From Pedobacter gandavensis (lineage in GTDB: Bacteria; Bacteroidota; Bacteroidia; Sphingobacteriales; Sphingobacteriaceae): 64,000 bases of DNA. Each line of letters begins with the position of its first letter. The first letter of the stretch is position 1. Below are positions 1-64,000 of the stretch, in pieces. Location: contig NZ_WNXC01000003.1 in NCBI RefSeq assembly GCF_014172405.1, positions 1-64,000 of the forward strand, in the 5' to 3' direction. Below the pieces are notes generated by a model. That model was not told where the DNA came from and did no database searches. It worked only from the letters and a program-made list of their open reading frames with translations. A program made the translations under genes and the position numbers.

Positions 1-259
1 GTCAGTTTCTGACTCGAAAAAATAGCGTTGGTTTTCATGTACTTTGAAACCGTACTTTCTTACCTCGCTACGTATATAAATGACATCTCTTTAATGAACT
101 TCTCGAATCACCTCACGGATCCTCTTGTATATGTTGCAATCTGCTTTCTCTGTTTTCCGCAGGTCTTATCGTCCTGGGCTGGTTTCGAATCTCGATTGTT
201 TCAGTCTTTTTGTTTTGTTACTAAACTCCGTTTGGTAACCCCCGTTTTTGTTGGGACTG

Positions 260-289
260 CAAAGGTAGAAATCTTTTTGATATTGTCAA
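260..289 (-). promoter_or_regulatory. Consensus Bacteroidota promoter (downstream one of a tandem pair)
   Basis: The minus strand reads TTGACA, then TACCTTTG, with exactly 19 bases between TTG and the -7 box, the same spacing as the promoter about 165 bp upstream. Transcription would start near 255 and leave the window at its left edge. Tandem strong promoters with a leader of more than 250 nt are typical of stable-RNA operons. Confidence 0.8.
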
Positions 290-425
290 GCTTTTATTTA
301 AACTTTTTTACTTTGTTCTATTTGGTGATTAAACCTTCAAAACAACCTCTGACTCTTCTCTACTGCAATCTTTCAAATTCTTCTCTCTGTAGCTCTCGCA
401 CAAACCCTTCCTCCGAATCGGGATG

Positions 426-456
426 CAAAAGTAAGAAAATTAAACGCCCCCACAAA
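426..456 (-). promoter_or_regulatory. Consensus Bacteroidota promoter (upstream one of a tandem pair)
   Basis: On the minus strand a TTTG -33 element is followed by 19 bases and then TACTTTTG, a perfect match to TAnnTTTG. It points leftward. No protein-coding gene begins before the left window edge, so it must serve a long leader or an RNA gene. The match is seen directly; its use is inferred. Confidence 0.75.
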
Positions 457-513
457 CTATATTACCCTTATAATTGAATCACATCCATAACTGTGTGATC
501 TACAGTGCAAAAA

Positions 514-531
514 ACTTAGTCCAAACTAAGT
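514..531. repeat. Short perfect inverted repeat upstream of the tandem promoters
   Basis: ACTTAGT, a 4-base spacer, then ACTAAGT. It lies about 60 bp upstream of the first leftward promoter and could be a regulator site or an accidental dyad in AT-rich DNA. No function can be assigned. Confidence 0.35.
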
Positions 532-980
532 AAATTAACCATAATCAGGTCAATTCTAACTCCATTTCAGGATAAAGCGAATCGCAAACCCGTTATCCTG
601 CTAGTAATTCCCTTAAAAACCGAGTAATTTCATTGGTAGAACAACCATGTGGCACGGTAAACCGGCAACCATAACCTACACCATGCAATCCTACTATTTA
701 TAGTATAGCTTATATATACAACACAGCAACAACACATCGAATTACGGAGCATGGTTAATCTATTTCATTTCTGACCACATAAATGCCTTTTCAGAATACA
801 TTTAGTTCAGCATACCCACCGCTTAATCTATCATATAATCCTTATACTATATATAATATACTGTCAACAACATAGAGTGCAAGTCTTGGTTTCACAATCC
901 ATACTATATATGTGGCAGACCATCAAAAACAATTCCTACCATTAAATCAAAAAATACTAATCCTATATTGATGCCCGCTC

Positions 981-1850
981 CTAACCGGCTTTTGATTGTC
1001 GGGATCTAGATGTAGATTCATACCTGTTCATGAGTACCAGGTATTCCTTTTCTAAGTTTCTGAAAGCTTTCTCCGATATCCTGTCATTAGGCTTTAGTTT
1101 CATTTGCACTTTATATTGTTCCTTTATCTGCTCATACCTCAACTTCGCCCGCAAACCACCTCCCTGCTCGTTTTTTTCCTTTCTTTCTCTTTGCGCTGTA
1201 ATTTCAGGATTTTCCCAGGCACCGTTTAAATTGCCCAGATATACTGTATCCGAAACTGAATCATGGTTTGCGGCACTTAAAAACAGATAAACTTCCATTG
1301 ACCTTTCCAATTCTTCCGCCGCTAAAGGCAGAAAGGCAGTTCCCATCTCTCTTTTAGAGAAATTCAGCTCTACCTTTCTTGTTCGGCTTTTTGGAAAATA
1401 AACAGCTAGTTGCAGACAGTCATCATATTGTGAGCCAGATCCAGATAGATATGACGGGTCCCAACTGATTTGCAGACCACCTGACACTTTCTCCATACGG
1501 AGCTGGTCAGGAATATTTAAAGTCCCTTTACTGAGTTGTATTTTAGCATAATCGATACTGATGTTAGGAAACACCCCCTGCAATGCATTTTTCTTATTAA
1601 AGGAAACTGCGAGGTTATGCTGATTTCTGATCGTCCCACGGGCTTCCAGTTCAAATCCATTGTTAAGGTAGTCTTTAAAATGACCTAGAAAATGTGTGGT
1701 TATTGCCATAGACTGATGATTAGCTTTCTGCCTTAGGCTAGGTTTTCCTTGTTTGCCGATAGTCCGATGAACAAGCTGTCCTCTTAACATATAAGACACT
1801 ATATTACCGAGCTTACCGATTGGCCAGCCACCGCTTCTTGAAATTGACAT
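981..1850 (-). CDS. DUF6266 family protein
   Basis: A 289-residue protein whose N-terminus (GKLGNIVSYMLRGQLVHR, about residues 12-29) matches the DUF6266 family, which is common in Sphingobacteriaceae and of unknown function. No signal peptide or membrane segment is seen. The middle is beta-rich and the last 80 residues are charged and probably helical. The gene is monocistronic: nothing on the same strand lies within 590 bp upstream. The family call rests on the N-terminal motif and overall length; no biochemical role can be given. Confidence 0.75.
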   Translation of the reverse strand: MSISRSGGWPIGKLGNIVSYMLRGQLVHRTIGKQGKPSLRQKANHQSMAITTHFLGHFKDYLNNGFELEARGTIRNQHNLAVSFNKKNALQGVFPNISIDYAKIQLSKGTLNIPDQLRMEKVSGGLQISWDPSYLSGSGSQYDDCLQLAVYFPKSRTRKVELNFSKREMGTAFLPLAAEELERSMEVYLFLSAANHDSVSDTVYLGNLNGAWENPEITAQRERKEKNEQGGGLRAKLRYEQIKEQYKVQMKLKPNDRISEKAFRNLEKEYLVLMNRYESTSRSRQSKAG

Positions 1851-2342
1851 AATTTTAAAATTTAGTTGTTTCCTCCGTCCAAGTTGGACATAATTAAATC
1901 ACTAAACAACCACCTAAAAACCTACATTCACATTTCTCATAAGCAGGCATTCATATGGTTTAAGAGCCGCATTTGTACCAAAAACCACAGACAGCTATTC
2001 ACAAAAATCACAGACAGTTAAGCCTTTAAAAAGCGTAAAATCAAACATGAAAGATACCATGATCCATTTCAGAACAAAAACAAGGTAGTTGGAGATTCAG
2101 ATAAAAGTCCACATTGAAAAAGAGCAAATTTAAATGACGATGCAAATCGCAAAACTAAAATGGATAGTAGAACTGCGTTAAGATTAAAAAGGATAGGTAG
2201 CCTTAAAACAGGGCTTTCTGGGCCATAAAGCCGGCTATAGCCCCAGCAATCCCCCTACAAAAGTGGCTCACCCCCCTCATAAATTAAACCAATTCCACAG
2301 CTCCTCTAAATATTTATTCTGGAGAAAAATTCATTACCCAAT
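1851..2342. other. Intergenic stretch, no gene seen
   Basis: AT-rich sequence between the DUF6266 gene and the terminator of the ABC/GntR operon. It contains a 13-base dyad GTCCAAGTTGGAC at 1877-1889, about 27 bp upstream of the DUF6266 start codon, which could be an operator. Otherwise nothing is recognisable; a plus-strand frame of 66 codons at 2263-2463 runs through the terminator and is not credible. Confidence 0.5.
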
Positions 2343-2373
2343 AAAAAAGGACCTTGCAGATCGCAGGGTCCTT
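2343..2373 (-). terminator. Rho-independent terminator of the ABC/GntR operon
   Basis: On the minus strand AAGGACC pairs with GGTCCTT, extended inwards by a wobble and three or four further pairs around a 5-base loop, followed by a run of six T. It lies 77 bp downstream of the last gene of the leftward operon 5289-2450. Confidence 0.85.
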
Positions 2374-2449
2374 CCATTTTCCTATTTAAATGCTCAAAGG
2401 ACAACAAAATACCTCAGCAAGGTTTCATTGATTCTTAAAGAAACCTCAG

Positions 2450-3175
2450 TTACTGATTTTTAATGACCTGCAATGCGGTACCATTTAAAGTCACAGTTGC
2501 CTTATCAGACAGGTTATAACGCGTCTTTACGATCTTTGGATCATTCAAAGACAATTTACTTGCTCCTGGAATTGCAAATTCTGCAAATTCAATTTGATTG
2601 TCGGGATCCAAGTGCATTGCTGCACCGCCTTTCTCATCTCCCACTACCACATTTAATGTATTTAGTATCATCTTATCCATAGTGACAGATGTTGATGAGG
2701 CCATACGAATATCCAACTCAGTGCTTTTAATTCCTTTCAGAGAAACCTCTCCTCCGTAAACATTGACATTTTCGCGTTTATTATCTTTTGGCCAATAGGC
2801 AACTGTATTTAACTTCTTCAAGCCATTGGTAACTAATACAATATCCTCATATCCTGTAAGCCTGCTCGTTTTTCTAGCCTCATCCGTCAGGCCGACAGTT
2901 AACGTATTTCCTACCTGATTTAACATCAAATGTTCCTTCACCCTTTTTCTAATCCAGATTCCTTCTTTCTTCCCTGGCTCTACTATAATCGCTATCAGGT
3001 TAGCATCGGTTATATTTAACGTTTCAATATTTTTAACTTCTCTAAATTCGCTTTCTTTGAAGCGATTTTTATAATCTCCTGCTTCATAAGCAGCCTTTAA
3101 GGAGAAATTATAGGTTGTAACCATCCCTAATGAGACGATTAATGCGGCAATGATCAACATGTTACTTGTTTTCAT
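2450..3175 (-). CDS. Membrane-anchored hypothetical protein, possibly GIN/DUF2807-like
   Basis: A 241-residue protein with one N-terminal hydrophobic segment (about residues 6-25), acting as an uncleaved anchor or signal peptide, and a beta-rich exported remainder. The alternation of short strands and small loops (LNITDAN, VNVYGGEVSLKG, LNTLNVVVGDEK) resembles the right-handed beta-helix of putative auto-transporter adhesin head GIN (DUF2807) domains, but the match is weak. It is the last gene of a leftward operon behind an ABC transporter and a GntR regulator, 115 bp after the regulator. Function unknown; an envelope-stress role would be speculation. Confidence 0.6.
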   Translation of the reverse strand: MKTSNMLIIAALIVSLGMVTTYNFSLKAAYEAGDYKNRFKESEFREVKNIETLNITDANLIAIIVEPGKKEGIWIRKRVKEHLMLNQVGNTLTVGLTDEARKTSRLTGYEDIVLVTNGLKKLNTVAYWPKDNKRENVNVYGGEVSLKGIKSTELDIRMASSTSVTMDKMILNTLNVVVGDEKGGAAMHLDPDNQIEFAEFAIPGASKLSLNDPKIVKTRYNLSDKATVTLNGTALQVIKNQ

Positions 3176-3290
3176 CTATATCTAAATTTTATGGTTAATT
3201 ATCAGATTAGCCTTTCATCATTCATTTCCTTACGCCATAGTAAGTGTATAGTTTATCAGGAAATTGGCTATCTGATGGCAACATTTCTAT

Positions 3291-3668
3291 TTAATTCTGG
3301 TGGTAATGTTCAGCTTTAAATTGCTCAAACCTTTCTTCGATTTCTTTCATACTAATATCGAGCAAGTACATGTTTTTAAAGAATTCGGGGAGGGCATTAC
3401 CAAGAAATCGTTCCTTACTATATTCTTTAATTTTCTTTTCAGCATCTGCTGCGATAAAAAAACCTATTCCTCGTTTGTTCGTGATCACCTCTTTATTTTG
3501 CAGAAACTCATAAGCCCTCACGACTGTATTTGGATTCACCTGTAATTCAACGGCTAAATCTCTAACAGATGGAATCTTTTGATCTAAAGGCCATTTCCCC
3601 AACACGATGTGTTCTCCAACATAAGCTGCGATCTGCAGATATATTGCTTCATTCTCCCTAAATTCCAT
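3291..3668 (-). CDS. GntR family regulator, short YtrA type
   Basis: A 125-residue winged-helix repressor. The GntR DNA-binding domain occupies about residues 8-75, with the diagnostic segment PSVRDLAVELQVNPNTVVRAY (recognition helix) followed by the wing. Only about 50 residues follow, so there is no large effector domain; this short form defines the YtrA subfamily, which usually controls ABC transporter genes. Here it is the third gene of the operon, two bases after the permease. A perfect palindrome at the operon's start site (5303-5326) is its most likely operator, giving negative autoregulation. Domain call is firm; operator assignment is inferred. Confidence 0.9.
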   Translation of the reverse strand: MEFRENEAIYLQIAAYVGEHIVLGKWPLDQKIPSVRDLAVELQVNPNTVVRAYEFLQNKEVITNKRGIGFFIAADAEKKIKEYSKERFLGNALPEFFKNMYLLDISMKEIEERFEQFKAEHYHQN

Positions 3669-3670
3669 AC

Positions 3671-4450
3671 TTACACCTGTTTTTCTTTCAATTTAAAATA
3701 AGCACCAATCCATAAGATCATGACTATCGTATAGGTCATTCCAATCATTATTGGTTTAATTGACGATTGTGGTTCCAAAGCATAATAATTATCAGCTTCT
3801 TTAATGGCCGCATGGGCAAAAGGGACAACCTTCTCCAATTTTACTCCTAAAATTACATTTGCTAAAGGCTGATTGATTAAGATGATGAATAGACCGAATA
3901 CTGCAACCAGGCAGGCACTTTTTATAAAATGGAGTTTTTCAAAAAACACAGCACCTAGAAAAGTAATACCGTGAAGCACAGCGAAAGCAATCAGTGCCAT
4001 ACCATAAGGAGTTCCAGCGCTTTGTAAGTCTAGCAAAGCCATTTTTTCATCAGTCCCGGAATTTTGCAGCATCAAAACGATAAGATCGACTGCGTAGAAA
4101 CTTAGTGTAAAAACCAATTGATAAATTAGGAAAGAGTAAATCCAGGCCACCAGATACTTTTCGAAATGTGATGCTGGCAACATCAACATGGTTATTGATT
4201 TCCTACTATTACCAAGTTCAGAGAAAATCATACTGGTAAAGATTGATCCAGCACCTATAAAGAAAAAGAAGAAAATAGCATATTGACTTTTTACACCGAG
4301 ATTCCCATCACTTACATAAGATATGAAACCTAAAATCGCGGCTAACAAGGCTACAATTACACCTACGGATAACAAATAGGTTTTATAATATTCCTGAGTA
4401 TGTTTAATGAAGAGCTGTGAAAATCTCCGAAGGTTAAATATATTATTCAT
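3671..4450 (-). CDS. ABC transporter permease, ABC-2 type
   Basis: A 259-residue integral membrane protein with about six hydrophobic helices (near residues 25-47, 57-77, 103-130, 148-170, 175-200 and 235-254). It starts 8 bp after the ATPase gene and ends 2 bp before the GntR gene, so it is the membrane half of that transporter. Sequence alone does not give the substrate; YtrA-linked transporters in other phyla are connected with cell-wall-active antibiotics and envelope stress, which is a hint only. Confidence 0.85.
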   Translation of the reverse strand: MNNIFNLRRFSQLFIKHTQEYYKTYLLSVGVIVALLAAILGFISYVSDGNLGVKSQYAIFFFFFIGAGSIFTSMIFSELGNSRKSITMLMLPASHFEKYLVAWIYSFLIYQLVFTLSFYAVDLIVLMLQNSGTDEKMALLDLQSAGTPYGMALIAFAVLHGITFLGAVFFEKLHFIKSACLVAVFGLFIILINQPLANVILGVKLEKVVPFAHAAIKEADNYYALEPQSSIKPIMIGMTYTIVMILWIGAYFKLKEKQV

Positions 4451-4458
4451 TAGTTTTT

Positions 4459-5289
4459 TTAGTTTAAATGGTTTATAACTGATTTATGATCACTGATTAC
4501 TGCACTAAAAAGAAGTTCCATATCAACTTTACTAAAAACTTCATTATGGTTAACACTCATTGTATTCAAACCTATTCTATGTGGTTCTTCATATAGGACC
4601 ATTTCTTTATCCAGTAGTGCTGAACTGCCGAAGTAAATGCGCTCAGCAATTTCATCCAAACTCTTATTCAATACAATCTCCTGTTCATGAACAATCAATA
4701 AACTATCAATAAGACTGTCCAGGTCTCTGATCTGATGTGTAGAAATAATAATGCAACGTTCCTCTGTTAAGGCTCCGGCAATAATTCTTCTAAACTTTGC
4801 TTTAGAGGGAATATCTAAACCATTTGTAGGTTCATCCATAATTAGCAAAGTCGTATTTGTAGCAAGGCCGAAAGCAATCATTACTTTCTTCTGCTGCCCA
4901 AATGAGAGTTTACTCAGTATACTGGTTTGCGGTACATCGAATTCTGCGAGCATCCGGAAATATTGTCCCTCGTCGAATTTAGGGTAAAAGTGCGCTGTAC
5001 TTTGGGCAAATTGAACGGCAGAGGTTCCAGGTAAGTAAATTTCTTCTGGAATAAAAAAAAGTTCCTGCAAAAAACCTGGTAAACGGTCTGCGGCACGATA
5101 TCCTTTCAGTTTACACTGCCCTTCCAGCGGAAATACCAGGCCGGCAAGGTTTTTAAGAAGTGTGGATTTACCTGCCCCATTTTTTCCAAGAAGCCCGTAA
5201 ATGTGGCCCATTTGAAGTTTTAAGTTTAGGTTTTTAAACAACAGTTTCTTTTTGCTGTATCCAAAAGTCAGGTTTGAGATTTCTATCAT
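4459..5289 (-). CDS. ABC transporter ATP-binding protein
   Basis: A 276-residue ABC ATPase. Walker A is GKNGAGKS (residues 35-42), the signature is LSFGQQKK in place of LSGGQ, Walker B is LLIMDEPTNGLD, and the switch His is in ISTHQ. About 65 residues follow the ATPase core, typical of single-domain exporter ATPases. It is the first gene of the operon ATPase-permease-GntR-hypothetical and begins about 33 bases downstream of the predicted start site. Transport direction is probably export or envelope maintenance; substrate unknown. Confidence 0.92.
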   Translation of the reverse strand: MIEISNLTFGYSKKKLLFKNLNLKLQMGHIYGLLGKNGAGKSTLLKNLAGLVFPLEGQCKLKGYRAADRLPGFLQELFFIPEEIYLPGTSAVQFAQSTAHFYPKFDEGQYFRMLAEFDVPQTSILSKLSFGQQKKVMIAFGLATNTTLLIMDEPTNGLDIPSKAKFRRIIAGALTEERCIIISTHQIRDLDSLIDSLLIVHEQEIVLNKSLDEIAERIYFGSSALLDKEMVLYEEPHRIGLNTMSVNHNEVFSKVDMELLFSAVISDHKSVINHLN

Positions 5290-5302
5290 AGCGGTTAATT
5301 TT

Positions 5303-5326
5303 AGTGTACTAGTAAACTAGTACACT
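5303..5326. promoter_or_regulatory. Perfect palindromic operator for the GntR/ABC operon
   Basis: Two 11-base arms, AGTGTACTAGT and ACTAGTACACT, separated by two bases, match perfectly. The site starts immediately after the -7 box of the operon promoter and covers the expected start point. This is the classic position for a repressor that blocks initiation, and the encoded YtrA-type GntR protein is the obvious ligand. Confidence 0.85.
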
Positions 5327-5327
5327 G

Positions 5328-5357
5328 TAAAACTAAACAATAGTTTTAATTATCCAA
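5328..5357 (-). promoter_or_regulatory. Promoter of the ABC/GntR operon
   Basis: On the minus strand TTTG, 19 bases, then TAGTTTTA (seven of eight matches to TAnnTTTG). It directs transcription into the ATPase gene at 5289 and is directly followed by the palindromic operator. Confidence 0.75.
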
Positions 5358-5459
5358 ATAACTTATAGAAAATATTTGCTGCGCCTTCAAAAGCAAGGTT
5401 GGAAGGATATGATTCTGATGCTTCCGTCATCAATACGGTAAAAGGGCTTAAAAGATTGT

Positions 5460-5499
5460 AAAAAAATACCCTCCACTGATACTCATCATCAATGGAGGG
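5460..5499 (-). terminator. Rho-independent terminator of the GH3 gene
   Basis: On the minus strand CCCTCCA pairs with TGGAGGG and the stem continues through a wobble and TGAT/ATCA, giving 12 pairs around a 7-base loop, followed by seven T. It lies 52 bp after the GH3 stop codon. Confidence 0.9.
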
Positions 5500-5551
5500 T
5501 TGATTCCTAAACGGTCTAACCATTTTATGGGTTATCTGGTTCGTAACAGCA

Positions 5552-7963
5552 TTAAGGAAGGATATCAAATTCTTCTTTTAACTTTATGTCTTCAGAAGAG
5601 TGACCAATCATTACACGAAACTTACCTGGTTCCACTTTCCAGTTCATATCCTTATCAAGAATGGAAAGGTCGTCTGGATTTAATATGAACTTTATTGTTT
5701 TTTGCTCGCCCGGTAATAGCCCAATTCTTTCAAAACCACGCAGGTCAGAATCATAAGTAGTCACGCTACTCACCACATCTTTAAGGTACAGTTGAACCAC
5801 ATCATCACCTTTACGTTTTCCGGTATTCTTTACGTCTACGCTAACTTCAATAATTGAACCTGCATGTGGTGTGCTTTGTTTCACTTTAAGATTTGTGTAT
5901 TCGAAAGTTGTATAACTTAAGCCATAACCGAAGGGATACAAAGCTCCGTTTACACTGGTTTTCCCATATCCATTATTTCCACTACTTGGTTGCCCGGCTT
6001 GAGAAGCTGGTTTAAAAGGGAAATTATACTCTAACTGGCCGATTGATTTTGGGAAGGTAATCGGCAATTTCCCTCCGGGGTTGTAATCACCGAATAAGGT
6101 TTCTGCTATGATATTTCCACTTTGCGGACCAGGAAACCAGGCTTCCAATATTGCAGGTAAGTTTTTGTTTTCCCAGTTGATCGTTAATGGTTGCCCATTA
6201 ATCATCACCATCACAACTGGTTTACCAGTCGCATGTAAAGCCATTAGCAACTGTAATTGACGGCCAGGAAGGTTTAAACCAGTACGACTCAAACTTTCAC
6301 CAACACGTTTTTCATCCTCACCTACAACTGCAATAATTACATCTGATAATTTTGCTTCTGCTACAGCAGCATCTATCCCCGCTTGCTCTTCAGCGGTTAA
6401 GGGTGTAGGCATGATTTCACTTTCCGGCCATGTTGGATCAATGATGTCGCAACCTTTTACATAATTTACTGTCGCTGCTGTACCCACATAATTTTTCAGA
6501 CCATCAAGTACAGAAGTAATCGGATTATTCGAGGGGCCATACCTACTCGTTGTGTAGTTCTGCTCTGCCGCCAAGGGACCCGTGACCATGATTTTTTTCA
6601 AATTTTTAACCGTTAAGGGCAGGAGATTTCCTTCATTTTTCAGCAACACCAATGATTCACGACTTAACTGTGCTGAAAACGCTTCATCTTTGGCTGTATG
6701 CACCAACTGATCTGATGCTTTAGTATCCTGGACATAAGGTTGATCAAAAAGACCGAGTCTAAATTTAACCCGCAACACATTTCCCACACGTTCATCTATA
6801 GTTTTCATAGACACACGACCTTCTTTTATCAGTGCTCTTAAAGGCATGATGTACTCTTCAGGCATGGTAAAATTGGTTCGTACATCAAGCCCTGCTTCCA
6901 CCGCTTGCTTTACTGCCCCTTTATAATCGTCCACCACGTGGTGTTTAGAATAAATGTATTCTACCGCTTCGCTATCAGAAACTATATATCCTTTAAAACC
7001 ATATTTTTCTCTTAGCAATTCCGTTAGAAAATAATGGCTTCCAGTAATTGGGACACCATCATAATCGTTGTAACTACTCATCACGCCCATTGGCGCAGCT
7101 TCCTGCACTACCCTTCTAAAAGGATATAAATGAATCTGGTGCAATTCACGAAGTGCCACATGGGGATCTGTACGCGCGCCTCCATCTCTCCCCCCTTTAG
7201 GAATACTATACACTGCAAAATGCTTTAAAGTTGCTGCGACACCATTTTCCTGGATGCCCAATACCATCTGTTTACCCATTTCGGCAATGTGGTAAGGGTT
7301 TTCACCATAACATTCTACGACTCTTCCCCAACGTTGATCTCTTGCTGGATCAAGGATAGGCGCATAAACATTGGTATAACCCAGTGCTTTCGCTTCTCTT
7401 CCAACAATTGAACCTGCTTGTCTCACCATCGCCTTATTCCAGGTACTCCCTATATTAATAGGTGCAGGTAAGGGAGTCGCACGGTCATGACACAATCCAT
7501 GAATGGCTTCATTTGTGAAATCCACAGGAATTCCCATCCGTGTTTCTTCAATAAACCACTTTTGAAGCATATTTATAGCATCTGCATGTCTGCTGAATGG
7601 GAAAGAATATTTCGTTTCTGCCTTTTTATTATAGGCGAGACTATTTAATGCTTCATCGATGTTAGCGATGCCATCTTTCCAAACTTTAGTTTTCCATTCT
7701 GCAACTGGCATTTCCTCTTTAAGCACCCTACCATAGCCGTAAAGTGTGGCCATCTGGCAGGTTTTTTCCTCCACATTCATCAAGGAAAGCAGATCGGCCA
7801 CCCGTTTTTCGATATCCTGCGTGGGATCTTCGAATATATCCTTCTTTCCATTTTTATTAAAGTCTATCCAGTTTTTCTTGTAAATATTTTGATGTTGGGC
7901 AAATGAAACACTCTGTAGAGATAAGAATGCAGCACCAATCATCAGCGTCTTTTTCATTGTCAT
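5552..7963 (-). CDS. Glycoside hydrolase family 3 beta-glycosidase, exported
   Basis: An 803-residue secreted or periplasmic GH3 enzyme, a family that removes non-reducing-end beta-glucose, xylose and related sugars. A signal peptide (cleavage near residue 22) is followed by a calcium-loop-like segment DFNKNGKKDIFED (34-46), the TIM-barrel domain, and the alpha/beta sandwich domain. The nucleophile is Asp330 in VSDSEAVE; KHF (248-250) and RWGR (211-214) are typical substrate-pocket motifs. The last 80 residues form a fibronectin-III-like domain (VKNTGKRKGDDVVQLY). The start could be the Met two codons later. It is monocistronic with its own terminator. Exact substrate is not readable. Confidence 0.93.
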   Translation of the reverse strand: MTMKKTLMIGAAFLSLQSVSFAQHQNIYKKNWIDFNKNGKKDIFEDPTQDIEKRVADLLSLMNVEEKTCQMATLYGYGRVLKEEMPVAEWKTKVWKDGIANIDEALNSLAYNKKAETKYSFPFSRHADAINMLQKWFIEETRMGIPVDFTNEAIHGLCHDRATPLPAPINIGSTWNKAMVRQAGSIVGREAKALGYTNVYAPILDPARDQRWGRVVECYGENPYHIAEMGKQMVLGIQENGVAATLKHFAVYSIPKGGRDGGARTDPHVALRELHQIHLYPFRRVVQEAAPMGVMSSYNDYDGVPITGSHYFLTELLREKYGFKGYIVSDSEAVEYIYSKHHVVDDYKGAVKQAVEAGLDVRTNFTMPEEYIMPLRALIKEGRVSMKTIDERVGNVLRVKFRLGLFDQPYVQDTKASDQLVHTAKDEAFSAQLSRESLVLLKNEGNLLPLTVKNLKKIMVTGPLAAEQNYTTSRYGPSNNPITSVLDGLKNYVGTAATVNYVKGCDIIDPTWPESEIMPTPLTAEEQAGIDAAVAEAKLSDVIIAVVGEDEKRVGESLSRTGLNLPGRQLQLLMALHATGKPVVMVMINGQPLTINWENKNLPAILEAWFPGPQSGNIIAETLFGDYNPGGKLPITFPKSIGQLEYNFPFKPASQAGQPSSGNNGYGKTSVNGALYPFGYGLSYTTFEYTNLKVKQSTPHAGSIIEVSVDVKNTGKRKGDDVVQLYLKDVVSSVTTYDSDLRGFERIGLLPGEQKTIKFILNPDDLSILDKDMNWKVEPGKFRVMIGHSSEDIKLKEEFDILP

Positions 7964-8305
7964 CGGCTATTACTATACTTGGTTATAAATTCGACTAAAT
8001 TAAAAGAATTAACTGATTTACTACTGGCTAATCTATCAATGATCTTGGCAATTAATTACGAAACGAAAAACCGTATAAATCAGATTGAATTATCAGATCA
8101 GATCTTTATTCCTTCTGATTTAATTTTCCAAATTCCTGAGCTATTTACAGCGTTAGACCTGTTGGCAATAAGTCAGCAGAAATACCTATATTTAATCCGC
8201 CCGATTGCATTAAATGATGGTTTTATGAACTGTCATTTGTTAAAATATGTTAAGGGTTTGACAGGATGAAACGCTTTACATAGCTTAGCGTCCTATTATT
8301 TTTAA
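7964..8305. other. Intergenic stretch with one doubtful open frame
   Basis: Between the divergent GH3 and bamD genes. A plus-strand frame of 96 codons (7979-8269) begins at TTG, has no promoter or recognisable domain, and ends 71 bp before bamD. It could be a small unknown gene, but nothing supports that beyond its length. No consensus promoter for the GH3 gene is visible on the minus strand; it may depend on an activator or an alternative sigma factor. Confidence 0.35.
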
Positions 8306-8336
8306 TTGACGTTATCGTATTATTAACTTATCTTTG
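8306..8336 (+). promoter_or_regulatory. Promoter of the bamD operon, abutting the start codon
   Basis: TTGAC, then TATCTTTG with 20 bases between TTG and the -7 box, a perfect TAnnTTTG match. Only four bases separate the box from the bamD ATG, so the transcript should begin at or next to the start codon. Confidence 0.85.
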
Positions 8337-8340
8337 CAGA

Positions 8341-9270
8341 ATGTTTAAAATTAAACACGTATTACTATTAAGTTTCACCATTATAGCCCTGACTATAGCG
8401 GGTTGCAAAAGCCAGTTTGAAAAAATCAGATTGAGCAATGATGTAGCCAAGAAATATCAGGAGGCCATGAAGCTCTACAACAAGAAGAATTATTCGAAAG
8501 CGATTATTCTTTTTGAAGACCTTTCACAGAAGTACAGAGGTAGAGCGGAAGCAGAAGACTTAAACTACTACTACGCATTAACCCTTTACAAATTAAAAGA
8601 TTACACTACTGCAAGATACCAGTTTAAATCATTTGCGGATACTTATCCAACCAGTAAATATGCAGAAGAATGTAGGTACCTGGGCGCTTATTGCTACTAC
8701 CTGGAGTCACCAAAATCTTCTTTAGATCAGACCAATACCAAGGCAGCCATTGACGCTTTACAGTTGTTCATCAACTTTTATCCAAAAAGTGAGCGTGTAG
8801 CTGATGCAAGTAAATACATTGCAGCCTTACGATTAAAACTAGAAACTAAAGCATTTGACAACGCCAAATTATATTATGATTTAGGCGGATTTGAAGTCAG
8901 CAATTATAAATCAGCTGTGATCGCTTTAAAAAATGCGCAAATTGATTTCCCTGATATTAAGTATGCAGAGGAGATGGATTTATTGATCGTTAGATCTCAA
9001 TACAACTATGCAAAAAACAGTATTGAAATCCGTCAGGAAGACCGTTACAATGAAGCCATTACTTATGCAGATGAGTTTATGGAATCTTATCCACAGAGTA
9101 AAATGTTGGATCAGGCAAAAGCATTAAAAGCTGATAGTGAATCTGGCATTGAGCATGCAAAACGTATGATTGCCGAATTCCAAAAGAATCAGGAAAAATA
9201 TAAAGCCATGTTGGCGAAAGAAGCTAAGGCGGATAGTACCAATACTACAATTAAAACCCCCATCAAATAA
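8341..9270 (+). CDS. bamD: Outer membrane assembly lipoprotein BamD
   Basis: A 309-residue lipoprotein of the BAM complex, which folds beta-barrel proteins into the outer membrane. The signal peptide ends in a lipobox, LTIAGC (Cys22), so the mature protein is acylated. Residues 35-260 hold TPR-like helical repeats (YNKKNYSKAIILFEDL, YPTSKYAEE, YPKSERVADA). A charged tail follows, making it longer than the enterobacterial protein. The ATG is fixed by the signal peptide yet sits four bases after a perfect -7 box, suggesting a leaderless message. Its stop overlaps the ATG of the next gene by one base. Confidence 0.93.
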   Translation: MFKIKHVLLLSFTIIALTIAGCKSQFEKIRLSNDVAKKYQEAMKLYNKKNYSKAIILFEDLSQKYRGRAEAEDLNYYYALTLYKLKDYTTARYQFKSFADTYPTSKYAEECRYLGAYCYYLESPKSSLDQTNTKAAIDALQLFINFYPKSERVADASKYIAALRLKLETKAFDNAKLYYDLGGFEVSNYKSAVIALKNAQIDFPDIKYAEEMDLLIVRSQYNYAKNSIEIRQEDRYNEAITYADEFMESYPQSKMLDQAKALKADSESGIEHAKRMIAEFQKNQEKYKAMLAKEAKADSTNTTIKTPIK

Positions 9271-9596
9271 TGAACACGAATAAACCTGCTGTACCGAATA
9301 CTACGGTTACTAGAAATGTTAATGATTTAGATCAGAAAACTGAGAATATCTATGAGTCTTTAGTAATTATTTCTAAAAGGGCTAATCAGATTTCTAACAA
9401 CATTAAAGAAGAGTTACACGGTAAATTAGCTGAGTTTGCTTCTTCAAATGACAACCTGGAAGAGATCTTTGAAAACAGGGAACAAATCGAAATCAGTAAG
9501 CATTATGAGCGTATGCCTAAGCCGAGCTTAATTGCTATTGATGAGTTTCTGAATGATAAAATTTACTACAGAAACCCTGCTAAAGAGCAACAATAA
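9270..9596 (+). CDS. rpoZ: RNA polymerase omega subunit, Bacteroidota Rpb6-like type
   Basis: A 108-residue protein with the omega/Rpb6 pattern: NIYESLVIISKRANQISNNI (about residues 27-46) corresponds to the conserved helix that wraps the C-terminus of RNA polymerase beta-prime. Its place directly after bamD and before coaBC is the usual Bacteroidota arrangement and supports the call. Translation is coupled to bamD through a TAATG junction. The conserved core is short, so the identification leans partly on context. Confidence 0.85.
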   Translation: MNTNKPAVPNTTVTRNVNDLDQKTENIYESLVIISKRANQISNNIKEELHGKLAEFASSNDNLEEIFENREQIEISKHYERMPKPSLIAIDEFLNDKIYYRNPAKEQQ

Positions 9597-9639
9597 GATC
9601 AGGCATAGGTATTCCACTGCATTCATGCATTAAAAAACT

Positions 9640-10836
9640 ATGCTAGAAAATAAAAACATTATTCTTGGCGTTTGCGGCAGCATTGCAGCATATAAATCAG
9701 CGATACTGGTCAGGTTACTGGTAAAGGCTGGCGCAAACGTTAAAGTTATCCTTACGGCCGATGCGGCGAATTTCATTACTCCGCTTACACTGGCTACCCT
9801 TTCAAAAAATCCTGTATATACGCAATACTTCGATCCAGAAACCGGCGTATGGAGTAACCATGTTGAATTAGGTCTATGGGCTGATTTCATGGTGGTTGCA
9901 CCGGCTAGTGCCAATACTTTGGCAAAGATGGCTACAGGAATCTGCGACAACCTTTTATCGGCGGTCTACTTATCTGCAAAATGCCCTGTTTTCGTTGCTC
10001 CGGCGATGGACTTAGATATGTGGAAGCACGAGAGCACACAGCATAATCTGGAAAAACTGCTTTCTTATGGAAATCAGGTCATCCCTCCTGGTGATGGTGA
10101 ACTGGCCAGTGGCTTATATGGTGCTGGTCGAATGGCTGAACCAGAAGACATCCTTTCCTTCCTGAATGAGGCGGCAAAAAAAGCACTGCCTTTATTGGGT
10201 AAAAAGGTGCTGGTTACCGCAGGTCCTACTTATGAAGCGATAGATCCGGTTCGATTTATAGGCAACCACTCTTCCGGAAAAATGGGATTTGCCATTGCAG
10301 ATGTATTTACATCCTTAGGTGCAGAAGTTACGCTAATCACTGGCCCTACTGCTGAAAAGAGCAATAGTACACTGAATAGGATTGACGTAGTAAGTGCAGC
10401 AGATATGCTCGCTGCTTGCGAGACTGCCTTCCCTAAAACTGATATCATGGTGATGAGTGCTGCTGTAGCGGATTATACTCCGGTTGCCGCAGCGGATCAA
10501 AAGATTAAGAAAAACAGTGCAGAATTCAGTCTGGAACTTAAAAAAACAACAGACATCCTCGCTACACTAGGACAAGTTAAAACCAACCATCAGATCTTAG
10601 TAGGCTTTGCTTTGGAGACTGAAAACGAAGAGGCTTATGCCAAGGCGAAACTCAGTAAGAAAAATCTAGATCTGATTGTACTCAATTCGCTCAACGACAA
10701 AGGTGCTGGCTTTAAGCTGAATACCAATAAAATCACTATATTTAATAAAGCTGGTGAAAAGACCGTTTTTGAAACCAAATCAAAGACGGAGGTGGCAAGG
10801 GATATTTGCAATGAAATATTAAAACTGGTGCATTAA
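9640..10836 (+). CDS. coaBC: Bifunctional phosphopantothenoylcysteine decarboxylase/phosphopantothenate-cysteine ligase
   Basis: A 398-residue enzyme for two steps of coenzyme A synthesis: ligation of cysteine to 4'-phosphopantothenate and FMN-dependent decarboxylation. The N-terminal flavoprotein (CoaC, residues 1-180) has GVCGSIAAYKSA, the PASANT motif and PAMDLDMW, where the family's usual Asn is Asp. The C-terminal CoaB part (from about 185) has VTAGPTYEAIDPVRFIGN and the AAVADY and KIKK motifs. The stop overlaps the start of the DUF4835 gene by one base, so it is cotranscribed. Confidence 0.96.
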   Translation: MLENKNIILGVCGSIAAYKSAILVRLLVKAGANVKVILTADAANFITPLTLATLSKNPVYTQYFDPETGVWSNHVELGLWADFMVVAPASANTLAKMATGICDNLLSAVYLSAKCPVFVAPAMDLDMWKHESTQHNLEKLLSYGNQVIPPGDGELASGLYGAGRMAEPEDILSFLNEAAKKALPLLGKKVLVTAGPTYEAIDPVRFIGNHSSGKMGFAIADVFTSLGAEVTLITGPTAEKSNSTLNRIDVVSAADMLAACETAFPKTDIMVMSAAVADYTPVAAADQKIKKNSAEFSLELKKTTDILATLGQVKTNHQILVGFALETENEEAYAKAKLSKKNLDLIVLNSLNDKGAGFKLNTNKITIFNKAGEKTVFETKSKTEVARDICNEILKLVH

Positions 10837-11750
10837 TGAAAAAACGCTCTCTCCTTCTTTTTATCATTTTCCTTTTTAGTCAAGTCCTAGTTCAGGCACA
10901 GGAGTTGAACGTACGGGTTACGATTGCTGCCCCTACTGTTCCGAACATCAATAAACGGAATCTGGAAATCCTTCAAAACACCATTAGAGACTTTTTAAAC
11001 AATAATAAGTGGACTAATGAGACGTACCTGCCAAATGAACGGATAGAAACCAATTTCGTGATCACGGTAACCGCATGGGATGGTGGCTCAGGCTACAAAG
11101 CGGAAGCACAAATCCAATCAAGCAGACCTGTTTATGGCACTGCTTACAATACAACACTCCTAAACATTAGTGACAAAGATTTTGATTTCAATTATAACGA
11201 AGGATCGGCACTAGACTATTCTGATTTGAATTTTATTTTGAACCTCAGTTCTTTACTCGGTTTTTATGCGCATACTATTATTGGGCTGGACAAAGATAGC
11301 TTCGGTTATCTGGGAGGAACACCATATTTCATTAAAGCTCAAAGTACATTAAATCTGGCACAAGCATCCGGAAATTCCGGATGGAAAGCTTCTGACGGAT
11401 TAAGAAATAGGTACTGGCTAAATCAAAACCTCCTTGATAATTCTTTTGAAGAATTAAGAGGATTTATCTTTAATTACCATTTCAATGGCCTGGATCGATT
11501 ACAACAAGACCAGGACAAAGCTTTAAAAAAGATTATTTCTTTTGTTTCCAATTTAACAAAAATGGACCGTCAGAAAATAGGTTCGATCTTCCCAAATGTA
11601 TACTTCTCTACCAAAGCAGATGAAATTGTGAACGTACTTTCCCTAGGTAATCCACAGGAGCGACTCACCTCTTATCAACTTCTCTCAGAAGTTGACCCTG
11701 GGAATCTCAATAAGTATGAAGCCTTAAAACCGGCTAAACAAGGCATGTAA
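10836..11750 (+). CDS. DUF4835 family exported protein
   Basis: A 304-residue protein with a Sec signal peptide (cleavage after VQAQ, near residue 22). Its conserved features, such as RDFLNNNKW, the INKRN segment and the DSFGYLGGTPYF region, match DUF4835, found next to coaBC and recN in Bacteroidota. Some databases name the family PorD and link it to type IX secretion; the sequence does not prove this. It is translationally coupled to coaBC. A T-rich region follows, then the BlaI promoter. Confidence 0.85.
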   Translation: MKKRSLLLFIIFLFSQVLVQAQELNVRVTIAAPTVPNINKRNLEILQNTIRDFLNNNKWTNETYLPNERIETNFVITVTAWDGGSGYKAEAQIQSSRPVYGTAYNTTLLNISDKDFDFNYNEGSALDYSDLNFILNLSSLLGFYAHTIIGLDKDSFGYLGGTPYFIKAQSTLNLAQASGNSGWKASDGLRNRYWLNQNLLDNSFEELRGFIFNYHFNGLDRLQQDQDKALKKIISFVSNLTKMDRQKIGSIFPNVYFSTKADEIVNVLSLGNPQERLTSYQLLSEVDPGNLNKYEALKPAKQGM

Positions 11751-11790
11751 CCCTTTTTTGCAAAATAAATTATTTTTTTTTTATCATTTA

Positions 11791-11821
11791 TTTTGTTTCT
11801 ACGAATAGATTCGTACATTTG
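11791..11821 (+). promoter_or_regulatory. Promoter of the blaI-blaR1-like pair
   Basis: TTTTG, 18 bases, then TACATTTG, a full TAnnTTTG match. One operator fills the spacer and a second begins three bases after the -7 box. The predicted start is about 25 bases before the ATG at 11851. Confidence 0.8.
11800..11815. promoter_or_regulatory. BlaI-type operator 1
   Basis: TACGAAT-AG-ATTCGTA, a perfect 7-2-7 dyad inside the promoter spacer and touching the -7 box. Repressor binding here would exclude RNA polymerase. Confidence 0.8.
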
Positions 11822-11823
11822 AA

Positions 11824-11839
11824 TACGAAACAATTCGTA
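11824..11839. promoter_or_regulatory. BlaI-type operator 2
   Basis: TACGAA-ACAA-TTCGTA, a 6-4-6 version of the same dyad exactly 24 bp downstream of operator 1 and over the expected transcription start. Paired sites are typical of BlaI/MecI dimers. Confidence 0.8.
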
Positions 11840-11850
11840 GACCAAAAGAT

Positions 11851-12234
11851 ATGACCCAACCCATCCCCCTTAAGCCCACGGAAAGTGAATTAGAGATCTT
11901 ACAGATATTGTGGGAAAAAGGCCAGTGTACAGTAAGAGAAGTACATGAGGTATTGGAAAAGAATAAGGAAGCTGGATACACCACTACTTTGAAGCTCATG
12001 CAGATCATGGCCGAAAAGGGATTGGTAATTCGTGATACTTCTTCAAAAACGCATATCTATCGTGCACTGGTTAATCAAGAGAAGACCGAGCAACATCTGG
12101 TCAGTAAAATGATAGACAATGTATTTAATGGTTCCGCCGCACGCTTAGTTATGCAGGCATTAGGAAATCATAGTGCCAGTAAAGACGAAATAGATTCTAT
12201 AAAAAAATACCTAGACAACCTAAGCGACAAATAA
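11851..12234 (+). CDS. BlaI/MecI/CopY family repressor
   Basis: A 127-residue winged-helix repressor. The DNA-binding domain spans residues 8-75 (PTESELEILQILWEKGQCTVREV, then GYTTTLKLMQIM as recognition region), and the last 50 residues form the helical dimerisation part, where BlaI-type proteins are cut upon induction. It is 20 bp upstream of an M56 peptidase gene, the standard repressor-sensor pair, and sits behind two dyads that it should bind. No beta-lactamase gene is nearby, so the regulated process is not necessarily beta-lactam resistance. Confidence 0.92.
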   Translation: MTQPIPLKPTESELEILQILWEKGQCTVREVHEVLEKNKEAGYTTTLKLMQIMAEKGLVIRDTSSKTHIYRALVNQEKTEQHLVSKMIDNVFNGSAARLVMQALGNHSASKDEIDSIKKYLDNLSDK

Positions 12235-12254
12235 CCATCTCAACAAACCAAATT

Positions 12255-14162
12255 ATGGAAGCAATTGTAAACAACCTGATCAAAGCAACCGGCTGGAGTA
12301 TATTCCACTCCTTATGGCAAGGCGCCATCATCTATGGCCTCTTGTTCCTAATCGTAATTGCTTTTCCAAAGTTAAGGTCTCGTCTAAAACACAACCTCGC
12401 TTACGGCGCTATGTGTCTGATCTTCGTTTGCTTTTGCATTACCTTCTTTTCCATCTTCAAGCTTCCACAGGAGAATGGCACGCAGCAGCGTGCGGAGCTG
12501 ATGATTAACGCGACCTATTATGAATACCTAAATGACATTCCACAGGACATCAGCGGCAGAGCGGAACAACTTTTCCCATATCTGGTGAGCATTTACGGTG
12601 TTGGTTTAATGTTCCAGTTATTCATTCTCCTTGCTGGTTATCAAAAGATGCAGCAGCTTAAAAATTCAGTACATACTGCTGTTCCGGATGCATGGGCTTC
12701 GATATTTCAAGAAATGATTGGAAAGTTAAAATTGAAGCAGCAAATTGGATTTCAGCTTTCTGATCAGGTTAATGTACCGCTGGTATTGGGCTACTTTAAA
12801 CCTATCGTTTTATTTCCTATTGCCTTAGCTGCACAATTGGATCTGAAACAGGTGGAAGCCATTTTAATTCATGAGCTTTCTCACATTCGCAGAAATGATT
12901 ATCTATTAAATCTTATTAAAACCGGTATAGAGACCATTTTATTTTTTAATCCATTCATCTGGCTTAGCGGAAGGTTCATCAATATAGAACGTGAACATGC
13001 TTGTGATGACCTGGTTGTACAGCTAACCGGGACGCCGGTAACCTATGCACATGCCTTGCTAAAGTTGGAAATTCTGAAAGACAAATCTGCCCCTGCCCTC
13101 TCTATGGCAGCGACAGGAAAAAATCAACATTTGTATCAACGTATAAAAAGAATTACAGACATGAAAACGAATTATATGAATGCAAAGCAGCAGTTCTTTG
13201 CCATCACATTGACCATTGTTACCGTGATTTCACTTGCTTGGGTAAAGCCTTCAAAAGCAGAAAAACTAACTACAATCAAAGCAGCTGAAACCACTGATAT
13301 GGAGATTGCTGGTGTTGGGTTCAAATTCAAAAAACAGGAGATCGAAGCGCTGAAGTTAGCCAAAAAAGTGACGGTGTTACCTATTGATACCGCAAAAAAG
13401 AAAAAGACACATCAGAAAGTAATCATTACCAGAAATAACAATGGCCATCAAACTTATTACTACCCTGACAGTCTTGGTGGAGGTGTATTTATAGCTGATA
13501 GCGCAACCAATGCCAGCCTTGCCTTTCTCTCTTCTCCAGAATGGAAACATCAACAAGAAGCCATCCGTAAAAATGCCGAAGAAATCAGAAAACGTTTTGA
13601 TTCACCAGAATGGAAAAAGCAGCAACTTGATATTCAAAAAAATGCGGAAGCGATCAGAAAGAAATTTGATTCTCCAGAGTGGAAAAGTCAGCAGCAAGCT
13701 ATCATCGCCAGTTCCGAAGCAATCAGAAAAAAATTCGACTCTCCAGAATGGAAGAAGCAACAGGAAGATATCCGGGCAAATGCAGAGATGATCAGAAAGA
13801 AATTTGATTCGCCAGAGTGGAAAAAGCAGCAGGAAGATATTCGTGCAAATGCCGAGATGATCAGAAAAAGATTCGATTCTCCAGAATGGAAGAAACAGCA
13901 GGAAGATATCCGGGCAAATTCTGAGGAGATCAGAAAGAAATTTGATTCCCCAGAGTGGAAAAAACAGCAGGAAGAGATCCGGGCAAATGCAGAAGAAATC
14001 AGAAAGAAATTTGACACTCCAGAATGGAGGAAAAAAATAGCTGATGCAAAAGCAGTTCAAAGCACTGCAGAATACAAAGAACTGCGCCGTAAGTTTGACC
14101 AGGAAGTAGAAGTTTTATTAAAGAAAAAAGAAGCTGAAGCTTCATCGAAAGCAAAGCCATAA
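12255..14162 (+). CDS. BlaR1-like M56 membrane metallopeptidase with a tandem-repeat sensor region
   Basis: A 635-residue protein. The N-terminal half has membrane helices (about 22-37, 50-68, 108-128 and 313-330) around an M56 zinc protease: HELSH (206-210) and EREHACDD (245-252). In the family this domain cleaves BlaI. The exported C-terminus lacks the penicillin-binding motifs of true BlaR1 (no STxK or KTG). Instead residues 427-587 are seven 23-residue repeats (consensus start SPEWKKQQ, end IRKKFD) and residues 588-615 a degenerate eighth, probably long amphipathic helices. The ligand or signal is therefore unknown. A terminator follows. Confidence 0.9.
   Translation: MEAIVNNLIKATGWSIFHSLWQGAIIYGLLFLIVIAFPKLRSRLKHNLAYGAMCLIFVCFCITFFSIFKLPQENGTQQRAELMINATYYEYLNDIPQDISGRAEQLFPYLVSIYGVGLMFQLFILLAGYQKMQQLKNSVHTAVPDAWASIFQEMIGKLKLKQQIGFQLSDQVNVPLVLGYFKPIVLFPIALAAQLDLKQVEAILIHELSHIRRNDYLLNLIKTGIETILFFNPFIWLSGRFINIEREHACDDLVVQLTGTPVTYAHALLKLEILKDKSAPALSMAATGKNQHLYQRIKRITDMKTNYMNAKQQFFAITLTIVTVISLAWVKPSKAEKLTTIKAAETTDMEIAGVGFKFKKQEIEALKLAKKVTVLPIDTAKKKKTHQKVIITRNNNGHQTYYYPDSLGGGVFIADSATNASLAFLSSPEWKHQQEAIRKNAEEIRKRFDSPEWKKQQLDIQKNAEAIRKKFDSPEWKSQQQAIIASSEAIRKKFDSPEWKKQQEDIRANAEMIRKKFDSPEWKKQQEDIRANAEMIRKRFDSPEWKKQQEDIRANSEEIRKKFDSPEWKKQQEEIRANAEEIRKKFDTPEWRKKIADAKAVQSTAEYKELRRKFDQEVEVLLKKKEAEASSKAKP
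13533..14015 (+). repeat. Seven tandem 69-bp in-frame coding repeats
   Basis: Each unit encodes 23 residues starting SPEW and ending FD. Units 4 to 7 are the most alike, which suggests recent expansion at that end; units 1 to 3 have diverged. A further degenerate unit starts at 14016 with TPEW. The same repeats cause long meaningless frames on the opposite strand. Confidence 0.95.
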
Positions 14163-14192
14163 GCAAACTATAGACCGATAAACATCATCAAG

Positions 14193-14220
14193 GGCAGAAG
14201 ATTTTTCTTCTGCCTTTTTT
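14193..14220 (+). terminator. Rho-independent terminator after the BlaR1-like gene
   Basis: GGCAGAAGA, a TTTT loop, TCTTCTGCC and six T: a perfect nine-pair stem. It separates the blaI/blaR1-like unit from recN. Confidence 0.95.
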
Positions 14221-14272
14221 ACTGAAAGAAACCACTGTCATTGCTTAAGATTTCCTATTTTAGCAGCGTAAT

Positions 14273-15928
14273 ATGCTACAGAAACTTTCCATCCGCAACT
14301 ACGCTCTAATAGACAGTGTTGAGCTAAAACTTGACAAAGGTTTGAACATTATCACCGGGGAGACTGGTGCTGGTAAATCTATTATGCTTGGTGCACTCTC
14401 CCTTATTTTAGGGCAACGTGCAGAAACCAAGTATTTCTTTAATCAGGAGAAGAAATGCATCATAGAAGGTCAGTTCCTATTGACTGATGATACCTTACAT
14501 TCTTTATTTGAAGAGCATGATATTGATTTTTATGAGGAAACAATCTTAAGAAGGGAGATCTCTACGGACGGTAAATCGAGGGCATTCATTAATGATACTC
14601 CGGTTACTCTTGGTGTCATGAAGCAAGTTGGAGAAAAATTAATTGACATTCACTCTCAACATGCGACGCTGGAAATTAATGATCCAGGATTTCAGTTGTC
14701 CGTGGTGGATACCTTGGCGGATCATCAGTCGCTATTATCTCAATACCGCAAAGGCTACAAACAATATAAAAAGCATTTACAACATCTTTCTGCTTTACAA
14801 ACTGCAGCGGACGAAGCGAAAAGCAGGCAGGATTACGAACAATTTCTTTTCAATGAACTGGAAAATGCAAATCTTAAAACAGATGAGCAAAGTTTGATGG
14901 AAATAGAATTACAAACACTCAATAATGCGGAAAGTATCAAGAGGAGTTTGGTTAATGCTTACGGCTTACTTTCTGACCAGGAGGCTTCGGCCTTACCGGT
15001 TTTAAAAGAAGTTGTGGTCCAGATTCAGGCGATAGAACGTTTTAATCCTGATTATGCACAGCTGAATGATCGTCTGCGTTCTGCACTTATCGAATTAAAA
15101 GACATCGCTGCTGAAACCTTAAATCTAGAAGAAAGTACGGTTTTCAATCCTTTGAGAATTGAAGAGATCAATGGCAGGCTAGATGTCATCTATACTTTAC
15201 AACAAAAACATAAAGTCAATAGTATAGAAGATCTGATGGGCATCCATCAGAAGCTTTCCGACAATTTGAATAATTTATTAAGTAGTGATGAAGAAATTGA
15301 TCGCTTAAATCAGGAAATTGCTCAATTGAAAGAACAATTGGAGCAAATGGCTGCCACACTATCTGCAGACCGCGGTACTTCTATCATTGCTACCGAGCAG
15401 CAGGTAGAAGCTGTACTGCAACTGGTCGGTATGCCAAATGCAAAAATAAAAATTGTAAAAACACCTTTAGAGGAGTTAAATAAAGATGGAAAAGACAATG
15501 TGGTCTTATTATTTTCTGCCAATAGCGGTCAGCCGCCAGCTCCGGTTGGCAAAGTAGCTTCTGGTGGAGAGCTTTCCAGATTGATGTTGGCCTTGAAATC
15601 AATCATGGCTAAACATACTGCTTTACCCACATTAATCTTTGATGAAATTGATACCGGTATTTCTGGTGAAACCGCCTTACGTGTAGGTGATGTGATTGGT
15701 GATCTGGAGAAAAATATGCAGGTCATGTGTATCACTCATCTTCCTCAAATTGCGGCTAAAGGTGAAGCTCATTATTTTGTTTACAAAAATGAGAAAGGCG
15801 TACGTCCTACTACAGGAATCCGCAGATTGGCCCCTGAAGAACGTGTTCATGTTATTGCGGAAATGCTGAGTGGAAAAGACCCTGGTCTGCCCGCAATTGC
15901 AAATGCGAAAGAACTTTTGGGTTACTAA
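14273..15928 (+). CDS. recN: DNA repair protein RecN
   Basis: A 551-residue SMC-like ATPase for recombinational repair of double-strand breaks. Walker A is GETGAGKS (29-36), the centre (about 150-370) is coiled coil, and the C-terminal half has the signature VASGGELSRLMLA and Walker B LIFDEIDTGISG, with a switch His in CITHLPQ. Length is normal for the family. In related Bacteroidota recN usually follows DUF4835; here a terminator and the BlaI pair separate them, so recN must have its own promoter. Only a weak candidate, TATTTTAG, is visible just upstream of the ATG. Confidence 0.96.
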   Translation: MLQKLSIRNYALIDSVELKLDKGLNIITGETGAGKSIMLGALSLILGQRAETKYFFNQEKKCIIEGQFLLTDDTLHSLFEEHDIDFYEETILRREISTDGKSRAFINDTPVTLGVMKQVGEKLIDIHSQHATLEINDPGFQLSVVDTLADHQSLLSQYRKGYKQYKKHLQHLSALQTAADEAKSRQDYEQFLFNELENANLKTDEQSLMEIELQTLNNAESIKRSLVNAYGLLSDQEASALPVLKEVVVQIQAIERFNPDYAQLNDRLRSALIELKDIAAETLNLEESTVFNPLRIEEINGRLDVIYTLQQKHKVNSIEDLMGIHQKLSDNLNNLLSSDEEIDRLNQEIAQLKEQLEQMAATLSADRGTSIIATEQQVEAVLQLVGMPNAKIKIVKTPLEELNKDGKDNVVLLFSANSGQPPAPVGKVASGGELSRLMLALKSIMAKHTALPTLIFDEIDTGISGETALRVGDVIGDLEKNMQVMCITHLPQIAAKGEAHYFVYKNEKGVRPTTGIRRLAPEERVHVIAEMLSGKDPGLPAIANAKELLGY

Positions 15929-15989
15929 AATCCTGGAAAACTCATTTTTTTATCTTTCAAATTTATAAAGCTTTAGCTACATTAGTCCT

Positions 15990-17237
15990 ATGACAAAATG
16001 GTTACACTTTTGTAGTTTATTTTTATTGATTGGGCTCAGCGGATATGGCCAGAGTAACTTTAACATCAGTGGAATTATTAAAGACCAACAAGGGAGAACT
16101 ATTCCTGGTGCCGGTGTATACTTAAGCAGTTACAAAACAGCTACCGTCTCTAATAATGACGGTCAATTTACCCTGACGAACATCAAACCAGGAAATTATG
16201 ATGTACTGATTGAGATGATGGGTTACCTTCCTTTTAGTAAAAACGTCATCATCTCTGACAAGTCTGTTAAAATCGATGTTTTATTAAAAGAAAATACGAT
16301 TCAACTCCGGGAGGTCGTCATTAAATCAGATCCCAACCGACAGAAATATATTAAACAGTTTATCGATTACTTTATTGGAACGACTCCTAATGCGGAGAAA
16401 TGTAAAATATTAAATCCTCAGGTCATACAAACAGACTTCGATAGTGATCATAATCTATTGAAAGTTACTGCAAATGAATTTCTGATCATTGAGAATAAAT
16501 CCTTGGGTTACCGCATCAAGTACCTTTTGGAGTATTTTGAAAGAGATTATAAAAGTAACATCGTTTATTACTCCGGCCATCCCTCCTTTGAAGAATTACC
16601 TGGATCAAAGTCAAAAAAGAAAGATTGGTTAAAGAAAAGAGAAATCGCGTATCAAGGTTCTTCCCAACATTTTTTCCGTTCTTTATATCAGAACAGTACG
16701 GTTGCCAATGGCTTTATGATTTATAAACTGGCTAAGGTTCCCAATAAAAACCGACTTCCCGACAGTCTGATCAATGCACAGCTCAAGCGACTTCAGCGAC
16801 CAGGGAATAACATTGTTAGAATTGGCCAGGGCGGATTCTCTCCATTAAACGACTCCGTTAATTATTGGATGAAACAAAAATCTGTTCCAAAGACAATGAG
16901 CATCTTGAATCGGGCTGAAATTCTTACTGATACTTTGGTGAAAGCCATGTACACTGATTTGAAGACCATTAATTTTAGTGATGATCTTTACGTGATCAAT
17001 ACCAATGAAAGAGAAACGCCGGAATACACGGATCGTTCAGGTTACGCTATAGATCGCCCATTAGACATACCAAACTACCAGATCTCTACAATTCATTTAC
17101 TTCAGGCACCTATTCATTTTTACATCAATGGCGGGATTTACAACCCTAAATCGACCTTGTTTAGCGGATTCTGGGCATATGAAAAGATGGCCGATACGGT
17201 GCCCATGGACTACGTCCCGCTCACAACTAAAAAATAG
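15990..17237 (+). CDS. Exported protein with carboxypeptidase-like regulatory domain
   Basis: A 415-residue protein with a Sec signal peptide (cleavage near GYGQ, residue 21). Residues 25-110 form a carboxypeptidase-D-like regulatory beta-sandwich (GIIKDQQGRTIPGAGVYLSS, then LREVVIKSD), the fold also found at the N-terminus of TonB-dependent receptors. The following 300 residues do not resemble a beta-barrel plug and are not recognised. The protein probably stays in the periplasm or at the outer membrane. A TACATTAG box sits four bases before the ATG, but no -33 element was found. It stands alone between recN and the radical SAM gene. Confidence 0.8.
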   Translation: MTKWLHFCSLFLLIGLSGYGQSNFNISGIIKDQQGRTIPGAGVYLSSYKTATVSNNDGQFTLTNIKPGNYDVLIEMMGYLPFSKNVIISDKSVKIDVLLKENTIQLREVVIKSDPNRQKYIKQFIDYFIGTTPNAEKCKILNPQVIQTDFDSDHNLLKVTANEFLIIENKSLGYRIKYLLEYFERDYKSNIVYYSGHPSFEELPGSKSKKKDWLKKREIAYQGSSQHFFRSLYQNSTVANGFMIYKLAKVPNKNRLPDSLINAQLKRLQRPGNNIVRIGQGGFSPLNDSVNYWMKQKSVPKTMSILNRAEILTDTLVKAMYTDLKTINFSDDLYVINTNERETPEYTDRSGYAIDRPLDIPNYQISTIHLLQAPIHFYINGGIYNPKSTLFSGFWAYEKMADTVPMDYVPLTTKK

Positions 17238-17240
17238 CCA

Positions 17241-17271
17241 TTGCTGATTACTAATAATATTAGTAATTTTG
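17241..17271 (+). promoter_or_regulatory. Promoter abutting the radical SAM gene start
   Basis: TTG, 20 bases, then TAATTTTG, a perfect TAnnTTTG match. Three bases later comes ATG (17275), so this message too should be leaderless. Confidence 0.8.
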
Positions 17272-17274
17272 AAA

Positions 17275-18348
17275 ATGGAATTAGACAGCGATACTGGTGA
17301 TCATTACTTTAAAGGAAGAGGTGCACAATTCAATCCACACAATAGGTTTGCAAAGAACGATTATGTCAGAGCACACCAGGAAGGAATAGATGACTGGGAA
17401 GAAACAGATCAAAAGACCACTTTTATTTTTGGCCAGAGCAAGTCGATTGTCAATAAAGTAGACAGTCCGGATGTTGGTATGGCTTATTCTTTGAATCCTT
17501 ACCAAGGCTGTGAACACGGCTGTACCTATTGTTATGCGCGCAATGCGCATGAATATTGGGGGTTCAGTGCCGGACTTGATTTCGAACGCAAAATTGTGGT
17601 TAAAACAGATGCACCAATGTTGTTTAAAAAATTTCTGGAACGCAAAGGATGGGATGCCTCCGTCATTTCTCTTTCCGGTAACACCGATTGTTATCAACCT
17701 GCAGAACGCCAATTTAAAATCACGCGACAACTCCTCGAAATTGCACTGGAGTATCGGCAACCCATCGGTATCATCACTAAAAACTCCCTCATTCTCCGTG
17801 ATATGGATATTTTAACTGAACTGGCCAAATTGAATCTATGCATGGTTTATGTATCTATCAACAGTTTGAATGAGCAATTGAGACAAAAAATGGAACCGAG
17901 AACAACCACCGCTAAACAAAGGCTGAAGGTAGTGGAAGAACTGAGCAAAGCGGGTATCCCTATGGGTGTTATGGTTGCCCCACTCGTTCCGGGATTAAGC
18001 GACCATGAAATTCCGGCGATATTAAAAGCAGTATCAAATGCTGGTGCACAATCTGCAGGTTATACTGTGGTACGCCTCAATGGTGCAATCGCTGGTATCT
18101 TTGAAGACTGGCTCCGTAAAAATTATCCAGATCGTTTCGAAAAGGTTTGGCACCAGATTCAATCTTGTCATGGGGGAAATGTGAACGACAGCAGATTTGG
18201 AGAAAGAATGCGGGGAGATGGAAATATTGCCAAATTAATTCATGACAACTTCAAGCTCCATTGCCGCTTAAATCATTTGAATGAAAAGCGTTTTAAACTG
18301 GACTCCAGTTTGTTTAAAGTCCCCGGAACCCAGTTTAGCCTATTTTAA
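17275..18348 (+). CDS. PA0069 family radical SAM protein
   Basis: A 357-residue radical SAM enzyme related to spore photoproduct lyase. The cluster motif is CEHGCTYC (Cys79, Cys83, Cys86), followed by the SAM-binding barrel. The family is widespread and its reaction is unknown. An alternative TTG two codons upstream (17269) lies inside the -7 box and cannot be transcribed from this promoter, so ATG 17275 is chosen. The gene ends 19 bp before the convergent isomerase gene. Confidence 0.92.
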   Translation: MELDSDTGDHYFKGRGAQFNPHNRFAKNDYVRAHQEGIDDWEETDQKTTFIFGQSKSIVNKVDSPDVGMAYSLNPYQGCEHGCTYCYARNAHEYWGFSAGLDFERKIVVKTDAPMLFKKFLERKGWDASVISLSGNTDCYQPAERQFKITRQLLEIALEYRQPIGIITKNSLILRDMDILTELAKLNLCMVYVSINSLNEQLRQKMEPRTTTAKQRLKVVEELSKAGIPMGVMVAPLVPGLSDHEIPAILKAVSNAGAQSAGYTVVRLNGAIAGIFEDWLRKNYPDRFEKVWHQIQSCHGGNVNDSRFGERMRGDGNIAKLIHDNFKLHCRLNHLNEKRFKLDSSLFKVPGTQFSLF

Positions 18349-18367
18349 GGTCTTATTTCGTTAGCGT

Positions 18368-19306
18368 TTAAGCTAAAAAGTTATCCACTTCACGGTAAGC
18401 CTGAATCACGCGAAGCTCTCCTTCTTTACCCGATTTAGAATTACCATGTTCCATACCCATGACACCTTTATAACCTTTTCCATGGATGTGTTTAAATAAA
18501 TTCTTGTAATTGATCTCTCCGGTAGTTGGTTCTTTCCTACCTGGATTGTCACCAATCTGAATGTAGGCGATCTCATCCCAGCAGCGATCCATATTAACCA
18601 TCAAATTACCTTCGGTTTTCTGCATATGGTAAATATCATATAAGATTTTGCAGGACGGGCTATTGACCGCTTTACATACATTATAGGTTTCATGTGTTTG
18701 CTGAAGGAACAATTCTGGTGTATCACTCAACGTTTCCAATACCATAATCAAACCATGCGGTTCAAAGATTTCTGCTCCTGCCCTCATGGCATCGACTACA
18801 TTGGCCATTTGATTTCCATAAGGAAGTTTACGTTCATAAAAACCAGGAACTACGGTTAACCATTTCGCATTACAGCGTTTAGCTGCTTCCACAGAACGTT
18901 TACAGGTATCCACAAATTTATCTTTAAACTCCTTTTTCCCGGTGGTTAGGGAAGTTTTCCAATTATCGCCACCATCTACTACAAACACCCCCATGGTCAT
19001 CCCCAATTTAGCCAAAAGCTCGCCAATTTTGGTTTGTTCCTCTAGGGAACGCCCCAGGTAGCCATTATCCTCAATGGATCTAAATCCCTGATCATACATG
19101 AAGCGGATCTGATCCAAAAAATCTTTCCCTGCATGATTGGCAAACATTCCCTGGTGCGGTGCATAGTCCAGATTAAATATTTTTCCTGCCGTTGCTTTGT
19201 CAATAGCACCTTCGGGAGTATCGGCAACTGCATTTACAGCTGATCCGGCCAATACTGCACCAGTCGCTATAAAACTATTTCTTAAAAATTCTATCCTCTT
19301 CATCAT
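18368..19306 (-). CDS. Exported hydroxypyruvate-isomerase-like TIM-barrel protein
   Basis: A 312-residue protein of the AP-endonuclease-2/xylose-isomerase-like fold, similar to hydroxypyruvate isomerase. An N-terminal export signal (RIEFLRNSFIATGAVLAG) resembles a Tat signal but lacks the twin Arg. Likely metal ligands are the Glu in MVLETLSDTP, Asp and His in LYDIYHMQ, and the Glu in MGMEHGNS. It is the last gene of a leftward operon with ApbE, a Gfo/Idh oxidoreductase and a SUMF1-like protein; the context suggests isomerisation of an oxidised sugar outside the cytoplasm. True substrate unknown. Confidence 0.88.
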   Translation of the reverse strand: MMKRIEFLRNSFIATGAVLAGSAVNAVADTPEGAIDKATAGKIFNLDYAPHQGMFANHAGKDFLDQIRFMYDQGFRSIEDNGYLGRSLEEQTKIGELLAKLGMTMGVFVVDGGDNWKTSLTTGKKEFKDKFVDTCKRSVEAAKRCNAKWLTVVPGFYERKLPYGNQMANVVDAMRAGAEIFEPHGLIMVLETLSDTPELFLQQTHETYNVCKAVNSPSCKILYDIYHMQKTEGNLMVNMDRCWDEIAYIQIGDNPGRKEPTTGEINYKNLFKHIHGKGYKGVMGMEHGNSKSGKEGELRVIQAYREVDNFLA

Positions 19307-19334
19307 TAATATTTTAGTAGGTCTTGAATAGTTG

Positions 19335-20345
19335 TTACTTTAAAATCATTTTTTTGAAACCATTGGTTAGGGTATCGGCCACACTACCATCCTGACGATG
19401 GTAGATAAGGTAGGCTTCCATTCCTTTCTTGCTGGCTACAAAAGCCAGGGCTTCCTCCATGTTCATGGCCATAACCGCATTGTCATATCCATCAGCAGTA
19501 ATTGCGTCTTTAGCGAAAATTGTGGCACTGATTAATTGATTATCCAGTGGATACCCTGTTTTAGGGTTGATTAAATGAGCAATTTTTCCCTTTCCCCGTT
19601 GCAGGTATTTCCGGTAATTACCGGAAGTGGTTACTGCTCCAGTGCTAAAACTGAGTATATGTCGGATTTCAGGTTCATCCGTACTGGATGTTGCCGGCCC
19701 TTCAATGCCAATTCTCATCACAGAGCCATCCGGTTTAGGTCCTTCCACCCTTAACTCCCCACCAATTTCGACAATAAAAGATTTGATTCCTTTTTTCAAA
19801 AGAAAATCTGCGACCACATCCACACTATACCCTTGAGCTATGCCGTTTAAGTCTATGGTAATGGCAGGATTTTTCTTTTTCAAGTAACTTCCCTTTAGTT
19901 CCAGGTGGTTCATTCCAACATTTTTTAACAACGCTTTGATTTTAGCGGAGTCTGGAAAGCTGGTTACCGGTTTCGGGCCAAAGCCCCAGGCCTGCACCAA
20001 TGGTGCTACTGTCACATCAAATTTTCCATTTGTTGCCCGATAGACTTCAAATGATTTCCTCATTACTGCAGCGAAGTGGTCATCTATGCGCATACCTTTC
20101 TTACTCAAATTAAACTGACTAATCTGGGAATATGGTTTATAGAGGGACATAGAGGAATCAATCTTTAGCAAGATGCTATCAATTGATCCCTTGGTCACCA
20201 CGCTATCAGTAGCAAAATACTTAATGGAATAATCTGTCCCTTGCGCATAGCCATGAATGCTATACTGCTGCTGATCCTTTTGCTTCGTGAAAAGCGTGAT
20301 CAGCAGCGGTAAGAACAGCAAAGCCGATTTATGGATTACTGCCAC
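19335..20345 (-). CDS. apbE: FAD:protein FMN transferase (ApbE)
   Basis: A 336-residue flavin transferase that attaches FMN through phosphoester linkage to Thr or Ser of exported proteins, using FAD and magnesium. The N-terminal hydrophobic segment (about 6-21) exports or anchors it. Family motifs present are KFDVTVAPLVQAWGFGP, the AIDLNGIAQGYSVD region and DAITADGYDNAVMAMN near the metal site. It starts 13 bp after the Gfo/Idh gene, so the two are cotranscribed. No obvious flavinylation target (a DxxxSGAT-type site) is visible in its operon partners, so its substrate lies elsewhere or uses an atypical motif. Confidence 0.93.
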   Translation of the reverse strand: MAVIHKSALLFLPLLITLFTKQKDQQQYSIHGYAQGTDYSIKYFATDSVVTKGSIDSILLKIDSSMSLYKPYSQISQFNLSKKGMRIDDHFAAVMRKSFEVYRATNGKFDVTVAPLVQAWGFGPKPVTSFPDSAKIKALLKNVGMNHLELKGSYLKKKNPAITIDLNGIAQGYSVDVVADFLLKKGIKSFIVEIGGELRVEGPKPDGSVMRIGIEGPATSSTDEPEIRHILSFSTGAVTTSGNYRKYLQRGKGKIAHLINPKTGYPLDNQLISATIFAKDAITADGYDNAVMAMNMEEALAFVASKKGMEAYLIYHRQDGSVADTLTNGFKKMILK

Positions 20346-20358
20346 AAGCAGGTCCGGC

Positions 20359-21678
20359 TTAAATTATTTTAGATTTTCCCGGAGTTGGGATTGGATATAA
20401 ACCATTTGCATCCGGCATTAGTTTTGGATTTGCGGTCCAGCTTAATTGATCAGGCATCAGGCTATTGTCGGCCTGTAAAGCCTCATCCCATTTAATGGTT
20501 TGCCCCGAATAGGTAGCATATCTACCAATGATGGCGGTGAAACAGCTTTTTGCACCACGTTCTGCATCTGCAAATTTATAATCTCCTTTTGCGATCGCTG
20601 CAAACAACTCATCATGTTCTGTTTGGTAAGGATTTGCATTTCCTTTTGTTGGGTGGCTAAACAGCTCTTTGCCTTTCAGGTCCCAAAGTACGCCATTATT
20701 TCCTGCGGATAAATAAGTACGACCTTTTGTTCCCTGGAATGTCTCATCTACACGGTTGGCAATTCCTTCAAAGTGGCGACATTGACTATAAATTACTGCA
20801 CCATCAGCATAAGTTAATTCAACCGCATGATTGTCATAGATCTCTCCATAATCTTTCCCTGTTCTCCAGGCCCGACTTCCTGTTCCCTGAACAGAAACCG
20901 GATAAGCATTTTTCACCCAGTTGGCAATATCTATATTGTGTACGTGTTGTTCTACGATATGATCACCACATAACCAGTTGAAGTAATACCAGTTTCTCAT
21001 TTGATATTCCATCTCTGTTTGCTGTGGCTGGCGTTTTTTAACCCAGACCCCACCGCTGTTCCAATATACCTGGCCGCTCATCACTTCACCAATTGCACCA
21101 TCCTGGATACGTTTTAACGTTTCTCTATAGTTCGCTTGGTACCTGCGTTGCAGTCCGACTACTACATTTAACTTTTTCTTTTTAGCCAACTCAGCCGCAG
21201 CAAGGACTTTACGAACTCCCGGAGCATCTACTGCTACTGGTTTTTCCATAAATACATGTTTCCCTTGTTTCACCGCTTCCTCAAAATGCGTTGGTCTGAA
21301 TCCTGGAGGCGTTACCAATAAGACTACGTCCGCCAGTGCGATGGCTTTCTGATAACCATCGAAACCAACAAATCTGCGCTCAACTGGTACGTCTACTTTA
21401 TCTTTAAATTTATCGGAAAGTACTTTATAACTGTTGTCCATGCGATCCTGAAAAGCATCAGCCATGGCCACTAATTTAATATTCTGTTTAGTGCTTAGTG
21501 CCTGAAAGGCAGCACCTGTTCCGCGATCTCCACAGCCAATCAATGCGATTTTAATGGTATCATCGGTAGAGGAATGTCCTCCTGCAAAAGCGAATTGGTT
21601 CATCATAACACCTCCTGCAACCAGGGCGGATGTTTTTAAAAAGTCACGGCGCTTATCGCGTAATTCTTCGTTGTTCAT
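20359..21678 (-). CDS. Tat-exported Gfo/Idh/MocA family oxidoreductase
   Basis: A 439-residue NAD(P)-dependent oxidoreductase. A twin-arginine signal (KRRDFLKTS, residues 8-16) precedes the Rossmann domain: IALIGCGDRGTG (about 44-55) and the conserved EKP motif in GKHVFMEKPVAVD. The C-terminal alpha/beta domain carries the substrate site. Tat export fits a folded, tightly cofactor-bound enzyme in the periplasm, as in glucose-fructose oxidoreductase-like and 3-keto-sugar enzymes. It is the second gene of the operon, 48 bp after the SUMF1-like gene. Confidence 0.93.
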   Translation of the reverse strand: MNNEELRDKRRDFLKTSALVAGGVMMNQFAFAGGHSSTDDTIKIALIGCGDRGTGAAFQALSTKQNIKLVAMADAFQDRMDNSYKVLSDKFKDKVDVPVERRFVGFDGYQKAIALADVVLLVTPPGFRPTHFEEAVKQGKHVFMEKPVAVDAPGVRKVLAAAELAKKKKLNVVVGLQRRYQANYRETLKRIQDGAIGEVMSGQVYWNSGGVWVKKRQPQQTEMEYQMRNWYYFNWLCGDHIVEQHVHNIDIANWVKNAYPVSVQGTGSRAWRTGKDYGEIYDNHAVELTYADGAVIYSQCRHFEGIANRVDETFQGTKGRTYLSAGNNGVLWDLKGKELFSHPTKGNANPYQTEHDELFAAIAKGDYKFADAERGAKSCFTAIIGRYATYSGQTIKWDEALQADNSLMPDQLSWTANPKLMPDANGLYPIPTPGKSKII

Positions 21679-21726
21679 AGTTTGGTTTGGTTAATTATTT
21701 GGTTGTTAATGTGTGAGTTCTTTTTA

Positions 21727-22692
21727 TTAGTAATCAGCGATCACTGGTTTATTGTAATAAGCTTCGATTTCTGCTTTTGAGGGAGGCGTAACTGGTCTTA
21801 CCAAACGCATTCCTATAAAAGGAGCTTCAGGAAACCACCAATTACTTTTTGGAATTTGCGGATCCAGTTGCTTCCATACCGGATCTGAGGCTAGCCTGGC
21901 AGCAGAACGTAATTCTTTTGCAGCATCATCATATGATCCACCTCGAATAACATGTGCATACAATTGACTGGGTACAGCCACTGGGTTTTTACTTTTTTCG
22001 CCATTTACACTGGCATAAAAATCGGGCTGATATTGGTCGTAGGTCCATTCTCCAACGTTCCCATACATATCATATAATCCCCATTGATTGGGCTTTTTCT
22101 TTCCAACCTCATGTGTTTTACCCCCACTGTTTTCTTTAAACCAGGCATATTCTCCCAATTTAGAGGGCTCATTGCCAAAAGCATAGTCGGTCGTATTTCC
22201 TGCCCTACTGGCATATTCCCATTCCGCCTCTGTTGGCAGGCGATAAAACACGCCTGTTCTTGCATAAAGCCATTTACAATATTGGATGGCATTATAATTT
22301 GTCATCGCTAAAGCAGGATGATTTTCTTTTCCCATCCCAAAAGTCATGTCCAGATAAGGTTTAGTTGGACGCGTCACTGCATCTACATTTGCTGGGACAG
22401 TTGTAGTGCTATGGGTAGTTTCGTAATCTTTATATAAGAAGGGTTCATAAATATCCCAGGTAACTTCATAGGTACTCATCCAGAAAGGATCGATTGTTAC
22501 TTTATGCAAGGGCAGCTCATCGGCTTTTCCTTTTTTGCTACCCATTTGGAATTCTCCTCCAGGGATGGCCTGCATTTCGAAGTTTAATTTTGTCCCATCA
22601 ATCTGTTGTTTGTAGGGTTGATGTTTCTCCTGAGCGGAGGCAGAAAGAGCAGTTAGTAAAAAGGGGACTGCCCATAGTTTGTTGAGTTTCAT
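21727..22692 (-). CDS. Exported SUMF1/formylglycine-generating-enzyme-like protein
   Basis: A 321-residue protein with a Sec signal peptide (cleavage near SAQ, residue 21) and a SUMF1/FGE fold: GGEFQMGS, the EVTWDIYEPF helix, RLPTEAEWEYASRAG and GNVGEWTYD. At the place where true sulfatase-activating enzymes have two catalytic Cys, the sequence after RGGSYD has none, so it should not make formylglycine. It is more likely a structural, binding or non-canonical enzyme member. First gene of a four-gene leftward operon; a promoter lies about 50 bp upstream. Confidence 0.9.
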   Translation of the reverse strand: MKLNKLWAVPFLLTALSASAQEKHQPYKQQIDGTKLNFEMQAIPGGEFQMGSKKGKADELPLHKVTIDPFWMSTYEVTWDIYEPFLYKDYETTHSTTTVPANVDAVTRPTKPYLDMTFGMGKENHPALAMTNYNAIQYCKWLYARTGVFYRLPTEAEWEYASRAGNTTDYAFGNEPSKLGEYAWFKENSGGKTHEVGKKKPNQWGLYDMYGNVGEWTYDQYQPDFYASVNGEKSKNPVAVPSQLYAHVIRGGSYDDAAKELRSAARLASDPVWKQLDPQIPKSNWWFPEAPFIGMRLVRPVTPPSKAEIEAYYNKPVIADY

Positions 22693-22740
22693 TGATACGT
22701 TTTTGATTCAATTGATATTTTAGCCTAACCTATTTCATCC

Positions 22741-22771
22741 CTAAAATAGAAGCATTTACCTAGAATGCAAA
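22741..22771 (-). promoter_or_regulatory. Promoter of the SUMF1-like/Gfo/ApbE/isomerase operon
   Basis: On the minus strand TTTTG, 19 bases, then TATTTTAG (seven of eight). It gives a leader of about 45 bases before the SUMF1-like gene. The rest of 22693-22926 shows only a weak candidate (TACCTTGT near 22893) for the divergent gene. Confidence 0.65.
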
Positions 22772-22926
22772 ATCTTAACGTGCTTTAATTAAGAAAATGT
22801 GTCAAAATCACACTAAGTTACAACCGATTCCCCCCATACATAGTGTTTACACGTCTTTTTTAGAAAGTGTTTTTTTTACAATAAGAAATTAATACCTTGT
22901 AAGATCAACTCCTAAACCAAACGTAA

Positions 22927-23844
22927 ATGAAAACAAACGACCGTAGAAAATTTCTTAAAGATCTGGGCTTATTGTCTGCAGCTGCAGGTCTTTCATCTGT
23001 TATCCCTTTGGATAGTTTTGCTTTCGAAAAGAAAGAGTTTTTCCAGATTTCTCTGGCTGAATGGTCTTTTCACAAAGCGCTGTTTGCTGGAAAGCTGACA
23101 AATATGGACTTCCCATTAAAAGCTAAAAAGGAATTCGACATCCATATTGTAGAATACGTGAGTCCTTTCTTCAATAAGAAGGAGACTGATAAGGCTTATT
23201 TAAAAGAACTTAAAGACCGTACGGACAGTGAAGGCATTCAAAATCACCTGATCATGATTGATGGTGAAGGTAGTTTGGGAGATTCTGATGCTAAAGCGAG
23301 GTTACAGGCCGTAGAAAATCACTATAAATGGATTGAAGCTGCCAAATACCTGGGTTGCAAAACCATTCGTGTCAATGCTGCAGGAAAAGGTACAGCCGAG
23401 GAAGTAAAAGCTGCAGCAATTGATGGTTTAGGAAAATTAAGTGAATATGGAAAGCAGCATAAGATCAATGTGATTGTAGAAAACCATGGTGGATATTCAT
23501 CGGATGGAAAATGGCTTTCTTCAGTTATTAAAGCGGTGAATAGCCCTTATTGTGGTACCTTACCTGACCTTGGAAACTTCAGAATCAGTCCAGATAAAGA
23601 ATATGATAAATACCTTGGGGTAAAAGAATTGATGCCTTATGCCAAAGGGGTTAGTGCCAAAACTCATGACTTCCTTCCTGATGGAGAAGAGAAAGACATT
23701 GACTATACCAAGATGTTTGAAATTATCAAAGCGGCAAAATGGTCCGGAATTGTAGGTATCGAGTATGAAGGTTCCGTATTATCAGAAGATGAAGGCGTTA
23801 GAAAAACCAAAGAATTATTGGAAAAAATAAGGCGTAAATTTTAG
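22927..23844 (+). CDS. Tat-exported sugar phosphate isomerase/epimerase-like TIM-barrel protein
   Basis: A 305-residue xylose-isomerase-like TIM barrel. The N-terminus DRRKFLKDLGLLSAAAG is a clear twin-arginine signal. Expected metal-binding acids are in VIVENHGG, LPDLGN and GIEYEG. It is divergent from the four-gene operon that encodes another TIM barrel and a Tat-exported oxidoreductase, and probably works in the same envelope sugar pathway. The gene ends with a bidirectional terminator. Reaction not predictable: isomerase, epimerase and 3-keto-sugar lyase members share the fold. Confidence 0.9.
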   Translation: MKTNDRRKFLKDLGLLSAAAGLSSVIPLDSFAFEKKEFFQISLAEWSFHKALFAGKLTNMDFPLKAKKEFDIHIVEYVSPFFNKKETDKAYLKELKDRTDSEGIQNHLIMIDGEGSLGDSDAKARLQAVENHYKWIEAAKYLGCKTIRVNAAGKGTAEEVKAAAIDGLGKLSEYGKQHKINVIVENHGGYSSDGKWLSSVIKAVNSPYCGTLPDLGNFRISPDKEYDKYLGVKELMPYAKGVSAKTHDFLPDGEEKDIDYTKMFEIIKAAKWSGIVGIEYEGSVLSEDEGVRKTKELLEKIRRKF

Positions 23845-23882
23845 TCTTAATTGTAGCCTATCTAGAAAGCTATTTTATATTA

Positions 23883-23915
23883 AAAGTGGCTGTTTCCTTT
23901 CGGAACAGCCACTTT
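23883..23915. terminator. Bidirectional terminator between convergent genes
   Basis: AAAGTGGCTGTT and AACAGCCACTTT pair perfectly around a small inner hairpin, with A-rich sequence on one side and T-rich on the other. It serves both the TIM-barrel gene and the convergent ettA. Confidence 0.85.
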
Positions 23916-23938
23916 CTATTAAGATTAAAATCAGATAC

Positions 23939-25618
23939 TTATACCAGTTTTTTATATTTCAGACGGTGTGGGGTCACATCGCCTAATCTTTTCTTACGAT
24001 TTTCTTCGTAATCACTATAGTTACCCTCGAAGAAGTAAACCTGAGAATCACCTTCAAAAGCAAGAATATGGGTACAGATACGGTCTAAGAACCAACGATC
24101 GTGACTAATCACTACTGCACAGCCACCAAAATTCTCTAAAGCTTCTTCCAGTGCTCTTAGCGTATTTACGTCAATATCATTGGTAGGCTCATCCAGTAAC
24201 AATACGTTGGCGCCTTTTTTCAGCGTAATGGCCAGGTGAACCCTGTTGCGCTCTCCACCGGAAAGTACACCTACTTTTTTCTGCTGATCACCACCATTAA
24301 AGTTGAATTTAGAAACATAAGCTCTTCCACTTACTGCTTTATTGCCCAACTGAATGTTATCTAAACCATCAGTAATGTTCTCATAAACGGTTTTATCCGG
24401 ATCAAGGTCATTGTGCATTTGATCCACATAACCTAAAGCTACGGTTTCCCCTACGCGGAAAGTTCCGGTATCCGGAGTTTCTTGTTGCGTGATTAAGCGG
24501 AACAAAGTAGTTTTACCTGCACCATTGGGCCCGATGATCCCAACAATACCAGCAGGAGGTAAAGAGAAACTTAGATTTTCGAACAACAACTTATCACCAT
24601 AAGCTTTAGTAATGTTATTCGCTTCTATCACGACATTACCTAATCTTGGACCAGCGGGGATAAACAGCTCCAGTTTATCTTCTCTTTCTCTAGAATCTTC
24701 AGAAGCCAGCTTATCATAGTTTGATAAACGCGCTTTAGATTTGGCGTGTCTGGCTTTTGGTGCCATACGTACCCATTCCAACTCACGCTCCAATGTTTTC
24801 TGACGTTTGCTTTCTGTTTTCTCTTCTTGAGCCAGTCGTTTAGCTTTCTGCTCTAACCAAGAAGAATAATTTCCTTTCCATGGAATACCCTCACCTCTGT
24901 CTAATTCCAGAATCCATCCAGCTACATTGTCAAGGAAATACCTATCGTGGGTTACTGCGATTACAGTTCCTTTATAGTCTTTTAAGAATTGCTCTAACCA
25001 ATCGATACTTTCGGCATCCAAGTGATTCGTAGGCTCATCCAATAGTAATACATCTGGCTCTTGAAGTAATAAACGGCACATCGCTACACGACGGCGCTCA
25101 CCACCAGACAATACACCGATTTTAGCATCTGGGTCCGGACAACGTAGGGCATCCATTGCACGCTCCAGTTTGTTATCCAATTCCCAAGCATTACAAGCAT
25201 CAATTTTATCTTGCAACTCGCCTTGTTTGGTCATCAGTTTATCCATTGCATCAGCATCTTCATAAACTTCAGGTAATCCAAATTGTTCGTTGATCGACTC
25301 GTATTCTTTCAGAATTGCTGTAATTTCCGCTACTCCTTCTTCTACGACCTCTCTAACGGTTTTATTTTCGTCCAGGATTGGTTCCTGAGCCAGGTAACCA
25401 ACGGTGTATCCAGCAGAAAAAACGACTTCTCCCTGGAAGGACTTGTCCAAACCGGCGATAATTTTCAAAAGGGAGGACTTACCAGATCCATTCAAACCGA
25501 TTACGCCAATTTTGGCACCGTAAAAGAAGGAAAGGTAAATGTTCTTTAGAACTTGCTTTTGGGGTGGATAAATCTTATTTACCCCCGCCATTGAAAATAT
25601 TATTTTTTCGTCTGACAT
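23939..25618 (-). CDS. ettA: Energy-dependent translational throttle protein EttA (ABC-F)
   Basis: A 559-residue ABC-F ATPase that acts on the ribosomal E site. Two ATPase domains have Walker A GLNGSGKS (about 42) and GPNGAGKT (about 366), signatures LSGGERRR and LSGGERNR, and Walker B LLLDEPTNHLD and LLLDEPTNDID. Between them lies the charged P-site tRNA interaction linker (KARHAKSKARLSNYDKL). EttA-type features include the first-domain arm around residues 95-150. No membrane domain is present. It has its own promoter about 90 bp upstream and converges on the TIM-barrel gene. Confidence 0.94.
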   Translation of the reverse strand: MSDEKIIFSMAGVNKIYPPQKQVLKNIYLSFFYGAKIGVIGLNGSGKSSLLKIIAGLDKSFQGEVVFSAGYTVGYLAQEPILDENKTVREVVEEGVAEITAILKEYESINEQFGLPEVYEDADAMDKLMTKQGELQDKIDACNAWELDNKLERAMDALRCPDPDAKIGVLSGGERRRVAMCRLLLQEPDVLLLDEPTNHLDAESIDWLEQFLKDYKGTVIAVTHDRYFLDNVAGWILELDRGEGIPWKGNYSSWLEQKAKRLAQEEKTESKRQKTLERELEWVRMAPKARHAKSKARLSNYDKLASEDSREREDKLELFIPAGPRLGNVVIEANNITKAYGDKLLFENLSFSLPPAGIVGIIGPNGAGKTTLFRLITQQETPDTGTFRVGETVALGYVDQMHNDLDPDKTVYENITDGLDNIQLGNKAVSGRAYVSKFNFNGGDQQKKVGVLSGGERNRVHLAITLKKGANVLLLDEPTNDIDVNTLRALEEALENFGGCAVVISHDRWFLDRICTHILAFEGDSQVYFFEGNYSDYEENRKKRLGDVTPHRLKYKKLV

Positions 25619-25703
25619 AGTTACTGATTATAATTCATGCCTATATAAAGGCGGTTACTTTATTGATTGAATATTTTAATGGAGATCTATCTCCGTATCT
25701 CCG

Positions 25704-25733
25704 CAAAGATAAGCAGGAAAAGTCCATTATAAA
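25704..25733 (-). promoter_or_regulatory. Promoter of ettA
   Basis: TATCTTTG on the minus strand is a perfect -7 box; at 19 bases the -33 position reads TTT instead of TTG. It gives a leader of about 80 bases containing the GGAGAT dyad. Confidence 0.65.
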
Positions 25734-26084
25734 ATTTGTTTAGCAGATATACAACCAATTCCTGGCGCCCCGGGAAGGATTTCAATACCTATAGATATCT
25801 ACATACCTTAGCAATACAAATCATCCCCTTAAGCCATCTCGCCAAAATAAAGAAAAACCATGACTCAATTCGCCAAATCATGGAGAGAAATTATGTTACA
25901 ACCTATTGAACCTGAAAAAGAAAGCATGATACTCTACTTAGAAAATCGTATATTTATGCTGACATATTTGCTTATGGATTAGGGAAAGTGGCCAATTAAG
26001 TCAGTAATTAGTAAGATTCATGAAATATCGGCAGTTCCAACATCCGTTTCCTTCCCTATGGCGTAATTGTTGATAAAATAAAAG

Positions 26085-26139
26085 AATCGGGGGCTGCCTA
26101 TTTATAAAACAAATTTTATAGTTTAGAGCATTCCCGATT
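26085..26139 (+). promoter_or_regulatory. Inverted repeat in front of clpC
   Basis: AATCGGG pairs with CCCGATT, with further partial pairing (GGCT/AGCA) inside and an inner dyad ATAAAA-CAAA-TTTTAT at 26104-26119. It ends 14 bases before the clpC ATG and also contains the best -7-like box (TAGTTTAG). It could be an operator or a leader hairpin; it does not match CIRCE. Confidence 0.45.
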
Positions 26140-26152
26140 TAGAAAGGTATAT

Positions 26153-28696
26153 ATGGAAGCTAAATTTTCTCCACAAGTAAAAGACGTGATATCTTTTAGC
26201 AGGGAAGAAGCCCTGAGATTAGGTCACGATTACATAGGCGCAGAACATCTTTTGTTGGGCCTTATTCGCGAAGGCGATGGTATGGCCATAAAGATATTAA
26301 AATCGCTGGGTGTAGACACTTCAAAACTTCGTCGTTCAATAGAAGACTCTGTTAGAGGTACGTCCAGTGTAACGGTCAACCTGGGGAATATCCCATTGAC
26401 TAAGCAAGCCGAAAAAGTTTTAAAAATTACGTATCTGGAGGCTAAAATCTTCAAGAGCGACCTGATTGGAACAGAACACCTGTTACTGTCGATCTTACGT
26501 GATGATGATAATATTGCTTCTCAAATCTTATTGCAGTACAGCATTAATTACGAGATTTTCAAACAGGAAGTTGAAGTGAATAAAAACGGTTTCAGAGATG
26601 AGACTCAAAATAGCGCCTCAACTGGTGGTGATGATGATTATCGTGAAGAAGAGAGCTTTAGTAGCCCTAAAAAGGTTTCGGACATTAAATCTAAGACTCC
26701 GGTATTAGATAATTTCGGAAGAGATTTGACGAAAGCGGCTGAGGAAAACCGTTTGGATCCTATTGTAGGACGTGAAAAAGAAATTGAGCGTGTATCTCAA
26801 ATCTTATCCCGTCGTAAAAAGAACAATCCGATTTTAATCGGTGAGCCTGGAGTAGGTAAATCTGCGATTGCAGAAGGACTTGCTTTACGTATTGTTCAAC
26901 GCAAGGTATCCAGAGTATTGTTCAACAAACGTGTGGTTACTTTAGACCTGGCCTCGTTAGTGGCAGGCACTAAATACCGTGGTCAGTTTGAAGAACGTAT
27001 GAAAGCGGTGATGAATGAGCTGGAAAAATCTACGGATGTGATCTTGTTTATTGATGAGATTCATACGATTGTAGGTGCTGGTGGTGCTTCAGGCTCATTA
27101 GATGCGTCGAATATGTTCAAACCTGCTTTGGCAAGGGGCGAGATTCAATGTATTGGTGCAACTACATTAGATGAATACCGTCAGTATATTGAGAAAGATG
27201 GCGCTTTAGACCGTCGTTTCCAAAAGGTAATGATTGAACCTGCTACACCTGATGAGACCATTGAGATCTTGAATCGTATTAAAGAAAAATATGAAGATCA
27301 CCATGGAGTAACTTATACAGATGAAGCAATAAATGCTTGTGTGGCCTTGACATCAAGGTATATCACTGATAGGTTTTTGCCAGATAAAGCCATTGATGCT
27401 TTAGATGAGGCGGGTTCCAGGGTACATTTAACCAATATTCACGTTCCTGAGAACATTATTGAAATTGAAAACAAGATTGAAGAAATCAAGCTTGAAAAGA
27501 ATAAAGTAGTAAAAAGCCAGAAATACGAAGAGGCTGCAAAACTGAGGGATACTGAAAAGAATCTTTTAGAGGAGCTGGATCGTGCTAAAGCAGAATGGGA
27601 AGCTGATACTAAAACCAAACGTTATACCGTAACAGAAGATAACGTGGCTGAGGTAGTTTCTATGATGACTGGTATTCCATTGCAACGTGTAGGACAAACA
27701 GACAGTGTAAAACTGTTGAATATGTACGAGACAGTAGCAACGAAAATTATCGGTCAGGATGAAGCGATTAAAAAGCTAACCAAAGCCATTCAACGTACCA
27801 GAGCTGGATTGAAAGATCCGAAAAAACCGATTGGTTCCTTCATTTTCTTAGGCCCTACCGGTGTTGGTAAAACAGAATTGGCGAAAGAACTTGCACGTTT
27901 CATGTTTGACAGCGATGATTCCCTGATTCAAATCGACATGAGTGAATATATGGAGAAATTTGCGGTATCCCGCTTAGTGGGTGCGCCTCCAGGATATGTA
28001 GGTTATGAAGAAGGTGGACAACTGACTGAAAAGGTACGTCGTAAACCATATGCGGTAATTCTATTGGATGAGATTGAAAAAGCGCATCCTGATGTATTCA
28101 ATATCTTATTACAAGTATTGGATGAAGGGCAGCTGACAGACAGTCTGGGTCGCAAGGTAGATTTTAGAAATACGATCATTATCATGACTTCTAATATTGG
28201 CGCACGCCAGTTGAAAGACTTCGGACAAGGCGTTGGTTTCTCTACTACAGCAAAAACAAACCAGGTAGATGCACATTCAAGAGGTGTGATTGAAAATGCT
28301 TTAAAACGTGCTTTCGCTCCGGAATTCTTAAACCGTGTAGATGATGTGGTTGTTTTCAATACTTTAGGTAAAGATGAAATCTTCAAAATCATTGACATTG
28401 AGTTGAAATCGTTGTTTGGTCGCGTACATAACTTAGGTTATGAAGTGAAATTAACAGATAGAGCAAAGGACTTTATCGCAGATAAAGGATTCGACATTAA
28501 CTTTGGTGCAAGGCCGTTGAAACGTGCTATTCAGAAATACCTGGAAGATCCTATCGCAGAAGAAATCTTAAAAGGGGAAATTAATGACGGCGATACGCTG
28601 GAAATTGACTACAATAAAGAAGATGATCTGATTGTTGTAGAGAATAAAAGCCCAGGTAAGAAAAAGAAAAAAGAAGAAGAAGGTAGTATTGAGTAA
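26153..28696 (+). CDS. clpC: ATP-dependent Clp protease ATP-binding subunit ClpC
   Basis: An 847-residue AAA+ unfoldase that feeds substrates to ClpP. Residues 1-145 hold the two Clp-N repeats. AAA-1 has Walker A GEPGVGKS (230-237) and FIDEIH; a UVR-type coiled coil (about 447-482, [14 protein letters not shown]) marks it as ClpC, not ClpA or ClpB; AAA-2 has Walker A GPTGVGKT (567-574) and LLDEIEKA. The Lys/Glu-rich tail is lineage-specific. The ClpP-binding loop should lie in AAA-2 but was not pinned down. No clpP or mcsB is nearby; a strong terminator follows. Confidence 0.96.
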
Positions 28697-28718
28697 TACG
28701 CCCCTTATCTGATAAATG

Positions 28719-28752
28719 ACAAGCCCCTTGCTGTTGAAAGTAAGGGGCTTGT
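28719..28752 (+). terminator. Terminator of clpC
   Basis: ACAAGCCCCTT and AAGGGGCTTGT pair perfectly around a 12-base loop, followed by T-rich sequence (TTTATTT). Confidence 0.9.
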
Positions 28753-28800
28753 TTATTTAAATATTATATAGACCTGAACTGTGCAATCTGGCTGATCGGA

Positions 28801-29625
28801 TCAAATGTTCCCTTTATTAAAGAAATTACGGAAATACAAAAGCTGATAACCTACCGCAATTTTCCAATAATCAAAATTATGTGCTCCTGGTCTGATGGTA
28901 AAATCATGGGGAATATTATGGTAGGTCAAATCCTCATCCAATTTCTTATTCACAGCCAAAAAGAAATCGTCCTTACCACAATCAATAATTAATGCCAATC
29001 GATTAGGAACAAGTAGATAAGTCATATTCAGCACACTATTTGCTTTCCAACGTTCTGGATGATTGGCGTAACTACCTAATCTCTTGTCCAAATCCCATTT
29101 ACCTGGAAAAGGGCTCAGGTCTACCCCCCCACTCATGCTCCCCGCAGCACCAAATATATCCTGATGCTTAAAGGCGAGGTACAATGCGCCATGACCACCC
29201 ATACTTAATCCGGTAATTGCACGAGCTTTACGATCTTTAATCGTCTTGTATTTGGCATCTATTTGTATTGGAAGCTCCAGACTTACATAAGTCTCATATT
29301 TCCATTTTGGGTCCTCCGGACTGTCAAAATACCAGCTGGATTCATTCCCATCCGCACATACCAGAATCATTTGAAATTCGTCAGCATACTTCTTTATATC
29401 CGGCACATAATTTACCCAGCCACTATAGCTATCTCCATGTCCATGTAGCATATAGACGGTAGGAAAACTCTTTTGCTGGTCATAATTATCTGGCAGGACT
29501 ACTACCGCTTTAATGTTCTTTTTCATTGCAGTGCTATACGTCTGCAGTGTATCTACCTTCGCCGCAAGGGCAATAACAGGACTAAGCAGGCCCAATAACC
29601 CTGCAATAAAAAAGTATTTCTTCAT
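28801..29625 (-). CDS. Exported esterase, FrmB/esterase D-like alpha/beta hydrolase
   Basis: A 274-residue alpha/beta hydrolase of the esterase D/antigen 85 type. The frame is open 18 codons further upstream, but that part overlaps the ROK gene; the Met at 29625 begins a proper signal peptide (KKYFFIAGLLGLLSPVIALAA). The nucleophile is Ser141 in GLSMGGHGA, and the catalytic His is in RPGAHNFDYW. The oxyanion region MLHGHGDSYSGW is typical. It is cotranscribed with the ROK kinase 8 bp upstream. Likely substrates are carbohydrate acetyl or feruloyl esters; this is inferred from family and the sugar-rich context. Confidence 0.88.
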   Translation of the reverse strand: MKKYFFIAGLLGLLSPVIALAAKVDTLQTYSTAMKKNIKAVVVLPDNYDQQKSFPTVYMLHGHGDSYSGWVNYVPDIKKYADEFQMILVCADGNESSWYFDSPEDPKWKYETYVSLELPIQIDAKYKTIKDRKARAITGLSMGGHGALYLAFKHQDIFGAAGSMSGGVDLSPFPGKWDLDKRLGSYANHPERWKANSVLNMTYLLVPNRLALIIDCGKDDFFLAVNKKLDEDLTYHNIPHDFTIRPGAHNFDYWKIAVGYQLLYFRNFFNKGNI

Positions 29626-29633
29626 ATATTTAT

Positions 29634-30500
29634 TTAAGCCAATGCATTCGCTGCACCTACCAGTGCCGCATCTTCCCACATTTCACTTTGTCTGACCACT
29701 ACTGATTTATCGATAATTTTAGCAGTTAAGGCTCCAATAAAATGATCCCATGTTTTTGCGATATTACCACCGATCACTACCACTTCTGGTTTTTCCTGTG
29801 CGATAAAATCATTTAGAAAGATACTTAGATTGTCTGAAAATTCTTCGAATATTTCATTTTTAACAGCGATATCGGCTACCTCTAACAAGACTTCTACATT
29901 TTTAACTTCCGCTCCGGTAATCTCTTTATACCTTTTCAAAAACCATCGTGTGGAAATGTACTCTTCTGCGATGCTATCTTTAAAAGGACGAAATGCCCAA
30001 TTCATATCAACAGTTACACCTGTTCCGTTACTTGTAGAACCTAGACCAGTGCCCAGGGTGATGCCAATTGCTCTTTCCTTATCCGCAGCAGCCCCAGACG
30101 CCAGTTCGCCTCTTAGGAATGCCTCAGCATCATTTATGAACACAATATCAGCTTCAGGGATTCCCAGACGTTGAGCCAAAATTTCCTTTACATTTATTCC
30201 ATATAAAGCATCATATTTTTCCTGATTCTGCATCATAGAAATCCCTTTTTCATAATCAAAGGGACCTGGCATCGCAATACCGATCTTAGTGTTTTCACCG
30301 TTAGCACGTATAATCAATGAAGAAAGCACATTCAACCAGGATTTTAGAATCACTTCTGCTGTATCCATAGCGGCTACCCTTTCCCTTTTCAGCGTATTTT
30401 CAATTACCTTAAATGTGGTTGCGTCAACATGAGCAGCTGTAATGTGAGAGCCTCCTATATCCACACCTATATAAGGAAGTTTTGTTGAATTTGAATTCAT
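29634..30500 (-). CDS. ROK family sugar kinase-like protein without the zinc motif
   Basis: A 288-residue ROK protein, probably a cytoplasmic hexokinase. The phosphate-binding loop VDIGGSHITAA (residues 13-23), the catalytic Asp in FINDAEAF and GTGLGS are all present. The CxCGxxGC zinc motif that marks most ROK kinases and repressors is absent; the region reads RPFKDSIAEEYISTRW. There is no HTH domain, so it is not a NagC-type repressor. It heads a two-gene operon with the esterase. A TATTTTTG box near 30610 lacks a -33 partner at the right distance. Confidence 0.87.
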   Translation of the reverse strand: MNSNSTKLPYIGVDIGGSHITAAHVDATTFKVIENTLKRERVAAMDTAEVILKSWLNVLSSLIIRANGENTKIGIAMPGPFDYEKGISMMQNQEKYDALYGINVKEILAQRLGIPEADIVFINDAEAFLRGELASGAAADKERAIGITLGTGLGSTSNGTGVTVDMNWAFRPFKDSIAEEYISTRWFLKRYKEITGAEVKNVEVLLEVADIAVKNEIFEEFSDNLSIFLNDFIAQEKPEVVVIGGNIAKTWDHFIGALTAKIIDKSVVVRQSEMWEDAALVGAANALA

Positions 30501-30718
30501 TGTATTCGTCGTCTATTTTTTAAAATCTCAGCAAATTAAATAATTCCTTTTAGATTATCTAATTGTTATTAAATAGTTTTAGCAGTATTTACAAGCTATA
30601 TAATTCCAAAAATAACTCGCTAAAATGCAAATCGATTTCTCCTCCTATTGCCAGAAGATGAGTCTAAAAAGCCCTGGAGGGCAACAGGCACTATCTTCGA
30701 GAAAAAATCAGGTTAAAC

Positions 30719-30762
30719 AAAAACAGCCTGCCTTCTTTAAAAAAGAAAACAGGCTGTTTTTG
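30719..30762 (-). terminator. Terminator of the adhesin-sprF-ompA operon
   Basis: On the minus strand AAAAACAGCCTG pairs with CAGGCTGTTTTT around a 20-base A/T-rich loop, and the stem itself ends in the T run. It lies 15 bp past the OmpA-family stop codon. Confidence 0.88.
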
Positions 30763-30776
30763 TTTAATCGAAAAAA

Positions 30777-32771
30777 CTAGTTTTTGATAATTTTAAACTC
30801 AGTTCTTCTGTTCAATTGATGTTCTGCGTGACTACATTTTACCCCATTCCCGCATTGATTGAGCAACATGGTTTCGCCATATCCTTTAGCACTGATACGG
30901 GAATGGTCAATACCACGATCAGTCAGGTATTTTGCCGCAGCATTTGCTCTTCTTTGGGACAACCATTGGTTGTATTGATCGGAGCCCCTACTGTCGGTAT
31001 GTGATCCAAGTTCAATCGTAATTGCCGGATTTTCTTTTAGAATGGCCAACAATTTATCCAACTCTTTTGCGGCATCGGGTCTAATGTTGGACTTATCGAA
31101 ATCATAATAGATGTTCTTCAATACATAGGTCTTGCCTGGCTCAAACTTCTCCTTATTCAGGAAAGCCTGCATCGTTAAGGTGTCAGACTTAGTCAATCCT
31201 TTAGTACTAATTGTTTTCAATTCTTCAGCATAACCCAATTTACCAAAGCTTACTTTATAGTCCTGGTCTTTAGCCAGGCCGAAGAAGAAATTACCATCCT
31301 GGGCAGTCAACTTAGTATTCAGCTGTTTTCCATCACCGTCGGTTAAAATTACGGACACATCACCTAAACGAGCCTTACTTTGCTTGTCAAATACACTACC
31401 TGACAAAGCCAATATCATCATCGGAGGCTGCTCATCAGAGAAACTATAAATATCATCATCTCCGGCACCACCTTGTCTGTTAGAAGACAAATATCCGAAT
31501 TTACCGTCCTTTGTGAACAAATAAAAATCATCACTGGTGGAATTCAGTGGGTATTTTAAATTTTCCGATTTACTCCATTGCGTTCCCGATCCCTTACTTA
31601 CATAAAGATCATAGCCACCCATACCAATCTTACCTTTAGAAGCGAAAAACAGCTCCCCATTGGGGCCTATTGTTGGAAAAGTATCTTCTTCTCCAGTATT
31701 GATTTCAGCACCACAATTTACCGGTTTCCCCCAACTGCCATCTGCTTGCTGTTGGCTAAACCAGATGTCTGACTTGCCAAATCCTCCAGGCATATCGGAA
31801 GCAAAATAAATCAGCTTTCCATCTTGAGCCACTGCGGCATGGCCTAGAGAATAGGCTTTCACATCATTGTAGGGGAAAGATTTCAAGTCCCATTTATCCC
31901 CATTTTCCCTGGCGATTAACAGCTCCAATCTACGGGTGTATAAACGATCTGCACCTTTGGTTTTATCCAGAGGAATCACCGCTGCTGGCGCCCTGGTGGC
32001 GATCGTCACATAAGCAATATCACCGGTACTATTGAACACGACTGGCCCAACATGATACTCCGCTTTGGCAGGTCTATTGGCTTCAGTAACGATTGCAAGT
32101 TCTCCTTTTAACTGGCCATCTGCAGTTGCACTAAATAATTTCAACCAGGGATTCCCATTCCATTTAGATAAATCCTTGCCTTTGGTTTCTCTGGCCAATG
32201 GACGTTCGGAGGTAAAGGCCAAGCCATCATTGCCATAGGCTGTTAATCCCCAATCCGCAGATTTGGTGTTTAAAGATTCCATATTTTTAATCTTTACAGG
32301 TCTTGGTGTTTTGATCCACAAAGCTGCACTATCACAAGAAGCTATCTTTAAAGCCAGCTCTTTTGGATGACCATCAAACTCAGCATACTTCATATAAGCT
32401 GACTTGGCAAGGTCGAACTTTTCATTTCTTTGCAAGGCTTCTGCGTAATAATAATAGCTCAAAGGACTGGCTTTGGGATTTAAAACCACTTTCGAATACC
32501 ATTTTTCTGCCTCATCGTATTCGTTCATCATTCGATAACACGCAGCCAATTGCTCTAATACTTTGAGGTCTGGATTTTTTCGTTCTGCCAATGGCAGATA
32601 CAATCTGGATGCAGGGTAGTACTCATAACGATTGAAAAACACATCTGCTTGTTGTTTCCGACTCAGTTGCTCTTGAGCCATCCCATAATTCCCTAAAAAT
32701 AGCGCCAGTATTCCGATGATCAATAACCTGGTTATGGAACGATCTGGACTTTTAAATGCTGTTCTGTTCAT
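30777..32771 (-). CDS. OmpA-family protein with TPR and PD40 beta-propeller (PorE-like)
   Basis: A 664-residue envelope protein. After a signal peptide (cleavage near residue 33) come TPR helices (about 35-150), a PD40/WD40-like propeller (about 165-440, with blades such as IYFASDMPGGFGKSDIW), a carboxypeptidase-regulatory beta-sandwich (about 450-530) and a C-terminal OmpA domain (553-664) with the peptidoglycan-binding pattern HTDSRGSDQYNQWLSQRRA and NRRTEF. This order matches PorE-type proteins linked to type IX secretion and gliding. It is the last gene of the adhesin operon, 15 bp after the SprF gene, and may tether the complex to peptidoglycan. Confidence 0.9.
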   Translation of the reverse strand: MNRTAFKSPDRSITRLLIIGILALFLGNYGMAQEQLSRKQQADVFFNRYEYYPASRLYLPLAERKNPDLKVLEQLAACYRMMNEYDEAEKWYSKVVLNPKASPLSYYYYAEALQRNEKFDLAKSAYMKYAEFDGHPKELALKIASCDSAALWIKTPRPVKIKNMESLNTKSADWGLTAYGNDGLAFTSERPLARETKGKDLSKWNGNPWLKLFSATADGQLKGELAIVTEANRPAKAEYHVGPVVFNSTGDIAYVTIATRAPAAVIPLDKTKGADRLYTRRLELLIARENGDKWDLKSFPYNDVKAYSLGHAAVAQDGKLIYFASDMPGGFGKSDIWFSQQQADGSWGKPVNCGAEINTGEEDTFPTIGPNGELFFASKGKIGMGGYDLYVSKGSGTQWSKSENLKYPLNSTSDDFYLFTKDGKFGYLSSNRQGGAGDDDIYSFSDEQPPMMILALSGSVFDKQSKARLGDVSVILTDGDGKQLNTKLTAQDGNFFFGLAKDQDYKVSFGKLGYAEELKTISTKGLTKSDTLTMQAFLNKEKFEPGKTYVLKNIYYDFDKSNIRPDAAKELDKLLAILKENPAITIELGSHTDSRGSDQYNQWLSQRRANAAAKYLTDRGIDHSRISAKGYGETMLLNQCGNGVKCSHAEHQLNRRTEFKIIKN

Positions 32772-32786
32772 ATATTTTTATGATGC

Positions 32787-33782
32787 TTAAAAGTAACGTG
32801 GACTCAATACCCTTGCCTTCTTACCTGGGAAACTCATGCTCAATGAAAATTCATGGGAGCCACTTTGGTAGCTGGAAAGCTTGCTTGTTGTGTAGTCATA
32901 GGAATAACCCAACCGGAAGCGATTACTCATTTGAAGCTCTACAATTCCGGCAATCGCATCACTATGACTCAATCCATTCTGCAAATTTTTCTTATCCCAT
33001 AACGCAACTCCTGTACGATAGGAGGCGCCCAACCAGACCACCTTACTGATCAACAAATAAGCGTTTAGATCTAAATTTGTAGGGCCTTTAAAATCCTCTT
33101 TCAGCATAAAGCTGGGCTTCAGATCCAACGATTCCGTCAACGGAATCATAACTCCACCCGTTACATAAAGGTGGCGAACCTGTCGAAGCACTTTATAATC
33201 TCCTTCTGTAGCGATGTCATTTCCTCTTAAGCCGGACAATAAATCCAGCACGGAAGCACCGATATAAAATTTCGGAGTATAAAAATAAACACCAACCCGC
33301 ACATCTGGTCTCAGTTTACTCTCATTTCCTAATGGGATTACGCCATCTCCTGGATCCGTAGAAATAAACTTCGAACCATCCAGGTTATACTGCGTCGCTC
33401 CTGCACCGATACCAAAACTCAAGCGCTTGGTATCTTCTGCATCCAATTGTAAACGATAAGCATAATTCACATAAAAGGCCGAAGTATTTTGGGGGCCCAA
33501 ACGATCTGTACTCGCAATAAATCCAAGCCCCATCTTCTTCCCTTCCTGATCTGTTAATCCATCAAAAGAGGCGGTACCAGTACGCGGAGCGCCATCAATA
33601 CCTACCCATTGGGACCGGAAGCTAAAATTTGCTGTCCATTCTTCTTTATAACCGGCATAAGCAGGATTTACAGCCAAACCATTAAAAACATACTGACTGA
33701 ATTGGATTGTCTGCTGTGCGTATGCACTGCTCATCCCTAGTACGAGCAGTGATACTAAACCATATTTCTTTAAATCTCTCAT
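32787..33782 (-). CDS. PorP/SprF family outer-membrane protein
   Basis: A 331-residue outer-membrane beta-barrel with a signal peptide (cleavage after AYAQ) and the family motif NPAYAG (residues 38-43), ending with the typical SHEFSLSMSF strand. In Flavobacterium SprF is needed for secretion of SprB, and such proteins are encoded next to adhesins with type-B C-terminal domains. Here it starts 21 bp after such an adhesin, so it is most likely the dedicated export or anchoring partner of that protein. Confidence 0.93.
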   Translation of the reverse strand: MRDLKKYGLVSLLVLGMSSAYAQQTIQFSQYVFNGLAVNPAYAGYKEEWTANFSFRSQWVGIDGAPRTGTASFDGLTDQEGKKMGLGFIASTDRLGPQNTSAFYVNYAYRLQLDAEDTKRLSFGIGAGATQYNLDGSKFISTDPGDGVIPLGNESKLRPDVRVGVYFYTPKFYIGASVLDLLSGLRGNDIATEGDYKVLRQVRHLYVTGGVMIPLTESLDLKPSFMLKEDFKGPTNLDLNAYLLISKVVWLGASYRTGVALWDKKNLQNGLSHSDAIAGIVELQMSNRFRLGYSYDYTTSKLSSYQSGSHEFSLSMSFPGKKARVLSPRYF

Positions 33783-33803
33783 TGTAGCGTGTTCTTAAAT
33801 GTT

Positions 33804-36800
33804 CTACCTTTTAATAAATAACCAACCTTTGAACGTTGTTGTCGGGCCCGATTTCTCTCTTCTCAAAATCAGATAATAATAGGTTCCCTCGTTCAACTGA
33901 CTACCATCCCAATCATTGTTATAATTGTCTGATCGGTAAACCTCATTACCCCATCTGTTAAAGATCGTCACCTGAGTTCCCGGATAATTCTCCAGTCCTT
34001 TGATTTTGAAAGTATCATTACTTCCATCACCATTTGGTGTAATGACATTTGGAATAATAAAATCAGCATTTTCTACGGTAGTAGTTACGGTATTACTACT
34101 TACTTCCGCAGTACCTGTAGTAGACAAGGCCCTTGCTGTATTCTCCAGTTTTCCGGTAAAGGATTTTGATACCGTACCGGTAATGGTTAACACAATTTTA
34201 TTTGCCGTACCTGCTGGAAGGTCGGAAATCAGATTTATGCGGCTGCCGGTACCTGTACCACCAGAAATAATTTTGGCCGTACCCAATGCTTCAGCAGTCC
34301 ATTTTACATTTTGAATATCTGAAGATACCAAATCGGTAACTGTTAAATTATCTGCATTACTTAGGGAAGGATTGCTTACCTCTATCACATATGTAATTGC
34401 ATCACCGGATTTCAATTGTGACGGACCTGTTTTGTTGACAGTCACCGTTGGTATCTTGCTCACTACTGTCGCTACCGGAGGCGTCACCACTGCTGGAATA
34501 CCCGGCTCTGCTGGTTTCGCCGTAGCAATATTGCTCAATGTTCCGGCGAATCCCCCATTTACGGTACCAGTTACGGTGATGGTTATTTTATTTGCTGCAC
34601 CTGATGCAATATCTCCGGTTACCGCCAAGACGTTACCTGTTCCGGTTGCACCGGTAGTTACTGCAGCCGTTCCAGCCGTATTGGTTGTCCATTTTACATT
34701 GGTAATTTCCGCAGGAACGTTATCGGTAATCAGAGTTCCTTTCGCATTACTCAATCCTGTATTTCCAACTTCAATCACATAGGTAATATTCGAACCTGCA
34801 CTAATGGTAGCCGGCCCCGTTTTCGTAATGGTTATCGATGGTTTAGCAACGGTCACCGTGGTTACCGGAGGAGTTACCACAGGCAGATTACCTGGCTCTG
34901 TTGGCGTCACCGTGGCTGTGTTACTCAATGTGCTAAAATTAGCAGCGTCAACTTTTCCGCTCAGGTTTATCGTGATCCCATCTGCAGTACCTGCAGGAAT
35001 CGTTGCCGTTACGCTAAGGTTATTTCCTGTCCCGGTTGTTCCATTGCTAATCGTTGCTGCTCCGTTGGCAACAGCAGTCCAGGTTACCCCCGATAACTGT
35101 GCAGGAACTAAATCGCTGATCACTGCATTTTGTGCAGTACCCGGACCATGATTAACCACGTTGATCTGGTAAGTCATCATTCCACCTGCAGTCACTGTTG
35201 AAGCTCCTGTTTTAGTGATTCTCAAGGCCGACAAACTAGTTACCGTAGTGCTCACCTGTGCATTGATCACTGCTTTACCAGGATCTTCAGGGGTAAGGCT
35301 TGCTTTATTAATTAAAGTTCCAGCATAGGTAGGACTTACCTTACCTATAATATTCACGAGGATACTACCATTTGCAGGAACATTAGCGGTCAGCACAAGG
35401 GTATTCACGTTACCCGTAGCACCTGCACTAATTGTTGCTCCGCCAGTCAGTGTGGTGGTCCAGGAAACATTCGTTACCGCAGCATCCAATACATCCGAAA
35501 CTTTAACACCTATTGCATCTGATGGGCCGTCATTTTTAATGGTCAAAGTATAGCTGATGGCTTCCCCTGAATTTAATGTCCCAGGACCACTTTTCGCTAG
35601 ACTTAAGCTTGCATTATTTACAATTGCTGTAGTTACAGTATTAGAATTCACCACTGGATTACCCGGTTCTGAAGGTTTAATTGTTGCAGTATTGCTGATA
35701 TTTCCTGCGGTGGTATTTCCAGGAACCAAACCAGTAATATTTACTGTAATGATCCCATTTACAGCTGGAAGGTCTGCAATCATCAACAGCGTATTCCCTT
35801 GTCCAGTTGCACCAGATTTGATCAAGGCCGCACCAGAAACATTAGTTGTCCAGTGTATGTTAGTCAATTGGGCAGGAATTAGATCGGTAATCTCCGCATT
35901 CACTGCATTACCCGGACCATTGTTACTAATGGTCAACGTATAATTCACCGTTTTCCCAGCCTCAATACTATTCGGCCCAGATTTCACAATTTTCAGTGCC
36001 GATTTATTCAACACATTCGTGGTTACGGCTGAAGAAGTCACTGCCGGATTACCCGCTTCTGATGGAGTTACCACAGCTGAATTCAACAATACGCCACTAA
36101 AACCTGCATCGATAATCCCATTGATGGTAATCGTTACCTCATTGTTCACACCTGCAGGAATATCTGCATTTACACCTACTGTGTTTCCTGTTCCAGCAGC
36201 TCCAGAGTTAATCAGGGCATTGCCGGTGGCCAGCGCTGTCCAGTTGACTGCTTTTACGTTAGCTGGCACCATATCCATAATTTGTGCCTGACTTGCGTTA
36301 CTCAATCCATTGTTACGTACTTTGATCGTGTAAGTGATTGCAGAGCCGGAAACACCATCCTGAGGACCAGCCTTACTAATTGTTAGTCCGGAAACCGAGC
36401 TAATCACGGTTTTCACTTCACTGGTATTGTTGGACAGGTTAAAATCAGAGATACTTACTGGTAAGGTCACTGTCGCAATGTTACTGATATTTCCGGATGG
36501 GACACTTGCTTTCACGGTACCATTCAGGGTAATTAACACATAATTACCTGCACCTATGGGCACATCTGCATTCAGCAATACCGAGTTATTAGTACCACTT
36601 GATGCACCATTAATTACTGCGATACCATTTGCCTGAGCAGTCCAGTTGATCCCGCCAATTTCCAATGGAATCTGGTCTCTGATGATCAATCCAGCCACAT
36701 CTCTTGGCCCCTGATTCGTTACTTTAATCGTGTAAGTAATCGCTGATCCGGAGATCACTGCCTGCGGACCAGTTTTTTCTATTTTAACATCGGTAGACTG

Positions 36801-39800
36801 ATTTACTGCCGTTACCACAGAGCTTTTACGCTCTCCATTGGCAGTTACCGTCACCGTATTGGTAAACATCGCATTTGCCGTACTTTTCACGATACCATTT
36901 ACTGTAATCACTACTGCAGTATTTGGATCGGCATCTGCTGGGATATCTGCCGAAGTCGCAATCGCGTTGGTTGTACCAGATACAGCTCCTTTCAAGATAG
37001 CGCCACCTGAAACCGCAGCGGTCCAACTGCTTACCGCCACATCATTTGGTACGGGATCGGCAATCATTGCATTGACAATATCTCCTGCTCCACCGTTTCT
37101 AATCACAATCGCATATGAAATCGGATCACCGATATTTACTGTTGCCGGACCGCTTTTCGATACTTTCAATACCGGGTCATTGTTGATGATGGTTGGCACA
37201 GTACTGGTATTTGAGCTTAGTTCCGGATCGGTAATTAAACTGCCCACAGGGAAATAAGCGGTAGCCGTATTGGTGAATACCGTTTTATCCAGATTACTGG
37301 CTTTTACTTTTCCAAGAATCTTGATTTCGATTGATCCTGTTCCTGAAGGAATATTTCCGGTCAGATTAATATCTCCGGTTCCAGTTGCCTGACTTAAGGT
37401 AGCTCCACCTTGCAGTGTACTTGTCCAAGTTGATCCTGCTTCCAGATTTGGAGGAATCACGTCTTGAATCAATACGCCAATGGCATCACTCGGTCCATCG
37501 TTTACGATACGCAAGTTATAACTCATCATTTCTCCAACTGCAATATCGGCGGGGCCTGATTTACTGATTCTAACATTTGCCACTCTGCTGATTGCAGTAC
37601 TCACCGTACTACTTGCCGGACTTGGATCTGTTACCCCTGCACCTGGCATAGCCGTTGCTGTATTAATCAGAATGGTTCCTGTGTAATCAGCATTTATTTT
37701 TCCATTCAGCAGGATTTGTACATTACCATTGGCCGCTGGAATCGCAGCGGTAACATTCACATTGCCAGTTCCAGTTGCAGGGCCGCTGATTACTGCACCA
37801 TTTTGTCCTATGGCCGTCCAGTTTAACACTGTAAAACCAGCTGGTACATTGTCTACAATATTTGCCGCAGTAGTATTACTTGGGCCCACATTTGTCACAT
37901 TAATCGTATAGGTAATCTCAGAACCAGCAACCACTGCTGATGGCCCTGTTTTCAGAATCTGAAGATCCGCAGTTCTCAGCAGTCCTGTAGTCACTTCTTC
38001 CGAAGTTATCGGAGGATTTCCTGGTTCAGCTGGCGTAGCAGTAAAGCTATTTTTCAGGAATGGGCCAGTAAAACCAGGGTCTACTACCCCTTTAACCGAT
38101 ACAGTAACGGAGTTTCCAGAACCTGCAGCGATGTTGACGCTTGGATTAACCGTACTTCCCGAACCTGTACCATTTGAAACTACACTTGCAGTACCGGTAA
38201 CACTGGTTGTCCAGCTTACATTATTAATTCCCGCAGGAACCACATCCTTAAGTGCCAGATTTACGGCATCCCCAGGACCATCGTTGTAAACTTGTAAGGT
38301 ATAATTGATGCTTTCACCTGCCGCGATAGTCGCTACTGCAGATTTAACTGCTCTAATATTTACCGTATGGTCTACGGTAGTAGTCACCGTATTTGAATTT
38401 ACCGAAGGATTTCCTGGTTCAGACGGTGTGGCGATTGCCACGTTAGTCAAGGTTCCGACAGCGGCTGAAGCAGGTACTTTTCCGGTGATGGTGACTAAAA
38501 TTTGATTGGCAGCACCAGCAGGAATATCTCCTGTCACTTGTACCTGATTTCCAGTACCCGTTGCGCCTGTTGTCACAGCAGCAGTTCCTTGCGTAGCTAC
38601 AGACCAGGTAACTCCGGTTAATCCCGCAGGCACCGCATCTGCAATTTGCAAACTCCTTGCATCCGAAGGACCATTATTTCCGGCTAACAGCGTATAAGTC
38701 ACTGATTGTCCTGCTGAAATTTGTGATGGGCCGGTTTTGATCAGGCTAACTGATGATATGGAGGTCATGTTAGTCGTCACAGTTGAACTTGCAGGAACTG
38801 TTCCAGGTTCTGATGGGGTAATTGTTGCTTTATTTACCAGCGCTGCTGTTGCAGATGGGCTAACCGTTCCTTTAATGGTTACCAATATTGTATTACCCGC
38901 ACCTGCAGGAACATTGGCATTTATAGCTAAATTATTGGTATTTCCAGTTGCGCCGCTTACCACACTTGCTGCACCATTGGCTACTGCCTGCCAACTGACC
39001 CCGGTAATATTTGCAGGGATCGCATCCGTGATGGTCGCATTGTCAGCATTCGCTTTCCCTGTATTACTGATACTTAAAGTATAAATGATCTCCTGCCCTG
39101 CAGCAATAGTACCAGGGCCATTTTTCGCAATGGCCAACACTGGTGTTTTACTTATGATCGAAGTAGTCGATGCATTGACCGGAACGGTTCCTGGCTCTGA
39201 TGGTGTTGCTACAGCAGTATTAGTTAGGTTACCCTGATAAGCAGGATCTACTGTTCCTTTTACTGTGATGGTGATCAGATTACTGGCACCAGTCGGAATA
39301 TCACCATTTAAAATCAGCGCATTTCCGGTTCCAGAACCACCTGTGTTAATCACTGCGGCTCCGGAAGCTACACTTGTCCAGCTCACATTGCTCAGCAATA
39401 CTGGCACTGCATCCGTAATGGACAATGCTGTTGCATTACTCAAGCCTGTGTTTCCGGCTATAATGGTATAGACCATTTCTGATCCGGAGATCGTTGCCGC
39501 AGGACCAGTTTTTGTCAGGGTAATTCCTGGCTTCGCATCCACTACTGTTTCCACTGGTGGTGTGATTACATTAGGGAAATTAATTAATGGCACTGCAATA
39601 GAGGCCTCATTATTCAGCGTTCCAGAAAAAGCAGGATCCACTGTTCCAGTTAAGGTAATCGTGATTTTATTATTGGCATTACCTGCAGGGATATTGGCCG
39701 TCAGTGCTATAAAATTACCTGAACCTGTACCACCACTCAGGATTGATGCTGTTCCTCCAGAAACGGAAGTCCAGCTCACATTACGCAATTGGGTAGGAAC

Positions 39801-42800
39801 ATCATCAACGATGGTTACTCCAGAAGCGTTACTCAATCCATTATTAACCGCAGTGATCAGGTAAGTAACCGTTCCACCTGCCGTTGCCGTAGGCTGTCCG
39901 GTTTTGGTGATAACCACGATTGGTTTTTGATCAATATTAGTCTCCACAGGGTTACTATTTACCGGAGTTATTCCCGGTTCTGATGGTGTAGCAATGGCCA
40001 TATTGACCACTTTCCCCTGGGCAGCAGGATTGATTGTTCCGGTAATACTGATGCTGATTTTATTATTGGCACCAGCAGGAATATTTGCATTTAACACCAC
40101 ATTTCCGGTTCCGGAACTTGCCCCGTTAATGGTACTTATTCCTGCTGTACTGGCTGTCCAGCTCAGTCCTGTTATTGCCGGATCGATCTGATCGGTAATA
40201 TTCAGATTTTTAGCATTACTCAGACCGGTATTGATCACCTCTACCACATAAGTTATCGTACCACCTGCAGTGGCTGATGCCGGGCCAGTTTTATTCACTA
40301 CAATCACTGGAACCTGATTTACCGTGGTAACCACTGCTGGAGTTACCACTGCTGGAATTCCTGGCTCAGCAGGGCTAGCTGTTGCAGTGTTACTTAAAGT
40401 ACCTGCATAGGCCGGGTCTACCGTACCTGTGATGGTAATGGTGATTTTATTCGCTGCACCTGCTGGAATATTTCCGTTAAGCACCAGGGCATTGCCAGTT
40501 CCCTGGCCGCCGCTATTGATACTACCGCCAGCAGAAGTACTGCTGGTCCAGCTTACATTTTTAATATTTGGATCTATGCTATCTGAGATGACCAGGTTAG
40601 TTGCATCACTCAAACCGGTATTATTTGCTTCTATGTTGTAACTAATCTGACCACCGGCAGTCACTGTTGCCGAACCTGTTTTACTTAAATTGATTTCTGG
40701 TTGTTTCGTTACAATGGTTTCTACCGGCGGAGTCACTACTGCTGGATTACCCGGATCAGCAGGGGTCACAGTGGCGATATTGCTGAGTGTACCCGCATAA
40801 GATGCCAGGATGGTGCCTGTAACCTCAATCACAACTTCGTTTTGCTGACCTGCAGGAATATTCGCTTTCACACGCAAGCTGTTGCCTGTTCCCTGTGCGC
40901 CTTCCGTAACTACTGCGGCTCCTAAGGTGGTGGCCGTCCAGCTTACAGATTGCAATTGCACTGGAATTGCATCCGTAATCAAGGCATTCAGGGCAGTACT
41001 CGGCCCGGTATTCGTTACCTTAATCTGGTAAGTCATCACCTGACCGGCAATGGCATTTGCAGTTGCGCTTTTGCTAATTTGCAGGTTTGTTAATTTACTT
41101 ACAACTGTTACGGCCTCTGCATTCACAGGCTGTTCACCTGGCTCTTGCGGACTCAATAAAGCAGTATTCGTTAAAGTACCGGCAAATAAAGGATCTACTG
41201 TTCCTTTTACATTCAGCAGGATGGTTCCATTTAATGGAATATCTGCTGTCAGGTCGATATTATTTCCAGATCCTGTGGCACCACTAGTGATCAATGTGCC
41301 ACCTGTAACGGTACTCGTCCAGGAAACATTTTTGATGTCTGCAGGCACAGCGTCCGTTAACCTGGTAGCCGTGGAATTTGAAGGACCTGTATTTTTAATG
41401 GCTAGTGTATAAGTGATGTTTTCTCCGGCATTTAAGGTTGGAGGGCCTGATTTTGTTAAGCTCAGTGTTACATCTTTCACAATTCCCGTGGTCACTTCAT
41501 TAGAAATAACCGGCGGATTGTTAACATCTGGAACAGCTGGGGCTACTGAGGCCGTATTACTAATACTTGACAACTGGCTGTTTGCCGGAACATCCGCCAG
41601 GATCGTCACCACCAAATTACCAGAACCTGCCAAGAAATTAGCGGTCAAAGAAACAGGATTAACATTCCCGGTTGCTCCGGCTGTTACTACTGCACCAGTA
41701 GTGGTAGCTGTAGTCCAGCGTACATTCGTTAAACCTGCAGGAATCTGATCACTAACGATCAGCCCTACCGCATTACTTGGACCTGCATTGCTTAGCAATA
41801 ATTGATATTGAACCGTTGTTCCCGCAGCCACACTAGATGGTCCTGTTTTTACAATACTCACAGCCGATTTATTGATGACCGTAGTGGTTACATTTTGTGA
41901 CGTAACCGGAGGATTCCCTGCTTCCGCTGGCGTAGCTACTGCATTGTTTAACAAAGTGCCACTAAAGCCTGGGTCAATTGTACCTTTCACTACAATTGCC
42001 ACCTCATTACCTGCACCTGCCGGAATATTTGCGGTTAGCGAAACCAAATTATTTGCGCCTGCAGTACCTGTTGCACCAGCTGTAATATTGGCTGTTCCAA
42101 TCTGGCTGGAGGTCCAACTTACATTTTTAACATTTGCTGGAACAGCATCAGTAATTACGGTACCAACCGCGTTACTTGGTCCGGCATTCGCCACAATAAT
42201 AGTATAAGTAATTTCCGATCCGGAGATTGCATCTGCTGGTCCCATTTTACGTACCGACAATCCGGATTTTGAGGCCACTACTGTTGAGGCGGTGCTGGTA
42301 TTGTTGGTTAGATTAAAGTCTGACACCCCAGCAGGAAGCGTTACATTTGCTATGTTATTAATCGTAGCCACATTTGTAGCGGGATCAACAGTCCCCTGAA
42401 CATTGATGAGGATATAATTTGCTGGATCTGCATCAATCGAAGCAGTAGTTTGAATATTGTTTGTACTTCCACTACTGGCACCAGTAATTGCAGCCGTTCC
42501 GAAGGCTGTAGCCGACCAGGTTACGTTTTGGATAACCGCTGGTATTACATCTGAAATACCAAGGCCAGCCACATTGACTGGACCGTCATTACCTACCTTT
42601 ATCTGGTAACTAATTGGGGAACCGGCAAGGATACTCTGAGGACCATTTTTCTCGATGTAAATATCGGTAGACTCATTTAATGCGGTTACAACAGCACTCT
42701 CTTTGATGCCATTTGCTTCCACTGAAACCGTATTGGTAAAGCTCGAGGCCGCCGTCGTTTTCACAATACCCTGAATGGTCACTGTGATCTTAGAAGGGGG

Positions 42801-45800
42801 ATCACCTCCTACAGTAGAAGGGATATCACCATAAGTGATCACTGCGTTACCTGTACCAGAAGCCGTTCCGTTTTGTAATCCCTCAATAGAGGCTCCATTT
42901 GAGGCCACTGCGGTCCAGCTGCTCACGGCAACTGAGTTAGGCACGACATCAGTAATCGAAGCATCAGTGATATTACTCAATCCATTATTTTTAACTTCTA
43001 TGGTATAAGTAATCGGATCGCCGATATTGATTTTGCTTGGTCCGCTTTTAGACACTGCTAAATTAGTTTCTACCAAAATAGCGGTAGTCACTGAGCTTGT
43101 ATTAGATCCCAGATCAGGATCTATAATCGAGCTTCCGTTAGGGAAAAGTGCAGTAGCCGTATTCACAAAGGGCTCTGTAGCACCCGGACTCACTATTCCC
43201 TTGATGGTCACATCTACGACACCTGTTTTAGAAGGAATATCCGCGTTAAAGGTTATATTTCCGGTACCATTCAACGTATTGTTTACTGATCCACCATTTA
43301 ACGCTGCTCCCGTTGATGCTACAGCAGTCCAACTTACATTAGTTACTGCTGCATTTGCAGCAAACAAATCACGAACCTGGACAGCTTGTGCAAAACTAGG
43401 TCCATCATTTACAATTCTTAGGGTATAAGTAATATCCTCACCGGCAGTAATATTTGCCGGGCCAGATTTTACAATTCTCACATTGGCAGATCGGCTGATC
43501 GCTGTAACTACCGTACTTGTTGCCGGTGTCGGATCGCTAACACCTGCTTCCGGAGTTGCAGTGGCAATATTTGTCAATATACTTCCTGCATAAGCCGGGT
43601 CAATGGTTCCGCTTACATTAATGGTTACGGTACCTGAATTCGCAGGGATTGCTGCTAGCACATTAATGCTGTTGGTATTCCCTGAAACCGGGCTGCTAAT
43701 CACCGCACCATTCTGTGCAGTAGCAATCCAGGTTACCCCCGTAATTGCTGCAGGAATCGGATCTACAATACTTGCATTGGCAGTATTTGATGGCCCTGCA
43801 TTATTCACGGTAATGGTATAATTGATCGTTCTACCTGCAACTGCGGTTGCCGGGCCTGTTTTTGAAATCTGCAGATCCGCGGTTTTATTAATCAGTGTAG
43901 TCGTCGTATTAGAGTTTACGGTCGGATTTCCTGGTTCTAAAGGATCCACGCTAAAGGTATTTACCAATTGTGTTCCAGTAAAATCAGGATCTACTTTACC
44001 GGTAACCGTCACCAAAATCACATTGGCAATTCCTGCTGGAATATTTGCGCGAAGACTCAAAGAGTTTCCTGTACCAGTTCCACCAGAAACTATCGATGCA
44101 GCGCCATTCGCGTTTGTGGTCCAATTGACATTTGTGATACCTGCAGGTAACTGATCTGAGATCAGCAAATTCTGCGCATCACTAGGGCCTGTATTTTTCA
44201 CCTCTAAAGTATAAGTGATGTTCTCTCCTGCCGAAAGTACTGCTGTGGCAGATTTAACCGCGGCGATGGTCACTTGTTTATTAATCGTAGTGGTTATCGT
44301 ATTGGAATTTACCGGAGGTATACCATCTTCTGTCGGACTGGCCTTCGCCACATTGGCGAAAGTGGTAGCTGTTGTGTTAGCTGGCACGAGGCCGGTTATG
44401 GTCACTAGGATTCTGTTTCCAGTACCCGCAGCAATATTTCCAATCACAGTTACACTGCTACCTGTGCCAGTGGCGCCAGTCGTTACTGCTGCTGTACCTT
44501 CCGATACTGCAGTCCAGCTGACATTGGTTAAAGGAGTTGGAATTGCGTCAGTAATATTAAGGTTTGTTGCATCCGAGGGGCCAGTGTTACCGGCAATCAG
44601 CATATAGGTAACCATTTGTCCTGCAGCGATCTGCGAAGGACCAGATTTAGACAAAGTAATCCCTGGAACAGATTTTAAGGTCGTGGTTACCGTAGAAGTA
44701 GATGGATTAGCACCTGCTTCAGCTGGTGTTACAGTTGCGGTATTTACTAAACTACCAGTTGCTGCCGAACTCACATTCCCTTGAATATTTACACGGATTA
44801 TATTGGCTAATCCTGCCGGGATGTTTGCATTAAAACTCAAGGCATTTGTACTTCCTGAAGCCGTGCCAATAATTGTCGCTGTTCCTCCTGCATCGGCTGT
44901 TGCCGTCCAGCTAACATTCGTAATTCCTGCTGGAATTGCATCTGTTATCGTGGCATTTGTTGCATCTGAAGTTCCTCCATTACCAATCGTTAACGTATAA
45001 TTGATTTGCTGACCTGCAGAAATGGTTGCAGGTCCTGTTTTTTGAATGGCCAGTACCGGTATTCTACTGATGGTACTGGTACTGGTTGCCGACTTGGCTA
45101 CCGTTCCAGGCTCTGCTGGCGTAGCGGTTGCCGTATTGCTTAATGTCCCACTGAATGATGAGGCAACTATACCTTTTACCGTTAGGGTAATCGTATTGCC
45201 TGCACCTGCCGGGAGATCGGCATTAAGACTGATTGCGTTTCCACTTCCGGTGACAGTCCCATTAATTAATGCGGTACCTCCGGTTACTGCTGACCAGCTG
45301 ACACCAGCAATGGTTGCCGGTACCTGATCTGCAATGACCAATGCTTTGGCATCCGAAGTACTAAAGTTATTTACGGTAATGGTATAAGTAATATTTTGCC
45401 CGGCTACCAATGCTGCTGGCCCGGTTTTGGTAATACTCAATTCTGGTGTGCGCGTCGCGGTAGTCGTTACTGAAGAGCTGACTGGTGTTGCGGCATTTTC
45501 TGTTGGTGTAGCGGTTGCAGTATTTACGATACTACCATTAAAGGATGGATCAACTGTTCCTCTAACGGTCAGTGTAATTTTATTGGCAGCGCCGGCAGGA
45601 ATATCACCAGTCACAGAAAGGTTATTTCCAATGCCTGTAGCACCGAGGTCAATCACTGCTGCCCCGCCAATTGCAGTCGTCCAGGTTACATTTTTAATGC
45701 TTGAAGGCACTATATCTGCAATCACTAAATCAACGGCGTCTGAAACTCCGGAATTCGCTACAGTAATCGTATAGGTAATTTGGTTACCAGCAGTAATTGT

Positions 45801-48800
45801 AGCCGGGCCAGTTTTCAAGATACTTAAAGCGGGTTGTCTAACGGCCTGACCTGTACTGGTAGCCGATTTTACCAGGGTTCCAGGTTCTGCAGGTGTAGCG
45901 GTTGCGGTATTCGCCAAGCTTCCAGAAAAACCAGCACTCAAAGTTCCGCTAATATTGATTACAATTTTATTGGCTGCTCCTGCCGGAAGGTTTCCGGTTA
46001 CACTAATTGCATTGCTAGTTCCGTTTCCTGTACCAATTACCGAGGCTGTACCTTGCGTACTGGTACTCCAAACGACATTGCTCAGCTCCGCAGGCACTGC
46101 GTCTGTGATCACTAAAGCTTTGGCATCAGCAGTACTGGTATTGGTTACGGTCACAACATAGGTTACTTGTTGTCCGGCAACTAAAGTCGCAGCTCCGATT
46201 TTCGTAATCGTCAATATTGGAGTACGACTCACCTGAGTGGTTACAGTTGAGCTGGAAGCCACACCACCTGTTTCTGATGGCGTAGCAATAGCGGTATTGC
46301 TTAGGGTACCGCTAAACGATGGATCAACGATACCATTGATCGTTACCAAAATTGCATTAGCAGCCCCTGTTGGAATATTTCCTTTCAGACTGATGGAGTT
46401 GTTGCCTCCCCCATCATTTGGGCCGATGATTGTTGCAGTGCCTTGCACTGTTGCATTCCAGGTCACTGTATTTATATTAGCCGGTATTACATCCGTAATA
46501 CTTGCATTCAGGGCATCACTCAGCCCATTATTTGTAATTTTCAAAGTATAAGTAATCGGATTTCCTGCCTGTGCGTTTGTTGGTCCGTTTTTCAACATTA
46601 CTAACCCTGATTTACTGGAAACTGTAGTCAGTACGGTATTAGAATTTACCGGAGAAACGGCTTCCACAGGCGTTGCGGTTGCCGTATTGCTAAAGCTGCC
46701 TGTGGCAGAAGGCAATACGGTTCCGGTAACATTAATAACTACCGTATTGGTTAATCCTGCAGGAATTGTTGCAGCAAAACTGATATTATTTCCGGTATTG
46801 CTGGCATTTCCTGTAAAGGTAGCCGAACCAGTTTTACTCAGCGTCCAGTTGACATTATTAATCTGCGCAGGAATCAGGTCTTTAATGGCTGTACCAATGG
46901 CATCGCTGGTACTTGTATTTTTAATAATGATTTTATAGGCAATTGCATCTCCCGCAATCACATTTGCCGGGCCATCTTTCTCTATAACCAGTACTGGTTT
47001 TCTATCCACCGGACTCGTTACTGTAGATGTTGCCCCGTCTGGATCTGGAATGATTGGAGAAGTTACCGTTGCTGTGTTCACCAGGTTACCAGAGTAATTG
47101 GCTGCCACAGTACCATTTACATCAACGGTAATGCTATTGCCAGCACCAAAGGCGATGTTACCGGTTACATTTACAGCATTACCAGCAGAAGTATTCTGGG
47201 TAACTGCTGCTGTGCCCATGGCATTGGCACTAATTGCAAGGACGGAAATATCAGCAGGTACATTGTCCAGCAGTTTTAATCCAGTAGCATCACTTGGTCC
47301 ATTGTTGGTGGCCACAATGCGATAAACGATCGGTTGTCCGGAAACAAATGGTCCTGGAGTTACTACTGATTTCGTTACTTTAATATCTGCGAGTCTGGTA
47401 TAATTAATCAGGACTTCATCAGAAGAAGGATTACATGTTCCATTAGATACTGTCCAGATTAAAGTTGCAGAGGTTCCTGGGGCAATCGTAACCAAGGTAT
47501 TTGCTGCGGTTGGTGTGGCAATTGTTGCGGTACTTCCTGCTTTAACCGTCCATACTCCTGTTCCTGAAGTTGGACCGTTGGCATTCATGGTGAATGCACC
47601 AGAATTGTATTGGGTAATATCAGGACCTGCATTTGCAGTTGTTGGATTGTCAAAATTAGTCAGTGTTACATAGCTCACTGAAGAAGGACAAGCTCCAGCA
47701 CTAATGGTCCAGGACAAAGTCGCTGTTTTCCCTTTTCCGATATTTACCGTACTATTTGGGAGTGTTACATCATCAATCACCGCTTGTCCGGAAACTACAG
47801 CCCATACACCTGTTCCCAAAACCGGTACATTTCCGTTCAGCCGGAATAAATCCACCGCACATTGTTGTTGGTTAGCACCTGCGTTAGAAGGCGTAGGGGC
47901 AAGATCAATATAGATAATTACCGGAACGCTGACAGACGTACAGGAACCAGAGCTCACCGTCCTACGGAATAGCGTCATTTGAGACACAAGTCCGGGAGTT
48001 AAATTAACGGTATTACCACCTACGACTGCCCAAGTAATACCAGAATCTGTACTTTTTTCCCATTTGTAAATAAAAGTGCCATTACCACCAGAAGGTGTTG
48101 AACCCGTAATCACACCAGGATCCGTTGGCCCACAAAAGACAGATACTACTGGTACAGTCAGCGCGTTTCCAGAAATTGCCGGCGTCACCGTAACCGCAAT
48201 AGCCGAAGTATTTACCGGTCCACATCCTGAGGCTGCAGAAATCACCGTTCTGCGATAATAAGTAGTTTGAGTAATTGGGCTGCTTGCGCTATAACTAATT
48301 TGCGTAGCACCTGCAATGTCAGCAAAACCAGTAGTTGCACTCGTGGTACTACTTTGCCATTGGTAAGCATAAATCTGATCCCCACCGGTAGCAGGAGTCA
48401 ATTGATTGAGTGTGGCAGGTGTACCTGTCGAACAGAAAGCTTGCGCGTTACCAATCGTACCCGCAGTCAGTACCGGATTTACCGTAAATTTAATCGGATT
48501 GCTGGCATTTGCCACCGTACAAGCTCCTGAGGTAGCCAAACGGCGATACCAGGTTGATACGGTAATATCTACCGGATCATAATTTGCTGCGGTTGCTGCA
48601 ACTATATTGGTATAGGTAATATTGTCTGTACTGGATTGCCATTGATAAGCTGGAGTACCATTACCACCAAGCGCTGTTGAACCGGTCATCAGACCAGGAT
48701 CACCTGTACCACAAAGTGCCAGGTTAGCAGGAGGAACAATCGTATTCGAAGTAATAACTGGTTGTACAGTAATTGTCACCACATTACTGGTATTTAGACA

Positions 48801-51119
48801 AGCACCACCTGTCACATTTCTACGATAAGAAGTAGTTGTTGTTAAGCCAGGAGGGGTATAATTTGCCTGGTCATTGGTGCCGGTTGCTACGGTCCAGTTT
48901 CCGCCGTTCACACTTTGTTCCCAACTATAAGTATAAACCCCTGATCCACCGCTTGGCACTGCTCCTTGTATGGAGGCTGGTGATAAACCTGAACAAATCG
49001 TTTGGTTGGCGGTAATTGTATTCCCTGTAATCAAAGGTTGAACAACCACATTAATAGTCGTCATTGGGCCTTCACAAGTACCGTTACTTGAAGTTACATA
49101 GTAACTTGTCGTACCAGCGGTAGTGGTTGATGGTGTAGGTGCAATTGTACTTCCCATTCCTCCAACAGGAACCGTATACCATTTTAAATTCGTACCGGTT
49201 GCCGTTAGCGGAGTCGCTGTTGCACCCAAGCAATAATTTACCGTGGAAGCAGTAGTATTTGGTGCAGCTGGAATGGCATAAGTAAGTACATTAGCAAGAT
49301 TGTTGGTCGCATCTGCGTCTAATGCATAAAAAACCGCAGCCTGGTTTACCCAGGGTCCCCCAGTAGCAGGTCCTACAGCTTTTATGATAATTGGTGGATA
49401 GGCAAATCCTGAAGCCAAAGGATCGGAAAGCGTTCTGGTGAAATTATAAACACCAGAAGCCAATGTCACCGTCCAGCCCGTACCCGAAGGTGTACCTATC
49501 ACAGTGAATCCTGCAGGTGGGGCATATCTTACTGTAATTAGTCCAACTGTTGATGTTGCACCCTGGTTGGTCACTAAATAATTAAAAGTATTCCCACTAG
49601 GTAGATAACATGTATTGTCTACTGTCCCTGAGATCGCCAAATCAACATTTTGCCTCAAAACATTGGTCGAAACCGAATAATAGTTATTGGTTAAATCGGT
49701 ATCTGTAATACCAGTTGCTGAGGGATCAACCCCGACAGAATTTTTTAGAATACTGTTGCTATAATTGTTATTAATCGTACCTCGAATGGTAAAGCTACTG
49801 GTGGTATTCGCCGCCATATTCAAGGTTGCATTGAAAGGATTAGTTCCTCCTGCTACAGTTGTTCCATTCGTATATCCTGGAGCAGTATTTCCACTGTTTC
49901 CGTTATTACTAAAAGTAATGCTATTTATCGTAAAATCCGCTGGTGTAAGCAGTACATTGTTTGAATTCCTTAGTGTATCCGCTAATTTCAACCCCGCAAT
50001 CCCGGCATTAGTAGAGTTGGTCACATTTACAGTATAGGTCAAATCCTGACCTGCCAATGCACTGGATTTATCCACTGCTTTATCCACCCGAACTCCACCC
50101 GGGGTTGTAATAATCACATTTCTGACTTCATGATTGTTTACCGAACCACCAGTTGAACCGGCAAAGCCCAATTTCAGATTTGCAGGAGGTAAAGTCGCCA
50201 TTACATAAGGACCTAAAACCGTCGTAAAACTACCCGTTAAAGTAGTTTTCATCTTCACCGTCACCTGATATTTGCCATTGTTTACACCTCCTACAATAGG
50301 GATGATTTCGATCTGAACTCTTCTGTAAAAAACAGTTGGATCTGGCCTTGAAGTGACAGCAGTAGGATAATCTACACCACCAGAAACACTTGCACTGGTC
50401 AGGTATTTGTAGTTTTCTGCTTCAGCGCCCCTCATAGAGATTCTATCTGGCCATAACGTTCCGGTATTGGTCGATGCCCCTCCGGTTCTACCCTCTCCAG
50501 GGTTAGAGAAGTTACCATATTCATCTAAACCAATCCCCAAATAACCTCCAACTACACCAGCATGGTCATTCGCACCACCAGTACTGATTGGAGCATATCC
50601 AAGAGAACCTCCTTTACCTCCAATAGAATTGGGTTTTGTGGCATCGTAAAGAAAAACAGAAAAGCCATCAGCTGGCCCAAGACCAACTACGATTCTACGC
50701 CAATCGGTATATTCGAAATCGACCAAGACGCCTAAAGTAGAAGGGAAAGATTGATTTACATAACCATATCCAATCTTATTCGTAGAGTCTGGAGTCAGCC
50801 TTAACCAACCATTATTCACCGGGTCTTCTTTCCCCGAAGTCAGCTTAGCACTTCCACCAATTGTAATATTTCCAGTGGAACTGCCCTTAAAATTTTCAGT
50901 AATCGTAAACTGTGCTTTTGCAGATGGGATTAGCATTGCAAAAAAAAAGAAACAAGTCAGATAAGAACAAACTTTAGGTTTAAAACCTTTTGCATCTGCC
51001 AGTCGGCTAAAGATCAGATTAAGCTGATCGAGCAAATAAAAGAAAGTCTCATTATAGAAATTGGAAGATGAGTTTTTGGAAGTCATCAAGACTCCCGGCT
51101 GCGGTAAAAGTCTACTCAT
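33804..51119 (-). CDS. Giant T9SS adhesin: L-type-lectin-like domain, Ig/PKD-like modules, 34 DUF11-like repeats, type-B C-terminal domain
   Basis: A 5771-residue surface protein. A long signal peptide (hydrophobic core about 53-66, cleavage near AKAQ, residue 70) could be shortened by starting at Met12. Residues 70-335 resemble an L-type lectin (DGFSVFLYDA, GGYLGIGLDEYGNFSN). Two degenerate DUF11-like units follow, then Ig/PKD-like modules (about 620-1240) and 34 DUF11-like repeats of about 131 residues (typical start ITKTGPATITAGQ, typical end VNSNTVTT). The last 80 residues are the gliding-type CTD (VITPNGDGSNDTF, FNRWGNEVY). The protein should cross by type IX secretion and work in adhesion or gliding. 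No frameshift is seen. Confidence 0.93.
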   Translation of the reverse strand: MSRLLPQPGVLMTSKNSSSNFYNETFFYLLDQLNLIFSRLADAKGFKPKVCSYLTCFFFFAMLIPSAKAQFTITENFKGSSTGNITIGGSAKLTSGKEDPVNNGWLRLTPDSTNKIGYGYVNQSFPSTLGVLVDFEYTDWRRIVVGLGPADGFSVFLYDATKPNSIGGKGGSLGYAPISTGGANDHAGVVGGYLGIGLDEYGNFSNPGEGRTGGASTNTGTLWPDRISMRGAEAENYKYLTSASVSGGVDYPTAVTSRPDPTVFYRRVQIEIIPIVGGVNNGKYQVTVKMKTTLTGSFTTVLGPYVMATLPPANLKLGFAGSTGGSVNNHEVRNVIITTPGGVRVDKAVDKSSALAGQDLTYTVNVTNSTNAGIAGLKLADTLRNSNNVLLTPADFTINSITFSNNGNSGNTAPGYTNGTTVAGGTNPFNATLNMAANTTSSFTIRGTINNNYSNSILKNSVGVDPSATGITDTDLTNNYYSVSTNVLRQNVDLAISGTVDNTCYLPSGNTFNYLVTNQGATSTVGLITVRYAPPAGFTVIGTPSGTGWTVTLASGVYNFTRTLSDPLASGFAYPPIIIKAVGPATGGPWVNQAAVFYALDADATNNLANVLTYAIPAAPNTTASTVNYCLGATATPLTATGTNLKWYTVPVGGMGSTIAPTPSTTTAGTTSYYVTSSNGTCEGPMTTINVVVQPLITGNTITANQTICSGLSPASIQGAVPSGGSGVYTYSWEQSVNGGNWTVATGTNDQANYTPPGLTTTTSYRRNVTGGACLNTSNVVTITVQPVITSNTIVPPANLALCGTGDPGLMTGSTALGGNGTPAYQWQSSTDNITYTNIVAATAANYDPVDITVSTWYRRLATSGACTVANASNPIKFTVNPVLTAGTIGNAQAFCSTGTPATLNQLTPATGGDQIYAYQWQSSTTSATTGFADIAGATQISYSASSPITQTTYYRRTVISAASGCGPVNTSAIAVTVTPAISGNALTVPVVSVFCGPTDPGVITGSTPSGGNGTFIYKWEKSTDSGITWAVVGGNTVNLTPGLVSQMTLFRRTVSSGSCTSVSVPVIIYIDLAPTPSNAGANQQQCAVDLFRLNGNVPVLGTGVWAVVSGQAVIDDVTLPNSTVNIGKGKTATLSWTISAGACPSSVSYVTLTNFDNPTTANAGPDITQYNSGAFTMNANGPTSGTGVWTVKAGSTATIATPTAANTLVTIAPGTSATLIWTVSNGTCNPSSDEVLINYTRLADIKVTKSVVTPGPFVSGQPIVYRIVATNNGPSDATGLKLLDNVPADISVLAISANAMGTAAVTQNTSAGNAVNVTGNIAFGAGNSITVDVNGTVAANYSGNLVNTATVTSPIIPDPDGATSTVTSPVDRKPVLVIEKDGPANVIAGDAIAYKIIIKNTSTSDAIGTAIKDLIPAQINNVNWTLSKTGSATFTGNASNTGNNISFAATIPAGLTNTVVINVTGTVLPSATGSFSNTATATPVEAVSPVNSNTVLTTVSSKSGLVMLKNGPTNAQAGNPITYTLKITNNGLSDALNASITDVIPANINTVTWNATVQGTATIIGPNDGGGNNSISLKGNIPTGAANAILVTINGIVDPSFSGTLSNTAIATPSETGGVASSSTVTTQVSRTPILTITKIGAATLVAGQQVTYVVTVTNTSTADAKALVITDAVPAELSNVVWSTSTQGTASVIGTGNGTSNAISVTGNLPAGAANKIVINISGTLSAGFSGSLANTATATPAEPGTLVKSATSTGQAVRQPALSILKTGPATITAGNQITYTITVANSGVSDAVDLVIADIVPSSIKNVTWTTAIGGAAVIDLGATGIGNNLSVTGDIPAGAANKITLTVRGTVDPSFNGSIVNTATATPTENAATPVSSSVTTTATRTPELSITKTGPAALVAGQNITYTITVNNFSTSDAKALVIADQVPATIAGVSWSAVTGGTALINGTVTGSGNAISLNADLPAGAGNTITLTVKGIVASSFSGTLSNTATATPAEPGTVAKSATSTSTISRIPVLAIQKTGPATISAGQQINYTLTIGNGGTSDATNATITDAIPAGITNVSWTATADAGGTATIIGTASGSTNALSFNANIPAGLANIIRVNIQGNVSSAATGSLVNTATVTPAEAGANPSTSTVTTTLKSVPGITLSKSGPSQIAAGQMVTYMLIAGNTGPSDATNLNITDAIPTPLTNVSWTAVSEGTAAVTTGATGTGSSVTVIGNIAAGTGNRILVTITGLVPANTTATTFANVAKASPTEDGIPPVNSNTITTTINKQVTIAAVKSATAVLSAGENITYTLEVKNTGPSDAQNLLISDQLPAGITNVNWTTNANGAASIVSGGTGTGNSLSLRANIPAGIANVILVTVTGKVDPDFTGTQLVNTFSVDPLEPGNPTVNSNTTTTLINKTADLQISKTGPATAVAGRTINYTITVNNAGPSNTANASIVDPIPAAITGVTWIATAQNGAVISSPVSGNTNSINVLAAIPANSGTVTINVSGTIDPAYAGSILTNIATATPEAGVSDPTPATSTVVTAISRSANVRIVKSGPANITAGEDITYTLRIVNDGPSFAQAVQVRDLFAANAAVTNVSWTAVASTGAALNGGSVNNTLNGTGNITFNADIPSKTGVVDVTIKGIVSPGATEPFVNTATALFPNGSSIIDPDLGSNTSSVTTAILVETNLAVSKSGPSKINIGDPITYTIEVKNNGLSNITDASITDVVPNSVAVSSWTAVASNGASIEGLQNGTASGTGNAVITYGDIPSTVGGDPPSKITVTIQGIVKTTAASSFTNTVSVEANGIKESAVVTALNESTDIYIEKNGPQSILAGSPISYQIKVGNDGPVNVAGLGISDVIPAVIQNVTWSATAFGTAAITGASSGSTNNIQTTASIDADPANYILINVQGTVDPATNVATINNIANVTLPAGVSDFNLTNNTSTASTVVASKSGLSVRKMGPADAISGSEITYTIIVANAGPSNAVGTVITDAVPANVKNVSWTSSQIGTANITAGATGTAGANNLVSLTANIPAGAGNEVAIVVKGTIDPGFSGTLLNNAVATPAEAGNPPVTSQNVTTTVINKSAVSIVKTGPSSVAAGTTVQYQLLLSNAGPSNAVGLIVSDQIPAGLTNVRWTTATTTGAVVTAGATGNVNPVSLTANFLAGSGNLVVTILADVPANSQLSSISNTASVAPAVPDVNNPPVISNEVTTGIVKDVTLSLTKSGPPTLNAGENITYTLAIKNTGPSNSTATRLTDAVPADIKNVSWTSTVTGGTLITSGATGSGNNIDLTADIPLNGTILLNVKGTVDPLFAGTLTNTALLSPQEPGEQPVNAEAVTVVSKLTNLQISKSATANAIAGQVMTYQIKVTNTGPSTALNALITDAIPVQLQSVSWTATTLGAAVVTEGAQGTGNSLRVKANIPAGQQNEVVIEVTGTILASYAGTLSNIATVTPADPGNPAVVTPPVETIVTKQPEINLSKTGSATVTAGGQISYNIEANNTGLSDATNLVISDSIDPNIKNVSWTSSTSAGGSINSGGQGTGNALVLNGNIPAGAANKITITITGTVDPAYAGTLSNTATASPAEPGIPAVVTPAVVTTVNQVPVIVVNKTGPASATAGGTITYVVEVINTGLSNAKNLNITDQIDPAITGLSWTASTAGISTINGASSGTGNVVLNANIPAGANNKISISITGTINPAAQGKVVNMAIATPSEPGITPVNSNPVETNIDQKPIVVITKTGQPTATAGGTVTYLITAVNNGLSNASGVTIVDDVPTQLRNVSWTSVSGGTASILSGGTGSGNFIALTANIPAGNANNKITITLTGTVDPAFSGTLNNEASIAVPLINFPNVITPPVETVVDAKPGITLTKTGPAATISGSEMVYTIIAGNTGLSNATALSITDAVPVLLSNVSWTSVASGAAVINTGGSGTGNALILNGDIPTGASNLITITVKGTVDPAYQGNLTNTAVATPSEPGTVPVNASTTSIISKTPVLAIAKNGPGTIAAGQEIIYTLSISNTGKANADNATITDAIPANITGVSWQAVANGAASVVSGATGNTNNLAINANVPAGAGNTILVTIKGTVSPSATAALVNKATITPSEPGTVPASSTVTTNMTSISSVSLIKTGPSQISAGQSVTYTLLAGNNGPSDARSLQIADAVPAGLTGVTWSVATQGTAAVTTGATGTGNQVQVTGDIPAGAANQILVTITGKVPASAAVGTLTNVAIATPSEPGNPSVNSNTVTTTVDHTVNIRAVKSAVATIAAGESINYTLQVYNDGPGDAVNLALKDVVPAGINNVSWTTSVTGTASVVSNGTGSGSTVNPSVNIAAGSGNSVTVSVKGVVDPGFTGPFLKNSFTATPAEPGNPPITSEEVTTGLLRTADLQILKTGPSAVVAGSEITYTINVTNVGPSNTTAANIVDNVPAGFTVLNWTAIGQNGAVISGPATGTGNVNVTAAIPAANGNVQILLNGKINADYTGTILINTATAMPGAGVTDPSPASSTVSTAISRVANVRISKSGPADIAVGEMMSYNLRIVNDGPSDAIGVLIQDVIPPNLEAGSTWTSTLQGGATLSQATGTGDINLTGNIPSGTGSIEIKILGKVKASNLDKTVFTNTATAYFPVGSLITDPELSSNTSTVPTIINNDPVLKVSKSGPATVNIGDPISYAIVIRNGGAGDIVNAMIADPVPNDVAVSSWTAAVSGGAILKGAVSGTTNAIATSADIPADADPNTAVVITVNGIVKSTANAMFTNTVTVTANGERKSSVVTAVNQSTDVKIEKTGPQAVISGSAITYTIKVTNQGPRDVAGLIIRDQIPLEIGGINWTAQANGIAVINGASSGTNNSVLLNADVPIGAGNYVLITLNGTVKASVPSGNISNIATVTLPVSISDFNLSNNTSEVKTVISSVSGLTISKAGPQDGVSGSAITYTIKVRNNGLSNASQAQIMDMVPANVKAVNWTALATGNALINSGAAGTGNTVGVNADIPAGVNNEVTITINGIIDAGFSGVLLNSAVVTPSEAGNPAVTSSAVTTNVLNKSALKIVKSGPNSIEAGKTVNYTLTISNNGPGNAVNAEITDLIPAQLTNIHWTTNVSGAALIKSGATGQGNTLLMIADLPAVNGIITVNITGLVPGNTTAGNISNTATIKPSEPGNPVVNSNTVTTAIVNNASLSLAKSGPGTLNSGEAISYTLTIKNDGPSDAIGVKVSDVLDAAVTNVSWTTTLTGGATISAGATGNVNTLVLTANVPANGSILVNIIGKVSPTYAGTLINKASLTPEDPGKAVINAQVSTTVTSLSALRITKTGASTVTAGGMMTYQINVVNHGPGTAQNAVISDLVPAQLSGVTWTAVANGAATISNGTTGTGNNLSVTATIPAGTADGITINLSGKVDAANFSTLSNTATVTPTEPGNLPVVTPPVTTVTVAKPSITITKTGPATISAGSNITYVIEVGNTGLSNAKGTLITDNVPAEITNVKWTTNTAGTAAVTTGATGTGNVLAVTGDIASGAANKITITVTGTVNGGFAGTLSNIATAKPAEPGIPAVVTPPVATVVSKIPTVTVNKTGPSQLKSGDAITYVIEVSNPSLSNADNLTVTDLVSSDIQNVKWTAEALGTAKIISGGTGTGSRINLISDLPAGTANKIVLTITGTVSKSFTGKLENTARALSTTGTAEVSSNTVTTTVENADFIIPNVITPNGDGSNDTFKIKGLENYPGTQVTIFNRWGNEVYRSDNYNNDWDGSQLNEGTYYYLILRREKSGPTTTFKGWLFIKR
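34060..47390 (-). repeat. Array of 34 DUF11-like coding repeats with a 15-unit super-period
   Basis: Units are about 390 bp each. Counting from the N-terminal side, unit 7 (from about 45058) to unit 19 match unit 22 (from about 39143) to unit 34 in order. Corresponding points are about 5860-5915 bp apart, near 15 units. Marker variants occur only in matching pairs: NVRI-KSGPA (units 11 and 26), NIGDPI-Y (12 and 27), EK-GPQ (13 and 28) and AVKSA (9 and 24). Confidence 0.85.
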
Positions 51120-51405
51120 AGGGAAGGGTATAATAAATATAGAAAATCAGCGTTACACAATGATTCTACCGAGCCCTTTACAATTCACGTTCCACCTTAG
51201 GGGAAACACCCTTCCTTCCTTAAGACATCAGTATATTCATTTTACCTAAAATATATAAAAAAAAATCATTTTCAATAATCAAACACAACAACATACCTAT
51301 ATTAAAAATAGATTTCATTAAAATTACACCAAAAAGAAATAAAGAGAAAGCAATATAAAATCCTTTAAAAACCATTAATTAAATGATCCAAATAAAGATT
51401 TTCGC
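51120..51405. other. Upstream region of the adhesin operon
   Basis: AT-rich sequence without a gene. The best promoter candidate on the minus strand is TATATTTA near 51138, 16 bases from a TTG, which is a poor spacing. Purine-rich DNA near 51200 could form a weak hairpin. No clear operator is visible, so control of the adhesin operon cannot be read from here. Confidence 0.4.
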
Positions 51406-51444
51406 AAAAAAAAACCGCGAAGAAAACTTATTTTTTCTCCGCGG
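51406..51444 (-). terminator. Terminator of the DUF1456 gene
   Basis: On the minus strand CCGCGGAGAAAA pairs with TTTTCTTCGCGG around a 6-base loop, followed by nine T. Confidence 0.92.
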
Positions 51445-51464
51445 CTTAACCTAGAATATAATTT

Positions 51465-51713
51465 TTAGTTGGCTGGCTTTTCCTTTGGTTCAGTAACTCT
51501 TGGACCTCTTTTATATATAACCAAACCATTTAGAAAGTTCCTCAAAATCTGGTCTCCGCAAGCTTTGAAATTTGGGTGATCATCGCTTCTAAAGAAGGAA
51601 CCAAGCTCACTTTTAGTGATTTTGAAGTTTACCAGCTCCATAATTTTGATAATATCATCATTTGTTAGTTCCAGCGCTACGCGCAATTTCTTAAAAATAT
51701 CGTTATTGCTCAT
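51465..51713 (-). CDS. DUF1456 (YehS-like) small protein
   Basis: An 82-residue cytoplasmic protein with one DUF1456 unit (NNDIFKKLRVALELTNDDIIKIMEL, then KSELGSFFR). Enterobacterial YehS has two such units, so this is a half-length version. Function is unknown. It follows the helicase gene by 49 bp on the same strand and ends in a strong terminator, so the two are probably cotranscribed; an RNA-related role is only a contextual guess. Confidence 0.82.
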   Translation of the reverse strand: MSNNDIFKKLRVALELTNDDIIKIMELVNFKITKSELGSFFRSDDHPNFKACGDQILRNFLNGLVIYKRGPRVTEPKEKPAN

Positions 51714-51762
51714 TATTTTGAACTTTATGTATTAAATTCAGATCAACAATTAATCGTTGCGA

Positions 51763-53067
51763 TTACATCGCAACTTCAATTTTCACCTTTTTGTTTTTAA
51801 TTTTTTCGTTAGTTAAAGCGGCAAGCACTCTACCGACCATATTTCTTTTTACTGCGACATAGGAAGCTGTATCTTTCACTTCAATCAGACCTACATCGTC
51901 TTTTTCAAGTCCACCTTTTTTCAATAATAAACCAACGATATCAATCTTGTTAACCTTATCTTTTTTACCAGCTGCAATGTATAAAGTTTGCCACTGACTA
52001 TCTTTAGGAAGCGCGAAATTACCTTTTAGGTTTTCCGTTTCGATATCTGCTTTTAAGAAAGGGTACTTCTCATCATCAGCAATCACCAGATAAGCTGTTC
52101 CTTTTGCATTCATACGGGCTGTACGTCCGTTACGGTGTAAAAACGCATCCTCTGTGTATGGCAATTGGTAATGAATGATGTATTCTACCTCAGGAATATC
52201 CAAACCACGAGAAGCCAGATCCGTAGTAATTAAAATTTTAATACTTCCATTTCTGAATTTCAACAAGGCACGTTCACGCTCATCTTGCTCCATGCCACCA
52301 TGAAAAATATCGTGTGCCAAGTCTTTATCGATCAACAAATCACTGATCCTGTCTACCGTTTCTCTGTGATTACAGAAAATCAAGGTAGTTTTATTACCTA
52401 TCTTACAGATCAATTGAAATAAAGTATCCAATTTATCTGCAGCAGTAGTTAACACCTTTTTTAGTTTCAAATCGGGTGCAACTTTCACATCTTTCAGGAA
52501 ATCTATCTCCACCGGTTTTTTTACCCCGGTAAAATCAGGAATCTGATCCATTGCCGTAGCGGAGGTCAAAATTCTTTGTTTTAAAGAAAGTAATTTCGCG
52601 ATGATATAGGCCATGTCTTGTTGGAAGCCAAATTCCAGCGCCTTATCAAACTCGTCCAACACTAAGGTGTGGATTGGAGATTCATCAAAATTCTCATGGC
52701 GTAAATGATACGCTATTCTCCCCGGTGTACCAATTAATACTGCCGGTGGTTGTTCTAAGTTATTTCGTTCTGTTTTTACAGGGTGCCCCCCATAACAGCA
52801 GTTCACTTTAAAACCAGTTCCCATCTGCTTGAATACTTGCTCAATTTGTAAAGCAAGTTCACGAGAAGGTACCAGTACTAAAGCCTGCACTCCTTTTACA
52901 TCTGCATTGAGGTTGTTCAATAGAGGAAACAAAAAGCCTAATGTTTTACCAGAACCTGTAGGCGCTAATAAAACCACGTCACTTCCTTTTCCGGTCGCCG
53001 CAAGTGATGCCTGCTGCATCTCGTTCAAAGAAGTAATTTTTAATTTCTCCAGTATCTTTTCTACCAT
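51763..53067 (-). CDS. DEAD-box-type RNA helicase, DbpA-like, with DEFD motif
   Basis: A 434-residue superfamily 2 RNA helicase. Motif I is APTGSGKT (35-42), motif Ia PSRELALQ, motif III SAT, and motif VI HRNGRTAR. Motif II reads DEFD (138-141) where the family name-giving sequence is DEAD. The C-terminal 70 residues (VNKIDIVGLLLKKGGLEKDDVG) resemble the DbpA RNA-binding domain, so it probably acts on 23S rRNA during large-subunit assembly. A perfect -7 box ends 7 bases before the ATG, leaving almost no leader. Confidence 0.92.
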   Translation of the reverse strand: MVEKILEKLKITSLNEMQQASLAATGKGSDVVLLAPTGSGKTLGFLFPLLNNLNADVKGVQALVLVPSRELALQIEQVFKQMGTGFKVNCCYGGHPVKTERNNLEQPPAVLIGTPGRIAYHLRHENFDESPIHTLVLDEFDKALEFGFQQDMAYIIAKLLSLKQRILTSATAMDQIPDFTGVKKPVEIDFLKDVKVAPDLKLKKVLTTAADKLDTLFQLICKIGNKTTLIFCNHRETVDRISDLLIDKDLAHDIFHGGMEQDERERALLKFRNGSIKILITTDLASRGLDIPEVEYIIHYQLPYTEDAFLHRNGRTARMNAKGTAYLVIADDEKYPFLKADIETENLKGNFALPKDSQWQTLYIAAGKKDKVNKIDIVGLLLKKGGLEKDDVGLIEVKDTASYVAVKRNMVGRVLAALTNEKIKNKKVKIEVAM

Positions 53068-53074
53068 AATGGCA

Positions 53075-53082
53075 CAAAGATA
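53075..53082 (-). promoter_or_regulatory. -7 box of the helicase gene
   Basis: TATCTTTG on the minus strand, a perfect TAnnTTTG match, 7 bases before the ATG. The -33 region about 19-20 bases upstream (GTTTAC) is weak. Confidence 0.65.
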
Positions 53083-53137
53083 AGGGAATTAAGCCAGTAA
53101 ACGTCAGGTGGAAAGGTGGGGAAATATAAAATTCCGG

Positions 53138-53356
53138 TTAAAATTTTAAATATTTCCTTCTAAGGTGCTTCATAGAGCTATTCATTTTCCGATCCAGAAT
53201 CATCAACATCTTACCGCGCCTATAAATCCAGGAGGTCATTTTATGATTGGCCTTTTTTAAAGGTTCATAGACTTGTTCCTCCATTTTCTCCCGATAATCA
53301 TAAGGAGCCATGCTTTGTTGTAGTAAATAAAACTCATTAATCAATTCTGCTTTCAT
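53138..53356 (-). CDS. Small basic hypothetical protein
   Basis: A 72-residue protein, counted from the Met at 53356; the frame is open ten codons more, but a TACCTTAA box lies inside that part. It is rich in Lys, Arg and Met, contains no Cys, and is probably helical with no membrane segment. It stands alone upstream of the helicase, 70 bp from it. Not recognised; nothing in the context suggests a role. It could be a small nucleic-acid-associated protein, but that is a guess from charge only. Confidence 0.5.
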   Translation of the reverse strand: MKAELINEFYLLQQSMAPYDYREKMEEQVYEPLKKANHKMTSWIYRRGKMLMILDRKMNSSMKHLRRKYLKF

Positions 53357-53386
53357 AATGCTTATATTTAAGGTATGGTAAATCAC

Positions 53387-53722
53387 TCTTCTGTAGGTAA
53401 GTAGCTACTCTATTTATAGAAACGCCCTTGAAGGAAGAGTTATTATAACAAATAATGAATAAAAAGGGTTTTCAATTTCCGCCCTAGTCATCCGATTTTA
53501 TTTCAATTGACTTCAGCTTCGAAAGTCCATTGAGACTGCAAAACAAAACCAGCTACCTTTTAAACCAGCTTTATTCCGATTACCTCAAAAAAACAAACCA
53601 CAACCTGTTGAAAATTAAGTATTTGTTGACAATTAAACCACAGTAAATTAATGGTTTTTTAATTTAATCAAGCTATTTTTAAGAAACCTGAATACGGGTT
53701 GTTTAACTAACACCAATAACGT
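53387..53722. other. Intergenic stretch between divergent genes, nothing firm
   Basis: AT-rich. It holds a TTGACA at about 53625-53630 on the plus strand, without a good -7 box at the right distance, and a weak AAACCA/TGGTTT dyad followed by T (53635-53660). No RNA gene or repeat is recognised. Confidence 0.4.
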
Positions 53723-54196
53723 ATGACCTGGAAGAAATTTAGCGGCGAAGTGATTCACTCGTCCATTTTAGAAGAAATTGAACAAGCCATTATCAGGGAG
53801 ACCGAAAAAGGGTTCCACCTCAAGGTCTGTATCGGTACAGACTCACAGGTAAAAGGGCCCTTAACTGATTTCGCGACGGTAATTGTCCTATTGAGAGAAA
53901 ACCATGGAGGTTTCATGTACATCCATCAGGAAAAGACGCCACAAAAGATGAGCATCAAGGAAAGAATGCTTGTTGAAGTACAAAAATCCATTGAAACCGC
54001 TTACTCTGTTTGCGATTTACTGGACTTGTATGACGTGGACCTGGAAGTCCATGCTGACATCAATACCAATCCGATGTTTAAGTCGAATAAGGCTTTAAAT
54101 GAAGCTATGGGCTATATCCTAAGTATGGGATTTATTTTCAAGGCAAAACCGGAGGCTTTTGCCAGTTCTACCTGCGCCGATAAAATGGTACACTAA
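53723..54196 (+). CDS. YkuK family ribonuclease H-like protein
   Basis: A 157-residue protein of the DUF458/YkuK family with a ribonuclease-H-like fold. Candidate acidic residues are Asp in CIGTDSQ (about 40), the Glu in KERMLVEVQ, and Asp in VHADIN (about 113). The family is conserved, its activity is not established. The gene is monocistronic; its stop codon directly abuts the stop of the convergent DUF4468 gene with no base between them. Confidence 0.85.
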   Translation: MTWKKFSGEVIHSSILEEIEQAIIRETEKGFHLKVCIGTDSQVKGPLTDFATVIVLLRENHGGFMYIHQEKTPQKMSIKERMLVEVQKSIETAYSVCDLLDLYDVDLEVHADINTNPMFKSNKALNEAMGYILSMGFIFKAKPEAFASSTCADKMVH

Positions 54197-54802
54197 TTAC
54201 CATTTTTGATCTTTTGTAACCTGTACAGGAACCGCTTTAGTGGTAGGAATAGCTATTGCCGTATCGGCCAACATTGTCTGTTTAAATTTATCCGCAAACA
54301 ACTGTACTTCTTTAGCCGTTACCTTCAGATAAGACGCCCATTCTAATGCATTCAATTTTCCCGGATTTTGCTCTAAAGGTATCCCTATGGAAGTAGCAGG
54401 AACAAAATTACCATAACGATCCCGCTGATACGGGATAAAATTGAAATCTGTGAGCCAGAAACGATACTTCCCATTTTTAAAGTCCAGGTATAACTGATAA
54501 CGCACTTCCCCTGATGGACGCGTCAATACGAAAGCGGTTTTGTTGATGATCAACTTTCCTTTACCTATCCACAGTGAATCCTGTGTTAAAAACTGAATTT
54601 TCGGTGCTGCTGGACTTCTAAAATAAGCTTTTGCCCTTTCTTTAAGCGCTTCGGCGCTCTTATCTTGCTGAGTTACGACTTCATAATAGATATATTTCCC
54701 TTTGTCATCAAACGACAACATCGGTTCTTTACGCTCCTGAGCAAAAACACTGGACATTTCAATAAAAAAACATAAACACATCACAACAATTTTCATAATC
54801 AT
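54197..54802 (-). CDS. Exported DUF4468 domain protein
   Basis: A 201-residue protein with a Sec signal peptide (cleavage near FAQ, residue 22). The mature part has the TBP-like DUF4468 pattern: YYEVV, LKERAKAYFRS, LIINKTAFVL and VRYQLYLDFKNGKYRFWLTDFNF. The family is common in Bacteroidota and of unknown function. Pro/Val/Thr-rich C-terminal residues look unstructured. The gene is tail-to-tail with the YkuK-like gene without any gap. Confidence 0.82.
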   Translation of the reverse strand: MIMKIVVMCLCFFIEMSSVFAQERKEPMLSFDDKGKYIYYEVVTQQDKSAEALKERAKAYFRSPAAPKIQFLTQDSLWIGKGKLIINKTAFVLTRPSGEVRYQLYLDFKNGKYRFWLTDFNFIPYQRDRYGNFVPATSIGIPLEQNPGKLNALEWASYLKVTAKEVQLFADKFKQTMLADTAIAIPTTKAVPVQVTKDQKW

Positions 54803-54891
54803 AAATTTAAAGGAAAAAGGCTGCTTAAAGCAAAGTTCGAATCACAAAACTCAGATCTAAACAACCTCTTCCTGTATTTAATTAACGAAGA

Positions 54892-55911
54892 CTAAAAAGC
54901 ATAAACCGCTGCCAGAGAAAATTGGGAGGCATTTTTTGAAGGATTAAGGTTCTTTTTCAAAAACATTGCTGAAGAACTATCATCAAAGCGAACCTCTGGA
55001 ATAAAGGTCAATCCACCAGCTTTAACATTTGCTGAGAGGGTAAACGCGAGAACATTTTCATCGCTATCTCCTCCTGTTCCTTTCCAATTAAAATATTCCC
55101 CCCTCAATCCCAAAGAAAAAGCCGTTGTAAAAGCATTTTGCACATACAATGCTCCGCCGGTATAACCTCCTCCATCATGGGTTACAGAATAATCCGCGGC
55201 ATTTAAACCCAATTTCACTTTTTCCGTCACCTGATAAGCAGTGGTCAGATCCAGGATGGTTCCTGTACCTACTGCTCCTGCAGATTTCCCGGATAGTACA
55301 TTCAGATAAGCCGTCCAGCCTTCAACAGGGCTTAAGGTTAATTGCCCGCCTACATGAGACACCCCATTCAGGTCTTTATACACATTCCAATCGTTAAACA
55401 AACCCAACATCAGACTTACCTTACTGGAAAAAGCATAACTTCCTTTTATTCCTGCATTCTGAAAAGGCCCATTAGTAAACAAGTAAGAAGTGGAATAATT
55501 GTAATTTCCTGTTGGAGAAATCACTTCATACCCAATAAAGGTTCCCATATATCCGGCAGTTACCGTGAACTTATCCGTAAAAGCATAGGCAGCATATAGA
55601 TTTTGAATGTGAAAGGAATTATCGTCAGTACCGTCTCCATTAATCAGGGATTGATATTGTCCTCGTGGTCCAAAAGACAATTCTCCAACAAATGAAGCTT
55701 TTCCTGTGGTTTTCTTTAACGCCAGGTCTATCATCCCTAAAGAGATAGAATTCTGGTCGCTCGCAAAGCTCGTTCCGATATTAGGTTGTTTCGCAAAATC
55801 ATACTTGTAGTAAGTATCGACAGATCCGGAAATCTGCAAAGGTGCTTCCTGAGCGTAAGAAAAGGAAGCGAAGGACAGTGATGCAGTGGTAAAAATTGAT
55901 TTCAGTTTCAT
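54892..55911 (-). CDS. Outer-membrane porin, OmpL-like beta-barrel
   Basis: A 339-residue outer-membrane beta-barrel with signal peptide (cleavage after SYAQ, residue 21) and amphipathic strands throughout, ending in the Phe-terminated strand ASQFSLAAVYAF. It resembles the putative beta-barrel porin-2 (OmpL-like) group. It lies 119 bp downstream of the ammonium transporter on the same strand; similar porin-amt pairs occur in Bacteroidota, so it may let ammonium or small nitrogen compounds through the outer membrane. Cotranscription is likely but not shown. Confidence 0.85.
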   Translation of the reverse strand: MKLKSIFTTASLSFASFSYAQEAPLQISGSVDTYYKYDFAKQPNIGTSFASDQNSISLGMIDLALKKTTGKASFVGELSFGPRGQYQSLINGDGTDDNSFHIQNLYAAYAFTDKFTVTAGYMGTFIGYEVISPTGNYNYSTSYLFTNGPFQNAGIKGSYAFSSKVSLMLGLFNDWNVYKDLNGVSHVGGQLTLSPVEGWTAYLNVLSGKSAGAVGTGTILDLTTAYQVTEKVKLGLNAADYSVTHDGGGYTGGALYVQNAFTTAFSLGLRGEYFNWKGTGGDSDENVLAFTLSANVKAGGLTFIPEVRFDDSSSAMFLKKNLNPSKNASQFSLAAVYAF

Positions 55912-56030
55912 AGTTTGGTTGGTTTGAGGTATAGAATCAATGATGGGTTAAAGCATTTGTACTGAATGGGGTATTATGACATAGGGAAATATTTTTTTAT
56001 GGTTATTCTTATAAGGGCTGATAAAGTGGG

Positions 56031-57407
56031 TTAATCAGCATTGTCTATCTCTACTCCTGTTGCGGCCACAATCAAGGTACCCTGGAAGTATTTTTCATCA
56101 TGCTGACTCGCATCAAGCCCAGCCTCTTCTTCTTCGGAAGTCACACGGATTGGCTGTACTACATTGATCAATTTGAAGATTAGAAAAGAAACTACGAAGC
56201 TGAAAACCGCTACGATAAGTACACCTTTCAATTGCGTAAAGAAGAAAGTTGGATTGCCATATAACAAGCCATCCACACCCGCTGCATTTACTGTTTTTGT
56301 AGCAAAAACACCGGTCAATAGCATCCCTACAATACCTCCTACACCGTGACAAGGAAACACATCCAATGTATCATCCAGGCTTGTTTTAGATTTCCATACT
56401 ACAGCAAGATTAGAAACTACTGCTGCTGCAGCACCGATGAAAATACTGGAAGGAATGCTCACAAATCCTGCGCCTGGAGTAATCGCTACCAACCCTACCA
56501 CTGCACCGATACAGAAACCCAGAACGGAAGGTTTTTTGCCTCTGGCCACATCAAAAAACATCCATGACAATCCTGCTGCACCGGCAGCGATATTGGTTGT
56601 TGCAAAGGCAGAAACTGCCAGACTGTTTGCGCCCAATGCAGAACCTGCATTAAAACCAAACCAGCCGAACCATAGCAAGCCAGTACCAATTAATACATAA
56701 GGAATGTTTGCAGGAGGAACCTCTTGATGGTCCTGGTGGCTTCTTCTTCTTTTCAATACCAGGGCTCCTGCCAAAGCAGCCATCCCTGCAGAAATGTGAA
56801 CTACTGTACCGCCAGCAAAATCGAGTACACCCATTTTAAACAGGATGCCTTCCGGATGCCAAGTCCAATGTGCCAATGGAGAGTATACGAAAAGAGCGAA
56901 CAGAACAATAAATAAGATATATGAAGTAAAACGGATACGCTCTGCAACGGCTCCGACTACCAGACCTGGAGTGATGATCGCAAACATCAATTGAAAAAGT
57001 GCAAACAAGGTTAGTGGAATCGTTGGCGCCATACTCCATGAAGGTCCAGAGTTTACGCCCTGAAAGAACAAATAGGTTAATGGATTACCAATTAACCCGT
57101 GGATACTTTCTCCAAAAGCCAGACTAAAGCTCACAGTTACCCATAAAACACTGATCACTCCTGCGGCAACCACACTCTTAATCATCGTAGAAAGTACATT
57201 TTTACGGTGAACCATCCCTCCATAGAAGAAAGCAAGGCCCGGAGTCATCAAAAACACCAGGGCTGTTGCCACTAAAATGAATGCAATGTCTGAAGTATTG
57301 TATTTTCCTTCATCAAAGTTCGGATGAAGGGGTACAAAAAGGGCTAAAATTGCAATTATTGCTAAAACTGCAAAAGGTCCCACCTGTTTTAATAAAATTT
57401 TGGCCAT
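56031..57407 (-). CDS. amt: Ammonium transporter
   Basis: A 458-residue Amt/MEP/Rh channel with about 11-12 membrane helices; the first hydrophobic stretch may be an extra helix or a signal peptide. The pore twin His are in VHISAGMAAL and FPCHGVGGIVG; FFYGGMVHRKNVLSTM is the conserved early motif. It moves ammonium into the cell under nitrogen limitation. No glnK/PII gene is adjacent, unlike in Proteobacteria; a porin gene follows. An inverted repeat about 90 bp upstream might bind a regulator. Confidence 0.95.
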   Translation of the reverse strand: MAKILLKQVGPFAVLAIIAILALFVPLHPNFDEGKYNTSDIAFILVATALVFLMTPGLAFFYGGMVHRKNVLSTMIKSVVAAGVISVLWVTVSFSLAFGESIHGLIGNPLTYLFFQGVNSGPSWSMAPTIPLTLFALFQLMFAIITPGLVVGAVAERIRFTSYILFIVLFALFVYSPLAHWTWHPEGILFKMGVLDFAGGTVVHISAGMAALAGALVLKRRRSHQDHQEVPPANIPYVLIGTGLLWFGWFGFNAGSALGANSLAVSAFATTNIAAGAAGLSWMFFDVARGKKPSVLGFCIGAVVGLVAITPGAGFVSIPSSIFIGAAAAVVSNLAVVWKSKTSLDDTLDVFPCHGVGGIVGMLLTGVFATKTVNAAGVDGLLYGNPTFFFTQLKGVLIVAVFSFVVSFLIFKLINVVQPIRVTSEEEEAGLDASQHDEKYFQGTLIVAATGVEIDNAD

Positions 57408-57737
57408 GATTCTCGGTTTTTTAAAATTTATAATTGATTTTACTCTTATTTTTTTGATAAAACTAATGAATAATTAGAATTACACGAAACAAAAGTGATA
57501 CAAAATCACGAAAACGTTATATAAACTTCAATAAAACCAACAAAAAGAGATGAAAAATCCAATTAAAAACAAAATAAATATCAAAATATCACAAAAACAC
57601 CCCAAAACAATCTGTTAAAAATGAAATAATTTGAATTTACTCAGCTAATTATAGAAAAACAGATAAAAACAATCCAACAAATAGTTTTTTAAGAGTAAAA
57701 AACTAGAAATAGAGAAATATCGTACCTTTAATTACCT
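57408..57737. other. Intergenic region between amt and the SRPBCC gene
   Basis: Very AT-rich divergent promoter region. On the amt side it holds CACTTTTG (seven of eight to TAnnTTTG) near 57490 and the dyad at 57495-57509. On the other side TACCTTTA ends seven bases before the SRPBCC ATG, without a clear -33 box. No gene. Confidence 0.45.
57495..57509. promoter_or_regulatory. Possible CRP/FNR-like dyad upstream of amt
   Basis: GTGAT-ACAAA-ATCAC, perfect five-base arms. It overlaps the weak amt promoter candidate. The pattern resembles CRP/FNR-family sites, but the spacing fits no standard consensus exactly. Confidence 0.4.
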
Positions 57738-58220
57738 ATGAAAGCATATCAATTGAAATTCAGTCAGCAATTACCTGTTCCCCTAGCAACAGCCTGGGAT
57801 TTTTTCTCTTCGCCGATGAATTTAGCAAAGATTACCCCGGCTAAAATGGCTTTTCAGGTCACTTCAGGTGTACAAATACAAGAAAAAATGTATCCTGGAA
57901 TGATCATTACTTATAAAGTATCTCCATTATTGGGAATCAAGCTGAACTGGATGACAGAAATCACCCAGGTAAAGGATCAGGAATATTTCATAGACGAGCA
58001 GCGCTTTGGCCCTTACCGTTTCTGGCACCACCAACATCACTTCAGAGCCATCAATGGAGGCGTAGAGATGAACGACATCTTGACCTATGGTTTACCCATG
58101 GGCATTTTTGGAAGAATAGCCAATACTTTATTTGTTGCAGCAGAACTGCAACAAATCTTTAAGTTTAGAAAAAATAAGGTTATAGAATTGTTTGGCGACT
58201 ATTCAGCCACCGGAACATAA
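57738..58220 (+). CDS. SRPBCC family protein
   Basis: A 160-residue START/Bet-v1-like protein: N-terminal strand and VPLATAWDFFSSPMNLAKITP are typical of the polyketide-cyclase/SRPBCC group. The family binds hydrophobic ligands; no catalytic residues are evident. It is cytoplasmic, with no signal peptide. The 3' end overlaps the convergent TIGR01212 gene by 22 bp. Confidence 0.8.
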   Translation: MKAYQLKFSQQLPVPLATAWDFFSSPMNLAKITPAKMAFQVTSGVQIQEKMYPGMIITYKVSPLLGIKLNWMTEITQVKDQEYFIDEQRFGPYRFWHHQHHFRAINGGVEMNDILTYGLPMGIFGRIANTLFVAAELQQIFKFRKNKVIELFGDYSATGT

Positions 58221-59155
58221 GCAGACCCTTGCACGACTCCTCTGCGTTCAATTTCTTTATCAATATAGGTCTGAATAGCGGATTTGTTTAATCCCCAATT
58301 TGGCGCAATCAACAAATCCCAGTCGGAAATACCAAAAAGACGTTGGATCACTACATCCGGACGTAACAATGGAATTGCTTTACAAAGGAAATCAGTGTAT
58401 TCTTCTAAACTAAAAAGTTTAAAAGGTTCTTTTTTATATTTTACCCCCATGATAGATCCTTCTACAATGTGAAGGTGGTGGAATTTTACAAATTTGATTT
58501 TTGGGAATTTATTGATTTCATGAATATAACCTAGCATCATTTCTTCTGTTTCCCATGGGAAACCAAAAATAGTATGCACACATAGGTCCAATTTAGAATT
58601 GTCCAGCAATTTAACTGCTTCCACAAATTCCGCATGACTACAGCCACGATTAATCTGATTCAAGGTTTCATCATAAATCGACTCCATTCCCATTTCCAAA
58701 TCCACATCAAAACGATCAGCATAACTTTCTAAAAGCGCCACTTTTTCCGCATCAATACAATCCGGCCTGGTACCAACAGAAAAGCCGACTACATCTTCCG
58801 TGTTGATTGAAAGTGCTTCATCATACATCATTTTCAGATAATGAACCGGCGCATATGTATTGGTATTTGGCTGGAAATAAACAATAAATTTATCCGCTTT
58901 ATAAAAACCTTTCCCCCTTTCCATACCTTGCTCCAGCTGTTCGCGGATTGTTGGTAGTTTTCTAGAAAGCTCTGGTGTAAATGAGTCTACATTACAATAG
59001 GTACAACCGCCATAACCTTTACTGCCATCACGATTTGGACAGGTGAAACCACCGTCAACGATTACTTTGAATACACGCTGCCCCTTATACTTCTCTTTCA
59101 AGTGCGTTCCGTAATTATTATATCCTTTTATTCCTAAGTCCAGTAGTGTTCCCAA
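58199..59155 (-). CDS. TIGR01212 family radical SAM protein (YhcC-like)
   Basis: A 318-residue radical SAM enzyme. The cluster is bound by Cys39, Cys51 and Cys54 in FTCPNRDGSKGYGGCTYC, the CX11CX2C variant that marks this family. Later motifs include GTRPDC and HTIFGFPWET. The reaction is not known. Its last 22 bases overlap those of the convergent SRPBCC gene. The secreted hypothetical gene lies 46 bp upstream on the same strand. Confidence 0.92.
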   Translation of the reverse strand: MGTLLDLGIKGYNNYGTHLKEKYKGQRVFKVIVDGGFTCPNRDGSKGYGGCTYCNVDSFTPELSRKLPTIREQLEQGMERGKGFYKADKFIVYFQPNTNTYAPVHYLKMMYDEALSINTEDVVGFSVGTRPDCIDAEKVALLESYADRFDVDLEMGMESIYDETLNQINRGCSHAEFVEAVKLLDNSKLDLCVHTIFGFPWETEEMMLGYIHEINKFPKIKFVKFHHLHIVEGSIMGVKYKKEPFKLFSLEEYTDFLCKAIPLLRPDVVIQRLFGISDWDLLIAPNWGLNKSAIQTYIDKEIERRGVVQGSAYVPVAE

Positions 59156-59201
59156 TTGCTTTAATTTTTCACAAAAGTACAGCTTTTATTTTTAATACTT
59201 T

Positions 59202-59771
59202 TTAATTCTTGTCGACCCTCATTCCCTCTATTTCATTCATATACTTAGAGAAAACCTGTAAATAATTCATGGCTGCATGTTCCGGACGAAAAATGAAAGC
59301 TTTAAAATCTTCCAGATCATTAACTGTAAAGCCCATTCTAACAAACAGCTCCTGATCCGCAGGCCAATCCTGTAAATTCACCTTTTTCTGTCCTATTTTC
59401 CGATATAGAACTAATCCGTAAGAGAAATCCTTATACTCAGCCGTTTTTCTGAAGTTTTGAAAAAAATCTACCAGTGTACGATAAGTAGCAGGTTTTCCTG
59501 CCCGTACCTCTTGAAGCATCAACATCCCCAACATATTACCTTTCAGAAAAGCACTATCTACCGTATTAAAATCCCCGCAGCGTTTTAAGATCTCAATATC
59601 CCGCTGCAAAGCCAAGTCTTTCTCTCCCGATTTATGCCTCACGAAATAAGGCTCCTGATCTAATATCTTTTCACAGTCAACCTTCTCCTGAGCAATAGCA
59701 GCTATCCCCATAAACACAAATACGAAGAGTAACAAACACTTATAAACCAACTGACTCAACTTCTCCATCAA
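59202..59771 (-). CDS. Secreted hypothetical protein
   Basis: A 189-residue protein with a Sec signal peptide (hydrophobic 9-26, cleavage near IAQ). The mature part is probably helical and has two Cys (EKVDCEKI and KRCGDFN) that could form a disulfide. No known family was recognised. It is upstream of the radical SAM gene on the same strand, 46 bp away, so the two may be cotranscribed, although a functional link is not evident. Confidence 0.7.
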   Translation of the reverse strand: MMEKLSQLVYKCLLLFVFVFMGIAAIAQEKVDCEKILDQEPYFVRHKSGEKDLALQRDIEILKRCGDFNTVDSAFLKGNMLGMLMLQEVRAGKPATYRTLVDFFQNFRKTAEYKDFSYGLVLYRKIGQKKVNLQDWPADQELFVRMGFTVNDLEDFKAFIFRPEHAAMNYLQVFSKYMNEIEGMRVDKN

Positions 59772-59972
59772 GATTTTTTCTGTAAAGGTATAAAATACAA
59801 CGTGGGCTAATCCTATCTGATGCTCCTATCGCGATTTTTTATAAGCATTCAACCAGCAGAGCGCAGGTATCCAGACAACAACCAAGTAGCTCAATAGGTT
59901 AATTAAAAATAATCAACAAAACATTTGCGCAACCAAATGATTGCCCTTATATTTATTATTATATTTTTCCTT

Positions 59973-60314
59973 ATGATCATTAGAAGAGACGTATTTCAAG
60001 CCATAGCTGATCCTACCCGCAGACAGATTATTGAAAAAATTTCCGGGGGGCCTATGAACTTAAACACCATAGCAGAAAGCTTCAATAGCAGTCGCCAGGC
60101 AATTTCTAAGCACATTCAAATCCTGACAGAATGTGGCCTTATCGTAATCACACAAAAAGGAAGAGAAAGATATTGCGAGGCCCGTCTAGAACAGCTAAAT
60201 GAAGTATCAGACTGGGTAGTACAATCTAAAAAACAATGGGTACATCAATTTGAAAAACTTGATCAGTATCTACAAGATTTAAAAACTAAATCCCAAAACG
60301 ATGGAAATCACTAA
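59973..60314 (+). CDS. ArsR family transcriptional regulator
   Basis: A 113-residue winged-helix regulator. The core RRDVFQAIADPTRRQIIEKI, with the recognition helix SSRQAISKHIQIL, matches ArsR regulators that pair with SRPBCC genes. Metal-binding Cys are absent. The frame is open 16 codons further upstream, but those encode an implausible hydrophobic stretch, so the Met at 59973 is chosen. It overlaps the next gene by 14 bp; the pair is a two-gene operon. Confidence 0.88.
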   Translation: MIIRRDVFQAIADPTRRQIIEKISGGPMNLNTIAESFNSSRQAISKHIQILTECGLIVITQKGRERYCEARLEQLNEVSDWVVQSKKQWVHQFEKLDQYLQDLKTKSQNDGNH

Positions 60315-60789
60315 AAGCAAAGAAAAGGAGCTGTACATCACACACCTCTTTAATGCCCCGGTAGAAATGGTATTTCGGGCCTGGACAGATCCAAATCAAC
60401 TGGTTCAATGGTACGCGCCGGATGGCTGCAGCATCAGTTATAAAAGCATCAACATCGAAAAAAATGGAAGTTTTCATTCCTGTATTCATGACCCTGTTCA
60501 TGGGGATTGCTGGGTAAAGGGCAAATATCTGGACATAGTCTTTCCAGAGAAATTGGTTTTCTCTATGAATTTGAGCAACGAAGCCGGCGATATTTTAGCG
60601 GCTACTGACGCCGGGAAACCTGGAGATTGGCCAATGGAAATTTTAACCACAGTTACATTTAGCCCAATTGGGACGCAAACCAAACTTTCACTTCATCAAT
60701 CCGTCCCTGAGGCTTCTGCTAAGGAAAACGGTGCTTATCAAAGCTGGATTAAAATGCTGGCTAAATTATCAAGCCTCCTGGGGGCTTAA
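60301..60789 (+). CDS. SRPBCC domain protein, AHSA1-like
   Basis: A 162-residue AHSA1/START-like protein. The N-terminal pattern THLFNAPVEMVFRAWTDPNQLVQWYAP is typical of the activator-of-Hsp90 homology group. Bacterial members are small-ligand-binding proteins of unknown role and are very often encoded with an ArsR regulator, as here (14-bp overlap). A 40-base palindrome follows the stop codon. Confidence 0.88.
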   Translation: MEITKSKEKELYITHLFNAPVEMVFRAWTDPNQLVQWYAPDGCSISYKSINIEKNGSFHSCIHDPVHGDCWVKGKYLDIVFPEKLVFSMNLSNEAGDILAATDAGKPGDWPMEILTTVTFSPIGTQTKLSLHQSVPEASAKENGAYQSWIKMLAKLSSLLGA

Positions 60790-60803
60790 ACGGCATTATT
60801 AAA

Positions 60804-60843
60804 GATATCAATGCATATCTATACATAGATATGTATTGATATC
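60804..60843. repeat. Forty-base near-perfect palindrome
   Basis: Two 19-base arms with one mismatch (G against A, still a G-U pair in RNA) flank a two-base centre; the ends read GATATCAAT and ATTGATATC. It lies 15 bp after the AHSA1-like gene and 126 bp before selO. There is no T run, so it is not a standard terminator; an AT-rich dyad of this size may be an operator, a cruciform or a processing site. Confidence 0.8.
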
Positions 60844-60969
60844 ACTATATATAGATATAAATAAGTGCTTTCAGTCCTAAAAAATTACTTAGTTCAGATG
60901 CAAGGGCAGCTCGGTTAGTCCTGAAATTACCCGATATTTGTAAGCAATAACAAATAGCCCAATTTAACT

Positions 60970-62526
60970 ATGCAGCATCTGAGCACCCATAAATTTGTCA
61001 ATGATTTCACTGAAGCTTTTGAAGGAGATCAAAGTGGCGATCCCCAACCTCGTCAAACTCCGGGAGTTTTATATAGCAGAATTTTACCTAGTCCAGTCAA
61101 TCAACCAAAACTATTGGCATGGACAACAGATCTTGCAGCCGAATTGGGCATCCAGGAACCTGATGAAAACGACCTGAGCATTCTTGGTGGCAATACTGTT
61201 AACCCGACGATGAAACCTTATGCCGCTTGTTATGCTGGGCATCAGTTTGGGAATTGGGCAGGTCAACTGGGTGATGGCCGCGCAATCACCTTAGGTGAAT
61301 GGCCCTTGCCGAATGGCAAATCCTGGGAATTGCAATTAAAAGGCGCCGGTCCGACCCCCTATTCCCGTAGAGCAGATGGAAGAGCCGTACTGAGATCCTC
61401 CGTTCGGGAATACCTGATGAGTGAGGCGATGTATCACTTAGGGGTACCTACCACAAGAGCGCTAAGCCTGGTTGCTACCGGTGACCAGGTCAGGAGAGAT
61501 ATGTTTTATGATGGGCGCCCGGCTCTAGAACCTGGAGCAATTGTGATGCGTGCAGCACCTAGCTTTTTACGATTTGGCAATTTTGAAATGTTATCAGCCA
61601 GAAAGGAATATGAAAACCTGCAAAAGTTGGTGGATTGGACCATTGAAAAGTTCTTTCCTGAGCTTACAGGACCTGACAAAACCTTACAATGGTTTAAAAA
61701 AGTGATGGAAAGCACAGCCACTATGGTTGTAGAATGGCTTAGGGTTGGTTTCGTCCATGGGGTAATGAATACGGATAATATGTCCATTTTGGGTTTAACC
61801 ATAGATTATGGCCCCTTCTCATTTCTAGATGCCTATGACCTGAATTTTAGTCCGAATACCACAGACCACCCCGGGCTCCGATATGCCTATGGCAAACAGC
61901 ATTCCGTGGCTTATTGGAACCTGAGCTGTCTGGCCAATGCAATTTCGCCTTTATTTGAAGATCCTAAAGAACTGATCAGTACAGTGGAAAGTTTTGGCCC
62001 TGTTTTCTATGAAAAATTCTATTCGATGAAAGCTGCCAAAATGGGGCTAGATGAGCTAGGCAATGGTGATGTAGGGCTGGTTGATGACCTTGAAAATCTC
62101 TTAGCTGAAATCCAACCAGACATGACCATCTTCTATCAATTGCTAAGTGATCTTCCAGAGGAGTTAAGCGATATTGAAGCTATTAACAGACATTTCAAAC
62201 CTTCATTTTACCATAATTTATCGGAAATCCAACTGGAATTACTCCGTAAAAATATGACTACTTATCAGGAACGCCTCTCGAAAAATACGATTACAAGAAC
62301 AGCTTCCAGATCAAAAATGAAAGCAAACAACCCGAGGTTTATTTTAAGAAATTACCTATTGTATGAAGCCATACAGGATTTAGAAAAGGGAGAAGATCAG
62401 CTTTTCAGGAAACTCCAAAAAGCTTTAGAAACACCATATAGCAAGGAGCATGATGAGTTCTTCGCATTGAGACCGCAATGGGCGAATGAACAACCTGGTA
62501 GCGCAACCTTATCCTGTAGTTCTTAG
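60970..62526 (+). CDS. selO: Protein adenylyltransferase SelO (YdiU/UPF0061)
   Basis: A 518-residue pseudokinase-fold enzyme that transfers AMP from ATP to Ser, Thr or Tyr of target proteins, linked in other organisms to oxidative-stress response. Conserved features are YAGHQFGNWAGQLGDGRA, KGAGPTPYSRRADGRAVLRS and NTDNMSILGLTIDYGPF (with Asp269). The C-terminus TLSCSS carries the Cys that is selenocysteine in animal SelO. Length is normal. A GATATTTG box lies about 40 bp upstream. The product is cytoplasmic. Confidence 0.95.
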   Translation: MQHLSTHKFVNDFTEAFEGDQSGDPQPRQTPGVLYSRILPSPVNQPKLLAWTTDLAAELGIQEPDENDLSILGGNTVNPTMKPYAACYAGHQFGNWAGQLGDGRAITLGEWPLPNGKSWELQLKGAGPTPYSRRADGRAVLRSSVREYLMSEAMYHLGVPTTRALSLVATGDQVRRDMFYDGRPALEPGAIVMRAAPSFLRFGNFEMLSARKEYENLQKLVDWTIEKFFPELTGPDKTLQWFKKVMESTATMVVEWLRVGFVHGVMNTDNMSILGLTIDYGPFSFLDAYDLNFSPNTTDHPGLRYAYGKQHSVAYWNLSCLANAISPLFEDPKELISTVESFGPVFYEKFYSMKAAKMGLDELGNGDVGLVDDLENLLAEIQPDMTIFYQLLSDLPEELSDIEAINRHFKPSFYHNLSEIQLELLRKNMTTYQERLSKNTITRTASRSKMKANNPRFILRNYLLYEAIQDLEKGEDQLFRKLQKALETPYSKEHDEFFALRPQWANEQPGSATLSCSS

Positions 62527-62553
62527 TAGTTCATTCTATTCAACAGATTAACA

Positions 62554-62590
62554 CATTACTCCCAGAATAGTCCAAATTCTGGGAGTAATG
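62554..62590. terminator. Fifteen-pair perfect hairpin between selO and dgt
   Basis: CATTACTCCCAGAAT and ATTCTGGGAGTAATG pair without mismatch around a seven-base loop. It lies between convergent genes, as expected for a bidirectional terminator, but neither side has a T run, so termination may need a factor, or the hairpin may protect the 3' ends. Confidence 0.65.
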
Positions 62591-62615
62591 TCAAATATCA
62601 GAGCGATAATTTTCA

Positions 62616-63959
62616 TTAACTCATAGAGGGAAAAGAAATTCCTTTGATCTTTCTAAACAATTCCACAGCATAAATATCTGTCATACCCGAGATAAAATCC
62701 AATACACTTTGAATCTTGGTATAAGTATCTGTTTCCTGGGTCAAAAACTGCTTAGGAATTAATTCCACTAATTTCTTATGGTATTTAGATTCGTTCTGCA
62801 AATAAGCAGGAATAAACTCTTCCAGCAAACCACCCATTACCTGATAACCGGCTACCTCTATCTGAACCACTGAGGAATAATTGTAAATCTTTTTATAGGA
62901 AATCCTTTCAATCTCTTTCATCACAGCAAGGAAGGGTTCTTCAATTGCATCCATCAAGCTTTGGTTAAAATCACCATTTAAAATAGCTTCCTGCTGTTCA
63001 TAAAATACATTTGAGCATAGGCCGATCAGGGTGCTAATTGATTTGGCCCTCATCAGCGTGATTTTTGCATCATCATCTTCTATGGTTGCTAAACGTGCAG
63101 GCAATTTAGGGTCATTACACAAAGGTATTAATAGCGTTTCTACTTCTGTATAAGAAAGGATCTTTAGTCGGTGGGCATCTTCCAGGTCGATAATGTTATA
63201 GCAGATGTCATCAGCGGCCTCCACCAGATAGACCAGTGGGTGTCGCTTATAAACCATTGGTTCGTCTTGCACTTTTATCAATTCCATCTCCATCGCAATC
63301 TTTTCGAAACCACTTTGTTCAGATTGAAAGAAACCATATTTTTTCGTGTAGATATTCGCTTTGTTGTGTCCGGAAAGCGAAGCACAAGGGTATTTGGCGA
63401 TTGCCGCGAGTGTGGCATAAGTAAGCGCAAAGCCTCCGGTACCTTTTCCAGCAAATGGATGGGTAAGAATCCGCAGCGCATTGGCATTCCCTTCAAAATT
63501 AATCAGGTCTTCCCACTCTGCCTTATTCACTTGCACCTCATATGCTTTACCAGCACCATTGGTAAAATAATGAGAAATAGCAGCTTCTCCGGAATGACCA
63601 AAAGCTGGGTTTCCTAAATCATGTGCAAGACAAGCGGAGGCTATAATGTTCCCTATTTCGCAAAGTAAAGGGCAAGTTTCGTCTACATTGGCATCTTCTG
63701 CTTTGATCCTATTATAGAAGATAGTTCCTAGGGAGCGGCCTACACTCGCCACTTCCAGACTATGCGTTAGCCTGTTGTGTACAAACACACTTCCAGGAAG
63801 CGGGAATACCTGCGTCTTATTCTGCAACCTACGGAAGGGTGAAGAAAATATAATTCTGTCATAATCTCTTTGAAATTCTGACCTTGCTTCCTTTTGATTT
63901 CCAGCAAATCTATCTTCATTTCCCCAGCGTTTTGCTGATAATAATTTTTCCCAGTTCAT
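62616..63959 (-). CDS. dgt: dNTP triphosphohydrolase (dGTPase, HD domain)
   Basis: A 447-residue HD-domain enzyme that hydrolyses dNTPs, typically dGTP, to the nucleoside and triphosphate. The metal site is formed by His66 (HNRLTHSLEV), His113-Asp114 (AHDLGNPAFGHSGE) and a later Asp in VEAADDICYN. The start MNWEKLLSAKRWG agrees with related proteins, although the frame stays open upstream to the window edge. It converges on selO with the perfect hairpin between. Confidence 0.93.
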   Translation of the reverse strand: MNWEKLLSAKRWGNEDRFAGNQKEARSEFQRDYDRIIFSSPFRRLQNKTQVFPLPGSVFVHNRLTHSLEVASVGRSLGTIFYNRIKAEDANVDETCPLLCEIGNIIASACLAHDLGNPAFGHSGEAAISHYFTNGAGKAYEVQVNKAEWEDLINFEGNANALRILTHPFAGKGTGGFALTYATLAAIAKYPCASLSGHNKANIYTKKYGFFQSEQSGFEKIAMEMELIKVQDEPMVYKRHPLVYLVEAADDICYNIIDLEDAHRLKILSYTEVETLLIPLCNDPKLPARLATIEDDDAKITLMRAKSISTLIGLCSNVFYEQQEAILNGDFNQSLMDAIEEPFLAVMKEIERISYKKIYNYSSVVQIEVAGYQVMGGLLEEFIPAYLQNESKYHKKLVELIPKQFLTQETDTYTKIQSVLDFISGMTDIYAVELFRKIKGISFPSMS

Positions 63960-64000
63960 ATCATGGATTAAATCGTTAATTTCTTTTTCCTTAAACTTGA

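Follow-up and report, generated by a model that had tools for sequence, protein, structure and literature searches.

The M56 protein considered here is encoded by the open reading frame at 12255-14162 on the forward strand (635 aa) of the window, a stretch of 64,000 nucleotides from Pedobacter gandavensis, and 20 bases separate this frame from the upstream gene for a BlaI-type repressor (11851-12234). The features of the locus are listed below by window position; TAnnTTTG is the consensus of the Bacteroidota -7 promoter element.

11791-11795: TTTTG in the sequence upstream of the -7-like box
11800-11815 (no strand): operator O1, TACGAATAGATTCGTA, an exact palindrome TACGAAN4TTCGTA and one of only three exact sites in the genome
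11814-11821 (+): -7-like box TACATTTG, resembling the Bacteroidota -7 element TAnnTTTG; putative promoter, proposed from the sequence
11824-11839 (no strand): operator O2, TACGAAACAATTCGTA, spaced 24 bases from O1
11851-12234 (+): BlaI/MecI-type repressor, 127 aa; PF03965 (E 1.8e-28), alignment to MecI 1okr over residues 11-122
12154-12159 (+): predicted BlaI cut site Gln102/Ala103, from the MecI alignment; equivalent to S. aureus BlaI Asn101/Phe102
12255-14162 (+): M56 protease/receptor, 635 aa; PF05569, fold match to S. aureus BlaR1 8exs
12870-12884 (+): HELSH zinc motif, residues 206-210; by alignment, the third ligand is Glu247, equivalent to BlaR1 Glu242
13107-13112 (+): predicted self-cleavage site Ala285/Ala286, from alignment; equivalent to BlaR1 Ser283/Phe284
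13386-13475 (+): conserved post-TM4 stretch DTAKKKK...PDSL, residues 378-407, from the 90-row alignment; low model confidence
13533-14015 (+): seven tandem 23-residue units, residues 427-587, each modelled as a 21-residue helix and a 2-residue break
14016-14087 (+): degenerate eighth unit TPEWRKKIADAKAVQSTAEYKELR, residues 588-611; 29-43% DNA identity to units 1-7
14067-14150 (+): C-terminal helix, residues 605-632, as modelled; E606, Y607 and L610 conserved at 90% or more

An M56 match at E 1e-10 was obtained in 95 of the 99 genus genomes (in G015 and G057 only of a weaker, paralogous kind), and 90 of the 95 matching genomes, leaving out G015, G057, G039, G046 and G096, form the 90-row alignment used below. 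Counts by locus refer to 81 loci, which are the window and 80 named loci that represent the best of 283 and lean to close kin; the pair and tree counts omit L104, the second of two copies on a contig, as well as L142 and L155, which are truncated by contig ends. In 80 of 80 named loci the M56 gene is preceded by a co-oriented blaI gene, and together with the PF03965 gene upstream in the window this bears out the pairing with BlaI that the original prediction had proposed. Further genes are shared as well: one that we take to be DUF4835-like lies upstream in 76 of 80 named loci, and a co-oriented, presumably recN-like gene follows downstream in 72 of 80, at a distance of over 1 kb in nine. The repressor matches the Penicillinase_R domain PF03965 with 99.6 bits (cut-off 22.6; E 1.8e-28) and falls below the CopY/TcrY equivalog TIGR02698 (56.5 bits against a cut-off of 121.95).

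The PF05569 (M56) domain covers residues 37-299 of the M56 protein (E 3.7e-36, 125.3 bits; cut-off 31), and the second motif, EREHACDD, occupies residues 245-252. H206, E207, H210 and E247, which are invariant throughout the 90-row alignment, align together with D251 and R296 to H201, E202, H205, E242, D246 and R294 of BlaR1, residues that are described in passages of PMC9834060, and all six aligned residues are invariant in 81 of 81 loci. The membrane protease half had been called intact from its HELSH and EREHACDD motifs, and the domain match and the invariant catalytic residues agree with that description. In a Foldseek search with the predicted model of the M56 protein, ranks 1-6 are BlaR1 chains; superposition of the model on S. 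aureus BlaR1 8exs gave Z 18.3 and an rmsd of 4.2 over 244 residues, a fold comparison that barely tests the parts of the model outside residues 3-301 and 565-631. The single sequence matched BlaR1 in the PDB, whereas a PDB profile search with the 90-row alignment gave no match at E 0.001. The score against the NCBIfam BlaR1/MecR1 equivalog NF000326 was 110.2 bits, over residues 73-325 only and below the cut-off of 400. Beyond TM4, D378 is invariant in the 90-row alignment and T379, K381, K382, G397, D405 and S406 are conserved at 90% or more, in a stretch (residues 378-407) where pLDDT is mostly below 50.

The C-terminal penicillin-binding sensor of BlaR1/MecR1 (SxxK, YxN/SxN, KTG) was not found in the M56 protein. 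A Pfam scan of the protein gave no match to a penicillin-binding family, and a motif scan of the part after TM4 gave a single SxxK, at residue 631, and no SxN/YxN or K(T/S)G, as anticipated by the original prediction for the exported part. The protein has five hydrophobic regions, one of which (174-192) lies within the protease domain. The charges (K+R/D+E) of the loop at 36-47 (4/0), the loop at 68-105 (3/6) and the stretch before TM4 (4/1) fit a BlaR1-like topology with the C-terminus outside, whereas the charge after TM4 (4/2) does not favour export. With a BlaR1-like fold in the model and three of the four charges in line, the C-terminus is probably exported, although the positive post-TM4 stretch does not fit this part of the earlier description. 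The array stands where BlaR1 carries its penicillin-binding sensor, and we read this as the replacement of that sensor by a helical array.

At the DNA level, the array was detected as a tandem repeat at 13532-14028 (period 69, 7.2 copies, 77% matches, score 493). Seven SPEW units (residues 427-587) precede a degenerate eighth (TPEW...) that continues into the C-terminal helix, which matches the predicted seven 23-residue units and one degenerate copy. DNA identity is 80-90% among units 4-7, and 68-77% among units 1-3 and between these and units 4-7. Units 4-7, which had been described as nearly identical, are thus closer to each other but not identical, and since they differ by 10-20% in DNA, a very recent expansion of units is ruled out. 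AlphaFold models each 23-residue unit as a 21-residue helix followed by a 2-residue break, with blocks in residues 431-580 at pLDDT 82-86; in a second AlphaFold model, of 20-residue units and at low confidence (mean pLDDT 60.9), each unit is an 18-residue helix followed by a 2-residue break. Structure prediction thus gives one helix per unit but does not resolve how the helices of the array pack (pTM 0.49). Structure alignment of the array returned long helical proteins, at an rmsd of 7.5 to 75 A among the listed rows, and phmmer matches of the array to designed TIM barrels were read as a matter of composition and set aside.

Comparison with relatives shows that the array varies strongly. By HMM count, the number of units ranges from 0 to 12 in the 81 loci; the two loci with zero units (L133 and L167) may hold decayed or divergent arrays. 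Spacings between unit starts were measured with a strict start pattern, which omits drifted units, in 80 loci that include the window (L104 alone was omitted), and in 20 loci of other genera of the family that were chosen among the better matches. Below 35 residues, the spacings in the 80 loci were 20 (127 times), 23 (104 times), 27 (3 times) and 16 (once), those in the other genera were 23 (34 times), 27 (7 times), and 20, 16 and 31 (once each), and no other value occurred in either set. Larger spacings were multiples of 20, 23 or 27 in 35 of 38 cases in the 80 loci and in 10 of 14 cases in the other genera, as could be expected where an intermediate unit start has drifted. With a more permissive start pattern, many within-unit spacings appeared (among them 9, 13, 14 and 6) in addition to 20 and 23. 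Under the strict pattern, successive spacing values below 35 differ by 3-4 residues, which corresponds to about one helical turn.

On a quick tree of 78 loci, in which long branches are present, at least 34 changes in unit number and 4 changes in length type are required, 3 forced by well-supported branches. Pairs of proteins that are at least 95% identical in their first 335 residues did not differ in unit number (0 of 12), whereas 13 of the 48 pairs at 90-95% identity did. The latter include the window and its nearest relative compared, L097 (Pedobacter sp. PLR), which is 93% identical over these residues and has 6 units versus 8 here. The earlier suggestion that the copy number still changes is therefore upheld for changes between species. 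In 27 of 27 proteins tested, a unit resembles the others of its own protein more closely than it does those of distant proteins, a pattern in keeping with array turnover. At least two PEW units are present in 14 of the 20 loci from other genera of the family, ruling out a peculiarity of the P. gandavensis genome. At E 1e-15, a search with the array as query gave matches in 4 of 295 class genomes, each of which belongs to Sphingobacteriaceae; this search is not sensitive enough to demonstrate absence elsewhere: the query also missed the congeners G063 and G132 as well as other family members, and G063 does carry an array, with 20-residue units (locus L041).

The palindrome TACGAAN4TTCGTA has three exact copies in the 5.59 Mb genome, two of which precede blaI. 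Two exact palindromes, 24 or 25 bases apart, precede blaI in 81 of 81 loci, with TAnnTTTG between both operators in 72 of 81. Among blaI genes of other genera in the family, 18 of 19 have both sites within one mismatch, and a double operator with up to three mismatches was found in 121 of 145 genus genomes, against 1 match in the reversed-pattern control columns. As a signature in the DNA, these paired operators before blaI are strong evidence of autoregulation.

Does the protease cut the neighbouring repressor? In S. aureus, BlaR1 cuts itself at Ser283/Phe284 and BlaI is cut at Asn101/Phe102, as stated in passages of PMC9834060. The predicted counterparts, Ala285/Ala286 in the M56 protein and Gln102/Ala103 in BlaI, are invariant in 81 of 81 loci. 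We compared the P1' residues in 36 further pairs, which come mainly from two related clades so that the counts are not independent (L211, with no blaI match, was left out). Where BlaI has Ala at P1', the M56 protein also has Ala in 17 of 20 pairs, the exceptions being Ile (L214), Leu (L216) and Ser (L218); where BlaI has Leu or Val, the M56 residue is bulky (Ile, Val, Leu or Phe) in 16 of 16. This joint change of the predicted cut residues suggests that the M56 protease may cut its neighbouring BlaI.

In the window genome, the third exact site precedes an aspartyl-protease-like gene (PF13650), and a reading of the genes at sites that deviate by at most one mismatch showed none like PF00144. 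In 60 genomes, among the matches listed, extra operators numbered 30 and the reversed pattern 73. Because the number of extra sites does not exceed the control, a surplus of operators was dropped as evidence, and the case for further targets rests on position and on recurring gene families. Among the matches listed, three congeners have a second double operator (L251 and L252, PF00144 hydrolases; L275, an outer-membrane-type gene): G059 and G050 each carry the full paired operator ahead of a PF00144 gene, G254 carries it ahead of an outer-membrane-type gene, and a further double-operator match in G055 occurs on one strand only. We compared 14 non-blaI places with 30 reversed-pattern places, again among the matches listed. 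Places up to 200 bases upstream of a start made up 10 of the 14 and 2 of the 30, or 12 of 14 and 5 of 30 when overlap with the start was allowed, with a Fisher value that is indicative only, as it counts related loci as independent. Two of the 14 places scored as deep within a reading frame; one is the 5' end of a second blaI and the other is the first codons of an outer-membrane gene.

A Pfam scan placed PF00144 genes after 5 of the 14 non-blaI places, whereas 0 of 30 reversed-pattern controls was entered with a PF00144 gene at the site, and the Fisher value of this comparison is likewise indicative only. The control locus L309 has such a gene within its 3 kb, but a different reading frame adjoins its control site. 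In all, the operator precedes PF00144-type genes in ten loci of ten genomes among the matches listed, six being one ortholog and five having been scanned with Pfam. A search at E 1e-60 for this PF00144 ortholog, with a query chosen for its operator, detected it in 5 of 99 congeners. The exact operator accompanies 4 of the 5 copies, all of which the pattern search had brought up before; the remaining copy is just 52% identical. For an outer-membrane protein, likewise chosen for its operator, 8 of the 30 best orthologs carry the exact operator 91-145 bases upstream, the query included and four of the eight not examined earlier, whereas the remaining 22 have nothing within two mismatches and the reversed pattern, at up to two mismatches, occurs in 0 of 30. 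DUF6624-type genes recur at operators in four genomes (by reading, with Pfam on one). Other sites fall on the first codons of one outer-membrane group (L233, L256, L290, L294 and L298), in the middle of a reading frame (L301), or beside other neighbours (L288, L291 and L302). From the sequence, this reads as a set of rare further operators in congeners that stand before candidate target genes of envelope type, namely PF00144 hydrolases, outer-membrane proteins and DUF6624.

Taken together, we favour, with moderate confidence, the reading that the M56-BlaI locus is an autoregulated repressor/protease switch of the BlaI-BlaR1 type, with the helical array as its sensor of envelope stress. We infer the binding, cleavage, topology, mechanical coupling and nature of the signal in this proposed switch, which would operate as follows. 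At rest, BlaI would be bound as dimers to the two palindromes on either side of the -7 box in its own promoter; some species would have BlaI at envelope-gene promoters too (those for PF00144 serine hydrolases, outer-membrane proteins and DUF6624). Envelope disturbance would shift the position or the partner of the periplasmic array, and this movement outside the membrane would be passed to the metalloprotease inside, as proposed for BlaR1; the protease would then cut itself at Ala285/Ala286 and BlaI at Gln102/Ala103, and the promoters would be released. Passages of PMC9834060 describe how the BlaR1 sensor shifts towards the membrane and presses on loop EL1 and helix alpha-3, two elements that extend to the protease. 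By analogy, a helical rod fixed to TM4 could be pushed by the wall, the outer membrane or a partner, and our guess is that the signal is wall or outer-membrane stress.

Several other accounts draw on the same observations. One is a defence against beta-lactams, in which the receptor would sense wall damage or muropeptides caused by these compounds and switch on beta-lactamase-family hydrolases. The ten loci with exact operators before PF00144-type genes among the matches listed, two of them fully paired, speak for it, and PMC3305447 reports that BlaI of Bacillus licheniformis is also a target of a peptidoglycan dipeptide. We nevertheless consider this account unlikely, as the PF00144 targets are rare, with none seen by reading at the window-genome sites of at most one mismatch, and as the other targets, outer-membrane proteins and DUF6624, are not resistance genes. 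PF00144 also includes peptidases and esterases, and activity of these targets on beta-lactams is only presumed. The original prediction that the sensor must detect something else stands in one respect, in that the evidence supports its not being a penicillin sensor; a wider claim, that the signal is unrelated to beta-lactams or wall damage, finds no support, because the operator of congeners precedes PF00144 beta-lactamase-family hydrolases, and wall damage or an indirect action of beta-lactams may be involved.

Similarly unlikely, in our judgement, is a passive array that serves as a spacer of adjustable length between conserved flanks (the DTTKKK...MPDSL stretch and the EYKELKKKFD end helix), which would themselves sense a partner. 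Residues of these flanks are conserved in the 90-row alignment while the units vary from 0 to 12, with at least 34 changes over 78 loci; however, the end helix is absent from the long-array family members L202, L207 and L209, and the strict unit length and hydrophobic pattern would be unneeded in a mere spacer. A general envelope gauge, whose rod would have its reach tuned by unit number and by whole helical turns (16, 20, 23, 27 and 31 residues), and which would sense periplasmic distance, tension or packing and push the membrane helices as BlaR1 does, seems to us doubtful. It is more doubtful still that a different regulator, for instance a paralogous BlaI, acts at the non-blaI palindromes, which would place the envelope targets outside the control of this M56-BlaI pair. 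The second blaI of the window genome (L346) does have a one-mismatch site 18 bases before its start, and in G057 and G283 an exact site coincides with the 5' end of the blaI that belongs to a paralogous pair, but the operators before the PF00144 genes of G059 and G050 and the outer-membrane-type gene of G254 are paired, with blaI-like spacing and a -7 box. Least probable is a lipid reader whose amphipathic units lie on the membrane face and report lipid packing in the manner of apolipoprotein repeats (amphipathic helices broken by proline): the mean hydrophobic moments (0.40 for 23-residue and 0.45 for 20-residue units, against 0.21 in shuffles), the Trp and Phe on one helix face and the Pro at each break would suit it, but a one-sided hydrophobic face suits helix packing equally well, and the net charge is only about +0.7 per unit.

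For the favoured reading, a switch with a helical array as sensor, several known systems offer comparisons. M56-BlaI pairs are already known, as is a BlaR1 homologue without a sensor in M. tuberculosis; among the open-licence PMC papers listed, we recognised no treatment of the repeat sensor, its operator or a BlaI regulon in Pedobacter, and two of them, PMC12578637 and PMC7254926, do not deal with BlaI. BlaR1-type receptors are known as beta-lactam sensors, and in S. aureus operator palindromes lie at the system's own promoter. The Pedobacter locus resembles the staphylococcal BlaR1/MecR1-BlaI/MecI systems in its membrane M56 protease with a further C-terminal part, the adjacent BlaI gene, the aligned catalytic residues, the matching positions of the cut sites and the palindromes at its own promoter, but differs from them in the helical-repeat array, the lack of a penicillin-binding sensor and the Gram-negative host, and in having Ala rather than Phe at P1' of both predicted cut sites. 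The second M56-BlaI pairs of the genus (17 loci, L358-L373 and L305) have the same protease and repressor families side by side; PEW units, however, are present in 0 of 17, the C-terminal part is another one, and in 16 of 17 a bulky M56 P1' accompanies Leu or Val at the P1' position of BlaI, the remaining pair (L361) having Ala and Ala. Such a joint change of cut residues offers a sequence handle for pairing M56 proteases with repressors, and the proposed pairing of cut sites predicts exactly where the cuts should fall.

The BlaI proteins BlaI_0696 and BlaI_1845 of Clostridium thermocellum have small autoregulated regulons and ordered sites for four protomers, according to an excerpt of PMC8457756; these four-protomer sites resemble the two Pedobacter palindromes, whereas the motifs described there (GTCTAT and GACTAT) and the targets are different. 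The BlaR1 homologue of M. tuberculosis, which belongs to another phylum, has a zinc protease domain of similar type and no counterpart of the sensor domain, and in this lack of a penicillin sensor it is like the Pedobacter protein; the passages of PMC9834060 that deal with it describe no repeat array. How a sensorless BlaR1 homologue is triggered is treated in those passages as an open point for M. tuberculosis, and the Pedobacter genus and part of its family, with a simple modular sensor, an operator of defined sequence and a few candidate targets, make this question testable.

The HMM resolved nine 20-residue and three 23-residue units in the single array of the Pedobacter sp. SYP-B3415 receptor (L141), and unit length can therefore change within one array. 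At three loci from other genera of Sphingobacteriaceae (L202 in genome G193, L207 in G206 and L209 in G111), at least two adjoining M56-type ORFs lie close to a single blaI; the PEW units are found in the first of these ORFs, and the later one carries a different charged helical tail.

The P. gandavensis genome contains a further blaI-M56 pair (L346, G000:C18:107100; L358) without PEW units. A copy of the operator with one mismatch was identified 18 bases 5' of the blaI gene of this second pair (L346), and the predicted cut sites of the pair have Leu (BlaI) and Ile (M56) at P1'. The operator-bearing PF00144 ortholog of genome G055 (L296/L356, contig G055:C149) is interrupted by two in-frame stops, and this target may accordingly be decaying.

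Elsewhere in the window, we observed an ORF composed of many similar repeats, DUF11-like by appearance, and with an end resembling a type IX secretion signal; these assignments, and the names of the two ORFs that come after it, are from reading:

33804-51119, (-) strand, predicted ORF of 5771 residues
32787-33782, PorP/SprF-like ORF
30777-32771, OmpA-like ORF

Among the M56 matches in the genus genomes, many draft assemblies (G035:C4, G022:C16, G080:C2 and others) have a contig end approximately 4-6 kb from the receptor gene, which would fit a long repeat, possibly an rRNA operon, bordering the locus.
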